Source: Ceratodon purpureus (Eukaryota > Streptophyta > Bryopsida > Pseudoditrichales > Ditrichaceae). From it: 64,000 nt of DNA. Both the position numbers and the translations under genes were made by a program. Shown piece after piece: positions 1 to 64,000 of this stretch (position 1 is the stretch's first letter; the number at the start of each line of letters is the position of its first letter). The stretch lies in the NCBI GenBank assembly GCA_014871385.1, contig CM026432.1:823194-887193 (forward strand). The letters are read 5' to 3'. The notes under the pieces are model-generated. The model saw nothing but the letters and a program-made list of their open reading frames with translations. It did no database searches and had not been told where the DNA came from.

Positions 1-2
1 GA

Positions 3-134
3 GAACATACTGCATTCGACAAAGCGCAGCAAAGATGCCTCAAGGACAAAAGGAATGGTTGGTTAAGAGATGTAGCAGATTCTCTAATGCAGGTTGTGTT
101 GTTTTTGAGGTTTTCTTGGGTGTGGTTGAACTAG
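3..134 (+). other. Possible 3' end of an upstream gene
   Basis: The third frame is open from the window edge to a TAG at 132-134 (43 codons). Its first 30 or so residues are charged and protein-like, including the stretch NGWLRDVADS; after that it becomes hydrophobic and unconvincing. The sequence to about 340 could be 3' UTR. Another frame is also open for about 57 codons, so the reading frame is not certain. I do not recognise the protein. This could equally be chance. Confidence 0.2.
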
Positions 135-2992
135 GGGGTTTTAGGAAGAGAGTGTTTGATATGTTTAACTTGTAACTTGGTTACTTGTAGTTAAATCTTC
201 AATGCTGATTGCTGTGCATTTCTAAATGAGTTTTGCATTGCAGAAATGCTGGGAGTTATAACGCTGTATTTTGACTCAAATACAAACAGACGTTATGGTT
301 GAAATACGACCTTGTGTGAAAGAGTGTGATTTTCTTCGCTACTAACATTGCTTTTGCCCCAGTTATTGATGACTTCTTTTGCCCTTAAGACATTTTTTAA
401 CGAACTTTATTTTCATTTGGAGAGGGTAAGAGAAGTACATATAATTAAGGTTTTAAAAATTCTTTGTCCTTACAAATACATCTTAGACACCAAATAACCA
501 CAACTATTCTGAGTCTTCAATTCCACTGATACTAGCAGACGCACAGGAATTAAAAGTCTTTTTATTGGACCTTGAAGTTTTTTCTCAGGTTGGGACTAGG
601 TAGTCTTTAGCAATTGAGTTTAATCAACATAATTGAATTAAAACAATTCAATTGAGAATTTTCATCCTCTAGATTAATGTCTTTTTTTAAATTGTGGAGC
701 GCACATAAGCTAAATATTATTAGGTGAATGAGAAATCATTATTCATCAATGAACATTTTAACCTTCAACAAATAATAGTCATTTCATTGCAATTATTGAT
801 TAGTGTGTAATTTATATTATCTAACTATTTAATTTTTAATCAATTGGATAAATTACTTAGAGATGATATTCAAATAAAGAAAAAAATTGAAATTGATTGA
901 TATTCTTTGCATCTCCACTAATATCTTGGGCAGATGTATCTTCATTGAAAATAAATTCAAAAAAATTAGATGCAATTGGCATCATAAGCACCTATCTAAA
1001 TTATCAAATGTCTTCTACATTAAATATAGTACATTCACTTCATTGGTCAAGTGGTTTTATTAGAAATGAATTTTATAAAGCACAATTCCAAAATGTACAT
1101 TAATTTTTGGAAGTTCAAATGTTGCAACTTCTAAGGTTAATCAAGAAGTTATTTACTAACTAGAAATTCACTATCAAGTGCACAAGGCATAGTGGAAGGT
1201 TAAGTTACTACTCTTGGTTTTCAAGGTAGAATAGACATCCAAACTAAAACCTTATGAAATATTTCAAATGGGTTTTGATTATTGAATTTAAACCTTATGA
1301 AATTGTTTTAGGATCGATTTACACTAACCATGAATATTTTAAAAATACCAAACCAATGAATACAAATATTATAATTTTGATCAAGTGAGATATTGCAAGA
1401 TTCAGTTATCAACACGAGAAGTAACAACTTTGGGATGAAATTTCTTATAGTGTGAATGTTGGAATGTTAATGTTTTTGAATAGGACAATATGTATGTAAA
1501 GAAGATGCCCAACAAATTTAAGACTGAATAGAGAAATACCGTAAAAGATATGCATTGTTCAATGACGATGGATTGCAACAAAAATTGGGCACATTGGTCT
1601 CCCTTGCATTAAGCTTTTTCTCTTGGGCAATTTGTCGTAGAGAAACAAGTGGTAAATTATTTATTGGATTTGTTGGTTGGCCAAGGTAAAAAATTGATTA
1701 TTTTTTTTACCTACAACTCTTGAAAAAATCAAATTTTATTTTTCATGCAATCAAGCACGAAATTCATTAAAGAAACATGTAAATTATATTTAAAAGAATT
1801 AATCAACTATGGTAATGAGCCCAAATTTCATTACAATTGGTAATCGTAAACTCATTACACTACTTCAGCTTTGATCAGAAAGAGATCAATTTTTTAGTTA
1901 AACAAAATTATTTAACTGCAACAAAATTGTTAAAATGCATACTACTATAAATCCACAAATTATATTGGTAAGGTATGACAACATACATTGATGATGAAAC
2001 TTGTATTTAAACTGCAAAATTGTCACAAAATTTTGGAACCATGAAACCTTCAAAATGCAAATCCGTAAGTTGTAAGCTTCATTTAATTCTTTTCCTACTT
2101 GTATATCTTCATATATCCTACCTTAAACTTTATACTTTAGTTTCAACTTTCTCCAAATTTTGTATTTGTAGGTGAACCTTGAGGTCCCACACGTCTTGTT
2201 CAATTACAAACATGTTTTTCCTTCACTTTAAGCAGCGATAATCTTTTTCATTTATAGATATATTTCAAATTTTTAATTTAAATTTATTCTTGATCAAATT
2301 CCTACTCAAATTACCAAATTATCCAAGTTGAAGTATATCTGAGTTTTATAAGGGCAAGCTTTAAAGTTTGACAAAAATAATCCACAATTCGTGAAGAATT
2401 TTTTATCAATTCCTCTTCGTTTTTTATGATTTGCAAATGAACATAAATAAATCAACGGTCTAATTTTGATAAATAAGTAAAGAAATAGTCAATTTAGGCA
2501 GTAAAAAATTGTCAATTTTTAGCAGTTTTACTTCAAAAATACCAAATACCAAAAATATTTTAATAGCGAGATTCTTAACGGATGCTCAGATACTCCAACA
2601 TCTATTTTATGTAGTTCAACATCTATTTTATGTAGTTCATGTAATAAAGACCTCTCTTATACACATATTGTATAGACCATCAACAACCTACTTTTTCAAA
2701 TATACTGTCATTCTTTAAAAACTAATCTATGTCTTTGTTTTGAGTATGTTATACTATCCACTATAATTTGAAATAAAATAACAACATGACCTTCATTTTA
2801 TGATTATTTATTTTATTGAAATCAATATTTGGAATTATAGCATTTGTTTGACCTTCTAAAAAATGTGATGGAAATTGATATGTATATTAAATTAGGAAAA
2901 ACTGAATATAATTGTAAGATAATTTCAATGTAAAAAAAACCAAAAGATTTAATTAAAAACATAGCGTAGATCCAAACACCCAATTTGACGAA
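135..2992. other. AT-rich intergenic spacer
   Basis: No convincing gene is visible; open frames here are short and of biased composition. The only local structure I see is a 21-bp unit (core acatctattttatgtagtt) repeated twice in tandem near 2597-2638. Confidence 0.6.
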
Positions 2993-3420
2993 GGGTCTGT
3001 TCCCACCCGGCCTTAGAGAAGGTCTTAGAAGAAGGTGTTATCTTCATTAAAAAGTGTGTCCCCACCTACAATATTTGATAACAACCAATCCTACATGAAA
3101 GTCCATATGGCAAACTTTAAAGTGTAGGGTATTGATTAACATTTGAAAAGATAAAAAGATAAAAAGAAATTTGTGTAGTAGTAGAAGGCAACACTTAAGG
3201 GAACACCAATATTGAAAAGACCCTCAAGTTTTCCTCACTTAAGAGTAGTATTCTCTAATGTCCCACTTGTAGGGCCATTATGTAATTCCTTTTCTATTGC
3301 TTGGACCTTCTCAAACCTCATTGATGACACCTTTTCCAAAAAGAAAGCAATCTTCCTAAAATTATATAGGTGTTAAATTTTTATCCACGCTCTTAGCAAC
3401 GGCGAGGTGGGAATAAACCC
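2993..3420. mobile_element. Candidate MITE, about 430 bp
   Basis: The first 20 bases (starting gggtctgttcccaccc) and the reverse complement of the last 20 (3401-3420) match at about 16 of 20 positions, giving imperfect terminal inverted repeats. No coding capacity lies between them. I could not identify a clear target-site duplication, so the element type is unknown. It ends only 23 bp before the left edge of the duplicated PAP block, which may matter for how that block arrived. Confidence 0.4.
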
Positions 3421-3959
3421 GGGGCCGCCTCCGCTCTAGTTTTTCTCTCTTTGTCATATCCTACCCGGCCCTGACGTGATGATCCCAGTTATCGATAACA
3501 CCACCAGGACGAGGAAAGTGGAAATGTTGAACCACCTGAAATCGGATGATCGCATAGATTCGATAACACGAACTCTACACAGGGCGTACATACTGCCCAC
3601 CCAAATCTGCAAAAAGTCAGAGTCCGTGCCAAAGGTAAAAGTAGCACATATATATATATTTCGATTCATGCCTTGCTTTTACATTTTCTCCGACCCGGGG
3701 TTAACTTATAAGAGCCCAGAGAGCTCTTCCAAGTTGTAAACACTAATTGGAAATAGAAAGCAGGGAGCCTTAGTTAGCAGTGCAAACTTGAAACGTGAAA
3801 GGCCCGCAGCCCACTAAGTGAAGTTACAGTAGAGCAGCCCAACAACAACAGTGAGAGAATGTCAAACAAGAACAACTCCAACTTCACCAAGTTGAGGTCG
3901 GAGCCGGAACTTGCAGCGTAAGTGCCACCTCTGTCGCGCGGGGCTGCAATTCCCGCATT

Positions 3960-4090
3960 CGCCCCCTCCCTCCCTCCCTCCCTCTTGTTGTCTGTCCTCT
4001 TCCCCTCTCCCTCCCCCCTCCGTCTCCGTCGCAGCACAGCATAGCATAGCACAGCAGAGCAGAGCACCGCATCGCATCGCATCGCATCCC
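3960..4090 (+). repeat. Short tandem repeats in PAP upstream region
   Basis: A CCCT-type run (about 3965-3984) is followed by degenerate 5-bp units of the gcata, gcaga and gcatc types (about 4030-4089), upstream of the PAP start. These low-complexity motifs open misleading reading frames on both strands. They lie in the probable promoter or 5' UTR. A telomere-box-like sequence (reverse complement of aaaccctaaa) lies nearby at about 4234-4243. The inverted copy carries the same motifs. Confidence 0.7.
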
Positions 4091-4423
4091 TCGCGGGCAC
4101 CAGTCGGGCCACATGCACCCGCATCACCATCGCCACCCACCGGACCAGGCCCAGGCCCAGGCCGAGGACGACGACACGGACGACGCCCGACGCGGCTCCG
4201 ACCCCCGCAGGTAGCCCTCTCGGCTCGGGTCGTTTTAGGGTTTCGAGTCACCGCTCCGGGGGTTCTCGATTTGTAGGTTGCTTTGAGCGCGGGGACGGAG
4301 CGCAGCGGCAGGGCTGGGGCTAGGGCTCGCGGGCGGGGCGCGTGCATGCGCTGGGCGCGAGGTTTGCATTGAGCGGGGACGGGGTTTGGGGTGATTGGGG
4401 GTGATTAGGGGTTATTGGGGGCG

Positions 4424-6271
4424 ATGGAGCCGTCGGGCGGGGGGAGCATGAATGGGGGGCTGTCGCAGCAGCGGTACATGGGCGTGACGGAGCCGATCTC
4501 GACTGCGGGGCCGAGCGACGCGGACTGGGCGTCGACGCGGCAGCTGGAGGAGTGCGTGCGCGGGCTGGGGCCGCAGGGCAGCCGCGAGGAGGAGGTGCGG
4601 CGCGAGGAGGTGCTGGGGCGGCTGGACGAGCTGGTGAATGTGTGGGCGAAGTTGGTGAGCCGCAAGAAGGGGCTGAACGAGGAGTATGTGCGCGAGGCGC
4701 GGTGCAAGATCTTCACGTTCGGGTCGTACCGGCTGGGCGTGCACGGGCCGGGCGCCGACATCGACACGCTGTGCGTGGGGCCGTGCTACGTGACGCGCGA
4801 GGAGGATTTCTTCGTGGAGCTGCACGAGCTGCTGCTGAAGACGGAGGGCGTGACGGAGCTGCACACGGTGCCGGACGCGCACGTCCCGGTGATGAGCTTC
4901 GAGTTCAACGGGATCCCGATCGACCTGCTGTACGCGCGGCTGCCGCTGTGGGTGATCCCGGAGGAGCTGGACATTCTGCAGGACAGCATCCTGCAGAACG
5001 TGGACGAGCAGAGCGTGCGGAGCCTGAATGGGTGCCGCGTGACGGATCGCATATTGCGGCTGGTGCCTAACATGGAGCACTTCCGGACTACTCTGAGGTA
5101 TGTGAAGCTGTGGGCCAAGAGGCGAGGGGTGTATTCCAATGTCATCGGGTTTCTGGGAGGTGTTAACTGGGCTTTGCTTGTGGCTCGCATTTGCCAATTA
5201 TACCCTAACGCTGTGCCGAGCGTGCTGTTGTCGAGGTTCTTTCGGGTGTACAAGCAGTGGCGCTGGCCTAACCCAGTGATGCTCTGTGCGATCGAGGAGG
5301 GGCCGCTGGGTCTCCCCGTGTGGGATCCGCGGAAGAACCCGAGGGACAGGTCGCACCTGATGCCCATCATAACCCCGACGTACCCGTGCCAGAACTCGAG
5401 CTTTAACGTGTCGAGCAGCACGCTGCGGGTGATGACGGAGGAGTTCAAGCGCGGGGACGGGGTGTGCGACTCGCTGGAGGCGAAGAGCCTGGAGTGGGGG
5501 CGGCTGTTCGAGCCGTTCGCGTTCTTCGAGAGCTACAAGAACTACCTGCAGATCGACATCACGGCGGGGGACGAGGAGGAGATGCGGGTGTGGAAGGGGT
5601 GGGTGGAGTCGCGGCTGCGGCAGCTGATCCTGAAGGTGGAGAAGGACACGTTCGGGATGCTGCAGTGCCACCCGCACCCGAACGGGTTCCACGACGCGAG
5701 CAAGAAGGTGCAGGTGTGCTCGTTCTTCGTGGCGCTGCAGCGGAAGCAGGGGACGCAGACGCCGTCGGCGCCGTTCGACATGTGCCACACGATCGCGGAG
5801 TTCAAGCACTCGGTGATGCAGTACCAGATGTGGAAGCAGAGCATGAAGATTCACGTGTCGCACGTGCGGCCGAAGCAGATACCGGCGTACGTGTTTCCGA
5901 ACGGGGTGCGGCCGGTGCGGGCGCCGCGGGGGGCAGGGCTGGGGGGCCGGGGAGGGTCGGGGGCGGGGCTGCTGGGGCCGCCGGGCGCGGCGGAGGGGGG
6001 CGGGCGGGCGAGCGCGGAGTCGCCGGAGGCGAGCTCGCGGGGCGGGGTGCCGGTGACGCCCCCGAGCGAGGTGCAGGTGTCGGCTGAGGACCGGGACAGC
6101 GAGGAGGCGGAGCTGTCGCCGCCGGAGAACAGCAGCGGGGGCGGGGCCGGGGCCGGGGGGAACATCAACAGCGGCGGCAGCAGCACGAAGAGGGCCGCGG
6201 ACGGGCTGCTGCTGGGGGCGGGGCCGGTGTCGTTGAAGCGGGTCAGGGTGGAGCTGAGGTCGGAGAGCTGA
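4424..6271 (+). CDS. PAPS: Nuclear poly(A) polymerase, copy 1
   Basis: Intronless 615-residue canonical poly(A) polymerase, which adds poly(A) tails to pre-mRNA 3' ends in the nucleus. The nucleotidyltransferase signature is complete: FGSYRLGVHGPGADIDTL places the GS motif at about residues 100-101 and the metal-binding aspartates at 112 and 114; the third aspartate is D167 in GIPIDLLYAR. The central domain (WAKRRGVYSNVIGFLGGVNW) and the RNA-binding C-terminal domain follow. Residues from about 510 are Gly/Ser/Pro-rich and end with a short basic stretch (LKRVRVE) that could act in nuclear import. I start at the ATG at 4424; the frame is open slightly further upstream but without an ATG. GC3 is very high except around 5085-5260. 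Typical plant PAPs are longer and intron-containing, so a retrogene origin is possible. A second identical copy is at 39761-41608. Confidence 0.93.
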   Translation: MEPSGGGSMNGGLSQQRYMGVTEPISTAGPSDADWASTRQLEECVRGLGPQGSREEEVRREEVLGRLDELVNVWAKLVSRKKGLNEEYVREARCKIFTFGSYRLGVHGPGADIDTLCVGPCYVTREEDFFVELHELLLKTEGVTELHTVPDAHVPVMSFEFNGIPIDLLYARLPLWVIPEELDILQDSILQNVDEQSVRSLNGCRVTDRILRLVPNMEHFRTTLRYVKLWAKRRGVYSNVIGFLGGVNWALLVARICQLYPNAVPSVLLSRFFRVYKQWRWPNPVMLCAIEEGPLGLPVWDPRKNPRDRSHLMPIITPTYPCQNSSFNVSSSTLRVMTEEFKRGDGVCDSLEAKSLEWGRLFEPFAFFESYKNYLQIDITAGDEEEMRVWKGWVESRLRQLILKVEKDTFGMLQCHPHPNGFHDASKKVQVCSFFVALQRKQGTQTPSAPFDMCHTIAEFKHSVMQYQMWKQSMKIHVSHVRPKQIPAYVFPNGVRPVRAPRGAGLGGRGGSGAGLLGPPGAAEGGGRASAESPEASSRGGVPVTPPSEVQVSAEDRDSEEAELSPPENSSGGGAGAGGNINSGGSSTKRAADGLLLGAGPVSLKRVRVELRSES

Positions 6272-6977
6272 TGGCGGGAGGGGAGGAAGGAGAAGCGAGG
6301 GAGTTGTATTGTAGCGTGGGAAGGTCGTCGGCGGTGGTCGGCCCCGTGATTCCCACGCCCTTGGCCGGATGTCGTGGAGGGGGGAAGGAGAGATCTGTGA
6401 ATAGAGCGCATTGCGGTAGCGGGACGGGGGAGAGTCGAGGAATCGGGAGGGGTAGACGCGCCGTGGACGCGAGTAGGAGGCTCTGCCGGGACATTGTGTG
6501 ATATCCGAACCAGCGCAGCCCGTCGGAAGCGATAGTCTGGGGCTGGTAGTTGAGGGCGTCTGGTTTTGTTAGGGTTCCGAAATCACGCAATGTCCTGGGA
6601 GAGCGAGTTTAGGAGGGAACGACGGTGCCGAACCGGGGCCGGGCAGGCCGGAGGGTGAGAGAGGGGAGAGAGTGAGAGAGAGCTTGACGTGGATTGGGGC
6701 AGCGAAGATGATATTAACGAGTCGCTCTGAGTTGTGCAGGTTCGGCACCAGGAGGAAAGGAAGAGAAAAGAAAAGAAAAGAAAAAAGAAGAAAATCTGAG
6801 GAAAAAGAGGGAGTAGGAGGCAAGTAGAGTCGCGTGTAATATGTGGTCCTACGGTAGCTGTAGGATTTGTATGATAATTTTTTTTTTCCCCTTTTGTTTT
6901 GGGTAGTCGGTCGGCAGTGATCCTGACGGAAGTGTACGTGCAATGTAAGTGCTGGGTGTGCCGGCGTCTGAAATCGC

Positions 6978-6983
6978 AATAAA
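6978..6983 (+). promoter_or_regulatory. AATAAA poly(A) signal candidate of PAP copy 1
   Basis: A canonical AATAAA lies about 707 bp after the PAP stop codon, within the duplicated block, so both copies carry it. A T/G-rich stretch follows downstream. Plant signals are degenerate, so its use is unproven. Confidence 0.35.
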
Positions 6984-7447
6984 GTCCACCGTAATTCACA
7001 CGACGATTGGGTGCAGAGCGCATGTTTTGATGTGGTTGTGATGATTGGAATCGTTGTAATGAATGAGTGTTTCACCGCGGTGTTGTCGGAAGATCGATCT
7101 GAATGTGGGTACAGTGTGGAGGGTGGTTGTTGATTTCCGAGATGAGTTGTTTCGGGTGTCTGCGATGTGGAATGGTAGGTGTATGATGTGTCGGTGTGCT
7201 TGTTGCTGTGGGGGTACCCCATGTCTTAATTTGGAGGTGTTAAGCATTGATCATGGTCGGTGTGTGTGTTAGTAGTTGTGAATGAGGATTGTTTGTCGTA
7301 GCTGTGTTCGGGAGTTGTATTCTTTGGCACCTTGTTCATCTGGTTATGTGGGGTCCATAGATACTGGGATTTTTTATTGGTAATTCTCCCTGGTTTCTTT
7401 CTGAGTATAAATACTGTCATAATCTTTATGGAAATTGTTAGTTACTG

Positions 7448-7650
7448 GATTTGTATGCTAATTGTGCTGTTTTCGGTAGGCAGCGATCCTGATAGAAGTT
7501 TCGTGCAATGTAAGTGCTGGGTGTGCCGGTTTCTAAAGTAGCAATTAACGTTCACCGGAATACACACGACGTTTGGTTCAGAGTGCTGGTTTCTTTGGTT
7601 GTGATGATTGGAATCATTGTTTTGGATGTGGTACACTTCGGTGTTTTCAT
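7448..7650 (+). repeat. Diverged second copy of the PAP 3' region
   Basis: This stretch clearly resembles 6866-7070, downstream of the PAP stop codon. Both contain caatgtaagtgctgggtgtg and a later tggttgtgatgattggaat, with substitutions and small indels between. It lies outside the recent inverted duplication, which ends at 7346, and I see no counterpart next to arm 2. It therefore looks like an older duplication present only at this locus. Confidence 0.75.
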
Positions 7651-9255
7651 CGTTCTCGCTGCATTTGGATACACTCTTTGATTTGTTTTAGATTCCAGAT
7701 AAAACATCGCCACTTAAGATTGGAATTCATAAATGGATATTCTTGAGTTCCAGTCTATACACCACTTGTATATGAACCTTTACTTCTTTTATATCTTTAT
7801 ATTGTACTTTCTGTGAATATCGACAAACAGCGTTAGTATCTAGTTTTTTATGTTTATGTATCTTATATTAATGAAAGGAATTTCTTTGTTATTGTTTTAT
7901 TGTCTTTTTGTATCTAGTCATCATTGCAATAACTATCATTTAAAGGATTTTTTGGTTTGATACACAATATATGTATCCACTAGATTTTTTTTAATGGAAT
8001 CAAAGTTGTATTTAATGCACTTAATCTTGTATATTATGAAGGCAAGATTTTGGTAACTTCAATTATTAGTAGAAGCCTTGTGGCTTTTAGCCAAACAATG
8101 TCACTAGTACATTGTGTAGAATTATCAATATGCTTTCTTAGCACTTATTTTCTATGAAGTTCATATAAACAACATCCATTTCTAATTGGAATTCTTGAGC
8201 TACTACAATGATTCATTATTTACTCTTTCTCTTCCAGTATCCATTTAAATTTTGCCTCCTATACCAATTATACTTAACATCCATAATCATTGTACCTGTC
8301 TTTGTGATGTATATTTGGTGGTCCTTCAACCTTGAAATACAATATACATCACAAACTTACTCAAATAGATATTATAGACAATATCCATCACAAGTTGTTT
8401 ACAAGCATTGCCGGTGACAACCATAATCTTCTTCGTTTCCTTCATCCCGTTATGGAATTCCCATCATGTAACGTTGGTTTAGTAATTATAGACAATATCC
8501 ATCACGTATCATTTGATTAGTTATCACATGCAATATCCATAATAACCATGGTTGTCTAAAGAGAAAAAAATTATTGGCCTTTTAGTAAAATATATGTTAA
8601 TATATCCATTACAATTGTATTGCTTTTAGTCTTTGACATCTACTTGTAAACAATATATCTTTTTCATTAAATAAGTCAAAATGACACTTCATTACATATT
8701 TGTAATAGTTTGTATATTTATTTCTTGATCTTAACATTAACACCTCATGCACCAGGAATTACAATGAATTACAAAGCAACTTGAAAATAAAGGAATCTAT
8801 TTGTATCTTTGAATTAAAATATAGAAATTATATGAAATCTGCACAAAAATATATTTTATCTCTTTCAATAAATTAAAATCAACATGTATATATGAACCTC
8901 ACTTTTTGTTGTTTTTTTTTGTTTTTGTTATCTATTATAAATGTAAGAAAGATTTTAAGTGGCCTTCACTTCTTCAACCTTAAAAGTGACTCTTTCTTTT
9001 AAGGCAAAGTTTTGTTATCTAATTTTGACATTCAATCTTATAATTAACTTGACCATGTAATAATTAACTTGACCATGTAATAAATCACCAAAATTGAATG
9101 TTGATTCCTTTTTAGTGCTAAGATTATAATGTTTGAAGAGGGATGAAATGTTTTTGGACCTTCCTCGAAAAATGTCAAGATACTCTTTGCTCCATAATCC
9201 AAGAGTTTCGAACTTTGATGACTTGAGGAAGTTGAGAATCTTTCAAAGCATGAAG
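7651..9255. other. AT-rich spacer with small repeats
   Basis: No gene is supported. The phrase tatagacaatatccatcac recurs at about 8374 and 8488, and a related shorter form (gcaatatccat) at about 8532. A 20-bp unit (aattaacttgaccatgtaat) is repeated in tandem at about 9042-9081. Confidence 0.6.
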
Positions 9256-9652
9256 CATTAGGGGAAATATGGGGTCTGCAACGGGCCTTGTAAGACAGCC
9301 CGAAGGTAGGTGAACTGCTGCCCACGCATGCCTCTCTTAGTAATCTCATTGGTGGATATCCTGCCCGCTGACAACAGAATCCGCTAGTGTCCAATGGGGT
9401 GACAGCAGTGGCACACGCTCGTTGACAGTGTCATTACTACTCGTATTGTCCAATGGGGTGATAGCAGTGGCACACGCCTTCGCTGCCAGCGATTGGCTGG
9501 ACCCCCCAAACGCCAATTTGGCAACCTGCTGGCACCATTGGGCGACCTGCTGGCACCATTGGTGCCAGCAGGTAAAGTGCACGGGCATGGCCAAATTTTG
9601 AGGCACGACTCCCGACCAAAGGCCCGTTGCAGACCCCATATTTCCCCTAATG
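9256..9652. mobile_element. MITE with perfect 34-bp terminal inverted repeats
   Basis: Bases 9256-9289 and 9619-9652 are perfect 34-bp inverted repeats (cattaggggaaatatggggt onward). Because the outer bases are symmetrical, the target duplication is most simply TA, giving an element of about 9261-9646 (386 bp), as in Tc1/mariner-derived MITEs; other readings are possible. Inside are two copies of a unit starting gtccaatggggtga (about 9390 and 9448) and a 14-bp-arm palindrome at 9545-9573. No transposase is encoded. Confidence 0.85.
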
Positions 9653-10509
9653 TAGGTGACATATATACCAAAGACAACCATATGATCATTTGTGTAGCAT
9701 TTTCAAAAAACTGCATATCCTTGAAGGGATCAAACAAAACACATGCACACAGTGATTTTGGCACAAGTAAAATGATACATGAAAAAAATTATATTTTCAA
9801 TCTCAACAATCTTAGTAAGGCTTATGACTTCTTCCCCTACTTGGAAAAAAGATTAAAATATCAAATAAAAACCAAGGAAGAGCCTTTGAAAATGTAAAAC
9901 CTAGTGTAAAGAACTATGACAAGGAATAGAGGCCAATTGAAGAGGTTGAAGATAGTGGAGTAGAGATGAAGAAGGAAGCCATTGCTAAACACATGGCAAG
10001 GTACTTAGGAGTTTCAAAACTCCTTGTCTTTAACTGTCACAAAGCCTTGCACCATCAGTTCATCCTCGGTGGTGAAGTCATTGCTATCCAAATCCGAAGT
10101 AAAACTATTAGCTTCTACTATTCTACTACTTCTGACCCTCACCTTAGCATTCTCTTTACCATGTTTGCCGTGCGATTTATCTCGCAGTGCTCTCCAACAC
10201 CTCCATTGGCATCCAATCCAATCATTGGCCTTGTTTCTTGAATACGGTCATGTATCATTTTTTTTATTTTTTATTTTTTTATTTTATTTTTAATTTTGCT
10301 CCAAGTTCCTTCAATAGCTGTAGTGAAAAGTCTCAAAACACCCTTTCTTGAGGCATATAATTTTTTTTCTACAAAGGCGGCAAAAACACTAACATCGTTT
10401 TTTTGTGCACATAATATATTTCCTTTGTAAATTTGTCAACTATAGAACATGGATTTGAGGCACATTGAAGACCACAGGCACCACTTCTTTAACTATTCCA
10501 CACAACTAA
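9653..10509. other. Spacer left of unit U
   Basis: AT-rich, with no convincing coding sequence; it contains a T/A-rich run near 10258-10300. It ends in actaa immediately before the first copy of the duplicated unit U. Confidence 0.5.
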
Positions 10510-12399
10510 TTACTTGTTAGGGCTTCCCAAAATTTGAATTGAAATTGGAGATGTGTCATTGATAGCATTTGAATTTGTCCTTGCACTAATGTTTCCAAGG
10601 GGTAAAGATCTATCTTCATAGTTGTTTGATCAAGAAGAAAAAAGAAAGACTTATGTCACTACCTATAAGAGTAATTTTAGCAAATATAGAAGCCCTCAAT
10701 TGAACCGTTGTATCAATCCATGTCATACATGTTGTATAACTAAAATGTGTATAGGAGAAGATGACACATTTTTTCTAATTGCACCATTCCTACGTGGCAC
10801 TACGGTGATTGGCATCCAAAAGTATTCTACTGATAAAGCGTCAATTGAAAAAAGCACAACAACCCTGTTTTCTTTTCACATCATACTTAAAATGCCATGA
10901 ATTTACCTCCTATTGCATTGTATGGTCCAAATTGCGTAAGTGCCATTTTTTGCCAATTCTTTCAAATAAGCCGAGAGGAGAGAAATAATTGTTCATAACA
11001 ACACAATGTCCTTTTCCAAGTTACCTTCCAATAATCTTATGACAACATCATGAGCTAAGTTATCATGAACTATAATTCACCATTGCAAAGACGAGTTTGC
11101 TCTCAACCTCCATCACTACCTCCAGTATAGCTCTATTTTTTCCATAATATATGTGAAAATTGTACACATATTTAGAAATTAAATCCGCTAAACACAATAA
11201 TTTGAATCTCCACTTTTGAGGTTCTTTGGCATGTATTAAAGGATCGAGCGATAACCACCTTTATATTGAATCATCATTTCATCAATATTTAGAAATAGTC
11301 GTGATTCACAAGCTTTTGTAAATATCATTTTCATAGTTTCAATTACTAGTCTAACTTGGCACATCTAATTACAACCCAATAATGTAGGATCATCAATATA
11401 TGATTAATGGTTAGTAACATGCATATAATTATTTAAGATGTCAAAAAAAAATGCATTCATATGATTGCTAATAGTTAGAGATGGAAGCAAAAACTTTTTT
11501 CATCCTATAACTTCTAACATTGAATTGTTTTCTCATATCCATAAGAATGATGATTGCAAGAAAGGACTTCAATGCGGGCACTGCTAAATCCTCCCAAGTA
11601 GACCTACTTCGTGAATTTCCTTGCATATCAAACTTAGTAGCATAATGGTTGGTCTCTACCTAGATGTCTTTCAATATGATCATGGACCAAAACATTTCAA
11701 ACAAACTAAAAAAAAAAAAAAAAAAACATTCTTGTCCATTTTCTTTTAGGCCCCTCTATTTGTACATGTGTTGCGTGGTGGATCAAAAATGTGATTTGCA
11801 CTACTCCATATTGGATTGTAATACTCATATTTTACACTCAAAAATATCAATGCCATCACCATCAATCTCATCAACTTCTTACCCACATAACTTAATAGAA
11901 TTTGTGGAATCACTCAATTTAAGTAATATACACTTCCTTCAGCCAAGGCAGATGGACCTTTGGCCATGCTCACTCAAAGTTTGCTTGCTATACTCTAGTC
12001 CTTCAAATCCACCTACATGTCCTTCATAACCGCAGCCATGGCCCAATTCTAATCGTGGTTCCTAGCTTGTACACAACTGGTCTAGTATCTTCCTCTAGGG
12101 CCTATAAGTCCACTTTCCTATCCCTAGGCAACCAATACTTTGCCACCGCGCCCAGACTCGAGCTTGGTTTCACGGTAGATAAAAATTGTAGAAAGTTAGA
12201 GCTCCATATATTACATGCTCCATTTGTAATTCACGTGAACCGGATACATGGTTATATGTACTACTCACATGCAAACAATAACACATACATTCACTCCGAG
12301 TTAAAAGACACAACAAAGGAGTCTAGGAAATTAGAAAATTATTAGTCTCATCCGAAAAATCACGTAGCTTTATTCTCATGAATGTTGGCACCTTCAATG

Positions 12400-12889
12400 A
12401 TATACCCCCAGAAAATACCATCCCTAATTGGCTACTTCCTTGCACATGCGGCGCACAAAATGCCATTGTAATTCAAGATTTAGACCTGACATCCTTTGTG
12501 TCAAAGGTTTACCATACCAAAGTGATCCCCTTACAGAAATAAACCCTAATCTCACCATACAATTTATTGAATTTACATACTACAATGACAGATTCTCCCC
12601 AGAAACACTTGAAGCTAAAACTAACAAATATAATCCATTAATCGCGAGTATCGTTGCTAGAGGATGGAAAGTCAACCCCCTTATTATCATCACAGCAGGC
12701 GTCAGAGCCACTAGACACATTCCATTAATGAAACTACTTGTAGACAACTTTAAAATACCTATGACCACCATCAAAAATACCTTCAAAAACATAAATACTA
12801 TTGCCATACAATATGCCATGTCCATCCTTCTCCATAAAAGAAGGATAGAAATCCACCAACCATTACCTGTAACATTGGACCCCTCTTAG
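12400..12889 (+). pseudogene. LINE restriction-like endonuclease remnant, copy 1
   Basis: The frame ending at 12889 carries CHCNSRFRPDILC, then IQFIEFTYYNDRF, LEAKTNKYNPL, and a conserved tail ending in INTIAIQYAMSILLHKRR. The PD...E...K spacing and the preceding Cys/His residues fit the C-terminal restriction-like endonuclease of R2-type, early-branching non-LTR retrotransposons; this assignment rests on family pattern recognition. Just upstream another frame reads NWLLPCTCG, the expected first half of the Cys knuckle, so a frameshift at about 12450-12470 breaks the gene. No reverse transcriptase is visible upstream: it is a 5'-truncated, decayed copy. There is no ATG at the start of the frame. 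Confidence 0.6.
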
Positions 12890-12959
12890 TTCAAAACTTC
12901 AAAATCAAAATATTAAAACAATTTAGTAGCTAGAGCTACTTTATTGATTGTTAGCATAC

Positions 12960-13150
12960 ATGTGTAAAGTCTCTTGTCATTTCTCTCATTGGGGGTTGTT
13001 GGTTGGCACAACTCATTATCTGCTCACTCAGTAGTACCAATCCACTTCATACCTCACATTTGCTCAAACGAGTCCATCAGGGTTCGAACCCGGACCAATT
13101 ATATGAGACAAACGCTCACCACCAACCAACAATGAGCTCGTGGCTTAGTG
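12960..13150 (-). mobile_element. tRNA-derived SINE, copy 1
   Basis: Read on the minus strand, bases from about 13147 give an A-box-like region (gagctcattgttggttggtg), a segment resembling an anticodon arm with CTCATA, and a perfect B box GGTTCGAACC at about 13080-13091. Spacing and order match a Pol III tRNA promoter, most like tRNA-Met. The acceptor stem does not close, so it is not a working tRNA gene. The 3' limit toward 12960 is uncertain. Confidence 0.55.
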
Positions 13151-13989
13151 TCCAAAATCACATTTTAACAAATCCTATAGAATTTACCATTTTTCTGTTT
13201 TTTGTTACTGGTTACTAATGACTAATGTGTTTACTTTTGAAAGGGGGGGATAGATCTTTACTTCCATACCTTTGTCTTGTGGGCATTGGATTGGGGGTGG
13301 ATTGAAGAGACACTTCATTCACGTCGGTCTCCTTCGGAGACCGAAGTTTCTCTCTCTTTTTCTCTTTGTAGAAAGTCAGATAGCCTCGCTCCTACCACCT
13401 TGATCCCCTCCTTGTAGCTTAAAATTTTCCCCTCTCCTACTTCATTTCTCCTCTCTAGTGCTCCTCTATACATTTGTCGCGCCTCTCTTAACCTTACTTG
13501 TATTCTTCCTATCTATCACCTTGCATTCTCTCGTTCATCCCATCATATTGTAGTTATTTCTTTTGCATTGGTAGTAATTGCTTAGAATAATGAGGGGCTC
13601 GGGAGGCCCAACAAGCATCTTGTCAAAGTTCACCTCACGATCTTCACCATATAATACCTCGTCATATGGATCTTTAGTATGCTCTTTGCATCTGCTTTTT
13701 TAGCCATTTATTGCATTCACCTAAGTTTATACAACATGTAAGTCTAATTTTCCAATAACATATGCTAGAATGTCTTCCAAGCTTGTATATGAGTGGTTTT
13801 GTACATGAGCGGGTGGATTGAAAAGTACACGGCTTAGAAGTGCCATTCAAGTGCATTTGCTTCATGGTATCAATCATACTTGTCCTTTACTCTTTGTTGT
13901 CAATGCAATTGATTTCCTACTGTAGAGTAAAGAAGTCTTTGCTTTAGGAAGATCCTCTCTAGTAGTTGATCATTCCTGGAAGTGGAGCA

Positions 13990-14271
13990 GTATTCCACTT
14001 AGACTCCGCCTGGTAATGGAGATGGCTGGGGTTCAACTGTGAATGGTGAGAATAGAACTAATAAGGATGAAGATCGTCAGGAAGATGCCGAAGGCGGATG
14101 GGAACGTGGTGCTCCAGAGAGAAGTGAAGAAAGCAGATGGGGTGATGTAGATGATGGATCTGATGAGGGTAGGTCGCAACCAAACGTGAACAGTGAGACC
14201 GGAACAGTTCCAGTTTAAAGTGGCTGGGACATTGCTCGTAGATGGGAGCCTCGTGTGTGAAGGTAAAGATC
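13990..14271 (+). pseudogene. Captured coding fragment, unidentified gene
   Basis: A frame running through about 14016-14215 reads acidic and Trp/Gly-rich sequence (WGSTVNGENRTNKDEDRQ, GGWERGAPERSEESRWGD), then a TAA, then SGWDIARRWEPRV before a second stop. The composition looks like real low-complexity protein rather than chance. It lies in the 5' part of the Helitron, where captured fragments are expected. There is no start codon or complete gene. Parent gene unknown. Confidence 0.4.
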
Positions 14272-14914
14272 ATGCAATTCATAAATTGGCCATTTTCTCA
14301 GGATTACTATGCTGATTGTCCATTTCGAAACGATGATTGTTGTACAATTTGCTGCTGTTATATATGAGTTAGGGATGCCGAACTTTGGAAGTCCCCATGC
14401 ACAAAGTTTTTACATCTTGCAGTTATACCCAGTATCTCTTCTGGGAGGTATTCAATACGTGAAAATGTTGAAGCTGTTGTTCCGAAGCCTACCGATCATT
14501 CCTGCAAACGGCATATCTTTGGGTGAGTATCGCATATGTGGCATCTCTCGAGTTCTTTGCTTAGTCAGTGACTTTCAACTATCTGCATATGCGCTAGAAG
14601 TTTGGAAAATTAACAGTGTCCTTTGAAATTTCACAGCATGCAGTAGTTGAAATTCCTGGATGCAGTCCATTAAATTACCCAGATGTCCGCTGCTTCTGGT
14701 TGGTCAGGACAGATGAAAGTAAGACTGTTCAGATTGCTCTGCACTTCCTCCTTGTCTTGGTATGAACTCAACAAGTAAAATATTCTTCACGTCGTCCATA
14801 TAGATATAGTTGTGCTATAAGACCCGACCTATAGGTAGTTTCACAAACGTTGCGTTCAGTTTATGGAGGGAGCATTCCTCTCTAATTCAATTCCTTATGC
14901 CTCATTGACTGCAG

Positions 14915-15544
14915 CCGTTCGGACAAGTGCCTGTGCTTCAGGATGGCGAATTGACCCTTTTTGGTAAGCTCGCCATGGCTGTGGCCTATGTCTTTCCATT
15001 ACATTCAATTTCTGCTCATGGTGAGGCTTGGATGCGCAATTTTGGGTAGGTTTGGTGTTGTTCTGAACGGATCATGTTTTTCTACCATTGATGCACAGAG
15101 TCGCGCGCCATAACCAGGTACTTAGCGGAGAAGTTCGACGGGCAGGGGACGCCGCTACTGGGGAAGAGCATGAAGGAGAAGGCGCTGGTGAACCAGTGGG
15201 TGGAGGTGGAGTCCCAGAACTACGATCGCCCTTTGATTTCTATCGTGGAGCAAGTCGTCTGGACGCGTACTTGGGGCAAGACAACGAACGAGGAAATCGT
15301 AGCGGCAGAGATGGCGAAACTGGAGAAGGTGCTGGACATATATGAAGTGCAGCTGACGAATCACAAGTACTTGGCCGGAGACTTCTTCAGCCTCGCCGAT
15401 CTCGGTCACTTGCCCGGCACGCACCTGCTCGTGAACATTGGCAAGAAGGGCGCGATATTCGCCGCTCGCCCGCATTTGAACGCTTGGTGGGAAGACATCT
15501 CCTCTCGCCCTTCCTTTAAGAAAATCATGGCAAAGACATCTTAA
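14915..15544 (+). pseudogene. Captured phi-class GST, last two exons
   Basis: Exon 2 is 14915-14963 (49 nt, PFGQVPVLQDGELTLF) and exon 3 is 15099-15544 (ESRAITRYLAEKFDGQGTPL to a TAA at 15542), joined through a clean GT-AG intron whose split codon gives E. A 49-nt middle exon is typical of plant phi-class glutathione S-transferases. Exon 3 has the C-terminal domain, including HKYLAGDFFSLADLGHLPGT and LNAWWEDISSRPSFKKIM. Exon 1, with the catalytic Ser and the first glutathione-site residues, is not found between 13953 and 14914, so no functional enzyme can be made from this copy alone. Position inside the Helitron indicates transduplication. The reading frame is intact, so capture was recent or the fragment is translated in fusion. 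Confidence 0.8.
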
Positions 15545-16161
15545 TTATGTTTAGTAGTTGCAACACTACTTTTCTCCTTCGAATTGAAGTTAGTCTCTTA
15601 CTGATGGTTGAGTGATTGAGCTACATGAAGTAACTTACTTGAGGGTTAAACCTCCTGGTTGGAGATGATAACAAGGGAAGGCTTTGTGGACTTGCTGGAG
15701 ACATTTTGTGAGTTTAATAGTCTATATCGATTGCAATGATTTTTGGGAAGAGTAGTGAGCACTCATTCTTGTAATGGTTTCAGAGGTTGTTTTAATAGGA
15801 ACTGATGTACATGTATATATTGTGGTCGAGGCCAGTAAGTTATCTGGCTCTGAGGATGCGCTCTTTTCTTCAGCATAGATCGCTACTGGTGATGCAGCTC
15901 GAAGGGCAGGCACCATCTCAGATGCTCGGGCAGCAGATAGAGATATTAAGTGTGGTCTGTGTGGTGTCATGAAGTGCTTTAGCAAGCTACCTTCGTATTC
16001 CCTCATGGATTCTCTCATTCGGCATATGTGATGTGTTGGCATAATTTTTGCTTACATCAAGAGACTGAACCGTGTATACTAACTACCTCTATGTGGCAGA
16101 AAAGGTATTGCTACTCCTTGTTATTGGAGATGCTCGTCAAGCGAGGATGACACAAGAGACA
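15545..16161 (+). other. Helitron interior, possibly further captured sequence
   Basis: Follows the GST stop. From about 15772 a plus-strand frame (MVSEVVLIGTDVHVYIVVEA) runs to one TAG and continues plausibly to about 15955; the minus strand is also open for 106 codons. No family recognised. It may be GST 3' UTR plus another captured piece. Confidence 0.3.
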
Positions 16162-16238
16162 AATAAAAGTAGTATAAGTGGTGCTTAGATTCATTGGCGC
16201 ACCCACTAAATCTAAGTACCTCTTTTACTACTTTTATT
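16162..16238 (+). promoter_or_regulatory. Long inverted repeat upstream of Helitron Rep gene
   Basis: Bases 16162-16190 and 16210-16238 form a hairpin with 29-bp arms (about 25 matching pairs) and a 19-nt loop. It separates the captured-gene part from the AT-rich leader of the Rep gene, 272 bp before its ATG. Possible roles are a promoter element, an internal terminus of a former element, or a MITE; none can be decided here. The leader 16300-16380 also has a tandem duplication around aaaatactacacaattat. Confidence 0.5.
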
Positions 16239-16509
16239 GTGTTCATTATTTTCCAGCCATATCGTACAATATACAACATACAATACTATACAATACCATA
16301 TTACACAAAATACTACACAATTATATACAAAATCTATACAACAAAATACTACACAATTATATACAAAGCTATATTACACTACTCTATACATATACTCCAC
16401 TACATACTATATAATCTATGCCAACAAACATTCTAGAAAAGACATATTTTTTCAATATCACAGCTACAACATACGAGTACAAAAATAGAATACAACGCAT
16501 GAATACAAT

Positions 16510-19500
16510 ATGGAAGATACTACTAAATATGTTGTTAATGCAATAAATAGCAAGAGATATACTGATAATCTATCACATATAGATATACATAAGAAACAGA
16601 TACAAAACAAAAAGAGAAGAGAAAAATATGCTCAAGAAAAAAACACCAAAATATCACTTCCATCAATTATAAATAAAGACATCAATCATAATGCAAACCA
16701 AGATCCATTACCAACTCTATTCAATAATATACAAGATGTAAAAAACACACATCGTATGGAGGTACATATTAATCCTCACATTCAAGAACCAATGTTAACA
16801 AACAACAACTCTTGTACAATAAACGAAAATAGAAAAGTGTTCTATGCACAAAACGACAACCTATCATATAGCGACATACATAAGAAAGAGATGCGAAACA
16901 AAAAGAGAAGAGAAAAATATGCTCAAGAAAAAATCACCAAAATATCACTTCCATCAATTATAAATAGAGACATCAATCATAATGGAAACCAAGATCTGTT
17001 ACCAACTCTATTCAATAATATACAAGATGTAAAAAACACATATCATATGGAGGTACATATTAAACCTCACATTCAAGAACCAATGTTAACAAACAACAAC
17101 TCCTCTACAATAAACGAAAATAGAAAAGTGTTATGTGCACAAAAAGAAAAGCTATCATATAGCGACATACATAAGAAAGAGATCCGAAACAAAAGAAAAA
17201 GAGAAAAATATGCCCAAGAAAAACTCACCAAAACATCACCACCATCAGTTATAAATACAAAGAACATTCATAATACTAACACTCGTACAATACCAATGAT
17301 GAAAGTACACAAAAAGGAGATGATCAATAAAAAACGAAGAGAAACATATGCACAAATTAAAGAAATAAGAAATCTACACATAGATATACATGACTCAAAC
17401 ATTGAAGAACCGCTATTGACAAAGAAACCAAAAACCACCCATGCAATATACACTTTCATCAAAAAAATAAACAAACCAATCTCTAAACCATCCATTGACC
17501 AAGTAAAAATCAATCCAGATACAATAAATAAAAACCGTAGATGTAAAAGCATATTACTTAAAACCCTCAAATCAATTAATATGAAGCGAAGAGCCATATA
17601 TGCTTCACAAAAACACATGAAAGACTTACAAATAATTAATCATAAACGAAGAAACCTATATAAACACCAAAGACTTCTCAAAACTATACAAGTATATAAA
17701 AATCTTATACAAACACATATATTACATAATAGTGTAAACAAAAATATACATGAATTTCCTCCAAAGATTACCTTCGAAAACAATCTACATTGCTTTCAAC
17801 AATATAATGACTACATGACAAACAAGTCCTTCATACTATTGAATTGCTCAGTATGCAATCAAATGACAAATACAACACTCCTTAAAAAGTACGATGTTAA
17901 TGATATTAATGATATATTCCCTCACATGAGAGCATTATTAACATTCAATCCAAACCACCACATGTACAACAAGACAAGTACACCCCAAGAACTTTACAAT
18001 GACACCCAACATATGCATATGAACATTAATGGATTACTACTCTCTAAAAAGGGAATCTCAACCATAGACAATACCCTATATATGTGTAAGGCATGTCAAT
18101 CTGCAATACATTCCAAACGGATGCCTAAATATGCTCTTGCAAATGGCTTGTGGATAGGAGAAGTCGATAAGTTGCTTCCTAAACTAACAACAGTAGAACA
18201 ATCACTTATATCTAAATACAGATGTCGTGCAATACTTATAAAATTACGATACATTAAAGGTGGAAATGGACAATATGCTCTAAAAGGAAACTTGGTGAGT
18301 TTCCCTCAAGATCCAATTACTGCAAACAAATTAATCACCATCATTCCACCATCACTAGATTCTTTATCTGAATCAATTGCAATCCATTTTGTAGGGGCCA
18401 CTTATCCACCAATAGACATCATAAAAGCATGTGATTTATTATATGTTCGTAGGGCTGTAGTATTAGCTTGGATTACATGGCTTCAAATACATCATGTCGG
18501 ATATAAAGACATAACAATAGATACTCAAGCTATAAATACACTACCTCACAATGATATACCGAGCTCTATATTAAGATCTATTTTTGAGTCTACAAACATT
18601 GGATTAGCCAATGCTGAACATCGTACCAACATAACAGATCTACATAATGTACCCACAAAAGATCCCACTAACACATCTATTCCAGTCATAGAAACCTCAG
18701 GACTTATAGACTTTGACGGCACAGATATAGATGCCAATGAAATGATGCAAAATGCTGTACAAAATATCCAAAATAACTTATACATGTCTTATACTCACGG
18801 ATCAAGTATGGTTAACGAATACAACAACAATGACTTAATTGCTGGTATGTTTCCCACTCTTTTTCCATATGGCATAGGAGTGCCTGAAATGAGTAATCGT
18901 CCAATAAAAATCACTCTACAAACACATGTACGTTACCTACTCAATCTTGATGATAAAGTACACGAATTTGGTAGGCATCATTTATTTCCATTCTTCATGT
19001 TCAACATAATACAACGACGACAAATATGTCTCGGTTCTAAACTCACCGTATCAAAACCATCATTTATTTCAGAGGCTACACTATTGAATAACATTAAATC
19101 TATAAACTTCAACAAGTTAATAGAGAACCCGCAGACATATACAGAAAATAAAGATATACAAAATCTATTACGACACATTAAAGCATCTAGCAGACACGTC
19201 CTAGCATCAGGCAGTTCTCGTAAAACCCAACGGGATCAAATCATAAATATGATGCATCGATTAGGTGTCCCGAGCATATTTTTTACAATTAATCCAGCTG
19301 CCATACACCATCCGCTTGTATGTCTATATAGTGGAGAGAACATAAACCTAGATATGCATTTTGATACCAATATACCTGACAAAAATAGAAGACATTATAT
19401 TGCAACAACAAACCGAAAAGCTCAAGCTACTTTTGTGCACACCATAGTAAATGCGACATTTAAATACCTTCTCTGTACAAAAGAAAAAAATACTCAAACA

Positions 19501-21501
19501 AATAAAGACAAATCTGGAGTACTTGGCAACATATCTGCCCACTATGGATGTTATGAATCAGCCAAAAATGGAACTCTACACATACACACTCTACTATGGT
19601 TAGCAAATGCACCTGATCCAAATGAACTAACTAAAAAACTACAAAATGATCTAATCTTTCGAGCATCTCTAATTAAATATCTAAACAATACCATTATAAG
19701 AGACACTACATCATTTCAAAGTACCATCAATAACGAACCCATTGGAAAAAATCCACACATAGAAGACAAAGATACAAACCTCATAAATGAAAGCATACAT
19801 CCTTGCACAACACGAGCTCCAAATACAAACGACTCAAATTTCTTAAACAACTTCAAAAAAGATGTCATAACCCTAATGAATGTATGCAATAGACACGTCT
19901 GTAACCCAGCATGTTACAAAAATGATAAAGATGCACATACAAAACTATGTAGATACGGATACCCTGCCCCAATAATATCCGAAACACACTTCGATACAGA
20001 GACTAGCCTATTACATATCAGACGAAAAGACAAGTGGCTAAATAATGCAAATCCATGGATTCTAAGTGCATGTCGATGCAACCACGACATCAAGTTTATA
20101 GGTGCTTCTGGAAAAGACGCTAAGGCCATTGTTTATTATATTACCGATTACATCACAAAATCTTCAATATATACATCTCATATGTACTCTCTCCTACAAA
20201 TTGCTGTACAGAAGATTGAAACTACATATGACAAACAATCATGTAAAGATACGATTGATCGTAGTCGTCGGCTACTTATAAAATGTTTAAATACCATAGG
20301 TTCTCAACAAGAAATATCCGCAACAAGGGCCATCAGTTACCTCATGAATTATCCTGATCATATAACAAACTATAATTTCACATACATTCCATGGTATAGT
20401 TTATCATACTGGGTCCAAGAACAAGAGCAACACATGAATAATTCCATAGATATTGAACATGAACGAGGACGCTTTGAAACATTTAAATTGTCCAAGCAAA
20501 AGAATGGAAATCAAATAGTATTGCATAACTTCCGCATAGACTACCAATATCGTCCACTTATTTGTGCCTCAATGTCACCATATGAATATGCTAGCACAAC
20601 ATCCAAAACGAATCATTCAAACGGATTCAAATATCTAGAAGAACATCCCCAATCTCAATCTCATAGTTTATACAAATTCAGAAATGCCAAGATTCCAGTC
20701 ATTCAAGGTTACAACATCCCTTCCAAAAACAGTGATCCTGAAAACTATAGTCGAGCCATGTGCATACTATTTACATCATGGCGTACAATCCACGATTTAA
20801 AACCAACAATATGTAATACTTGGCAAGAAGTATATTCACTACATCAACAAAGTATAACACCGTATAATAAACAAATCATATCAAACATAGAAGTTATCCA
20901 ACAGTGCAAAGAATCCAGAGACGCAGACAGACTCATGATTGACAAAATGAAATCAAATACATCCACAGATACCTACAACGAAGAAGAAGAACAAGTTGAA
21001 GAAGAACAAGAAGAAGAAAAACACCCCATCTACAACAAAGCCTTAGAAGATGAACTAGATGAAGACGAAAACATATGTATAAATATCATACAAGATGAAC
21101 ATGTTGTAAGTCCAACAAACGATAAGTCCCTAGAATTACAATACATACGATGTAACACAAATATGAAAAGATATGTGGCTACTATAATAGAGACACTCCA
21201 GAGCATGACTACAACCACAAATACACCAACTCAAAATACATCAGAAGACACTTTTGGTATATCCAAGAAACCTTATATTACCCCCATTAAAAACTGGATG
21301 AAAGAATTACGCACTCAAGAAAAATCCACTGAAACAAACACACAACAAAACACACAACAATATACAACAACATACGATACACCTCATAGTGCACCATTAT
21401 TAAGATCTTTAACTAATCAGGATACTCTAAATCTACCTAATGACAATAATGATATAAATACGTATCCCACATACGACACGTCACTACAAAAGAAAATATA
21501 G
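16510..21501 (+). CDS. Helitron Rep protein with DUF6570-like domain
   Basis: A 1,663-codon frame from ATG 16510. Residues about 21-300 are basic tandem repeats with the motif KKRREKYAQEK. Paired cysteines C446/C449 and C526/C529 followed by HSKRMPKYALANGLWIG fit the DUF6570 zinc-binding domain found upstream of Rep in many Helitrons. The Helitron-like N domain follows (MFPTLFPYG, then RRQICLGS). The HUH metal-binding motif is H1024-I-H1026 in GTLHIHTLLWL, and the Rep tyrosines are in YYITDYITK (Y1210, Y1214). Together these are the rolling-circle nickase/ligase of the transposon. The end (from about 1480) is acidic then Thr/Asn-rich. The frame stops at TAG 21499-21501, but the helicase follows in the same frame with no intervening stop. 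A-rich codon use differs from host genes. Confidence 0.92.
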   Translation: MEDTTKYVVNAINSKRYTDNLSHIDIHKKQIQNKKRREKYAQEKNTKISLPSIINKDINHNANQDPLPTLFNNIQDVKNTHRMEVHINPHIQEPMLTNNNSCTINENRKVFYAQNDNLSYSDIHKKEMRNKKRREKYAQEKITKISLPSIINRDINHNGNQDLLPTLFNNIQDVKNTYHMEVHIKPHIQEPMLTNNNSSTINENRKVLCAQKEKLSYSDIHKKEIRNKRKREKYAQEKLTKTSPPSVINTKNIHNTNTRTIPMMKVHKKEMINKKRRETYAQIKEIRNLHIDIHDSNIEEPLLTKKPKTTHAIYTFIKKINKPISKPSIDQVKINPDTINKNRRCKSILLKTLKSINMKRRAIYASQKHMKDLQIINHKRRNLYKHQRLLKTIQVYKNLIQTHILHNSVNKNIHEFPPKITFENNLHCFQQYNDYMTNKSFILLNCSVCNQMTNTTLLKKYDVNDINDIFPHMRALLTFNPNHHMYNKTSTPQELYNDTQHMHMNINGLLLSKKGISTIDNTLYMCKACQSAIHSKRMPKYALANGLWIGEVDKLLPKLTTVEQSLISKYRCRAILIKLRYIKGGNGQYALKGNLVSFPQDPITANKLITIIPPSLDSLSESIAIHFVGATYPPIDIIKACDLLYVRRAVVLAWITWLQIHHVGYKDITIDTQAINTLPHNDIPSSILRSIFESTNIGLANAEHRTNITDLHNVPTKDPTNTSIPVIETSGLIDFDGTDIDANEMMQNAVQNIQNNLYMSYTHGSSMVNEYNNNDLIAGMFPTLFPYGIGVPEMSNRPIKITLQTHVRYLLNLDDKVHEFGRHHLFPFFMFNIIQRRQICLGSKLTVSKPSFISEATLLNNIKSINFNKLIENPQTYTENKDIQNLLRHIKASSRHVLASGSSRKTQRDQIINMMHRLGVPSIFFTINPAAIHHPLVCLYSGENINLDMHFDTNIPDKNRRHYIATTNRKAQATFVHTIVNATFKYLLCTKEKNTQTNKDKSGVLGNISAHYGCYESAKNGTLHIHTLLWLANAPDPNELTKKLQNDLIFRASLIKYLNNTIIRDTTSFQSTINNEPIGKNPHIEDKDTNLINESIHPCTTRAPNTNDSNFLNNFKKDVITLMNVCNRHVCNPACYKNDKDAHTKLCRYGYPAPIISETHFDTETSLLHIRRKDKWLNNANPWILSACRCNHDIKFIGASGKDAKAIVYYITDYITKSSIYTSHMYSLLQIAVQKIETTYDKQSCKDTIDRSRRLLIKCLNTIGSQQEISATRAISYLMNYPDHITNYNFTYIPWYSLSYWVQEQEQHMNNSIDIEHERGRFETFKLSKQKNGNQIVLHNFRIDYQYRPLICASMSPYEYASTTSKTNHSNGFKYLEEHPQSQSHSLYKFRNAKIPVIQGYNIPSKNSDPENYSRAMCILFTSWRTIHDLKPTICNTWQEVYSLHQQSITPYNKQIISNIEVIQQCKESRDADRLMIDKMKSNTSTDTYNEEEEQVEEEQEEEKHPIYNKALEDELDEDENICINIIQDEHVVSPTNDKSLELQYIRCNTNMKRYVATIIETLQSMTTTTNTPTQNTSEDTFGISKKPYITPIKNWMKELRTQEKSTETNTQQNTQQYTTTYDTPHSAPLLRSLTNQDTLNLPNDNNDINTYPTYDTSLQKKI
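16570..17290 (+). repeat. 291-bp tandem repeat inside Rep gene
   Basis: A unit beginning ctatcacatatag / ctatcatatagcgac starts at 16570, 16861 and 17152, an exact 291-bp period (97 codons), with two full copies and a partial third. It keeps the frame, so the protein has repeats of 97 residues, each with one KKRREKYAQEK-type basic motif. Copies 1 and 2 differ at few positions, suggesting recent expansion. Confidence 0.9.
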
Positions 21502-23778
21502 AGCACATTCAATCTATCCTCTGAACAAAATCAAATCTTTGTACAGTACATACAACACCTACAAACAACTACATCTATGAACCAAATACTCATGTATGCA
21601 GGAGGTGCAGCTGGTACAGGAAAAACACAAATCATTAGAGCTATCAAACAATATTTTCAAGAATCTCATATGGAACATAGACTAAAAGTAGGCGCTTACA
21701 CAGCAAGTGCAGCTATACTAATAGGTGGATCCACTATACATTCTTTAGTAGGAATAGCAATAGATACACAAATAAATTCCATCATACTTAAATCAAGCAC
21801 AGACAAATGGGCAGAAATAGACCACTTGATCATTGATGAAGTATCTATGATAGGTTGCAATATGCTTGGAACCCTCCATATGAAACTACAGAAACTAAAA
21901 GCAAATATGTTGCCATTCGGAGGAACAAACATTCTCTTCATGGGCGACTTCATGCAATTTCCACCTATCAATGACGCACCACTGTACACCACAAATGTTG
22001 AGCCCACAAAACATACACAGAAAAAAATATACACAAAACATACACAGAAAAAAATTATTGGAAAAAACTTATGGGAAAATTATGTTCGACCAAATACAAC
22101 CATTCTCTCAAAACAAATGAGACAAGCAGAAGATCTAGAATATAGTAACCTATTAAAAAATATTCGAGAAGAGAATTTCTCTAAACAAGATTATGAACTA
22201 TTAAGTAGTCGATTTCTAACAAATCTAAAAATCAACCTCCTTGAACCTCCATGGGAAGATGCATGCTACATTGTTCCACGCAATGATCTAAGAAATGCAA
22301 TCAATCACTACATGATTGAACACAACCTAAAAAAACATAATCATACATCTTACACCATTGTAGCTACAGACACATACAAAAAACAACCCCTCCGACAAGA
22401 TATACAATTATTAGTCCGACAAACGATTCCTCCTAAAAAGAGCCAAAACCTCCTCCCATTCCTCAAATTATATAAGGGAATGAAAGTTATGTTGACCGAA
22501 AACATACATACAAAATTGGGCCTAGTAAACGGTGCAATAGGAGAAATCATCCAAGTCCTCCTTGAGCAACCTAATACATCCACAAAGACCTCTATGCACG
22601 CACCAACCCACGTCTTGGTGGATTTCTCAAAATTCATGAGCACCCAACCAACTCTACCTCAAATAAAACTTGAAGGACTACCTAAAAATGTTGTACCCAT
22701 TGCACCTATATCCAGAGTTATGGTCTTTGATTATCCGACACATGAGTACAAACACAACAAAACATTTAAAATAAATAGATACCAACTACCTCTTATACCT
22801 GCATTCTGCCTCACTGATTACAAAGCACAAGGACAAACTCACACACATCTCATAATAGATCTCCAAAACCCTCAAGATGGAAAACCGCTTAGTATGCACA
22901 ACATCTATGTAACACTATCACGTCTCCGTAGCATACAAGGCCTCGTAATACTTCGAGACATCACATTTGAAGAAATCAATAAATATAAATTTAACAAAGG
23001 AAGTGTACAATATATGCTAGAGAACCATCAAACTACTCCCAATAATCAACTAAACAATATAGAACTTAAGCATCCTCCCAAAAACATTATAATAGACACG
23101 AAGAACTACAAGACACACCTTCCTAATAAGCCACCAAAAAAGGAACATACACAACCACCTATATCTACAAATATTCAATCACCATCGTCTACAAAGGAAA
23201 ACACACAAAATATTGAACAAGTAGCCAACAACTACTGGATTACTAAATATCAACTAACACAAAATCACGAGAAGACATTACTGAATCCTTCAGGATGGTT
23301 AAGTGATGAGCACATGGGAGCCGGAATGCAAATACTATATGAAAGCCAACTACAACATCAAGGTTATGAAGAACATTCTTATGCCACATTGCACAGAAGA
23401 TCAAAATATACAACAAACTGTCTCCAACATCTATTCATAAACGGAAATCACTGGATACTAGCTCTTATACAACCAAATAATATACATTACCAAGCCATAA
23501 TATACGATTCCAAAAAACCTCAAAACTCATTGTTACCACATGACACAACACATAAACTCCAACAACTCATACCATCTGTAACATTCCGATATATATATGC
23601 AGACGTAATGCAACAGCCAGACAATTCATCATGTAGAGTGTTTGCATTAGCATATGCAACGGACATTGCTTATGACATAAATCCTGAAACGTCAATCTAC
23701 AGTATACCTAATATGCGACAACATCTACGACATAGCATTACACAATTCAAACTATTGCCTTTTCCAAAAACAACATAA
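21502..23778 (+). CDS. Helitron PIF1-like helicase fused to Ulp1-like protease
   Basis: In-frame continuation of Rep after one TAG; the first ATG is at 21577 (733 residues from there). Walker A is GGAAGTGKT (residues 9-17), Walker B LIIDEVSMIG, then GGTNILFMGDFMQFPPI and KQMRQ; the late helicase motifs are LTDYKAQGQT and NIYVTLSRLRS. This is the 5'-3' helicase of Helitrons. From about residue 550 a C48 (Ulp1/SENP-like) cysteine protease fold follows: WLSDEHMGAG substrate-side motif, His in GNHWILALI, Asp in IIYDSKK, Gln then catalytic Cys686 in QQPDNSSCRVFALAY. All expected active-site residues are present. If the TAG is read through or was absent, Rep-helicase-protease would be one protein of about 2,400 residues. 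If it is a true stop, the helicase would need its own initiation. Confidence 0.9.
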   Translation, partial: STFNLSSEQNQIFVQYIQHLQTTTSMNQILMYAGGAAGTGKTQIIRAIKQYFQESHMEHRLKVGAYTASAAILIGGSTIHSLVGIAIDTQINSIILKSSTDKWAEIDHLIIDEVSMIGCNMLGTLHMKLQKLKANMLPFGGTNILFMGDFMQFPPINDAPLYTTNVEPTKHTQKKIYTKHTQKKIIGKNLWENYVRPNTTILSKQMRQAEDLEYSNLLKNIREENFSKQDYELLSSRFLTNLKINLLEPPWEDACYIVPRNDLRNAINHYMIEHNLKKHNHTSYTIVATDTYKKQPLRQDIQLLVRQTIPPKKSQNLLPFLKLYKGMKVMLTENIHTKLGLVNGAIGEIIQVLLEQPNTSTKTSMHAPTHVLVDFSKFMSTQPTLPQIKLEGLPKNVVPIAPISRVMVFDYPTHEYKHNKTFKINRYQLPLIPAFCLTDYKAQGQTHTHLIIDLQNPQDGKPLSMHNIYVTLSRLRSIQGLVILRDITFEEINKYKFNKGSVQYMLENHQTTPNNQLNNIELKHPPKNIIIDTKNYKTHLPNKPPKKEHTQPPISTNIQSPSSTKENTQNIEQVANNYWITKYQLTQNHEKTLLNPSGWLSDEHMGAGMQILYESQLQHQGYEEHSYATLHRRSKYTTNCLQHLFINGNHWILALIQPNNIHYQAIIYDSKKPQNSLLPHDTTHKLQQLIPSVTFRYIYADVMQQPDNSSCRVFALAYATDIAYDINPETSIYSIPNMRQHLRHSITQFKLLPFPKTT

Positions 23779-23879
23779 TGAACTGTTCAATCATCACCAT
23801 CATAAAAACCTACCACCTTCTACCAATATACACCTATCTACCATTACATTTACACACCTATCAATCGTAAATACCAATC

Positions 23880-23913
23880 GTCACTGGTAATGCGGAGAGC
23901 AGCGAAGCCCTAG
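23880..23913 (+). other. Helitron 3' terminus
   Basis: The element ends GCGGAGAGCAGCGAAGCCCTAG before a T, a GC-rich end in otherwise AT-rich DNA. The GCGAAGC heptamer (23902-23908) is a sequence known to form a very stable mini-hairpin in single-stranded DNA; the hairpin is closer to the terminus than in most Helitrons. Another weak stem (accaat...actggt) lies just upstream. The CTAG end matches the CTRR rule. Confidence 0.7.
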
Positions 23914-25803
23914 TTACTTGTTAGGACTTCCCAAAATTTGAATTGAAATTGGAGATGTGTCATTGATAGCATTTGAATTTGTCCTTGCACTAATGTTTCC
24001 AAGGTGTAAAGATCTATCTTCATAGTTGTTTGATCAAGAAGAAAAAAGAAAGACTTATGTCACTACCTATAAGAGTAATTTTAGCAAATATAGAAGCCCT
24101 CAATTGAACCGTTGTATCAATCCATGTCATACATGTTGTATAACTAAAATGTGTATAGGAGAAGATGACACATTTTTTCTAATTGCACCATTCCTACGTG
24201 GCACTACGGTGATTGGCATCCAAAAGTATTCTACTGATAAAGCGTCAATTGAAAAAAGCACAACAACCCTGTTTTCTTTTCACATCATACTTAAAATGCC
24301 ATGAATTTACCTCCTATTGCATTGTATGGTCCAAATTGCGTAAGTGCCATTTTTTGCCAATTCTTTCAAATAAGCCGAGAGGAGAGAAATAATTGTTCAT
24401 AACAACACAATGTCCTTTTCCAAGTTACCTTCCAATAATCTTATGACAACATCATGAGCTAAGTTATCATGAACTATAATTCACCATTGCAAAGACGAGT
24501 TTGCTCTCAACCTCCATCACTACCTCCAGTATAGCTCTATTTTTTCCATAATATATGTGAAAATTGTACACATATTTAGAAATTAAATCCGCTAAACACA
24601 ATAATTTGAATCTCCACTTTTGAGGTTCTTTGGCATGTATTAAAGGATCGAGCGATAACCACCTTTATATTGAATCATCATTTCATCAATATTTAGAAAT
24701 AGTCGTGATTCACAAGCTTTTGTAAATATCATTTTCATAGTTTCAATTACTAGTCTAACTTGGCACATCTAATTACAACCCAATAATGTAGGATCATCAA
24801 TATATGATTAATGGTTAGTAACATGCATATAATTATTTAAGATGTCAAAAAAAAATGCATTCATATGATTGCTAATAGTTAGAGATGGAAGCAAAAACTT
24901 TTTTCATCCTATAACTTCTAACATTGAATTGTTTTCTCATATCCATAAGAATGATGATTGCAAGAAAGGACTTCAATGCGGGCACTGCTAAATCCTCCCA
25001 AGTAGACCTACTTCGTGAATTTCCTTGCATATCAAACTTAGTAGCATAATGGTTGGTCTCTACCTAGATGTCTTTCAATATGATCATGGACCAAAACATT
25101 TCAAACAAACTAAAAAAAAAAAAAAAAAAACATTCTTGTCCATTTTCTTTTAGGCCCCTCTATTTGTACATGTGTTGCGTGGTGGATCAAAAATGTGATT
25201 TGCACTACTCCATATTGGATTGTAATACTCATATTTTACACTCAAAAATATCAATGCCATCACCATCAATCTCATCAACTTCTTACCCACATAACTTAAT
25301 AGAATTTGTGGAATCACTCAATTTAAGTAATATACACTTCCTTCAGCCAAGGCAGATGGACCTTTGGCCATGCTCACTCAAAGTTTGCTTGCTATACTCT
25401 AGTCCTTCAAATCCACCTACATGTCCTTCATAACCGCAGCCATGGCCCAATTCTAATCGTGGTTCCTAGCTTGTACACAACTGGTCTAGTATCTTCCTCT
25501 AGGGCCTATAAGTCCACTTTCCTATCCCTAGGCAACCAATACTTTGCCACCGCGCCCAGACTCGAGCTTGGTTTCACGGTAGATAAAAATTGTAGAAAGT
25601 TAGAGCTCCATATATTACATGCTCCATTTGTAATTCACGTGAACCGGATACATGGTTATATGTACTACTCACATGCAAACAATAACACATACATTCACTC
25701 CGAGTTAAAAGACACAACAAAGGAGTCTAGGAAATTAGAAAATTATTAGTCTCATCCGAAAAATCACGTAGCTTTATTCTCATGAATGTTGGCACCTTCA
25801 ATG

Positions 25804-26293
25804 ATATACCCCCAGAAAATACCATCCCTAATTGGCTACTTCCTTGCACATGCGGCGCACAAAATGCCATTGTAATTCAAGATTTAGACCTGACATCCTT
25901 TGTGTCAAAGGTTTACCATACCAAAGTGATCCCCTTACAGAAATAAACCCTAATCTCACCATACAATTTATTGAATTTACATACTACAATGACAGATTCT
26001 CCCCAGAAACACTTGAAGCTAAAACTAACAAATATAATCCATTAATCGCGAGTATCGTTGCTAGAGGATGGAAAGTCAACCCCCTTATTATCATCACAGC
26101 AGGCGTCAGAGCCACTAGACACATTCCATTAATGAAACTACTTGTAGACAACTTTAAAATACCTATGACCACCATCAAAAATACCTTCAAAAACATAAAT
26201 ACTATTGCCATACAATATGCCATGTCCATCCTTCTCCATAAAAGAAGGATAGAAATCCACCAACCATTACCTGTAACATTGGACCCCTCTTAG
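25804..26293 (+). pseudogene. LINE restriction-like endonuclease remnant, copy 2
   Basis: Part of unit U2 and identical in reading to the remnant in U1, including the frameshift between the CTCG and CHC cysteine pairs. The shared lesion shows that the element was already dead before U was duplicated. Confidence 0.6.
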
Positions 26294-26363
26294 TTCAAAA
26301 CTTCAAAATCAAAATATTAAAACAATTTAGTAGCTAGAGCTACTTTATTGATTGTTAGCATAC

Positions 26364-26554
26364 ATGTGTAAAGTCTCTTGTCATTTCTCTCATTGGGGGT
26401 TGTTGGTTGGCACAACTCATTATCTGCTCACTCAGTAGTACCAATCCACTTCATACCTCACATTTGCTCAAACGAGTCCATCAGGGTTCGAACCCGGACC
26501 AATTATATGAGACAAACGCTCACCACCAACCAACAATGAGCTCGTGGCTTAGTG
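26364..26554 (-). mobile_element. tRNA-derived SINE, copy 2
   Basis: Same tRNA-like head as in U1, with the B box at about 26484-26495 and the A-box region toward 26550. It was duplicated with unit U and is not an independent insertion. Confidence 0.55.
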
Positions 26555-27356
26555 TCCAAAATCACATTTTAACAAATCCTATAGAATTTACCATTTTTCT
26601 GTTTTTTGTTACTGGTTACTAATGACTAATGTGTTTACTTTTGAAAGGGGGGGATAGATCTTTACTTCCATACCTTTGTCTTGTGGGCATTGGATTGGGG
26701 GTGGATTGAAGAGACACTTCATTCACGTCGGTCTCCTTCGGAGACCGAAGTTTCTCTCTCTTTTTCTCTTTGTAGAAAGTCAGATAGCCTCGCTCCTACC
26801 ACCTTGATCCCCTCCTTGTAGCTTAAAATTTTCCCCTCTCCTACTTCATTTCTCCTCTCTAGTGCTCCTCTATACATTTGTCGCGCCTCTCTTAACCTTA
26901 CTTGTATTCTTCCTATCTATCACCTTGCATTCTCTCGTTCATCCCATCATATTGTAGTTATTTCTTTTGCATTGGTAGTAATTGCTTAGAATAATGAGGG
27001 GCTCGGGAGGCCCAACAAGCATCTTGTCAAAGTTCACCTCACGATCTTCACCATATAATACCTCGTCATATGGATCTTTAGTATGCTCTTTGCATCTGCT
27101 TTTTTAGCCATTTATTGCATTCACCTAAGTTTATACAACATGTAAGTCTAATTTTCCAATAACATATGCTAGAATGTCTTCCAAGCTTGTATATGAGTGG
27201 TTTTGTACATGAGCGGGTGGATTGAAAAGTACACGGCTTAGAAGTGCCATTCAAGTGCATTTGCTTCATGGTATCAATCATACTTGTCCTTTACTCTTTG
27301 TTGTCAATGCAATTGATTTCCTACTGTAGAGTAAAGAAGTCTTTGCTTTAGGAAGA

Positions 27357-30267
27357 TACAAGATTTTTGGTTGCAATTAAATTTAGCTTAATATAATAAA
27401 AAGGCATTGATAGTATTAAGTGTCTATTTTAAAAAAATAAAAATTGAGTTGCTACGGTTGTGCATTCATTCTATGGTAGAACGGCTTGATAGCAAAGTGA
27501 TTTCATCATTGTTCAATTTTATAACTCACACGACTCTAGTTTTTAGGAAAACTCAAATTTACAAACCATTCAAATTAGTAATAGAGAAAATTTGAGGCAC
27601 TTCATTAAAGTTCAAGTTTAATCAAGAACATATTGTTTCTACGATAATAAAATTAGATTACAGCATTTAAAAAAACTTAGTAAAAAAAGATTATACCTAC
27701 TAGTTATTAACATTTAGTTTAAGTATCTCAATTGGATATTAGTTTAAGTATCTCAAAAGTAAGTCATCCTAGACGTCTCTCTTAACAATCATGTGTTTAA
27801 ATAAACATCATGAAGAACGTCATAAAAAACGTATGTGTCTTGAAATTTATCAATGTTTCCAAAGTATTATTTGCATGAATTGTTAAATCCTACTCTAAAA
27901 ATGCTCTGAAAATGTCCAATGAGTTTTTAAAAATAAACAATTTATACTGATCCCTAACGTCCATATTCCTCTCCACATGAAGGAGATTTGCAAATATGCA
28001 TATAAATTACACCTTAGGAGGGATATTTTGAACTTGATGTATGTATACAAGTTGCACACTTTGAATTCTGAGGTTCTATCCATACACCAATTTTTTGTAA
28101 TCAAAAAAAGAATTTTAGGCTCTATCACCAATCTTTTTAATAAAATTTGAAACCTTAAATTCAAAATTCATTTGTAATTTGATTAAAAATAAAATATTGA
28201 CAATTTTTGAATGAAATTTGTTTCGATGGATTGAAATGTTATACTCTAAGTATAATGAATTTTTGGTGATTTTTTGGCCACATAATTTTATGAGTTGATT
28301 TTTTCAAATGTAGTTTTCAACTAAGATTTTAGAAATTTTTGGTGAATCACTACACATGAAATGAGGCATAAGAAGTACACAAACTTATATGCTTACAAAT
28401 TGTTTCATACATGCATGAAGCTAACTTCCTATAAAATCTCCATAAAAATTTTGTACCACAAAAGTGCTTGATGGAAGAAAAATCAGTGTTCAATTCTATA
28501 CAACATGCAATTTTTGCATGGTTTGACCTTTAGGATCAATTCCTAATGAGCAAGAAAGCCAAAACGGCTTTTTCTATTTTGGGCAGCTTAGATGAAGGGT
28601 TAAAAATTAATATTTTTTCTAAGATTTTTATAGAGTGATCCCTATATTACAAAGTGTATGCAAAAAAATTGGCAAGGTCAAATTCCAAATTTTGATTTTT
28701 TCATTTCAAGCTGAAACCGGAGAACTGGAAAAATTCATCTAAACCTTGAAAGGCCCAAGTAAACCAAAATGGCTTTTTGTTGTTTCGGGCAGCCTAAATG
28801 AAGGCTTTAACTTTGATATTTTGGGTTAGAATTTGGGGCGGGTGTGGTAATACATACAAACTATATGTAATAGAATTTGAGAAGGCAGATTCCAATTTTA
28901 GAATTTTATTATGCAAAATTTTGTTTTCAAGCCGAGAAAGGGCAGCATATTCTTTAAAAAAAATAGTGTTAATTTTTATTTTTTTTTGGAAATATGTTTA
29001 TGATAATATTACTACTTACATTTTCAAAAAGTTCCAATTCAGAGTTTTACCTATTTTACAAGGACAGCCTTCAAATTTTACATGAGTAAGCTTCAGAATT
29101 CGTAGTTTCAAAAATTATCAAAATTTGAGATTTGATAATTTTTCAAAAAACATTTTTTTTCCTAAAATTCACAAACTCATAGATGTAACTTTTCACTGTT
29201 CACTTGCTTACTAAACTCAAAAATCATCCTATATTATAATTTTAAATTTAGACAAAAATAATGTTAAAATAATTTTAAATAACTTTTAAATATCAAAATA
29301 ATGTTAAAAAATTTAAAATAATATTTTAAATTATTAAGATCTCATGCAAGTTTAAGAGATTACAAATGACTAAAATTATAAAATAAAATTTCCAAAAATA
29401 GTTACTAAATAATATTATAATATAATATGCCACTAAAATTATAATTTTATAAAACATCAATTAGCCAAAAATATGGAATGCAATGTATTTGAATCTATTA
29501 GTAAAAAAAATTTTAATTTTAAAATAACAACCAAAATTAGTACCACGTGCAATTTTTTTTGTTTGAAGTGTGTATTACAATAGTTCAAATAAATAAATAA
29601 AATATTTTCCTTGCAACAAAGGATAAGAAGTAGTTTTTGGCCACCTAAACAAGCTATGTTGATTTTTGCACAATATGGAAGGATGGAAAGAAATATTTAG
29701 ATTATTCACTTATACAACAATGTATTATACTAATATTTTATGACAATTGACATATATAGTATTGTATTGAAACTCAAAAAAAAATCCCTTGTGGAGTAGT
29801 AGATCATGATGTTTTTACAGTGAACTAAAAAACCCTCCCCGTTTTCCTATTTTTTTCACATCAGAGTTGCGTTCTATCTAAACCGACAATAACTTTCACA
29901 TACTTATCCGCACTCAAACTGAAAGCACATGTTGACATGGCAGTGTCATGTTTATGACGACGTTGTCTAAAACATGACTATATTTACTACGACGTTCTGC
30001 AAAACAAGTACGTTTATGCTAACATGTCTGCGTTTTTTCGCCAATTTTTCATGTTTAGTGCAACTTCCACCAAAATCCGAGAGCCCATGGCTCGGCTTGT
30101 TCGCAAAAATATGTTTCGAAAAACTCACTCGAACACAGCTAGTGTCACAAAAAACACAGGTTTTTTATAGTGTATTGTCAAGACCACCTTCATTTTCTAC
30201 CATATGATTTCTATTTGATGAGAGTATGTACAGTGATTTTTTACAATAGGAACATCTACTTATTTAA
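27357..30267. other. Gene-free AT-rich DNA
   Basis: No gene is supported. A diverged tandem duplication with an offset of about 207 bp spans roughly 28555-28960: ggctttttctattttgggca in copy 1 matches ggctttttgttgtttcgggc in copy 2. Bases 29230-29500 are simple A/T-rich sequence. Confidence 0.6.
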
Positions 30268-31072
30268 CCCCTAAAGGACAATAGTCCTAGAATGGGCTTT
30301 TTTGAAACTTGGGCATGTACCTACGGTTGCAATTTGAATCGTGATTTTCTGAAATTTTAAATAGAGGTTTGCCGTTCCGAGAGCTCCTTGTGCATATTTT
30401 TTTTTTTTTTTCAATTCCGACATCGGGATCAAAAGTTATGAAGGTTTAATTGTCAAAAGCTGCTCGTTGGGCAGCTGCTGAAATTTTCTAAACCACCGTG
30501 AATGCAGCAAATTCTGCCCAAAACTGCCCAAAACTGCCCATATCTGCCCAAAGATGAAACTTTGAAATTCCACCAAAAATTGAGATTTTGATATTTTCAA
30601 AAATAAAAAATTCAATGTATAGAAATGGCAGTAGAGCATGTTTCCACCGTTCGGATTTTCAATCCGAGAATTTTTCATATGCTATTTTTATTGTCAAAAA
30701 ACGGCCTTTGTATGTGAATTTCACCAGACCCCCTAACGGAAAATGATTTTTTTGGAAACCTTCCACAACTTTTTTGAATATGATATTTTTTGGACATGTG
30801 CCTAACTCACTTAGAAACAAGATATGGAGAGACCTATTCCATATCTACTTTAAAAAATGGTTTTTTGGGCCTTCAAAACTCTACTGTCCCCTTTTTTCTC
30901 AGGGAAAAAAACTTGTTTTTCTACTTTGAACGTTACGATCTTGCAATGGGTGAGGAATAAGTGTTTGAGATTTGGTGGACATGTAGACCCCAAGTTTGCA
31001 AAATCCACCTTGCTTTGAAGAGGGGCTGTTTTGAGGTAGTTTTGATGAAAAATACCCTCAGAACTTTAGGGG
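30268..31072. mobile_element. TTAA-flanked MITE, copy A (805 bp)
   Basis: Begins CCCCTAAAGGAC after TTAA (30264-30267) and ends ACTTTAGGGG before TTAA (31073-31076). Short terminal inverted repeats and TTAA on both sides resemble piggyBac-type insertion, though this is inference because there is no transposase. A related element in reverse orientation lies at 32505-33357 and a longer relative at 51462-52723. Its interior has a short run of aactgccca units near 30519-30552. Confidence 0.75.
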
Positions 31073-31659
31073 TTAACATGGTGACTATTTAAGTTGCATC
31101 AGCTTGTATATAGTGCTAATGAAAACAATGTTGTCAATGTTGTGGTTGTTCTTTAGCACCATTTTTTACCAATTCTTGTTTTTTGAAGAAAAGACTTGAG
31201 TTGTTGCATCCATAGCTATTAGGTATAATAACTAAGTTACATTTGTACATGCCACTTTTCATGTTTACTGTTCTCATTATATAAGCCCCAATATTCATTT
31301 TGGTCATGCCCTTTTTCTCTTGCAAACACCGTGGAAATTAGTTTTGAAAATTTTGGTGGAAAAAATTGCTTCTATGCAAAAGTGGATGTTCAATTATGAA
31401 GCAAGTCTGGGCTCTAGGATCTGTAACCATTTCTTAACTAAATAATCTAGCTTCTTGTCATGCAGATATGAACCACAGCACACTACTAAAATAGATTGTC
31501 ATTGGAATTGCTTGCATCAACATTCTTATTGAACTTACACACCGGACCTTGCACTATCGCCCTCCCTATTACTGATTTTTGAATAGCACCAATGCAAATA
31601 TTTGGTTTCCTCATTTTATTACAGCACGGTTAAATCATAGTGCAGCAATCTCACTTTAA

Positions 31660-33415
31660 CCTCTAAAGGACATATTTGAGTTTTTTAGAATTTGGGCATA
31701 TAAATGTGGATTCAATTTAATATAAGTTTTTTTGAAAGTTTTTTGAATGTTCACTATGACAATGGCTTTGAGTGGATCTAATTTATTTTTTCATTTAGAC
31801 ATTTCAACTAATAGTTATGGTACATGAAGTGGAATTTTGTGTTCGGTGGGCAATTTGGGCAGCCATACTATGTACATCATTGCCTTTGAGATTTTTCCTA
31901 TAATTACTTTTTGTCATCATCTTTGAGATTTCCAAAAAAAAACTTCTTTGAGTACAAAATCTTCATTCCACAAAAAATCAAAGTTTTCTCACCGTGTACC
32001 AAAAAAACTTCTTCTTTCCTTCTTAAAAGTTAGAAAATTTGTTTTCTCATGTGTTCTCTTTTTTTTGCTTAAAGGATGGACATCAATTTTTAATTTGACC
32101 ATGTGGATTGGAACTTCATGAAATAATGGAATTTCTAGGAAAAAAATTTCAAATTAGCATTCTTGTGTATTCAACTTAATAATTTTTTTTTTTCAACATG
32201 CTACAATTGTCTTTTGTGCTTGGATTTTATAATACAATCAACTAACCTAGTCATCTTTGTCATGCACCAAAACCCCCAAAATCTATAATGCAAAATTCGA
32301 AGGAAAAAAAAGTTAGAGTGTGTCAACCTAGTTAAAATTTGTGTCAAAAACTTTGTTTTAAAATTTCAATTGCTATAATCTTTTAATCTCTACAGTCGAT
32401 TACAATGAATTATTTTGAGCTATTTACTAAAATAATCTATTGAAGATTTTACAATTAGAATTGGAAAATAATGATGTTTTAGTCATTCATGCTTTTAACT
32501 TTAACCCCTAAAGTTCTAAGGGTATTTTTCATCAAAACTGCCTGAAAACAGCCCCTCTTCAAATCAAGGTGGATTTTGCTAAGTCCGGGTCTTAATTAGT
32601 ACATCTAACCGTAAGATGTTGTAGCCAACTTCTATGTCTACATGTCCACAAAATCTTAGACACTTATTCCTCACAAATTGCAAGATTATAACGTTCAAAG
32701 TTGAAAATCAAGTTTTTTTTCCCTGCGCAAAAAGGGAACAGCAGAGTTTTGAAGGCCCAAAAAACCATTTTTTTGCATTATGGATTTTGGCGGTTTTGAT
32801 GCACATCAAAGAAGATTGAGTTAGCCAATTGTATTAAAAAAATCATATTCAAAAAATTTGTGGAAGGTTGCCAAAAAAATCATTTTCCGCTAGGGGGTAT
32901 ACTGAAATTCACAAACAAAGGCTGTTTTTTGACAATAAAAATAGCATATGAAAAAATTTTGGATTAAAAATCCGAACGGTGGAAACATGCTCTACTGCCT
33001 TCTCTATACATAGAGATTTTTATTTTTGAAAAAAATATCTAAATCTCAATTTTTGGTGGAATTTCAAAGTTTTGTCTTTTGGCAGATTTTGGTAATTTTG
33101 GGCAGTTTTGGGCAGAATTTGCTGCATTCACTGTCTTTCTCATTGGCTAACTGACTGCCCTTGGAGGAGCTTTTGCGGTTCAGAGGTGAATAACTTTTCA
33201 CTCCGACATCAGAATTGAGAATAAAAAATACCGACACGAAGCTCTCACCAAGACCTACTTTCATTAAAAATTTCATAAATTTTGAATTCAAATTGCATCC
33301 GCAGGTACATGCCCAAACTCCAAAATAGCCCCATTTTGCCACATTGTCCTTTAGGGGTTAACAATGGTAGTTGTGGAACGTTTTTTAGTGAAACATAATC
33401 AAAGAACTTCAGGGG
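31660..33415. mobile_element. TTAA-flanked MITE, copy C, split by copy B
   Basis: The left end CCTCTAAAGG follows TTAA at 31656-31659; the right end CTTCAGGGG precedes TTAA at 33416-33419. Element B sits inside it near the right end. The subterminal sequence (gaatttgggcatataaatg) resembles copy A, so C is an older, diverged member of the same family. Confidence 0.55.
32505..33357. mobile_element. TTAA-flanked MITE, copy B (853 bp), inverted relative of A
   Basis: Flanked by TTAA at 32501-32504 and 33358-33361; begins CCCCTAAAGTTC and ends GTCCTTTAGGGG. It is a reverse-complement relative of copy A with shared interior (the caccaaaaattgagat region). It preserves an undisturbed acggttagatg site (read on the minus strand, about 32607-32617) that is interrupted in the 51462-52723 copy. 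Confidence 0.75.
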
Positions 33416-33520
33416 TTAATCAACAATCCATCCCAAACCACATATCTACAAGCCATGTTTTCCATACACTCCTACTTTATCCCTTGCCATTCCATTATCC
33501 ACTCCAAGTCTTTTGCTCCT

Positions 33521-33850
33521 CACTAGTGCACGGCGTGGACATGACATCCCCCACGCTGGGACTTACCTAGTGCTACGAGCATTTTTAAGAGCCACTCCCA
33601 TTGGTTGGCTTTTTTCTTCCAAAACCCTGTAATTTTTCATTTTGGACCCCCCCAAGGCCATTTTTGGTAATTTTGAATTCAAAAATGGGGCCTGCGGCGA
33701 CAAATTACTCTAGAGAGACCCTCTTGGGAATTTTAAAATAAAAAACCAAAAACTAAGGGCTCATCAACCCTGCCCCTCCGAAAAACGCTCGTAGCACTTG
33801 GTAAGTCCCAGCGTGGGGGATGTCCTGCCAAAGTGCTAGTGCACTACGAC
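33521..33850. mobile_element. MITE with long imperfect terminal inverted repeats
   Basis: Bases about 33542-33583 (catcccccacgctgggactt onward) match the reverse complement of about 33784-33825 almost completely. The similarity continues outward imperfectly to gtgcac/cactag on both sides. The interior is about 200 bp, non-coding. Boundaries and target duplication are uncertain. Confidence 0.7.
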
Positions 33851-35893
33851 TTCAACGGAATTTCTCCTTGACTTTATAAATGATAAATAGGAGAAATTAT
33901 GTTGGAGAAATGGTAAAAGCTTAGAGAAATGGTGCAGTGATAAAATAACAGTTTAGCCATTGCTCTGTGCTTCTGCCATTTGGTTATGTTATGACACCTA
34001 TTGGAATGCAATTCATCTTCTTCACCAAATGTTGTAGGAATCTCTTCTGGACGATGGTCAATCTGCCTTCTCTCAGGCCTTCTCTGCCTCAAAGCAAAGT
34101 CCCCGACAACATGCTTTGTTTCTCTTTTGGAATAAAATGTCTTTATATTATAATGCAACTACTGTTTAAGTCAAGATTAAAAAATAAATAAAAAGGCATT
34201 AATGTTTATAGTCTTATGCTGAATTTTTTTTTATTTTTCTTTTTATGCTTTAGATTTTATGTGAAAAATATATGTGTGAGATTTTTATTTGACTCGAATT
34301 TTTTGAACCCTGTCCTTCACGGATTTCCAGATCTCTGAATGAGATTGTTTTAGGCAATAATGTCCAAGGGATATTTTGTCCACTTAAAATCACTTTTACA
34401 AAATCAAGATGCAAGTTGATTGCATGCATATTCCGAACTTCGCTGACATTGAGGACCTGGTCAGGCAATTGCACTATTCGGAGGGATTCCAAATTCGTTA
34501 TGCAAATTTGCGAATGGAACACAAGATCTATCATAGACTACTGTCCAATATCAGCCTGCAAACTCCACAAGGATTATGGGATCCAGCCTAATTGGCATTC
34601 CAATTCATCAGATAAAGCATGACTCATACTAGTCATATTGCAGATCCTACATTCTATATCATAATATCACCATAGCAGGTTTGTTCATAAATAATCCCTC
34701 CAAAAAAATTAGAAAATTAGAAAATTATGAAGATTAAAAAAAGATAATAGAATAAGTTATTTTTTGTGATATTTTCTAATATCTAAGCCATTTGAGTTTA
34801 TTTTTCGTGATTTTTTGTTAAAAAAATAAATCAAGAAAATCAATTTTTGAGGGGTAAACCTTATTTTTCCAAAAAAATAAATATAGAACATGCTATGGTG
34901 TTAGAGTAGCACCTTGTTCAATTTATATTTTGTTGACTTTACTAAATTTTTAGAGTTGCTCTTAAAGGTCATCTTGAGTTTTTAAAAGACACCATGTGTA
35001 TATGTATTTTATTATTATCATATTTATTTCAAAATGTTGAGAGGCATGGAAGAGTTTGGTAGTCTCACTATATCTAGTGTGTAAAAACTTGATGGTCCCT
35101 AAATTCAAGAAAAACTAGTCATGTTGTTATTCAAACCTTGAAAACTTATTTTTAACTTTAGAAACCAATAAAAAATTTACTCACATAATATAATGAGAGC
35201 CACAAACTCTTCCATCCCCATTGACTATGTAGAGTGAACAAATATAATCATTCTTAATTAAAATTCATGGTATATAAGTCAAATATTGGATGTCTTTATA
35301 GATAATTCTCTTTTACGTTCAATATGTAGAATTCAAGCTGTTGAGCATGATTTGGTTTTGATGTTGGATACTAATGTTTTTGAAATTACAAATTTAATTG
35401 AAATTCTACAATTGTGGCATTATTTTGCGCTTTTGGAAAACCTTGTCTAAAATGTAATCACAAAAAACATTGCACTGCAAAGGTTACTTTACACCAAAAA
35501 ATTGGAGGATTTTCTTTAGAGAATAGCTTTTATATATGGCTTTTGGATTTATACAGAGAAGAAGTTTGATTTAAACCTATAATTTATTTATTTTATTTCT
35601 AAATGAAAAATCTTGTTGAAATCCTATGTGGCTAAAGTAGTTTCAGATTTGCTTTAGACTTCTCTACATAAAATATAGATAGTATGTAGAGCTTTCTATT
35701 CTTTAAGCTCAACACATACTCTTCTTCTAGAATTTTTGAATCTCAAAAATATATCATTTAAAAAAAATTGATGCCAATGATGTTTGCAATTTTTATTTTT
35801 ATATATATTTAAAAAAAAAAACTTTGTGTTATATTGTTATCATTACTTTACTAGACTTTACTATGGATCCTGACATTTTTTTTTAACTCTGTC
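33851..35893. other. AT-rich spacer
   Basis: I see no gene, RNA or clear repeat in this stretch; open frames are short and unlike protein. Confidence 0.5.
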
Positions 35894-35997
35894 AACTACA
35901 CCAAAGACAAACACCACACAACACAACCAGTTACACCAATTTTTAAATTTTTTTTGGTGTAATTGGTCATAGCGGGGTGTTCATATTTGGTGTAGTT
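35894..35997. repeat. Imperfect hairpin repeat
   Basis: Arms of about 45 bp (35894-35939 and 35954-35997) face each other across a short A/T loop; their outer ends are aactacaccaa and ttggtgtagtt. It looks like a foldback MITE remnant. Confidence 0.6.
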
Positions 35998-36550
35998 GTA
36001 CACCTTTCCTAGTAGTGTTTGGATTCTCAGTTATAGCTCTCTTGCATACTCCCGTTTAATGTACCCGGAAAGGGATTTTCAGCTCTCTTGCATACTCTCG
36101 TCCAACAAGAAGGTACCACTTCCCTTATACATCAGAGCCCAAGTTTTTTGGTGTAAGGGCGACTGACAGTGATGCCATGTTTGCATTTCAACTTTGGCAT
36201 TGACGTTACTTCCTCTGCCCCATTATCACCATGGTTCACCAACCAAGACCACTCCAAAATCATGAAGGTTTTGGACTCAAAAGACGTCTGTCCAAATATT
36301 GGAACTCACTTTGAGAAAAGCCACTAAAGAATGTTATCATCCAAGAACCATGGCGTTTGTTTACCTTGAATTGAAACCTGGCAGAATGGAACTAACTTAA
36401 CTTAGGCTACTCCGAAGCGCCCCTCAAATCTAAGTTACACCAGCCCGAAATGGAACGCAAAACGCTCACAACACAGGAACAAAAAAATATAAATCACAAA
36501 TCACAGGACGACGGTGACGCCAGAAAATGAGACGGCGACGTCACGAAGGG
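35998..36550. other. Spacer upstream of the aquaporin gene
   Basis: No gene seen; probably distal promoter of the SIP gene. A phrase (agctctcttgcatactc) recurs at about 36036 and 36082. Confidence 0.4.
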
Positions 36551-36597
36551 CAGAGTGTCACCAAGTCACGGTCTCATCGCTTTTAGCGCCAGCTTTA

Positions 36598-36760
36598 GAG
36601 CGTTGGACTGGTCTCTGGACTGGTCTCTGGACTGTGGAGTCTCGGTGGGAGGAATCACGAGCCGGCCAGTGAATAATCCCAACAGATCAGCAACTTCGCA
36701 GCCACCGAGGGTCCGCGGCCACATTCGTCAAGCGTCAAGCGTCAAGCGTCTCGTGCTCTT
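36598..36760 (+). promoter_or_regulatory. SIP upstream region with short direct repeats
   Basis: Contains a 14-bp unit around ggactggtctct repeated (about 36602-36636) and three consecutive gtcaagc units (about 36728-36750). A good donor at 36854 (gtaagt) and an acceptor ending at 36998 (gtgtgcag) suggest a 145-bp intron in the 5' UTR, with the start codon in the second exon. Confidence 0.45.
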
Positions 36761-37033
36761 GTGCGGTGTGTTGCTCGTGACGGCCTCCGCTGCTGTCACT
36801 CCTGCCTCATCCTCATCGCCAGCAGCCTTGCTCAGACTTTCCAAGCTCATGTGGTAAGTGAACGCAACCTGGCCATTTTATCATCATAAGCTTGACGCGG
36901 GTGCATTTGGTGGGATGTGTGGGTTATGTTGTGTGTTGTTATGTTGTATGTGAGGAATGGGCTGGGAGGTCTGATGTGTGGGAGGTTTTGGTGTGCAGGT
37001 GCTGAGGAAGGGGTTGCATAGTCGAGGGTGGCG

Positions 37034-37873
37034 ATGGGGTTGGCGAGGAAGGCAGTGGCGGATGCGTCCATAACGTTCTTATGGGTGTTCTGCATGGCGT
37101 CTCTGGGGGCCGTGTCGACGGAAGTGGCGCCGTTGTTGGGTCTGGACGGGCCGGGGAAGGGGAAGGGGAAGATGTACATCGTGTTCGCGTTGGTGTCGTT
37201 CCTCATCTTCTTCTTCTCGTTTTTAGGGCAAGCGCTAGGTGGGGCGAGCTGGAATCCGACGGCGTTGGTTGCGTTCTCCTATGCGGGGGTGAGTAAGGAC
37301 GACTTGTTCACTCTGGGCGTGCGCCTGCCGGCGCAGATGGCGGGGGCTGTTGGGGGCGCGTTGACGATCATGGAGGTCATGCCGAAGAAGTACAAGCATA
37401 TGTTGGGGGGACCCAAACTCAAAGTGCCGCTGCAGACTGGGGTTATCGCGGAGACGATTCTGACGTTCACCATCACTCTCATTGTGATGTGGGCGCTCCT
37501 GAGAGGTCCTGCCAACAGGTTTATGAAGACGTGCATCATCATTGGGGCCACCATCGCGCTCGTCATCGCTGGCGGTGCCTACACTGGCCCCGCTATGAAT
37601 CCTGCCAATGCGTTCGGGTGGGCGTTTGTGTCGAACCAGCACACGTCGTGGGAGCATTTTGCCGTCTACTGGGCTGGTCCCATGATTGGCACCATCTTCG
37701 CTGTGTGGGCTTTCAAGCTGCTCTTTGGCGGGCGCTCTGCTCCTAAAGCCCCCAAGAAGAAGGCGTCGTCGAAGAAGGCAAAGAAGTCTGGCAGTGGAGT
37801 CTCCGCGGCGAAGAGCAAGAAAGTGGAGCAAGAATCCTCTGACGATGTGGCGGGTAAAGTGAAGGCATCCTAG
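37034..37873 (+). CDS. SIP1: SIP-type aquaporin
   Basis: A 279-residue small basic intrinsic protein, a membrane channel of the MIP family that in plants usually sits in the ER. The first pore motif is NPT (residues 74-76, GGASWNPTALVAFSYAG), a deviation typical of SIP1 proteins; the second is the regular NPA (189-191, GPAMNPANAFGWAF). About six hydrophobic membrane segments lie between residues 10 and 230. From about residue 235 an unusually long Lys/Ser-rich tail follows (KAPKKKASSKKAKKSGSG), making it longer than the roughly 240 residues usual for SIPs and strongly basic, as the name implies. I start at ATG 37034; the frame is open two codons further without an ATG. The coding region has no intron. 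It converges on PAP copy 2. Confidence 0.92.
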   Translation: MGLARKAVADASITFLWVFCMASLGAVSTEVAPLLGLDGPGKGKGKMYIVFALVSFLIFFFSFLGQALGGASWNPTALVAFSYAGVSKDDLFTLGVRLPAQMAGAVGGALTIMEVMPKKYKHMLGGPKLKVPLQTGVIAETILTFTITLIVMWALLRGPANRFMKTCIIIGATIALVIAGGAYTGPAMNPANAFGWAFVSNQHTSWEHFAVYWAGPMIGTIFAVWAFKLLFGGRSAPKAPKKKASSKKAKKSGSGVSAAKSKKVEQESSDDVAGKVKAS

Positions 37874-38685
37874 GCGCTTCAATTATCCACTGCATCAGCT
37901 AGAGATCTTGAACTTCCAGGTCCATTGTGGTTCTGCCTGGCATTGTTTTTGTAACTAGTGGTTTCATTTGTACAGAATCTAATTGAATGCAGATGCTCAC
38001 AATTTCTACACCTTGGGCAATATCCTTGTCGAGAATACCGCAGCATTTCTTTCTTGTGTATGATATAAACCGATCACAAGAAAATGACGTAATATTATGT
38101 TTGCAACTTAGTATCCGCAGCGATGTCAGCACATACCAAGACATCACATTGAATCAAATGACTCCGAATCCCGAAAGGACACTTATCTCAATTGACGAAA
38201 CTTCAAAGGTTACGGAAAAGCAGGTACACTCCAGACAATTAGTACAAAGGCCACATAGAAAAAGCTCCTGATGCAAGCCACAAATACTAAGCAGCACAAC
38301 TCACTTTCATCACCTACACAAATAGCAAACAGTACACCTGACAACTAGTTCGACTATCCGATATCCATAAAGATTAAATTCAGTTTCAATCTGCCGAAAG
38401 AACCAACTAAAAACACCAAGTAATAATAGGTACTCTCTGAACGAAATGCAACCAAAAATGAGCATTCCATACACAAAAGAAATGAAAGAACTTACAAACA
38501 TAACGTCGAGCTGAGAAAGAAACGACCAACAATCAACGAAACAACCAAAATTCCTCAAATTGGGAACAAGCTCAAGAATTGCCAACAACACACAGCCCTA
38601 CAGTCTAAAACACCACATACCAAGACTCACAGGGAAATGGATGTACATCAACAACATTAAGTCGTAGAACCATTAGTCCAAGCCT
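37874..38685. other. Convergent intergenic region between SIP and PAP copy 2
   Basis: Holds the 3' UTR of the aquaporin gene and the region beyond the duplicated PAP 3' end. A minus-strand open frame at 38310-38591 has no start context and no resemblance to known proteins, so I do not call it. Confidence 0.5.
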
Positions 38686-41600
38686 TAACCAGATGAACAA
38701 GGTGCCAAAGATTACAACTCCCGAACACAGCTACGACAAACAATCCTCATTCACAACTACTAACACACACACCGACCATGATCAATGCTTAACACCTCCA
38801 AATTAAGACATGGGGTACCCCCACAGCAACAAGCACACCGACACATCATACACCTACCATTCCACATCGCAGACACCCGAAACAACTCATCTCGGAAATC
38901 AACAACCACCCTCCACACTGTACCCACATTCAGATCGATCTTCCGACAACACCGCGGTGAAACACTCATTCATTACAACGATTCCAATCATCACAACCAC
39001 ATCAAAACATGCGCTCTGCACCCAATCGTCGTGTGAATTACGGTGGACTTTATTGCGATTTCAGACGCCGGCACACCCAGCACTTACATTGCACGTACAC
39101 TTCCGTCAGGATCACTGCCGACCGACTACCCAAAACAAAAGGGGAAAAAAAAAATTATCATACAAATCCTACAGCTACCGTAGGACCACATATTACACGC
39201 GACTCTACTTGCCTCCTACTCCCTCTTTTTCCTCAGATTTTCTTCTTTTTTCTTTTCTTTTCTTTTCTCTTCCTTTCCTCCTGGTGCCGAACCTGCACAA
39301 CTCAGAGCGACTCGTTAATATCATCTTCGCTGCCCCAATCCACGTCAAGCTCTCTCTCACTCTCTCCCCTCTCTCACCCTCCGGCCTGCCCGGCCCCGGT
39401 TCGGCACCGTCGTTCCCTCCTAAACTCGCTCTCCCAGGACATTGCGTGATTTCGGAACCCTAACAAAACCAGACGCCCTCAACTACCAGCCCCAGACTAT
39501 CGCTTCCGACGGGCTGCGCTGGTTCGGATATCACACAATGTCCCGGCAGAGCCTCCTACTCGCGTCCACGGCGCGTCTACCCCTCCCGATTCCTCGACTC
39601 TCCCCCGTCCCGCTACCGCAATGCGCTCTATTCACAGATCTCTCCTTCCCCCCTCCACGACATCCGGCCAAGGGCGTGGGAATCACGGGGCCGACCACCG
39701 CCGACGACCTTCCCACGCTACAATACAACTCCCTCGCTTCTCCTTCCTCCCCTCCCGCCATCAGCTCTCCGACCTCAGCTCCACCCTGACCCGCTTCAAC
39801 GACACCGGCCCCGCCCCCAGCAGCAGCCCGTCCGCGGCCCTCTTCGTGCTGCTGCCGCCGCTGTTGATGTTCCCCCCGGCCCCGGCCCCGCCCCCGCTGC
39901 TGTTCTCCGGCGGCGACAGCTCCGCCTCCTCGCTGTCCCGGTCCTCAGCCGACACCTGCACCTCGCTCGGGGGCGTCACCGGCACCCCGCCCCGCGAGCT
40001 CGCCTCCGGCGACTCCGCGCTCGCCCGCCCGCCCCCCTCCGCCGCGCCCGGCGGCCCCAGCAGCCCCGCCCCCGACCCTCCCCGGCCCCCCAGCCCTGCC
40101 CCCCGCGGCGCCCGCACCGGCCGCACCCCGTTCGGAAACACGTACGCCGGTATCTGCTTCGGCCGCACGTGCGACACGTGAATCTTCATGCTCTGCTTCC
40201 ACATCTGGTACTGCATCACCGAGTGCTTGAACTCCGCGATCGTGTGGCACATGTCGAACGGCGCCGACGGCGTCTGCGTCCCCTGCTTCCGCTGCAGCGC
40301 CACGAAGAACGAGCACACCTGCACCTTCTTGCTCGCGTCGTGGAACCCGTTCGGGTGCGGGTGGCACTGCAGCATCCCGAACGTGTCCTTCTCCACCTTC
40401 AGGATCAGCTGCCGCAGCCGCGACTCCACCCACCCCTTCCACACCCGCATCTCCTCCTCGTCCCCCGCCGTGATGTCGATCTGCAGGTAGTTCTTGTAGC
40501 TCTCGAAGAACGCGAACGGCTCGAACAGCCGCCCCCACTCCAGGCTCTTCGCCTCCAGCGAGTCGCACACCCCGTCCCCGCGCTTGAACTCCTCCGTCAT
40601 CACCCGCAGCGTGCTGCTCGACACGTTAAAGCTCGAGTTCTGGCACGGGTACGTCGGGGTTATGATGGGCATCAGGTGCGACCTGTCCCTCGGGTTCTTC
40701 CGCGGATCCCACACGGGGAGACCCAGCGGCCCCTCCTCGATCGCACAGAGCATCACTGGGTTAGGCCAGCGCCACTGCTTGTACACCCGAAAGAACCTCG
40801 ACAACAGCACGCTCGGCACAGCGTTAGGGTATAATTGGCAAATGCGAGCCACAAGCAAAGCCCAGTTAACACCTCCCAGAAACCCGATGACATTGGAATA
40901 CACCCCTCGCCTCTTGGCCCACAGCTTCACATACCTCAGAGTAGTCCGGAAGTGCTCCATGTTAGGCACCAGCCGCAATATGCGATCCGTCACGCGGCAC
41001 CCATTCAGGCTCCGCACGCTCTGCTCGTCCACGTTCTGCAGGATGCTGTCCTGCAGAATGTCCAGCTCCTCCGGGATCACCCACAGCGGCAGCCGCGCGT
41101 ACAGCAGGTCGATCGGGATCCCGTTGAACTCGAAGCTCATCACCGGGACGTGCGCGTCCGGCACCGTGTGCAGCTCCGTCACGCCCTCCGTCTTCAGCAG
41201 CAGCTCGTGCAGCTCCACGAAGAAATCCTCCTCGCGCGTCACGTAGCACGGCCCCACGCACAGCGTGTCGATGTCGGCGCCCGGCCCGTGCACGCCCAGC
41301 CGGTACGACCCGAACGTGAAGATCTTGCACCGCGCCTCGCGCACATACTCCTCGTTCAGCCCCTTCTTGCGGCTCACCAACTTCGCCCACACATTCACCA
41401 GCTCGTCCAGCCGCCCCAGCACCTCCTCGCGCCGCACCTCCTCCTCGCGGCTGCCCTGCGGCCCCAGCCCGCGCACGCACTCCTCCAGCTGCCGCGTCGA
41501 CGCCCAGTCCGCGTCGCTCGGCCCCGCAGTCGAGATCGGCTCCGTCACGCCCATGTACCGCTGCTGCGACAGCCCCCCATTCATGCTCCCCCCGCCCGAC

Positions 41601-42589
41601 GGCTCCATCGCCCCCAATAACCCCTAATCACCCCCAATCACCCCAAACCCCGTCCCCGCTCAATGCAAACCTCGCGCCCAGCGCATGCACGCGCCCCGCC
41701 CGCGAGCCCTAGCCCCAGCCCTGCCGCTGCGCTCCGTCCCCGCGCTCAAAGCAACCTACAAATCGAGAACCCCCGGAGCGGTGACTCGAAACCCTAAAAC
41801 GACCCGAGCCGAGAGGGCTACCTGCGGGGGTCGGAGCCGCGTCGGGCGTCGTCCGTGTCGTCGTCCTCGGCCTGGGCCTGGGCCTGGTCCGGTGGGTGGC
41901 GATGGTGATGCGGGTGCATGTGGCCCGACTGGTGCCCGCGAGGGATGCGATGCGATGCGATGCGGTGCTCTGCTCTGCTGTGCTATGCTATGCTGTGCTG
42001 CGACGGAGACGGAGGGGGGAGGGAGAGGGGAAGAGGACAGACAACAAGAGGGAGGGAGGGAGGGAGGGGGCGAATGCGGGAATTGCAGCCCCGCGCGACA
42101 GAGGTGGCACTTACGCTGCAAGTTCCGGCTCCGACCTCAACTTGGTGAAGTTGGAGTTGTTCTTGTTTGACATTCTCTCACTGTTGTTGTTGGGCTGCTC
42201 TACTGTAACTTCACTTAGTGGGCTGCGGGCCTTTCACGTTTCAAGTTTGCACTGCTAACTAAGGCTCCCTGCTTTCTATTTCCAATTAGTGTTTACAACT
42301 TGGAAGAGCTCTCTGGGCTCTTATAAGTTAACCCCGGGTCGGAGAAAATGTAAAAGCAAGGCATGAATCGAAATATATATATATGTGCTACTTTTACCTT
42401 TGGCACGGACTCTGACTTTTTGCAGATTTGGGTGGGCAGTATGTACGCCCTGTGTAGAGTTCGTGTTATCGAATCTATGCGATCATCCGATTTCAGGTGG
42501 TTCAACATTTCCACTTTCCTCGTCCTGGTGGTGTTATCGATAACCGGAATCATCACGTCAGGGCCGGGTAGGATATGACAAAGAGAGAA
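38686..42589 (-). repeat. Inverted segmental duplication, arm 2 (contains PAP)
   Basis: Reverse complement of 3443-7346. This arm sits between two ordinary genes, convergent SIP and divergent COMMD4, with a natural bidirectional promoter arrangement. Arm 1 sits in repeat-rich DNA. Arm 2 is therefore more likely the original locus (inference). Confidence 0.95.
39761..41608 (-). CDS. PAPS: Nuclear poly(A) polymerase, copy 2
   Basis: The same 615-residue protein as copy 1, with no amino-acid difference found. The catalytic GS and D112/D114/D167 residues are intact. ATG at 41606-41608, stop at 39761-39763. Its promoter faces the COMMD4 promoter, with 1,223 bp between start codons, and extends past the end of the duplicated block. 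Copy 1 retains only the first 980 bp of this upstream sequence, so expression of the two copies could differ even though the proteins do not. Intronless and GC3-rich, unlike the spliced COMMD4 and SDR genes next to it. Confidence 0.93.
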   Translation of the reverse strand: MEPSGGGSMNGGLSQQRYMGVTEPISTAGPSDADWASTRQLEECVRGLGPQGSREEEVRREEVLGRLDELVNVWAKLVSRKKGLNEEYVREARCKIFTFGSYRLGVHGPGADIDTLCVGPCYVTREEDFFVELHELLLKTEGVTELHTVPDAHVPVMSFEFNGIPIDLLYARLPLWVIPEELDILQDSILQNVDEQSVRSLNGCRVTDRILRLVPNMEHFRTTLRYVKLWAKRRGVYSNVIGFLGGVNWALLVARICQLYPNAVPSVLLSRFFRVYKQWRWPNPVMLCAIEEGPLGLPVWDPRKNPRDRSHLMPIITPTYPCQNSSFNVSSSTLRVMTEEFKRGDGVCDSLEAKSLEWGRLFEPFAFFESYKNYLQIDITAGDEEEMRVWKGWVESRLRQLILKVEKDTFGMLQCHPHPNGFHDASKKVQVCSFFVALQRKQGTQTPSAPFDMCHTIAEFKHSVMQYQMWKQSMKIHVSHVRPKQIPAYVFPNGVRPVRAPRGAGLGGRGGSGAGLLGPPGAAEGGGRASAESPEASSRGGVPVTPPSEVQVSAEDRDSEEAELSPPENSSGGGAGAGGNINSGGSSTKRAADGLLLGAGPVSLKRVRVELRSES

Positions 42590-42831
42590 TAACGATACCG
42601 TGGAAAGTGGGAGTGGCTTCGTCATGCTGGGTTTGTTTGGATCTGCGCTCGGTTTTAGCGTTTGTTAAATTGGGTTCTTATTAGGATTTGAGGTTGTTTT
42701 GTGAGACGATGAAGTCAGGGTGGCGGAGACAATTTATCATTCTTTCGGGCTTTATTTGAGGTTTTTTTCGGAGGTTTCGGGTGGTTTTGTGGTTGTTTTG
42801 TTTGACCCTGGTGTTTGGAGGGCAAGGAATC
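41609..42831. promoter_or_regulatory. Shared divergent promoter region, PAP / COMMD4
   Basis: The 1.2 kb between the two start codons holds the CCCT and gcatc-type repeats near PAP, a telomere-box-like aaaccctaaaa near 41792, a gcccga/tgggct-type motif cluster around 42190-42235, and a palindromic ttatcgataa at about 42535. The block edge at 42589 separates duplicated PAP upstream sequence from sequence unique to the COMMD4 side. Confidence 0.55.
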
Positions 42832-44499
42832 ATGAAGTTTCACTTGTGTGGCGGGTTGGATGCGCCGGACTGGATTCTGGCCAACATCGTCACTCTATCG
42901 ACTATCGTAAGTTCTTTCGATCGATTGGTTTTTTTTCCATTTTCGTTGTTTAGTTTGTGCGTTGGGCGAGAAGTTGGAAGAATTTCTAATTTGCCTTGCG
43001 TTGCCATTGTTCTGTGAGCAATGTGGAACAGTGGCATGTGGTATCGATACGTTGCTCCATTTGGGTATCCGGGTTGTGTAGGCGGTTGCAAAGTACTTTT
43101 CTAGTATAGTGTCTTGTGGATCGTGGATGTTGGGACTCCACTTCATTTTTTTCGTCTTTCATCTTCTTCTTGGTATGCAAGGCACAGATGAGAGACCTGG
43201 TACTGTCAGTGGATATGAGTATGTGAGTGGGTAAAATGAAGGTTTAGGGTTTAGGGGATATGAGCTTCGGTAAGCTGTGATCTGATCTGTTTGGTTTGTG
43301 TTTGAAGCCATCGACAAGGGTGAAGGTGCTAGTGGAGTACATCATACATCGAATTGCTGAAGGTACTTTCGATGTAAGACGATTCAGTTCAACCTAACTA
43401 CTGGAAGAGTTTTTCGCTGTCTGTCTTTAAGTCTTGGTTAAGATTTTTGTTCTCTTTTCAACTCTGCCAGTAGCTCATTCCTCACTTTCTATGTTGCTTG
43501 TGCAGTATGATAGTGCCTTGAAGATCACAACTGATGCATCTCTTGGTAAGAATTCTCCCATGCTATGACATTTGGTTTACCTTTGCAATTATTCACTTCG
43601 TTGGATTCAACATATTTTCGGATGGTGAAAGATGTGAGGTGCTGTGTGTGATGTAGAGCAGGGGTCTCAGATGCGAAGGCATGCATTGCAGCTCTTCATT
43701 TCATGGTCTCAAATGCTGCCAAGTTTGATGTAGAGGATTCTACTCTCTCTCGCGAATTGCAACAACTTGGTCTACCGAAAGGTTAGTTCTTGTTGACTTA
43801 TTTTTCCTAATATTCATGAGATGTGGACCCTTTGACATAGATGCAATTCCATTATTCTGGAGTCTCGATTAAAATTGTCTTGTCTGATATATATCAGGCT
43901 AATCTTCTCTAATTTTATGTAGAACATACTGATGCTGTGGTAAGACCATATTGGGAGCGGAGGGAAGCTCTTCAGACGAAGCTCTTGCAAGAGAGTTTAC
44001 AGCGTAGGCCATCATATACGTCCTTTTAAAAGCATTGTGTATTTGCTGAATGTCCTAAACATTTATCTGCTGATACTCGCTTCTGATCAAGTTATTTCGC
44101 AGATGGGAGGAAATATTGATCGCGTTAACATGAGACTTGTTTTTGTGTGTAGTTCCTTCTCTTGAGGTCAAAGCCTGGCAAATACAATCGGGAGATACAA
44201 GGCACGTCGTCATGCGCTTGAAATCCACTGCCGATGACACTGAGCAAGAAAAGGACGAAGCTGAAGACTTCGTAGTAAGTATGACAGTCGAGAAGTTTCG
44301 AGTGCTCCATCATGGTAATGTTCTTATCTTTGGACTTTCTCAAGATTGTCGACCAATAGGGAATAATATGTTCTGAGACAAATTTTATGTGCTGTTGGAA
44401 TGAATGTTAGTATCAGCTATAGAGGATGTATATTACATTAATTTTGTAATCATTGCAGAGTTGAAAGCAGCAAGGGCCTTGATGGATGCATACAACTGA
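42832..44499 (+). CDS. COMMD4: COMM domain-containing protein 4
   Basis: Seven exons: 42832-42906, 43308-43373, 43506-43545, 43662-43781, 43923-44003, 44153-44314, 44459-44499, all with GT-AG introns and consistent phases, giving 194 residues (human COMMD4 is of similar length). The N terminus MKFHLCGGLDAPDWILA and the block SRELQQLGLPKEH are characteristic of COMMD4. The COMM domain spans about residues 120-194 (VKAWQIQSGD, then VSMTVEKFRVLHHELKAARALM). COMMD proteins assemble in the Commander complex, which works in endosomal recycling in animals; the role in plants is less clear. In exon 6 a GTAAGT hexamer lies inside coding sequence; reading through it keeps the conserved VSMTVEKF strand, so it is not used as a donor in this model. 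Start chosen because it matches the family N terminus. Confidence 0.9.
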
Positions 44500-44886
44500 T
44501 CACCTACTGGGAACATAACAAGGACAGTAGAGAGAAAATTTGTTAGAGACTGGAGTCAGGGGTTCCACATCTGGCAGTTGATGACAAGTGTTTAGGCAGA
44601 GGTGTATATTTCCACCGAAAAACTCAGGCTGAGGTTTTGCAATTTGTACAATCTCTGTATCAGTTAAAATCTTCAAATGTTTTAGTGGAAAAAAAAATCA
44701 TCCTGCATACTGTTTTTCTCCTGCAGAGGTATACATGGTCTTTCTTCCATCAGGTATATATATTGAATTTTACTATACACATTTTGATTGAAAGCTGAAA
44801 AAACGCTCACTCCTACGTGAGTATTTAACTCTCAAAATAATGATGCTAATGAAGAGCTGCACAGCCTTGACGCGATGACCAAACAA

Positions 44887-47765
44887 TCATGCGTTCAGTA
44901 GCGATTCCGTCCGCACACTTAGGCGAAGCGGTTCCAGATCCTCTGTGGTACCTGTCAAATCTTCACTAACCGCCCACAATGAGTAAGACAATTTGCTGTT
45001 CACAGCTCTTGCACTTGGATTCACCTTGCGACTGCTTTCATAGTAACCACCCGTTTTGCCTTCCATTTCATAAGCATTTGCCAGATAGACCGCTGTTGAT
45101 GCACCTTCCTCAGGAGTCTGCATCACACCCATACCCACACATTAAGTTACAATCTACAATAGTGCAGAATAATGTACTATATACTACCCATGTTTAGATG
45201 TTCAAAATTTTTTTGTCTTTGAAATTAAACTCTCCATCTGACCTTGACAATTCATAGAAACTGGCAATCACTTGAAAGCAGGCGTTGAATTAGTAGTGTA
45301 GCAGCAAAAAGACCTACCTTTAAACCTAGCAGTTTCGTCACTACTGGCCTGAGGCCAGGGATTGATGGCAAGTTCTTGCTCATTGATTGGGGAAGTATGT
45401 ACCGAGCCAACTGCAATAGACGAATTCAAATTCAAACATCAATCATGGCAATTTACAAAGGCGACACATGATATGAAAGCGAATATATACCCTTTTCTCA
45501 TGTTCCAACGTCCTAAACTTTTACATCATCCGTCATTAGAAAGTACGTACTCCAGGTAGGAACTTACCTCCGTATCAACAACACCTGGGTGCATACAGTT
45601 TGATGTCACGGGAATATTCAAAGATTTACAGCGTCGTGCAAGCTCATGAGAAAACAGGCAATTAGCTAATTTCGATTGCCCGTAAGCCTGCCATTCGTTG
45701 TACTCTGCAGACACAGTCACCCAAAAAAATATGAATGCCGAGTCGTCTCTTTAATTTAGTACCTTGCTTGTTGATATTTACTAGCACACTGCTTGAAGAC
45801 TAGAATTTCGCAGAGATTTTACTCTCTTTTAGACACAACAGACACTATCCAAATGAAGAATCATTTTTGATTCAAATTCGAAAGCAAAAGTTGAAAACAT
45901 GGAAGAGTTTAACAGTTCAATACTCCGAGTTTTATAGTTGAGGTCGGCAAAATCAATATTCCCAATTCGCTCAGCTGCCGAGGCCAACACCACCACTCTT
46001 GACTGTGCTCTGCAAAACCAAACTCATTCTCGGTAGGAAAAAAATAGCATATACAATATGTGGCAAGTTTCTCTATCCGATTCAATAACATGCATTGAAG
46101 TAGCAGAATTTCAGCAGAAGCTACAAACCCTTTCAAGCTTGTCAAGATACACATTTACTTACCCTGGTGAGGCACAAGTTACAAGCTTGTCAAGCAACAA
46201 AGCGGTAAGCAAGAAATGACCCAAATGGTTCACCTGTGCATTCAAGATACCAGTGGTCAACAGGGTCATCCTCAAATTTGTTGTGCGTTGCTTGGTACGT
46301 GAGAACATTTAAAACTAACATTGGAATATAAAAGCATAAACTAAGAATTAGCGAGTAGTATCATATTTGATCTTAAGACCACCCAGGGTAATCAAGTTAA
46401 TCCTCCAATTGCCTAACGTCGAAGCTGATCAGTCAAGAGTAAAATAACTAACCCCGAGCTGGTATTCATACCCATCCACGGTGTATTGAAGTGGGCATGC
46501 CATCACCCCAGCATTATTCACCTGTCCATAGCGCAACCAATACTTGTTAACAAAATGTTCACTATGAAAGATGTGAAATTTCAACTTGCAGTCTTAATAA
46601 AAAGGCCACTTGGGTCATCAGCTCCGGCAGAAATTTTAACTATTTAGAAATGTTTGGGGTTCTGTACTCACTAGTGAATTCAACGGAAGGCCAGAGTCCA
46701 GATACTCTGCTGCAAACTGACGGATTGAGGCAAACGAAGCCAGGTCTAACTCCATGACCCTGTCCAGTCCAACAGATTCTCAGGGACGGATTCCAGAATA
46801 ATCACATACCTCTTAAAAGTAACTACGAAATACCACTAGGAATTCTCTAGAATCCAGATACAGGTGAGAGATTTGAGACCTGACAGAGGAGCTATTGGAT
46901 GCTCGAATAATGTCTGCAACAGCTTGCTCTCCTTTCTCCAAGTTTCTGCATGCTTCCTTAAGCCAACCGTCACCAACGTCAAGATCACAGACAGAAATCA
47001 CATCATGCTGGAGCACACCAAATGCAGATCATCTATTCCTTGCATATAAATCATCATACTCAAAAGAAGCTCACCAATTGTTACAGACATGCCCAGTCTT
47101 GCGAGCTCTGTGGCAGTTGCCTTTCCTATACCTGATAAGACAGATCCAAGCTTTTAATCAAGAGCTCAAATTACAGCTTCGAACCCACAGTCTGCAAATT
47201 CAGTAAATTGTGCAGTTTCAACCTTATTCACCACATCCTGCAACCTAACCTAAAGCAAAGACATCAGACGCCATACCAGTGTTTCCACCCGTGATAATTA
47301 CATGCCGCTGGCTTGAAGGCGACGAGGACTGAGCCGCCCTACATAATCCTCCAGTGCGGGACTTACTACGTCCTCCCTGCCAATCCTCAACACTCACAAG
47401 CTAAACTTCAAGAAAACAACCAGCGTGTATCCATCAAGCCCATGAAGGAGCTCCTCCCACTCTTCCGGTAACCAATACAGCAAGCCCATTACCCAAACAC
47501 ATTGCATAAAAATCGGTCTCCTAATCAACAAACACCAAACTTCCCATCCTATAAACCAAACACTACACAATTTCAACCACGTCTCTCAAAATGCTTACAA
47601 ACAAGCCCAACTCATAATACAAGGCTATACCCGCTACCATACCTTGACAGCTGACTTCCCTCCGAACACCAGCTGCAATGAACCCAGTTCATCGAGCCCT
47701 CTGCAGGGAATACTCAACGAAATCCTTGGCAACAGAGAACCAACACAAGTTGCAGAAACCGCCAT
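44887..47765 (-). CDS. Plastid-targeted short-chain dehydrogenase/reductase
   Basis: Eleven exons on the minus strand, in order: 47643-47765, 47277-47376, 47075-47131, 46880-46952, 46672-46759, 46453-46521, 46163-46233, 45924-46009, 45568-45704, 45318-45410, 44887-45117. They join in phase to 375 residues. The first 65 residues are rich in Ser/Arg/Gly with almost no acidic residues, like a chloroplast transit peptide. Then comes the NAD(P) motif TGGNTGIG (70-77), NNAG (149-152), N172, Ser204 in [12 protein letters not shown], and Tyr230/Lys234 in YGQSK: a complete SDR active site. The fold is closest to retinol-dehydrogenase/TIC32-like SDRs; the substrate is unknown. ACRN after the second strand suggests NADP preference. 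The C terminus (from about 300) is the usual helical cap plus a short extension. One donor (45923, after A) was chosen to give the expected [14 protein letters not shown] join. Confidence 0.88.
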
Positions 47766-50036
47766 GCCAACAGCCACCCCTTGCAAATGAAAAATGAATA
47801 CCAGCAATCACTCAATTGCCTAAATAACACAAGCACATCAACTCTCAGCAGTAAGTCCCCTCCCACACCAAAACCAATCAGTTGTCTAAAATGAAACAAG
47901 CACATCAACTCAGAACTCACTCCCTCCTTAGAAACAAATGCACCTCATCACTGCTGAAAAAAGACACACCTTGGTTCTACTCAGTTACTCATCATGTCAA
48001 AAATTTCTGTGCAATGAGTGTGGCATGTCCGTAATCACATCCAAAATCCGTCACTGAAGATAGCCCGATGATCATCTTTGACGTTCATAGATTTATGAGA
48101 CGGGAATTTAAAATGTTTGGTTTTGGATATGCTGGGGAAATGTGTTTCAGGACGAGTACACAAAGCTGTCGCTGGACCTAAACTGGACAAGGTCTACGAA
48201 TAGCGTAGATCTGGGGACTATGTGATCTAGGAATAGTTTTGGTAGTGTGATTGGGGTCTGTTGGAAGTTGGTTTTGGGGCACAGACATGATGTGGCGAGG
48301 GGAGGATCCAACAATTGGGGAGGGCAAGAGGGCGGAGAGAAGGGGCATGCATTCGACCACGCCTGCTCTGCTCTGCTCTGGGGGCATGCCTCTTTGGTGG
48401 AGTTGTGGTTGCTGAGCCTGCACGCCATTGATATGGCATTCAATTTTTAATTTTTAGTAATTTTTGACATGAATGAAAAAATCATTTCACTCTTAGAAAA
48501 GAAACAACACATGGGTTGAGAGAGCAAACTTGCCATAACAATATTTGGAGGATGAACCTTGGTGATGATAGCAATACGCCTAAGTACATTAGTGGACATA
48601 AAGAAGGAGCGCGTAAAGAAAGAGAGCGTCTAATCTTTGTTCATCCTGAATCTCCATTATTACAGCAAATTATCTGATTTTATTTTTTTTGGTTGTAATT
48701 ATACAAGCAATACTAATGATGGAGATGAGGGCATATAGGTGTAAGATATGGGACAATATCCCCAACTGGCTCTAACTAGTTTTTTCTCTCTCTCAAGTTC
48801 TTGTTACTTTCTGCCCTGGATGAAAATTCGATGAGGGTTATACTTTTCTTTCTGCAATGAAGTTTGTTCATTTGCCTCAAAAATAAAAATATGGGACAAT
48901 AATTGGCTTTGATATGTACATCTCAATTAATGTAATGGCAATAAACCAAGTTAAAGATATTAACATATATCTATTTTTAATTAAAGAGATCTTGTAGTTG
49001 TTTAATTGGTGTAGGATTTACAGCCTTCCGCACCACTTCAAACATTTTAGTTGAATTTTTATCCACTCATTCACTTAGAGATATCTTTCATTGTTCATTT
49101 TCTGGAAGACTTGAAAGTAGTATATATAAATAATTTCCAAATTTTACTCCAAATTATAATAAAAGCATTTGTTGAACTATCATTTTCGCTTCAAAAATAA
49201 GGATACCTATTCATACTATAAAATGATTAATTTCCTTCCACATTGATGTTTATATTCCATCAAAATTACATAAGCTTATTGCAACAATATTTATTTTTAA
49301 ATGTCCAAATAAAAAATGACACTTTAAACACTCATTACATTCAATCGGTGCTAAATCTCAACAACTTACTATTATTGCAATATTATGAAAACTTTCATAG
49401 GTTCCAATGCCAAAACGGTAGATAATTTAAATCCATATAAAACAAAGAAAAAATACTTTAAAAGAATTTATATTTTTCATTTCAAACAAGTGTTTTTAAT
49501 GCAAAAAAATATTTAAATGTCAAAAAACATGATAGATGTTAAGGTGGACAATGTAGTTCTTGAAGATTTATCTTTTTTGCATGGATTAAAACCCATCCTT
49601 ACCTTAATGTGCATTATTTCAAATTATCTAATAATGAAAAAATTTCAAATCCTTTGATCTCTGTCATGAAGTTGACTTTCTAAATAAAAACCCGCCTTAA
49701 AAATTTTATTGTGCTAAAATTAAAAACCATATTTAGCTTTTTAATTTAACTTTTACTTTTCTTTGCACTAAAATAAAAACTCTATTTAGCTTTTTTTGTT
49801 GAACTTTTATTTTTTCTTTTATTTTGTTTTTTATTATAAATTGACGTCTTACTCTTGTTTATTTAAATCACAAAACATTAGTATGTTTTAAATCAATCCT
49901 TCTAGTTGAAGATAGAGAAGATATAAAATTCAATTTTATTTTCAATATAACAAAATTTTCATTTTGTAATAGAGTGTATGTTCTTTGAAAAAATATAATG
50001 CACTTTCATCCATAGATTCTAAGGTTGTTTGAAAAG
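47766..50036. other. Spacer between SDR and repeat-protein gene 1
   Basis: Bases 47766-48450 are of mixed composition and probably include the SDR promoter; a short ctgct run lies at about 48362-48377. From 48450 the DNA is AT-rich. The last 80 bp resemble the sequence before the second repeat-protein gene (59456-59521). No gene is supported. Confidence 0.5.
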
Positions 50037-50687
50037 ATGGAATTTCAACGATTCAAAAGGTGGTGGACAACACTTCAAAACGGTCCTTTGAGTATAGAAG
50101 AAATCAATGTTCAAGAATATGAAATGTATTTAACAACCTCAAATAATTTTTTGGAAATTTACATGAAGAATCCATCTAATGAAAACTATCATATAGCTCT
50201 TAATAGAATTCATGAAACTTATTCAAAAAGCCCAATTTTGAGAGAATACATGGCAAAATCCAAAGAAATTCTGCAAACTTATGAAAACAGTCCAATTCAT
50301 AAGATGTATGTGAAAGAATATGACAGGCTTTGGAAGATTTATAAAGAAAGCCCATTTTACAAGACATATGACAAAGCATATGCCCAGCTGTGGGAACATT
50401 ATTTGAAGAAGGAATTAACAACAGAACAATTTCAGACAATTTGTAGTGAATTACTTGAGACCAGATTTAAAAATCCAGCATACGAGGAGTTTCAAGCAGC
50501 TACTCACAGACTTTTTGAGATTAAAATAAGGAACCCAGCTTATAAAGATTATGAATCGGCTTCATCTAGACTACTCGAATTTAAAATGCAGGATCCAGCT
50601 TATCAAGATTACGTAAGAGCTTTAGATGAACTTCTTATAACTAGACAGTTGGTTTCCTACTACATGTATGAATTCCTTTCAGCGTGA
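50037..50687 (+). CDS. 20-residue-repeat protein 1, unknown function
   Basis: A 216-residue protein I do not recognise. It starts MEFQRFKRWW and then consists almost wholly of units of 20 residues, at about 45-64, 65-84, 85-104, 105-124, 125-145, 146-165, 166-185 and 186-205. The consensus is [S/N/D]P-x-Y-x-x-[Y/F]-x-x-A-x-x-x-L-x-E-x, for example NPAYKDYESASSRLLEF. The pattern predicts amphipathic helices broken by the Pro, like a small solenoid. No signal peptide or membrane segment is seen. The ATG at 50037 aligns with the ATG of the paralog at 59522; upstream codons in frame lack an ATG. Codons are AT-rich, unlike RPB8 nearby. Conservation of frame and start between diverged paralogs supports a real gene. 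Confidence 0.75.
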   Translation: MEFQRFKRWWTTLQNGPLSIEEINVQEYEMYLTTSNNFLEIYMKNPSNENYHIALNRIHETYSKSPILREYMAKSKEILQTYENSPIHKMYVKEYDRLWKIYKESPFYKTYDKAYAQLWEHYLKKELTTEQFQTICSELLETRFKNPAYEEFQAATHRLFEIKIRNPAYKDYESASSRLLEFKMQDPAYQDYVRALDELLITRQLVSYYMYEFLSA

Positions 50688-50724
50688 TATATATTTTGTA
50701 GTCACAAGTACCTCGTCGTCTTAA

Positions 50725-51288
50725 CCCCTAAGATTCCTATAAACCCAATTGGTTTTTGGAGTAACTAGCAACTTAGATGAAGTAGTGAGAAGTAATGTTA
50801 TAGCATAAGAATTTCTAAAAAGGAAAATTTAAGTGCAAACTATTAGAGCAATTTTTTTTGTAACTTATATATATCTTTGAAATTATTCAATGTCAAACTC
50901 ATTTTCTCTTTAAAATCTGGGCAACCAAAAACTTCTTGATTTTTTTGATTTTTTTTGATTTTTTGATTACAATGTCTTGTTATAAAAATTCCTACTCAAC
51001 TTATCAACTTAACCAATGTGTAGAAAACATGGGTTTTACAAGGACACACTTCAAAGTTGGACAAACAAAATTCTGCAATTGATGATAAAAAAGTTTTAGT
51101 CCACTATGATCATCTTGATTTCACAACTAGAGATAATTCAATTTTGATGTATGAACAATATATTAAGTGAATTTTCAAATCTTAAAGTTGAATAACCTAA
51201 GCAATACTTAATTTAAGATATATAAGACATGAAGTTGAAAAGAGTCAATTCTGACAGTTTTTGTTCCAAAAACACCAAAATTTAGGTG
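50725..51288. mobile_element. Candidate TTAA-flanked MITE (564 bp)
   Basis: Begins CCCCTAAGATT after TTAA (50721-50724) and ends AAATTTAGGTG before TTAA (51289-51292). Terminal repeats match at about 9 of 11 bases. It contains tandem-like T-rich runs (gattttttttgatt) around 50938-50967. The family link to the other TTAA elements rests only on the ends. Confidence 0.4.
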
Positions 51289-51461
51289 TTAAGACCACCC
51301 ATGCATATGTATATAGAGTTAATTCTGATACTAGTATTGCATGAATAAGGGGCTTTTTAATCTATAAGAATGCTATTTGTAGGCCAAATGGCCTACTCAG
51401 ATTCTTCTTGGATTTAATGCCCCCTTTTAGAGGTAGGGTTTTGTATAAAATATTTAATTAA

Positions 51462-52723
51462 CCCTTAAAGGCCCATTGTCCTGGAATGGGCTTTATTAAA
51501 TTTGGGCAGGTTCCTAGAATTCCAATTTAATTCCTAAATCTTTGAAAAAGATAATTTAGGTAGGTATTATGAAGAGGTTTGTGCAGAATTTTTTTTAATT
51601 TTTTTTTAACATACTGATAAAAAGTTATGGGGTTTTGAGTGTCAAAAGCTGCATTCAGCAAAACTTCGGGCAAGCTCACAGCCACTGTCAATGCAGCAAA
51701 TTCTGCTCAAAACTGCCCAAAATTGCCAAAATCTGCCAAAATCTGCCTAAAGCCGAAACTTTGAAATTCCACCAAAAATTGAGATTTTGATATTTTTCAA
51801 AAATAAAAATCTCAATGTATACAGAAGGCAGTAGAGCATGTTCCCACCGTTCTGATTTTCAATCCAATTTTTTTTCATATGCTATTTTTATTGTCAAAAA
51901 ATGGCCTTTGTTTGTAAATTTCAGTATACCCGTAGAGGAAAATAATGTTTTTGGCAACCTTCCACAACTTTTTTGAATATTATTTTTTTAATACAATTAG
52001 CTAACTCAGTCTTCTTTGACGTGCATCAAAACCCCCAAGATCCATAATGCAAAAAAATGGCTATTTGGGCCTTCAAAACTCTGCTGATCCCATTTTGCGC
52101 TAGAAAATAAACTTGTTTTTCAACTTTGAACGTTATGATCTTGCAATTGGTGAGGTAAGATTTGGTGCACATGTAGACATAGAAGTTAGCTACAAGATCT
52201 TACGGTTAAGGTGGAGGCACCCATAGCCGACCAGGTACCCATAACTAATCAGTAGACTTCTCCATTTGCGACCTCCATTTCCAACCACTTACTGTTCAAA
52301 ATCTTGGGAGATCTAGAAGAAAGTATCAAGCATGATTGGTAGAAAGGGAATCATACGGGAATATTTTGGTAGTAGCACACTGATCAAGTTTTGATGTCAT
52401 GGTGGTCGGTTTTAGGTGGGCCTACATATCGGCTATATGTATTACAAAAAAAATGTCTTTCAAAATTCATAGTAAATTCAATATTGAAGTAAACATGACA
52501 TTTAAAGTTGCATTCCTCCTTACACCTATTTCCCCTTCAAGGAAAAATCTCCCTCAACTTATACACCTCCAATTTTAGTGGAAAATTTCTTAACTGGTTG
52601 GTTACAGGTGCCTCCACCTTAGATGTACTAACTACAACCCCAAGTTTGCAAAATCCACCTTGCTTTGAAGAGGGGCTGTTTTCAGCCAGTTTTGATGAAA
52701 AACACCCTTGGGCGTTTAGGAGA
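51462..52723. mobile_element. TTAA-flanked MITE, copy E, with nested insertion
   Basis: Relative of copies A and B: the left end cccttaaagg follows TTAA at 51458-51461 and the interior shares the caccaaaaattgagattttg region. The right end is eroded (tttaggagataa). It is longer than A and B because another element of 411 bp is inserted at 52209-52619. Confidence 0.65.
52209..52619. mobile_element. 411-bp MITE nested in copy E, TA target duplication
   Basis: Perfect 13-bp terminal inverted repeats (AGGTGGAGGCACC / GGTGCCTCCACCT), extending imperfectly to about 26 bp, flanked by TA on both sides (52207-52208 and 52620-52621). The uninterrupted sequence acggttagatg in copy B shows the empty site with a single TA. 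This fits a Tc1/mariner-type non-autonomous element. Confidence 0.88.
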
Positions 52724-52785
52724 TAATAAAAGAAGGCAATCCCTACTACAACTACAGTATGTATATTCTGTCACTCATACATTAA

Positions 52786-53572
52786 CCCCTAAATGCACTG
52801 GCGACCAAAATGTGGTCGCAGCCTATTTTGGACAGGCTGCTACGGCGCCAAAAATAATTATTAAGTTTTGAAATTTTGTATGTAGATTCTTTCAGTCATT
52901 ACGTACATGTCAAGCTTTGTTTCATATGATTCTGATATGTAATGCAAAAGTTATGAAGGATGAAAGGTTCAAAATCTCAACGCGGGCAGCATAAAAAAAA
53001 CTCAAATCTTTTTTTTAAAAATAAATTAAAATATCATCATTTTCTACTGATTTGTATGCACATAGGAAGCTTTGAGCCATGCCAATCCAATAAGTGAGGT
53101 AAGAGATATGAGAAGTCATATTATGCGGGCAGTTTGGTCAACTCTTCATCAAAAATAACTTCAACTATTGATTTTGAACTCGATTTTAGCAATTTTTCAA
53201 AATTAAAAATTGGAAAAGTTTTTGGTTACTTGTTACATCATTTTCACCGTTGGAATTGACAATATCTACTTTTATGTGGACAAAATTAGTAGTTTTGTTT
53301 TTCCCTCTATTCTACATCTTATTCTAATTATTTATGGTTTGAAGATGAAAATTAAGGTTTAATGTTTTGAAATTTAAGTTTAAACATCATGATCTTGTGA
53401 TTGGTTTGGTTTCTGACTCTAAGAATTTGAGAAATAGTTTTTTGATGAGTTATTTATAAGATCCTAAGGTTGAAATTGCAAAAGAATGTTATGAAATTAA
53501 AAAAATCAGCTTGCTTTACAAAGAGGTATCAAAAGACACTTTGAGCCTGAAATTTTCAAGAGCATTTAGGGG
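52786..53572. mobile_element. TTAA-flanked MITE, copy D (787 bp)
   Basis: Begins CCCCTAAATGC and ends GCATTTAGGGG, a perfect 11-bp inverted repeat (15 bp if the TTAA on each side is counted). Unlike the A/B/E family its interior differs. The same 10-mer ctcatacatt lies on both flanks (52774-52783 and 53577-53586), which could be the real target duplication. Confidence 0.7.
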
Positions 53573-53576
53573 TTAA

Positions 53577-54026
53577 CTCATACATTGTAACAGTGTGAAA
53601 CCAAAATTCTGAAAATGGATGATTTGAGGTTTCCTGGAATATTCATGACGCTACTCAGTAACTCTCTGGTTGGGTTCATATTGACAAAAATGACCTCTCC
53701 GATGTTTTGGTACGACAAAATACTCCTCTTGGCACTCTCATACATGCAGGAAAATGCCCACCGTGACTTCGTGTCCCATATTATTTTCTTCCAATGGCCA
53801 TTAGAAAAAACAGCAAAGTCACACCTGCAGACCGGGAACTTTAAGACAACAATAAGCGTGATCAATCAATGCATTGTAACTTCCACACACTGTCATCAAC
53901 TTACATAGATACTCAAGCACAATTCTAGTGAAGCTGTTAGCGTTCAGATAGCACGCCGACTCAACCACCAACGTTACATAAAATTATGAATTACCAGTAG
54001 ATGCCTGTAAATTGGCGAGGCCAGTG
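53577..54026. other. Spacer between MITE D and the RPB8 block
   Basis: Open frames exist on both strands (up to 97 codons) but neither resembles a known protein and they mirror each other. I see no supported gene. Confidence 0.4.
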
Positions 54027-55281
54027 TCTTGCATTTCTTGAGCCAGATCATTCTTCCCCAGAAACCTAGCGAACCACAGGAAAGAAAGAAAGAGAGTTCC
54101 ATTCGCTCATCCACTCACGTAGACATTCAAGCTCATCACTCATCGTCTGAACAAACATCGTCTACGAAGGCCTAAATAGCTGCCACAAGCTATGGAAGAC
54201 TACATGTAAAGGAAAACTCCGAAAACCATCCTCCAGCACCATCAACACATACCCACTTCTGTCTCAAAATTGATCGTCACTGCACAGTCATTCATGCTCG
54301 CCACGAGCAATATCGCACCAACTGCCAAAACCAAACGTTCGCCCCATGCGTTTCCTGCTCTAGTGCCAAGGCATAGCTACCGATTGCTTGCACAAAACCC
54401 TAAACACACTACCTCGCATACACCGCTGCACAAAGAAGCCTCATCTTGCACACCACACCAGACTCGAGAGCATACTAGTCCACCTCTTCGTCCGAGACCC
54501 CGACCAGGGCAGCTCGTCGCAGCTCTCCAGTCCTTCAAAATTGAATCCTCGCCAACCAGGGCTCCCAAACCCTAAAACCCCACCACCTCCCATCACACCT
54601 TCCGCATCAGCAGGTACACGCGCTGATCCATCGCCAGGTTGTTCAGGTTGTTCGGGTCGCCCTTCAGGCACATCAGCAGCCCGCCGAACGAGACGTAGCT
54701 CTCCACCTTCGCCGGGCCCTTCGTGTCCAGGTCCGTGTACTTGTACACCTTCCCATACATCACATACTCGTACTTGTCCGCCAGCGACTTGCGCCGGCTC
54801 TGGTCGAACGTGCCGTCGTCCAGGGTGCCGTCCAGGCTCAGCGTCGACGCCAGCGCCAGCGTGAACTTCTCCCCGACGTGCATGGGGTAGATGTCGATGT
54901 TCACGTCCAGCAGCACGTCCATGTCGAACTGCTCGCTGTGCGCCACGATCCGCGACACCTTGTCGAACTTCTTGCCATCGGGGTCGAGCTGCGTGATGCT
55001 GAAGATGTCCTCGAACAGCACCGTGTCCGCCATGGCGTGGCGCAGCAGAGTTGGGCAGCGCCTCAAGAGCCTGCGAATGCGAAGCAAAGCAGAGTGTGTC
55101 TGTATGTTAACTTATGTGTGTCTCTGCTCTGAACTTTCCCACACAAACCGACGTCCTCACACTCTGACACTTTCGCTGACACACAATCTGACACACGATC
55201 TCCTGGCTTTCCCTTGAGGGTCTGATGGCGTTCCCAGTGTGTTCCTGTGTTGTTCCCGATGGACCTTTAATGCCACTGATA
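54027..55281 (-). repeat. RPB8 segmental duplication, copy 1
   Basis: Matches 60310-61572. Downstream and coding parts are almost identical with scattered substitutions (about ten noticed, including one synonymous change in the coding region). The promoter end is alignable but gapped because copy 2 has an expanded minisatellite. It includes RPB8 and about 0.57 kb of its downstream sequence. Confidence 0.9.
54593..55033 (-). CDS. RPB8: RNA polymerase I/II/III subunit RPABC3 (RPB8), copy 1
   Basis: A 146-residue protein starting MADTVLFEDIFSITQLDPDG and ending YLLMRKV, the length and ends typical of plant NRPB8. RPB8 is a shared core subunit of nuclear RNA polymerases I, II and III with an OB-fold. 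The middle block (FDMDVLLDVNIDIYPMHVGE) and SYVSFGGLLMCLKGDP are family hallmarks. The minus-strand frame is open 18 codons upstream, but MADT matches the family start and lies in good context (gccATGGCG). Intronless, with almost only G/C in third positions. The paralog at 60877-61317 encodes the same protein. Either both copies are active or one is redundant; nothing in the coding sequence marks one as dead. Confidence 0.95.
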   Translation of the reverse strand: MADTVLFEDIFSITQLDPDGKKFDKVSRIVAHSEQFDMDVLLDVNIDIYPMHVGEKFTLALASTLSLDGTLDDGTFDQSRRKSLADKYEYVMYGKVYKYTDLDTKGPAKVESYVSFGGLLMCLKGDPNNLNNLAMDQRVYLLMRKV

Positions 55282-57317
55282 TACAGGATTGGAAACATTG
55301 GAGGTTGTATTAGTGAATGTCTCAAAGCTGATGAGAGCATGGAAGTGTTGAACATCGACTGTTACGCAGCTTTTTATCATTGCGATGACGAATTTCAGAC
55401 CTACAGTAGATCTTCAAATTATGTGACCGGCATGGTACACTGCTTTAGCAGCTTTCTACAGTGCTTCGGTATTTGGAGTTTCAATGGCTACACGGGCTCA
55501 GTTTTGACTGGAGAAGATTTGCAGTTGTTTTTTTGGCTCTAGTGCACCAAGTTTTGGTTATTCAATTATCCAACACATCCTTGTGAGGAGAAACAAAATT
55601 TCGTTATTTACGAGAGTGATTGCAACACAGCTCCAGAAGGGCAGAGGCAAGACAAAGTTTGCCTTCAAGTTTCCTTGGCCTTGACTTCTGCTGTTATTTA
55701 AATCAGAGTGGATTAGTCTTCGTGAGATTTTTTTTGGGAATCCTGGAGGTGAAAATTGAATGGCTACAAGCCTACAAAAGTGGAAGAAAATCATAACCCT
55801 TTGAATGTCGAAGAAATGATTGAGAACTTTCAAATTACAGGACCCTGCGTGACTTTGGGTGGCACAGAAATAAATGAAACTGATTTAACTTCCAAGGTAA
55901 TTAGAAATGCATTTTCAATGAAGGATACCTGGAAAAAGTAGACAGTGATTCTGGGCGCTCAGGCTGGTGTGGTTACGACACGGATTCTTGGAGGAATCAC
56001 GAGTCTCCCTCCGTTGCTCCGGGATTCGGAGGCGGTGCTAACCTATAGCATCTCAAAAGTCACATTGTGAATTCCCATGTGCATAACAATTCCAGGCCTA
56101 CTAATATAATAACCCAAGGCTATGTCAAAGCAGAAGCGACGCTCCTGGTGCAATCATGTAAAGTGGGACAATTCTACAAGTTACACGAGGCAAAGTGGTC
56201 AGTCTGTCACCGCTTCACAACGATCCTCTTGGCAGTCTTGGAAACTAACTTAGTTGAAGTGCTGATGATCGTCAGTTTGAGGGCATCAGTGAGTTGCGTG
56301 GGGGAATTAATTTGTAGAGTGTTGTTTCTATTTTTTGTCGTCGGGCACTGTCGTCACGGTCGTCAGGTGCCTCCTCCTCCAAGCGCCAGGGTGTTGGCCG
56401 TACATGAGCTCCTCCTTCTCCAGACTCACCCATGCTCATTGCTCACCCGACGTTGCTAGAAGAACCATCTACTCTCTTCTGTGGCCTGCAGATGATCAAC
56501 GGAGACTTGCCGTGTGTGAGTAGTACTGTGGATGGTGTTGTTGATCAGGAAGGGCGGGAAGTTCTGTGGATGTGGCGGAGGGTTGCCTGTTCGTGCTTGG
56601 ACAGAAGACTTCGAGGGAGATTGTAGATCTGTGAAATTGGATTTTTGAAGGTGGGTTTCGTAGAATAATATGCTTCGGGGCAATAATTGGACCTGACTGA
56701 GGTAGATCGACGCTGGCTCTACGAGCTGGGTTACTAGATAGTGACCCTGGGAACTTGATCAAGTGACACGAGTAGAAGTAGAAGGATGATGCGGCTGCTG
56801 AAACATAGAAAAATTTCACAGCCTTACTGAGTGGGTGCAATTTTGTGTGATATGCAGGTTAGTTGCAGGTACTTGAGGCGTGGAGATGACATCCCTCAAA
56901 GTCTCGACCACCTTCGTAAGGCTTCACTCTCACCGCTTGCTCCATTTCAAAATGAGATTTTCTAAAGTGAATTTGCACCCGTTACAATGTTCTTGGGACG
57001 GCCCCTGGATGTCTCCCTCATTGTAAGCTTTATGATTCAAGCTTCAAGTTCACAACAATTTTCTTTCAGGGGCGGACAGAGAATCTTCAGCACCTGCACA
57101 ATGTGTGGACCAATGTTACGCCATTCTTCTCAGGGCATAGGCGCCATGGACTTCAATTGTCTGCACCAGTTTCGAATTCTAACGTAAGTGGCCTGCGCAC
57201 TTCCATTAGGTGCTCTTGTCGTGGTCAATTTTCTCAGAGCGTTCTGATAATTGCAACTTGTTCTCGTCGACAACGCTTCACGAGCTTATTGCTTTCGGAC
57301 TCTTGGAACGATGTGCT
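55282..57317. other. Spacer between RPB8 copy 1 and DUF3445 gene
   Basis: Mixed composition. A plus-strand stretch 57070-57183 reads RTENLQHLHNVWTNVTPFF and ends at a good donor (gtaagt), preceded by a plausible acceptor (ttctttcag), so it could be an upstream exon of the DUF3445 gene; I cannot connect it in phase with confidence. Other open frames (55225-55542, 56067-56459) do not look like protein. Confidence 0.35.
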
Positions 57318-57584
57318 CTATTGGTTTGATTCCAAAATTTCAAGGCCTGTGTCCCTGACCTGAAGGGTTTCATCCACACGGTATTCACAGGCTTCGAGAG
57401 GGCGAGTAGCCATAGTTCGAGCGGGTGCATGTCCCTTTGGATTCAAGAGCTCAGCTAGCAATGGTAACTGGGGATCGTCGATGGAGACGAAAGTTTCAAC
57501 AGCCAGTCCTTCCGTGAATACACCATACGCCCCAGCTCCATCCTCCAACGCCCCGGACCATGTGAATCTCGGCCCTGGTTCGAT
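57318..57584 (-). pseudogene. Protein-like open frame without start codon
   Basis: The minus strand is open for 89 codons between two stops and reads as plausible protein (FTWSGALEDGAGAYGVFTEG, VETFVSIDDPQLPLLAELLN, RPLEACEYRVDETLQVRDTG). It has no ATG near its beginning. It may be a single exon, a gene fragment or a decayed copy. I do not recognise the family. It lies antisense to the sequence just upstream of the DUF3445 gene. Confidence 0.35.
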
Positions 57585-57671
57585 CTAATCGCCCTTACTA
57601 CCCTTTGGCCATGAATTGCATTCTCAACTCAAGTAGATAAAGATTGTAGGTGCAATACAGTGTCATTACAG

Positions 57672-59109
57672 GTTGTTGAGGTCATGGTTGGCGTTTCAGG
57701 GACGTACGAGTACTTGCCACTGAAAATACCCTTCAGAATGACAATGGGCATCGAGCCCCTGGAAATGGAAGATTGGGTTGAGATCGACGTTTTCTACGAC
57801 GAAGAAATGACCCTGCGACGGGAGATTCTTGAAACTCGTAAAGAAGTGGCCATCGTCAGCCGACCGGAGGCTGCTGACGCGAACTGGGAAGTTTTGGAGA
57901 TGCTGGCCGAGTTTCTGCCTCAGCGCTTTCCATCTCGCTTCCGACGAGAGGGCAGCATGTTGTTCGACCTCACCATCGGAGACACCTACGACATCAACGA
58001 CAAGTCACTTGATCCACTTGAGGTTATAGCTCGTCTCATTCAGGTGCGTCCATGGCCGTCTCAAATTCAGTGTCAAGTTCCATCAGATCTAGCCGAGGAA
58101 ATTCTAAACACCCAATGCAAGACAGGATTAGCACAGTAGTATAGTACTGGTCCTCCTGGCATTAGCTTGCAGACAAGTCTGGAGTCCATGGTTCTGTGAC
58201 GAATGGGGTTGTTAGCTGCCCGGCTCATAGAGCGGTGAATTTGCAGGAAGACGTGTGTGTGATGATGAAGGTAGACGGCAAATTGAGGCTGGTTTCGGGT
58301 GCAGTTCTGTTTCCGCAGCGGTGGCACTTGCTTGAGAAGATGGGGATGGACATGCGATCCATTCACCTGCCAGTTCCTTTGTACGCAGACGTGATTGGGT
58401 CGGCAGTGGATCATTTCATGAACCGCTTGAAAGTGGACAAACCTGTGTGGCGTGCTAATTGGGCAATTGTCGACGATCCGACTCTGTTTCAACCTTTGAA
58501 CGAGGTATGGACTTTCCAGATTAGACGCGGATTTAGTTTCCCAGGCATGGTACTAGACGGTTCTGCTTGTTAGAAGATTGCTGTCTCTCTATTAGCTCCT
58601 CACTTTCTTCGCTGGACGCTCGTATGTAGGAGGATATCTATGCTGCTTTGCAAGGCAACGTCAAGAACAACTTCGACTTCCAAAACCACAATGGGGATGT
58701 GGGCTCTCGTCTGTACACGCGGTGTGAGCGGGAGACGTTGGTGCGACTACCAAGGTAATCTACCAAGAGTCTGTTCCCACATTCTTCCATTAAAGCAGTG
58801 CACAAAGAATATGCACCTGTTTTGCGAACTGTATGTATATCCTGTGTGTTGCTCCCTCTCCATTCATTCTTCACCAGGATGATCCGGTAACAGGGTGTGG
58901 GTGCATGCAGGTCAGGGGCTATTCTCTTCACCATTCGAACGTACATCAGACCACTGACAGTGTTTGAGTCGCGACCTGAGCTCGCAAAGCAGATGGTGCG
59001 AGCCATGCAGAGTCTACCGGACTCGATCGCCAAGTACAAGACTATGGCCGGCTTTTATGATGTTGCACTCGAATATCTCCAACGATGTGCTGCCCAAAGC
59101 ACTGGTTGA
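57672..59109 (+). CDS. DUF3445 / heme-dependent oxidative N-demethylase-like protein
   Basis: Four exons: 57672-58043, 58247-58504, 58630-58754, 58911-59109, joined in phase by GT-AG introns to a TGA at 59107. The protein contains PFRMTMGIEPLEMEDWVEID, DANWEVLEMLAEFLPQRFPSRF, VSGAVLFPQRWHLLEKMG, the VWRANWAI block and VGSRLYTRCERETLVRLPRS with FTIRTYIRPL. This order matches the HODM_asu-like family (DUF3445, PF11927), whose characterised bacterial member is a heme-containing amine demethylase subunit; plant function is unknown. Conserved His in the second exon (RWH) is a candidate active-site residue by family analogy. The first exon begins at a strong acceptor (cattacag), so an upstream exon is possible; otherwise ATG 57684 is the start. 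Confidence 0.85.
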
Positions 59110-59521
59110 AATAGGCAGTCTCCTTGTTTATACTGTATATGATGATTCTAGGGTTCCCTTTTCTAATTATATATTGGCCTTGAGACAGTCTCTTTGTTGA
59201 GCTAAAATTAAAGATAATTTTTTCTACATTTGCTTCTACATTTCACTTTTTTCTTTTACTTTATTTTGTTCTGATATTTTACTTTACAAAGGTCTTTACT
59301 TTACTTTTGTTTTGACTATAAAATAAGGTCTTTGTATATGTCATTATCTATATTTTCTAAAATAAACCTAGTATACAAAAGTCTTAGTGATAATATAATA
59401 TTCAGTTTGATATTATTTATTTGTTCATCAATTTGTTATATTTTTTGTTTGGTAATAGGGTGAATGTTCATTGAAAAGTTACAATACTTTTTCTTCTAAA
59501 ATTCTAAGGTTATTTAGAAAG

Positions 59522-60127
59522 ATGGATTTTCAACAAATCAAAAGGTGGTGGAGAAGCTGTGTTTGTATACCTTCAGATACAACTGAAAAAAATATTCAAG
59601 ATTACCAAAAGTCCTTGAGAACTTATAAGAATGATCCAACGGATGAAAACTATCAGATTGCTTCTAATAAAATTCATGAAACTTATTCAAAAAGCCCAGC
59701 TTTTGTAAAGTATATGACAGAATTTAATCGAATTATGCAAACATATGTAAATAGTCCAATTTACAAGATGTATGACAAAGAATATGAGAAGCTTTGGAAA
59801 ACTTATATAAAAAGTCCAATTTACAAGATATATAATACAGCATATGAGAAGCTCTGGGACGTTTATTCAAAGAAAGAATTGTCACCAGAACAATTTAAGA
59901 CAATTCGTTCTCAACTGCAAGAAATCAAAATTAATGATCAAGCTTACAAGGAATTTCAAGCATCTTCTTGCAAACTCTCTGAAATTAGGAGGAGAGATCG
60001 AGCTTATAAAGAATATGAATTAGCCTCACATAATCTCGTAGAAATGAAAATGAAGGATCCTGGTTATCTAGCCTTCCAAACAGCTCTAAATGAACTAGAT
60101 AAAATAAAGGAGTTGGATTCTAACTAG
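59522..60127 (+). CDS. 20-residue-repeat protein 2, unknown function
   Basis: A 201-residue paralog of the protein at 50037-50687. Both start M-x-F-Q-x-x-K-R-W-W and share the phrase KIHETYSKSP / RIHETYSKSP, followed by 20-residue units such as SPIYKMYDKEYEKLWKTYIK and DQAYKEFQASSCKLSEI. The two are diverged in sequence (clearly below 70% identity by eye) but co-linear, with a small length difference after the KRWW segment. About 80 bp upstream are also related. As with copy 1, an RPB8 gene follows in the opposite orientation, so gene pair and order were duplicated together. Function unknown; no signal peptide or membrane span. Confidence 0.75.
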   Translation: MDFQQIKRWWRSCVCIPSDTTEKNIQDYQKSLRTYKNDPTDENYQIASNKIHETYSKSPAFVKYMTEFNRIMQTYVNSPIYKMYDKEYEKLWKTYIKSPIYKIYNTAYEKLWDVYSKKELSPEQFKTIRSQLQEIKINDQAYKEFQASSCKLSEIRRRDRAYKEYELASHNLVEMKMKDPGYLAFQTALNELDKIKELDSN

Positions 60128-60876
60128 TCATTTGAAATGCTTCCAGCGTGATAAACAGTAGGCAGACAACAATACCTTAGAAACGCAGGGTACACATTCC
60201 TGTGTTATACATTGTATACTGTAAGAAAATCGATCAATCTTTATGCTGTATAGAAATTCAGGGGTTCCCTGGCCTATTTATGAAAATCACAGAGTCTCTT
60301 GTTCTCAGTGTTTTGCATTTCTTGAGCCAGATCATTCTTCTCCAGAAACCTAGCGAACCGCAGGAAAGAAAGAAAGAGAGTTCCATTCGCTCATCCACTC
60401 ACGTAGACATTCAAGCTCATCACTCATCGTCTGGACAAACATCGTCTACGAAGGCCTAAATAGCTGCCACAAGCTATGGAAGACTACATGTAAAGGAAAA
60501 CTCCGAAAACCATCCTCCAGCACCATCAACACATACCCACTTCTGTCTCAAAATTGATCGTCACTGCACAGTCATTCATGCTCGCCACGAGCAATATCGC
60601 ACCAACTGCCAAAACCAAACGTTCGCCCCATGCGTTTCCTGCTCTAGTGCCAAGGCATAGCTACCGATTGCTTGCACAAAACCCTAAACACACTACCTCG
60701 CATACACCGCTGTACAAAGAAACCTCATCTTGCACATCACCCCAGACTCGAGAGCATACTAGTCCACCTCTTCGTCCGAGACCCCGACCAGGGCAGCTCG
60801 TCGCAGCTCTCCAGTCCTTCAAAATTGAATCCTCGCCAACCAGGGCTCCCAAACCCTAAAACCCCACCACCTCCCA

Positions 60877-61317
60877 TCACACCTTTCGCATCAGCAGGTA
60901 CACGCGCTGATCCATCGCCAGGTTGTTCAGGTTGTTCGGGTCGCCCTTCAGGCACATCAGCAGCCCGCCGAACGAGACGTAGCTCTCCACCTTCGCCGGG
61001 CCCTTCGTGTCCAGGTCCGTGTACTTGTACACCTTCCCATACATCACATACTCGTACTTGTCCGCCAGCGACTTGCGCCGGCTCTGGTCGAACGTGCCGT
61101 CGTCCAGGGTGCCGTCCAGGCTCAGCGTCGACGCCAGCGCCAGCGTGAACTTCTCCCCGACGTGCATCGGGTAGATGTCGATGTTCACGTCCAGCAGCAC
61201 GTCCATGTCGAACTGCTCGCTGTGCGCCACGATCCGCGACACCTTGTCGAACTTCTTGCCATCGGGGTCGAGCTGCGTGATGCTGAAGATGTCCTCGAAC
61301 AGCACCGTGTCCGCCAT
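60877..61317 (-). CDS. RPB8: RNA polymerase I/II/III subunit RPABC3 (RPB8), copy 2
   Basis: Encodes the same 146 residues as copy 1; the differences I see in the coding region are silent (for example CCC/CCG before the Met of YPMHVGE). ATG at 61315-61317, stop at 60877-60879. Intronless and GC3-rich. Its 5' flank differs most from copy 1: a four-unit minisatellite replaces a single unit, so regulation may differ. Confidence 0.95.
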   Translation of the reverse strand: MADTVLFEDIFSITQLDPDGKKFDKVSRIVAHSEQFDMDVLLDVNIDIYPMHVGEKFTLALASTLSLDGTLDDGTFDQSRRKSLADKYEYVMYGKVYKYTDLDTKGPAKVESYVSFGGLLMCLKGDPNNLNNLAMDQRVYLLMRKV

Positions 61318-61443
61318 GGCGTGACGCAGCAGAGTTGGGCAGCGCCTCAAGAGCCTGCGAACGCGAGGCAAAGCAGAGTGTGTCTGTATGTGTGTCTACA
61401 CCCCAACCTTCACACACACACGTTCTGCCAGCGTTCTCTTCAC

Positions 61444-61535
61444 GGTCTAACGGCGTTCCCTTCCTTGGTCTGACGGCGTTCCCCCCTCCATTCTAACGGC
61501 GTTCCTCTCTCCGGTCAGACGGCGTTCCCTGCGTG
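61444..61535 (-). repeat. 22-24-bp minisatellite in RPB8 copy 2 promoter
   Basis: Four units of the type ggtct[a/g]acggcgttccc begin at 61444, 61467, 61491 and 61513. The matching place upstream of copy 1 has one unit (ggtctgatggcgttccc, about 55218). It lies about 130 bp upstream of the RPB8 start codon, in probable promoter or 5' UTR. Confidence 0.8.
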
Positions 61536-61572
61536 TTGAGAGTTGTTCTCGATGGGCCTTGGAAGCCACTGG

Positions 61573-61945
61573 GGGTAAGTTACTCCATCATGAGTGCAGG
61601 TGCACTAGTAGAATCTGTGTAGTTCTCTAGGTAATGTTTTCACGCAAAAGGCACTGGATATCGACCTCTCCAGCGGAATGGAAACTTGCACCGCAGTGGG
61701 CCCCTCGGTTTTTCATGCCCGCTACGGACAGAATAGCGAGACAGCTTTCTCGCTTACCACTTCGGAGATTTATGGCGATTTACCCTGACGTTGGAGTTAC
61801 TCCTGCCCGCACAGAAGACATCATCTCGGTCAGGGGTCGGGACGGTCACTTGCGGATTTCAGATGGTGACCTCAAAATATCAACCGTGACCACACGATAG
61901 GTTGGCGCCCGACCCTCGGATGTAGGTCACATTTGTATTTGTCAT
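61573..61945. other. Spacer right of RPB8 block
   Basis: No recognised gene. An 88-codon plus-strand frame at 61634-61900 begins at ATG but has no family resemblance or splice support. Confidence 0.35.
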
Positions 61946-62185
61946 CGTTGGATCTTTTTCCCATCATCCACTCGATGTTTTCTTTTTTGACCACACGATG
62001 TTTACAATCCCAGCCGTCGAATTCAAAGATTATGAACCGCTAGATGTAACCGCTGACCTTCGTTGGATCTTTTTTCCATCATCCACTCGATTTTTTCTTT
62101 TTTGACCACACGATGTTTACAATCCCAACCGTCCAATTTGAAGATTATCAACCGCTAGATGTAACCGCTGACGTTCGTTGGATGA
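61946..62185. repeat. 115-bp tandem repeat
   Basis: The phrase cgttggat starts at 61946, 62061 and 62176, an exact 115-bp period. Two full copies share ttgaccacacgatgtttaca and aaccgctagatgtaaccgct; the third breaks off after about ten bases. Confidence 0.88.
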
Positions 62186-62941
62186 ATTCCGCCACCACCG
62201 TTCGATGCTTGCTTTCCTAACCGTCGGATCGTTCTGGCGCGGGTTTACATATTGCAATCTCAGCCGACTGTTGGAGTCGACGTCAGCCGTCCGATTCCGC
62301 AGAATGCATGCGAATTTTTGTGCAGAAATGACGCGAATACTATCTACACGCACTGCATCCCGAAACTTTTGCTGAAAATCCGGAAAGAGGAACATATAGC
62401 GGCATCCAAATCTGTCGCGTAGTATCTCCTATCCTGTCGACACGTGGTCGTCGTACGCGAATCTTATCCTAGCAGAGTCGGTGTAGGTGATTCTAATGCG
62501 GCGATATTTCGAGAATTCAGTTTTGTCTAGCGTTCCGTTTTGCGGATAGTATACGATGTGCCACTCGAGCGGGAGGTTTTGTAGCGTAGCGCTTGTGAGC
62601 ACACACTGTGAAATTTGAAGAGGGTGTGTGAATTAACCTGGATGACGGGGATTACTGACGACAGCCAAGATGAGACATGAGATGATGCCAAACGACACTT
62701 CAAGTAGTCTTTTATTCCCGACATGCAATTGAGATCGTACATTCAATTTACACATCTCCGATCCGAATCATGGAGTATCTGCAAGGAAGGGGCGATTGCT
62801 TACCTCCACTAGATGTAGATGTGGTAACCCCCTTCTACCTCTAATGTCAATCAGACAACCTGGTAGCCCCTCCATACAATCCGGACACGGTGAAGTGGAC
62901 AAGCATTCGAACGCCACCATTTGTAACGGGACAGAACTGCT
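62186..62941. other. Spacer, nothing recognised
   Basis: Unusual motif content (repeated ccgtccgat / cgttggat-like words), but no supported gene or RNA. It probably holds the 3' UTR of the minus-strand gene to its right. Confidence 0.35.
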
Positions 62942-63954
62942 CTATGCAATTTCCAATAGGTAGTCCGTGTTCCACATTACCCACGTCGCGTTCTCGCTGC
63001 TTGTTTCCAGCGCGTCCTCGAGCACCCGCACATGTCCCTGCTTTCCTGCGTACATCGGAGCAACGCCCTGTAGGAACACGTCTTGCACAAGCACCCACTG
63101 CATGCCTGGTTCGCATGGCCTGTCACGAGGGAGTTTGGACTTCTGAATCTTATAGTGTGCCCCTGCCCGTCCTCTCGCCACAGCTCGTCCGTAGTGTTCT
63201 GGATGCAAAACCCAAACGTCTTTGTGCATCCTCACTGGGTCCTGCACGACGTTGTACGAGTAAGTTTCGCAATGAGTGTCAACCTTCACCCAGTATGTGG
63301 GCAATTTGTGAGATGTATAGTGAACATTCCATCTCGCTTGATCAATCGTATGCTCAGTGTTCAGAGTTCATATGATGGGTGGAGCGAACATTACCTGCCC
63401 ACTCCTAGGAGCCAAGGTCTGTGTTGGATCGCTTTCCGCGAGACGCCTCGGTCGTCTCTTCTGCCTCGACATCTTCTGCGACAGTTCTGTCAGCGCCTGC
63501 TCTACTTCCCGGTCTTCGTCCACGCTATGTCCAGTGGTGTCTGCCGCATTCACGTCGTTCACTTTCTGACGCCTCTTCCTCATGTTCCCCGCTCCTGGCC
63601 CGCCAATGTCTGCAACTCTCGCATTTGATATTCCATCAACGGGCCCTGTCCAGACACACCGCCACCCCCTTAGCATGGATCAGAACTATACTGTCAACCG
63701 GATGTTCTGTTAGTTCAGAATATGGTGAGGTCGGAATTCGGTTCTGCGTATCACTTACCGTCTAAAATGTTTTCGGCGACGTTTCGCTCCATCTGCACAT
63801 TGTCATGAACAGAATTTCCCGGCGTTGGTGGGTCGCGTACGACCTCGGCGATGTACTCTACATCCATTCCACCTGCTGCAGTTCCGACTACGAGATCGGA
63901 AAACCGCACGGTATCCGATTCGATGAGTGCGTCCACTGTTGGAAGCGGCGGGGT
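62942..63954 (-). CDS. Unrecognised spliced gene, 3' part
   Basis: Three minus-strand exons: 63759-63954 (after a ttttgcag acceptor, ending DG before gtaagt), 63395-63645 (in phase, GPVDGISNARVADI; basic stretch MSRQKRRPRRLAES; donor gtaatg), and a last exon from about 63330 to a TAG at 62942 (LPTYWVKVDTHCETYSYNVV, GMQWVLVQDVFLQG, WVMWNTDYLLEIA). The exon 2-3 junction is not resolved in phase. At least one more exon probably lies beyond 64000. I recognise no domain; the basic motif could be a nuclear localisation signal. It may be a host gene or part of a DNA transposon protein set. Confidence 0.5.
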
Positions 63955-64000
63955 CTGCAAAAGAGTCAGTACGTTAGATTCACCTATATCGGACTCCGGC

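Follow-up and report, generated by a model that had tools for sequence, protein, structure and literature searches.

The window analysed here, a 64,000-nucleotide stretch of Ceratodon purpureus DNA, contains a Helitron flanked on both sides by copies of the same 3,443-bp unit, U. Base-by-base reading gives the order L-U1-Helitron-U2-R, in which the left flank L (7347..10509, no strand assigned) is followed by the left copy U1 (10510..13952, plus strand), the Helitron (13953..23913, plus strand, 9,961 bp), the right copy U2 (23914..27356, plus strand) and the AT-rich right flank R (27357..30263, no strand assigned), where no gene or element was identified, Pfam having covered six frames of 26500-28900. 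Self-comparison of the window returned the direct repeat as 10506-13953 and 23910-27357 at 99.91% identity, and reading base by base set the limits of the repeat proper at 10510-13952 and 23914-27356. The locus is best explained as older DNA that was duplicated in direct orientation, its inner junction being occupied by a Helitron that encodes RepHel. Glutathione S-transferase (GST) and poly(A) polymerase open reading frames are present in the window. Rfam and tRNA scans of the whole window gave no matches, and Pfam found no family in the plus frames of 10200-13300 or the minus frames of 12700-14400.

Junctions of the repeated unit

The four junctions read ...CAACTAA|TTACTTG (L/U1), ...AGGAAGA|TCCTCTC (U1/Helitron), ...AAGCCCTAG|TTACTTG (Helitron/U2) and ...AGGAAGA|TACAAGA (U2/R). 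The order proposed in the first-pass annotation is thus exact to the base at all four points; the Helitron's 5' TC does directly follow U1, its 3' CTAG does directly precede U2, and both outer junctions are A|T dinucleotides, as had been claimed. To the left of U stands an A in L (10509) versus a G, the final Helitron base, at 23913, and to its right a T in both copies (13953, in the Helitron, and 27357, in R). The last base of U is A, as a Helitron target site requires. The full alignment of U1 with U2 that the same annotation had proposed yielded two mismatches in 3,443 bp, with G at 10522 against A at 23926 and G at 10601 against T at 24005; neither lies beyond the first 92 bp of the unit.

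Site frequencies in the window give a probability of approximately 5e-5 that two breakpoints placed arbitrarily would show A|TC and CTRR|T; since Helitron termini stand at both inner junctions, these look like the work of transposition ends rather than of random breakage. For the two free outer bases to be right (A and T) by chance, the probability is approximately 0.09. In the usual description, Helitrons insert without duplicating their target; here the element is flanked by the 3,443-bp direct repeats themselves, from which no short target-site duplication can be separated.

Coding content and ends of the Helitron

The Helitron starts with TC at 13953, ends with CTAG at 23910-23913 and is inserted between A (13952) and T (23914). 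Its 5' part holds a C-terminal glutathione S-transferase fragment (15092..15544, plus strand), which is taken as captured. Rep and a PIF1-like helicase share one frame that is split by a stop at 21499. The Rep part (16489..21501, plus strand, first Met at 16510) comprises DUF6570 and Helitron_like_N (E 3.1e-20), with an HUH-like motif, LHIHTLLW, at 19576-19599 and the sequence YYITDYITK at 20134-20160, and the helicase part (21502..23778, plus strand; PIF1, E 1.1e-22) carries a weak C48-like cysteine protease tail. We take YYITDYITK to resemble the Rep motif of Helitron2, Helentron and fungal FoHeli elements. The helicase part matches Helraiser 7lcc (E 8.4e-10); for the Rep part no PDB entry, not even Helraiser, matched at E 1 or better. 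Viral contigs searched for proteins related to those of the Helitron gave no pattern match for P0001 and five stretches for P0002, none of which was confirmed.

Canonical Helitrons (Helitron1; Helraiser/Helibat1) have a 16-20-nt palindrome approximately 11 nt before the 3' end (PMC4778049, PMC5876387, PMC4067079). The element described here shares with them, as described there, the 5' TC, the 3' CTAG, insertion between A and T, the pairing of Rep with a PIF1-type helicase and an internal gene fragment, but differs in its 3.4-kb direct-repeat flanks, the in-frame stop between Rep and helicase, DUF6570, the weak C48-like tail and the lack of a detected 3' palindrome. Neither its last 60 nt (z -0.60, equalled by 61 of 200 shuffles) nor its last 34 nt (z +0.74; 158 of 200) folded better than shuffled sequence, and the longest perfect stem near the 3' end has 5 bp and an 8-nt loop and ends 24 nt from the terminus. 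Because the canonical palindrome was not found, the element is termed a Helitron with Helitron1-like ends and not a standard member of the group.

Helitron2-type termini were also considered and were not found at the thresholds used. Helitron2 and Helentron elements have asymmetric terminal inverted repeats of 8-15 bp, and some Chlamydomonas Helitron2 families make target duplications of 7-19 bp (PMC3627910, PMC5148889), so that duplication of flanking DNA is not unheard of for Helitrons. Here the best pairing between the two ends is 5 bp, and a scan of 10300-16488 against 23779-24250 gave two matches, both U1 against U2, at a score of at least 11, a threshold that leaves room for 8-10-bp repeats away from the ends. 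Unlike the Helitron2 and Helentron elements of those accounts, therefore, the locus shows no asymmetric terminal inverted repeat at the score used; in addition, its target is A|T and not TT or TTTT|T, and its duplication is 3,443 bp long and not 7-19.

A piggyBac relic in U

Antisense in U1 lie the degraded remains of a piggyBac transposase domain, which Pfam recognised in two stretches (E 3.6e-10 over the whole frame); the best-scoring stretch of this DDE domain relic (PF13843), interrupted by stops, is at 10949..11233 on the minus strand (E 9.8e-06 as a short piece). Outside the repeat, the minus strand of L reads CRLCRKKIICLKKGCFETFH at 10382-10323, which, by eye, we take to be the C-terminal Cys-rich motif of the same kind of transposase. 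A minus-strand reading of 10649-10290 crosses the L/U1 junction with stops but without a change of frame, and meets the Cys-rich CF..H motif 42 codons beyond it. The CF..H pattern, which was composed after the sequence had been seen, has its sole match there in the six frames of the window, and none in 60 simulated windows. At the Helitron/U2 junction the same frame runs into Helitron sequence, where there is no CF..H motif.

Read by eye, the C-terminal part of the piggyBac relic seems to cross from U1 into L, although several searches were negative. The DDE stretch and the CF..H reading are in different frames; Pfam found no family for three pieces reaching into L and no piggyBac match in three frames of 10509-11009, just inside U1; the PDB matches of the C-terminal piece reaching into L were not piggyBac; and neither the DDE frame nor the DDE piece of U1 had a PDB match. 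If the relic does cross L/U1, then L-U is the old order, the Helitron/U2 junction represents an insertion into the relic, and the idea of a single element made of U plus the Helitron, considered below, fails. An ancestral L-U order, entered by the Helitron at an A|T site, had been put forward in the first-pass annotation; the relic, which to the eye runs across L/U1 and is interrupted at Helitron/U2, lends that order some support, though not proof.

Origin of the duplication

A duplication with one recombinant element at its junction is the textbook product of non-allelic homologous recombination (NAHR) between dispersed transposon copies, and the present locus resembles it in having one element at the duplication junction. 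The duplication product itself is of this textbook kind. No description of a Helitron as a substrate of such unequal exchange was found in the literature searched, nor, in the portions of it available, of a Helitron between two copies of its flanking unit, which is weak evidence of absence. In the text seen of a report on the Populus trichocarpa KCS gene array, copy-number change is likewise tied to a Helitron, which stands beside each copy, and bypass of CTAG is invoked (PMC13253262); unlike the present locus, that case is a gene array and is described in that text without base-level junctions. A case in which a Helitron bounds a duplication with base precision would reveal how Helitrons raise the copy number of neighbouring DNA. 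This could take place by two routes, through exchange or directly through Rep chemistry, and each predicts different precursor alleles.

The account we favour, with confidence a little short of even, starts from an ancestral L-U-R in which Helitrons came to occupy both of the A|T sites bounding U, and is the best conventional model. At L|U, inside the dead piggyBac transposase, the A|T would have been joined by a 3' CTAG, and at U|R by a 5' TC. The two near-identical Helitrons, one per site, would most likely have been on different haplotypes, and unequal exchange within their shared 10 kb would have produced L-U-Helitron-U-R together with an L-Helitron-R that was lost. As expected of such an exchange, the element lies at the duplication junction and the unit is bounded by its target sites. 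Exchange would require no further break, given that U1 ends at the Helitron's 5' end and U2 starts at its 3' end, and the outer A|T at both junctions is what the model demands. It does, however, call for two insertions of the same family 3.4 kb apart, in one orientation and in one population, and two haplotypes would not be expected to differ, as U1 and U2 do, at just two positions that both fall within the first 92 bp. The ancestry of U-R has no support independent of the Helitron: nothing was found spanning U/R, where Pfam, covering six frames of 26500-28900, listed one family, TAN, below its cut-off (E 0.019), and low-stringency self-comparison showed nothing. Of the two-Helitron exchange proposed at first pass, the order and the junctions thus stand; the exchange itself does not follow from them, as one-insertion models produce these junctions too, and so does a chimeric assembly.

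Alternatively, a single step may be enough for a Helitron to double kilobases of the DNA beside it, its ends being delivered to different A|T sites on two chromatids; we consider this unlikely. A single Helitron would have stood at L|U on one chromatid or homologue; Rep would have cut its 5' end and joined it to the A of the U|R A|T site on a Helitron-free chromatid, while the 3' side, never resolved, would have remained joined to U-R, so that a single strand transfer gave L-U-Helitron-U-R. Such a transfer would take a single insertion and create a single new junction, at which the Helitron's 5' TC meets an A exactly. In the sequenced Helraiser insertions the 5' TC stood next to an A with each of the three donors, even those whose 3' ends failed, and the 5' terminal sequence was essential while the 3' one was not (PMC4778049, PMC5876387, PMC4067079); the Helitron here is likewise without a detected 3' terminator hairpin. 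Loss of that hairpin, however, lowered Helraiser transposition to 8.8% of wild type in the same sources, and a one-step origin requires both a Helitron-free partner chromatid and an intermediate that is absent from the Helitron descriptions found, in the portions available, among which there was also no comparable event. Maize Ac/Ds makes tandem direct duplications through transposition of reversed ends, with the element at the junction (PMC3744419). The likeness lies in a direct duplication made by transposon ends with an element at its junction; in contrast to that hAT system, with its 8-bp target duplications and two reversed elements, the present locus has a rolling-circle element and A|T junctions. 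Such a one-ended or bridging strand transfer, leaving flank-Helitron-flank, would be the rolling-circle counterpart of Ac alternative transposition.

An assembly or haplotype chimera, in which two haplotypes, or L-U-R and a Helitron allele, were merged through shared sequence, or the copy number is wrong, is in our judgement improbable. Both mismatches of the U pair fall within 92 bp of the repeat end (p 0.0008; 0.0014 for either end), and all four mismatches of a 3,908-bp inverted pair in the window fall within 49 bp of an end (the outermost, 3442, may be chance extension), with an identical interior; no such clustering is seen in a third pair at 98.8% (13 mismatches in 1,086 bp). Identical interiors with mismatches near the ends are what one consensus placed twice would leave if only flank-anchored reads differed, and the pattern of the window's two 99.9% pairs is such as a collapsed consensus would give. 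Gene conversion, however, would give it equally. In addition, the window contains no N, a random false join is not expected to produce base-exact Helitron ends at the inner junctions, and a merge through the Helitron would itself require both parental alleles.

A read-through circle is very doubtful. On this reading a Helitron at L|U would have run past its own 3' end and taken up U, closed into a circle where U ends, and entered a Helitron-free L-U-R allele by recombination. Read-through made up approximately 11.7% of Helraiser events and at least 36% without the hairpin, and dsDNA circles are reported (PMC4778049, PMC5876387, PMC4067079), and no 3' hairpin was detected here. However, U ends in AAGA. 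For Helraiser, five de novo ends are given there: CTTG in three cases, all of them internal truncations, and one each of CTAC and AATG, both with an uncertainty of two bases; none reads as ending in A. With a read-through circle the A|T at U/R would be chance. The stem-loop at the end of U is weak (z -1.8, equalled by 11 of 200 shuffles), and a palindrome was in any case absent from all five of the reported ends.

A single element of 13.4 kb (10510-23913) made up of U and the Helitron, bearing short inverted repeats at its termini and followed in tandem by a broken second copy, U2, is highly improbable after the piggyBac reading, as the relic appears, by eye, to cross L/U1. A 9-bp inverted repeat does pair the start of U (TAGGGCTTC) with the end of the Helitron (GAAGCCCTA), and random pairs are as good in 0.2% of cases for 25/20-base windows and 4% for 50/80; the comparison is post hoc, however, the fold at Helitron/U2 does not exceed that of shuffled sequence (equalled by 102 of 200 shuffles), and the set of TC, CTAG, A and T at the Helitron's own ends would be chance. 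Least probable of all, and hardly credible, is a plain U-U tandem into whose junction the Helitron then inserted by chance: that junction is an A|T and a legal target, but just one among the 695 such sites that U-U offers, and A|T at both outer junctions would be a second coincidence (0.09).

The duplicated unit and its junctions

Self-comparison within the window identified a direct repeat of 3,443 bp, U, whose left copy (U1, 10510-13952) and right copy (U2, 23914-27356) differ at two positions (10522/23926 and 10601/24005). The 9,961 bp separating the copies start with TC after an A and end with CTAG before a T, while the outer junctions read CTAA followed by TTAC (left flank L/U1) and AAGA followed by TACA (U2/right flank R). 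The first-pass annotation had placed a Helitron with these inner ends between the copies and noted A-T dinucleotides at both outer junctions; its coordinates and junctions were correct. The probability of terminal signatures at both inner junctions arising by chance is approximately 5e-5, compared to about 0.09 for both outer bases, and a ready-made tandem U-U junction as the landing place represents one of 695 sites. The locus is real in the sequence, with clear boundaries, and is most likely a Helitron-bounded duplication. A 9-bp complementarity, possibly due to chance, was also observed between the Helitron 3' end (23904-23912) and the start of U (10518-10526 and 23922-23930), perfect with U1 and disrupted in U2 by the 23926 variant.

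The intervening Helitron

The Helitron (13953-23913) carries a 7.3-kb RepHel frame (16489-23778) with a single internal stop at 21499 and DUF6570 (E 7.1e-36), Helitron_like_N (E 3.1e-20) and PIF1 (E 1.1e-22) domains. In PDB searches, the helicase part matched 20 sequences, nearly all PIF1-type helicases, and including the Helitron Helraiser (7lcc, E 8.4e-10), while the Rep part had no match at E ≤1. The last 200 residues weakly resemble C48-type cysteine proteases (Pfam E 0.029, below the Pfam cut-off; PDB matches at E ≥0.24, including SENP1 and SENP8). A glutathione S-transferase (GST) C-terminal fragment in the 5' part (E 2.5e-13) is taken as ordinary gene capture. The usual palindrome is absent from the 3' end (61 of 200 shuffles of the last 60 nt fold equally well, as do 158 of 200 for the last 34 nt), and the element is therefore a Helitron with Helitron1-like ends that is missing one defining feature. 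At the thresholds used, no Helitron2-type asymmetric inverted repeats were detected, and no relatives of the Helitron proteins turned up in two scans of viral contigs. The 5' part also contains a 77-bp near-palindrome (16162-16238, approximately 80% self-complementary), and the N-terminal region of the Rep frame includes an in-frame 291-bp tandem repeat (16570-17257, 2.4 copies) encoding basic repeats of 97 residues.

Composition of U and the probable ancestral order

U looks like layered transposon debris. U1 contains an antisense piggyBac-type DDE domain (PF13843) interrupted by stops (frame E 3.6e-10 over two stretches; short piece alone E 9.8e-06; best stretch 11233-10949, minus strand). 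A second minus-strand frame (10649-10290, not the DDE frame), reading FFFLLDQ...SHLQFQFKFWEALTSN, reaches the L/U1 junction, and 42 codons beyond it, in the same frame and past stops, L reads CRLCRKKIICLKKGCFETFH, presumably the position of the Cys-rich C-terminal domain in piggyBac transposases. The pattern C..C.{2,8}C.{2,5}CF.{2,4}H, devised after the sequence was seen, had a single match across the six frames of the window and none in 60 Markov-simulated windows. Against the piggyBac reading of this frame, the three pieces extending into L had no Pfam family, Pfam detected no piggyBac domain in the three frames of 10509-11009, and PDB searches of the relic readings gave no piggyBac match. 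At Helitron/U2, the same minus frame enters Helitron sequence, where the motif is missing. These reading frames suggest that the L-U order is probably ancestral and that the Helitron/U2 junction is probably an insertion into the piggyBac relic. Elsewhere in U are an ORF (12428-12889, copy 25832-26293) that has no Pfam match and looks to us like a retroelement C-terminus, and, read by eye, a tRNA-like B box at approximately 13080.

Potential origins of the duplication and other repeats

If L-U-R is the old arrangement, Helitron ends at two A-T sites would account for all four junctions, with the 3' end placed at L-U and the 5' end at U-R. The most ordinary explanation, proposed in the first-pass annotation, is two insertions on different haplotypes followed by unequal exchange within them. 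Duplications of this kind are already known as a textbook outcome of exchange between transposon copies; a shallow literature search found no description of the specific Helitron case. The interest of the locus lies in a one-step alternative, a single insertion at L-U with one aberrant strand transfer of its 5' end to U-R on a Helitron-free chromatid. In favour of this alternative, the 5' end of Helraiser is essential, with TC joined to A in sequenced insertions of all three donors, while the 3' end is dispensable; read-through rises from approximately 11.7% of events to at least 36% upon hairpin loss, and the Helitron here has no detected 3' hairpin. However, hairpin loss also cuts Helraiser transposition to 8.8%. 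Tandem direct duplications can arise by transposition itself, as described for maize Ac (PMC3744419). The target duplications described for some Chlamydomonas Helitron2 families (7-19 bp) are far shorter than U.

A haplotype chimera in the assembly is also possible, because the copies have identical interiors and differing edges. Both U mismatches fall within 92 bp of the start of the unit (p 0.0008; either end, p 0.0014; 200,000 draws). In the other 99.9% identical pair, an inverted repeat of 3,908 bp (3439-7346/42593-38686), none of the four mismatches is more than 49 bp from an end, although the outermost (3442) may reflect chance alignment extension. Such a pattern suggests a collapsed consensus or gene conversion, so neither the measured U1/U2 identity nor the age of the copies is reliable. 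A third route to the duplication, in which a circle formed by read-through closed at the end of U and then recombined into L-U-R, is less favoured: the five de novo ends reported for Helraiser are CTTG (three), CTAC and AATG (the latter two uncertain by two bases), whereas U ends in AAGA.

Each copy of the 3,908-bp repeat contains a 620-aa open frame, which in the first copy is intron-free and matches plant-type poly(A) polymerase domains. A third pair, a direct repeat from the self-comparison (54022-55107/60306-61391, 98.8% identical), has 13 mismatches scattered along its length and an HODM_asu-like ORF (57615-58139) between its copies. The window also contains an aquaporin-family (MIP) ORF (37022-37873) and, within L (7347-10509), a small element (9256-9652) with perfect 34-bp inverted ends (9256-9289 and 9619-9652).
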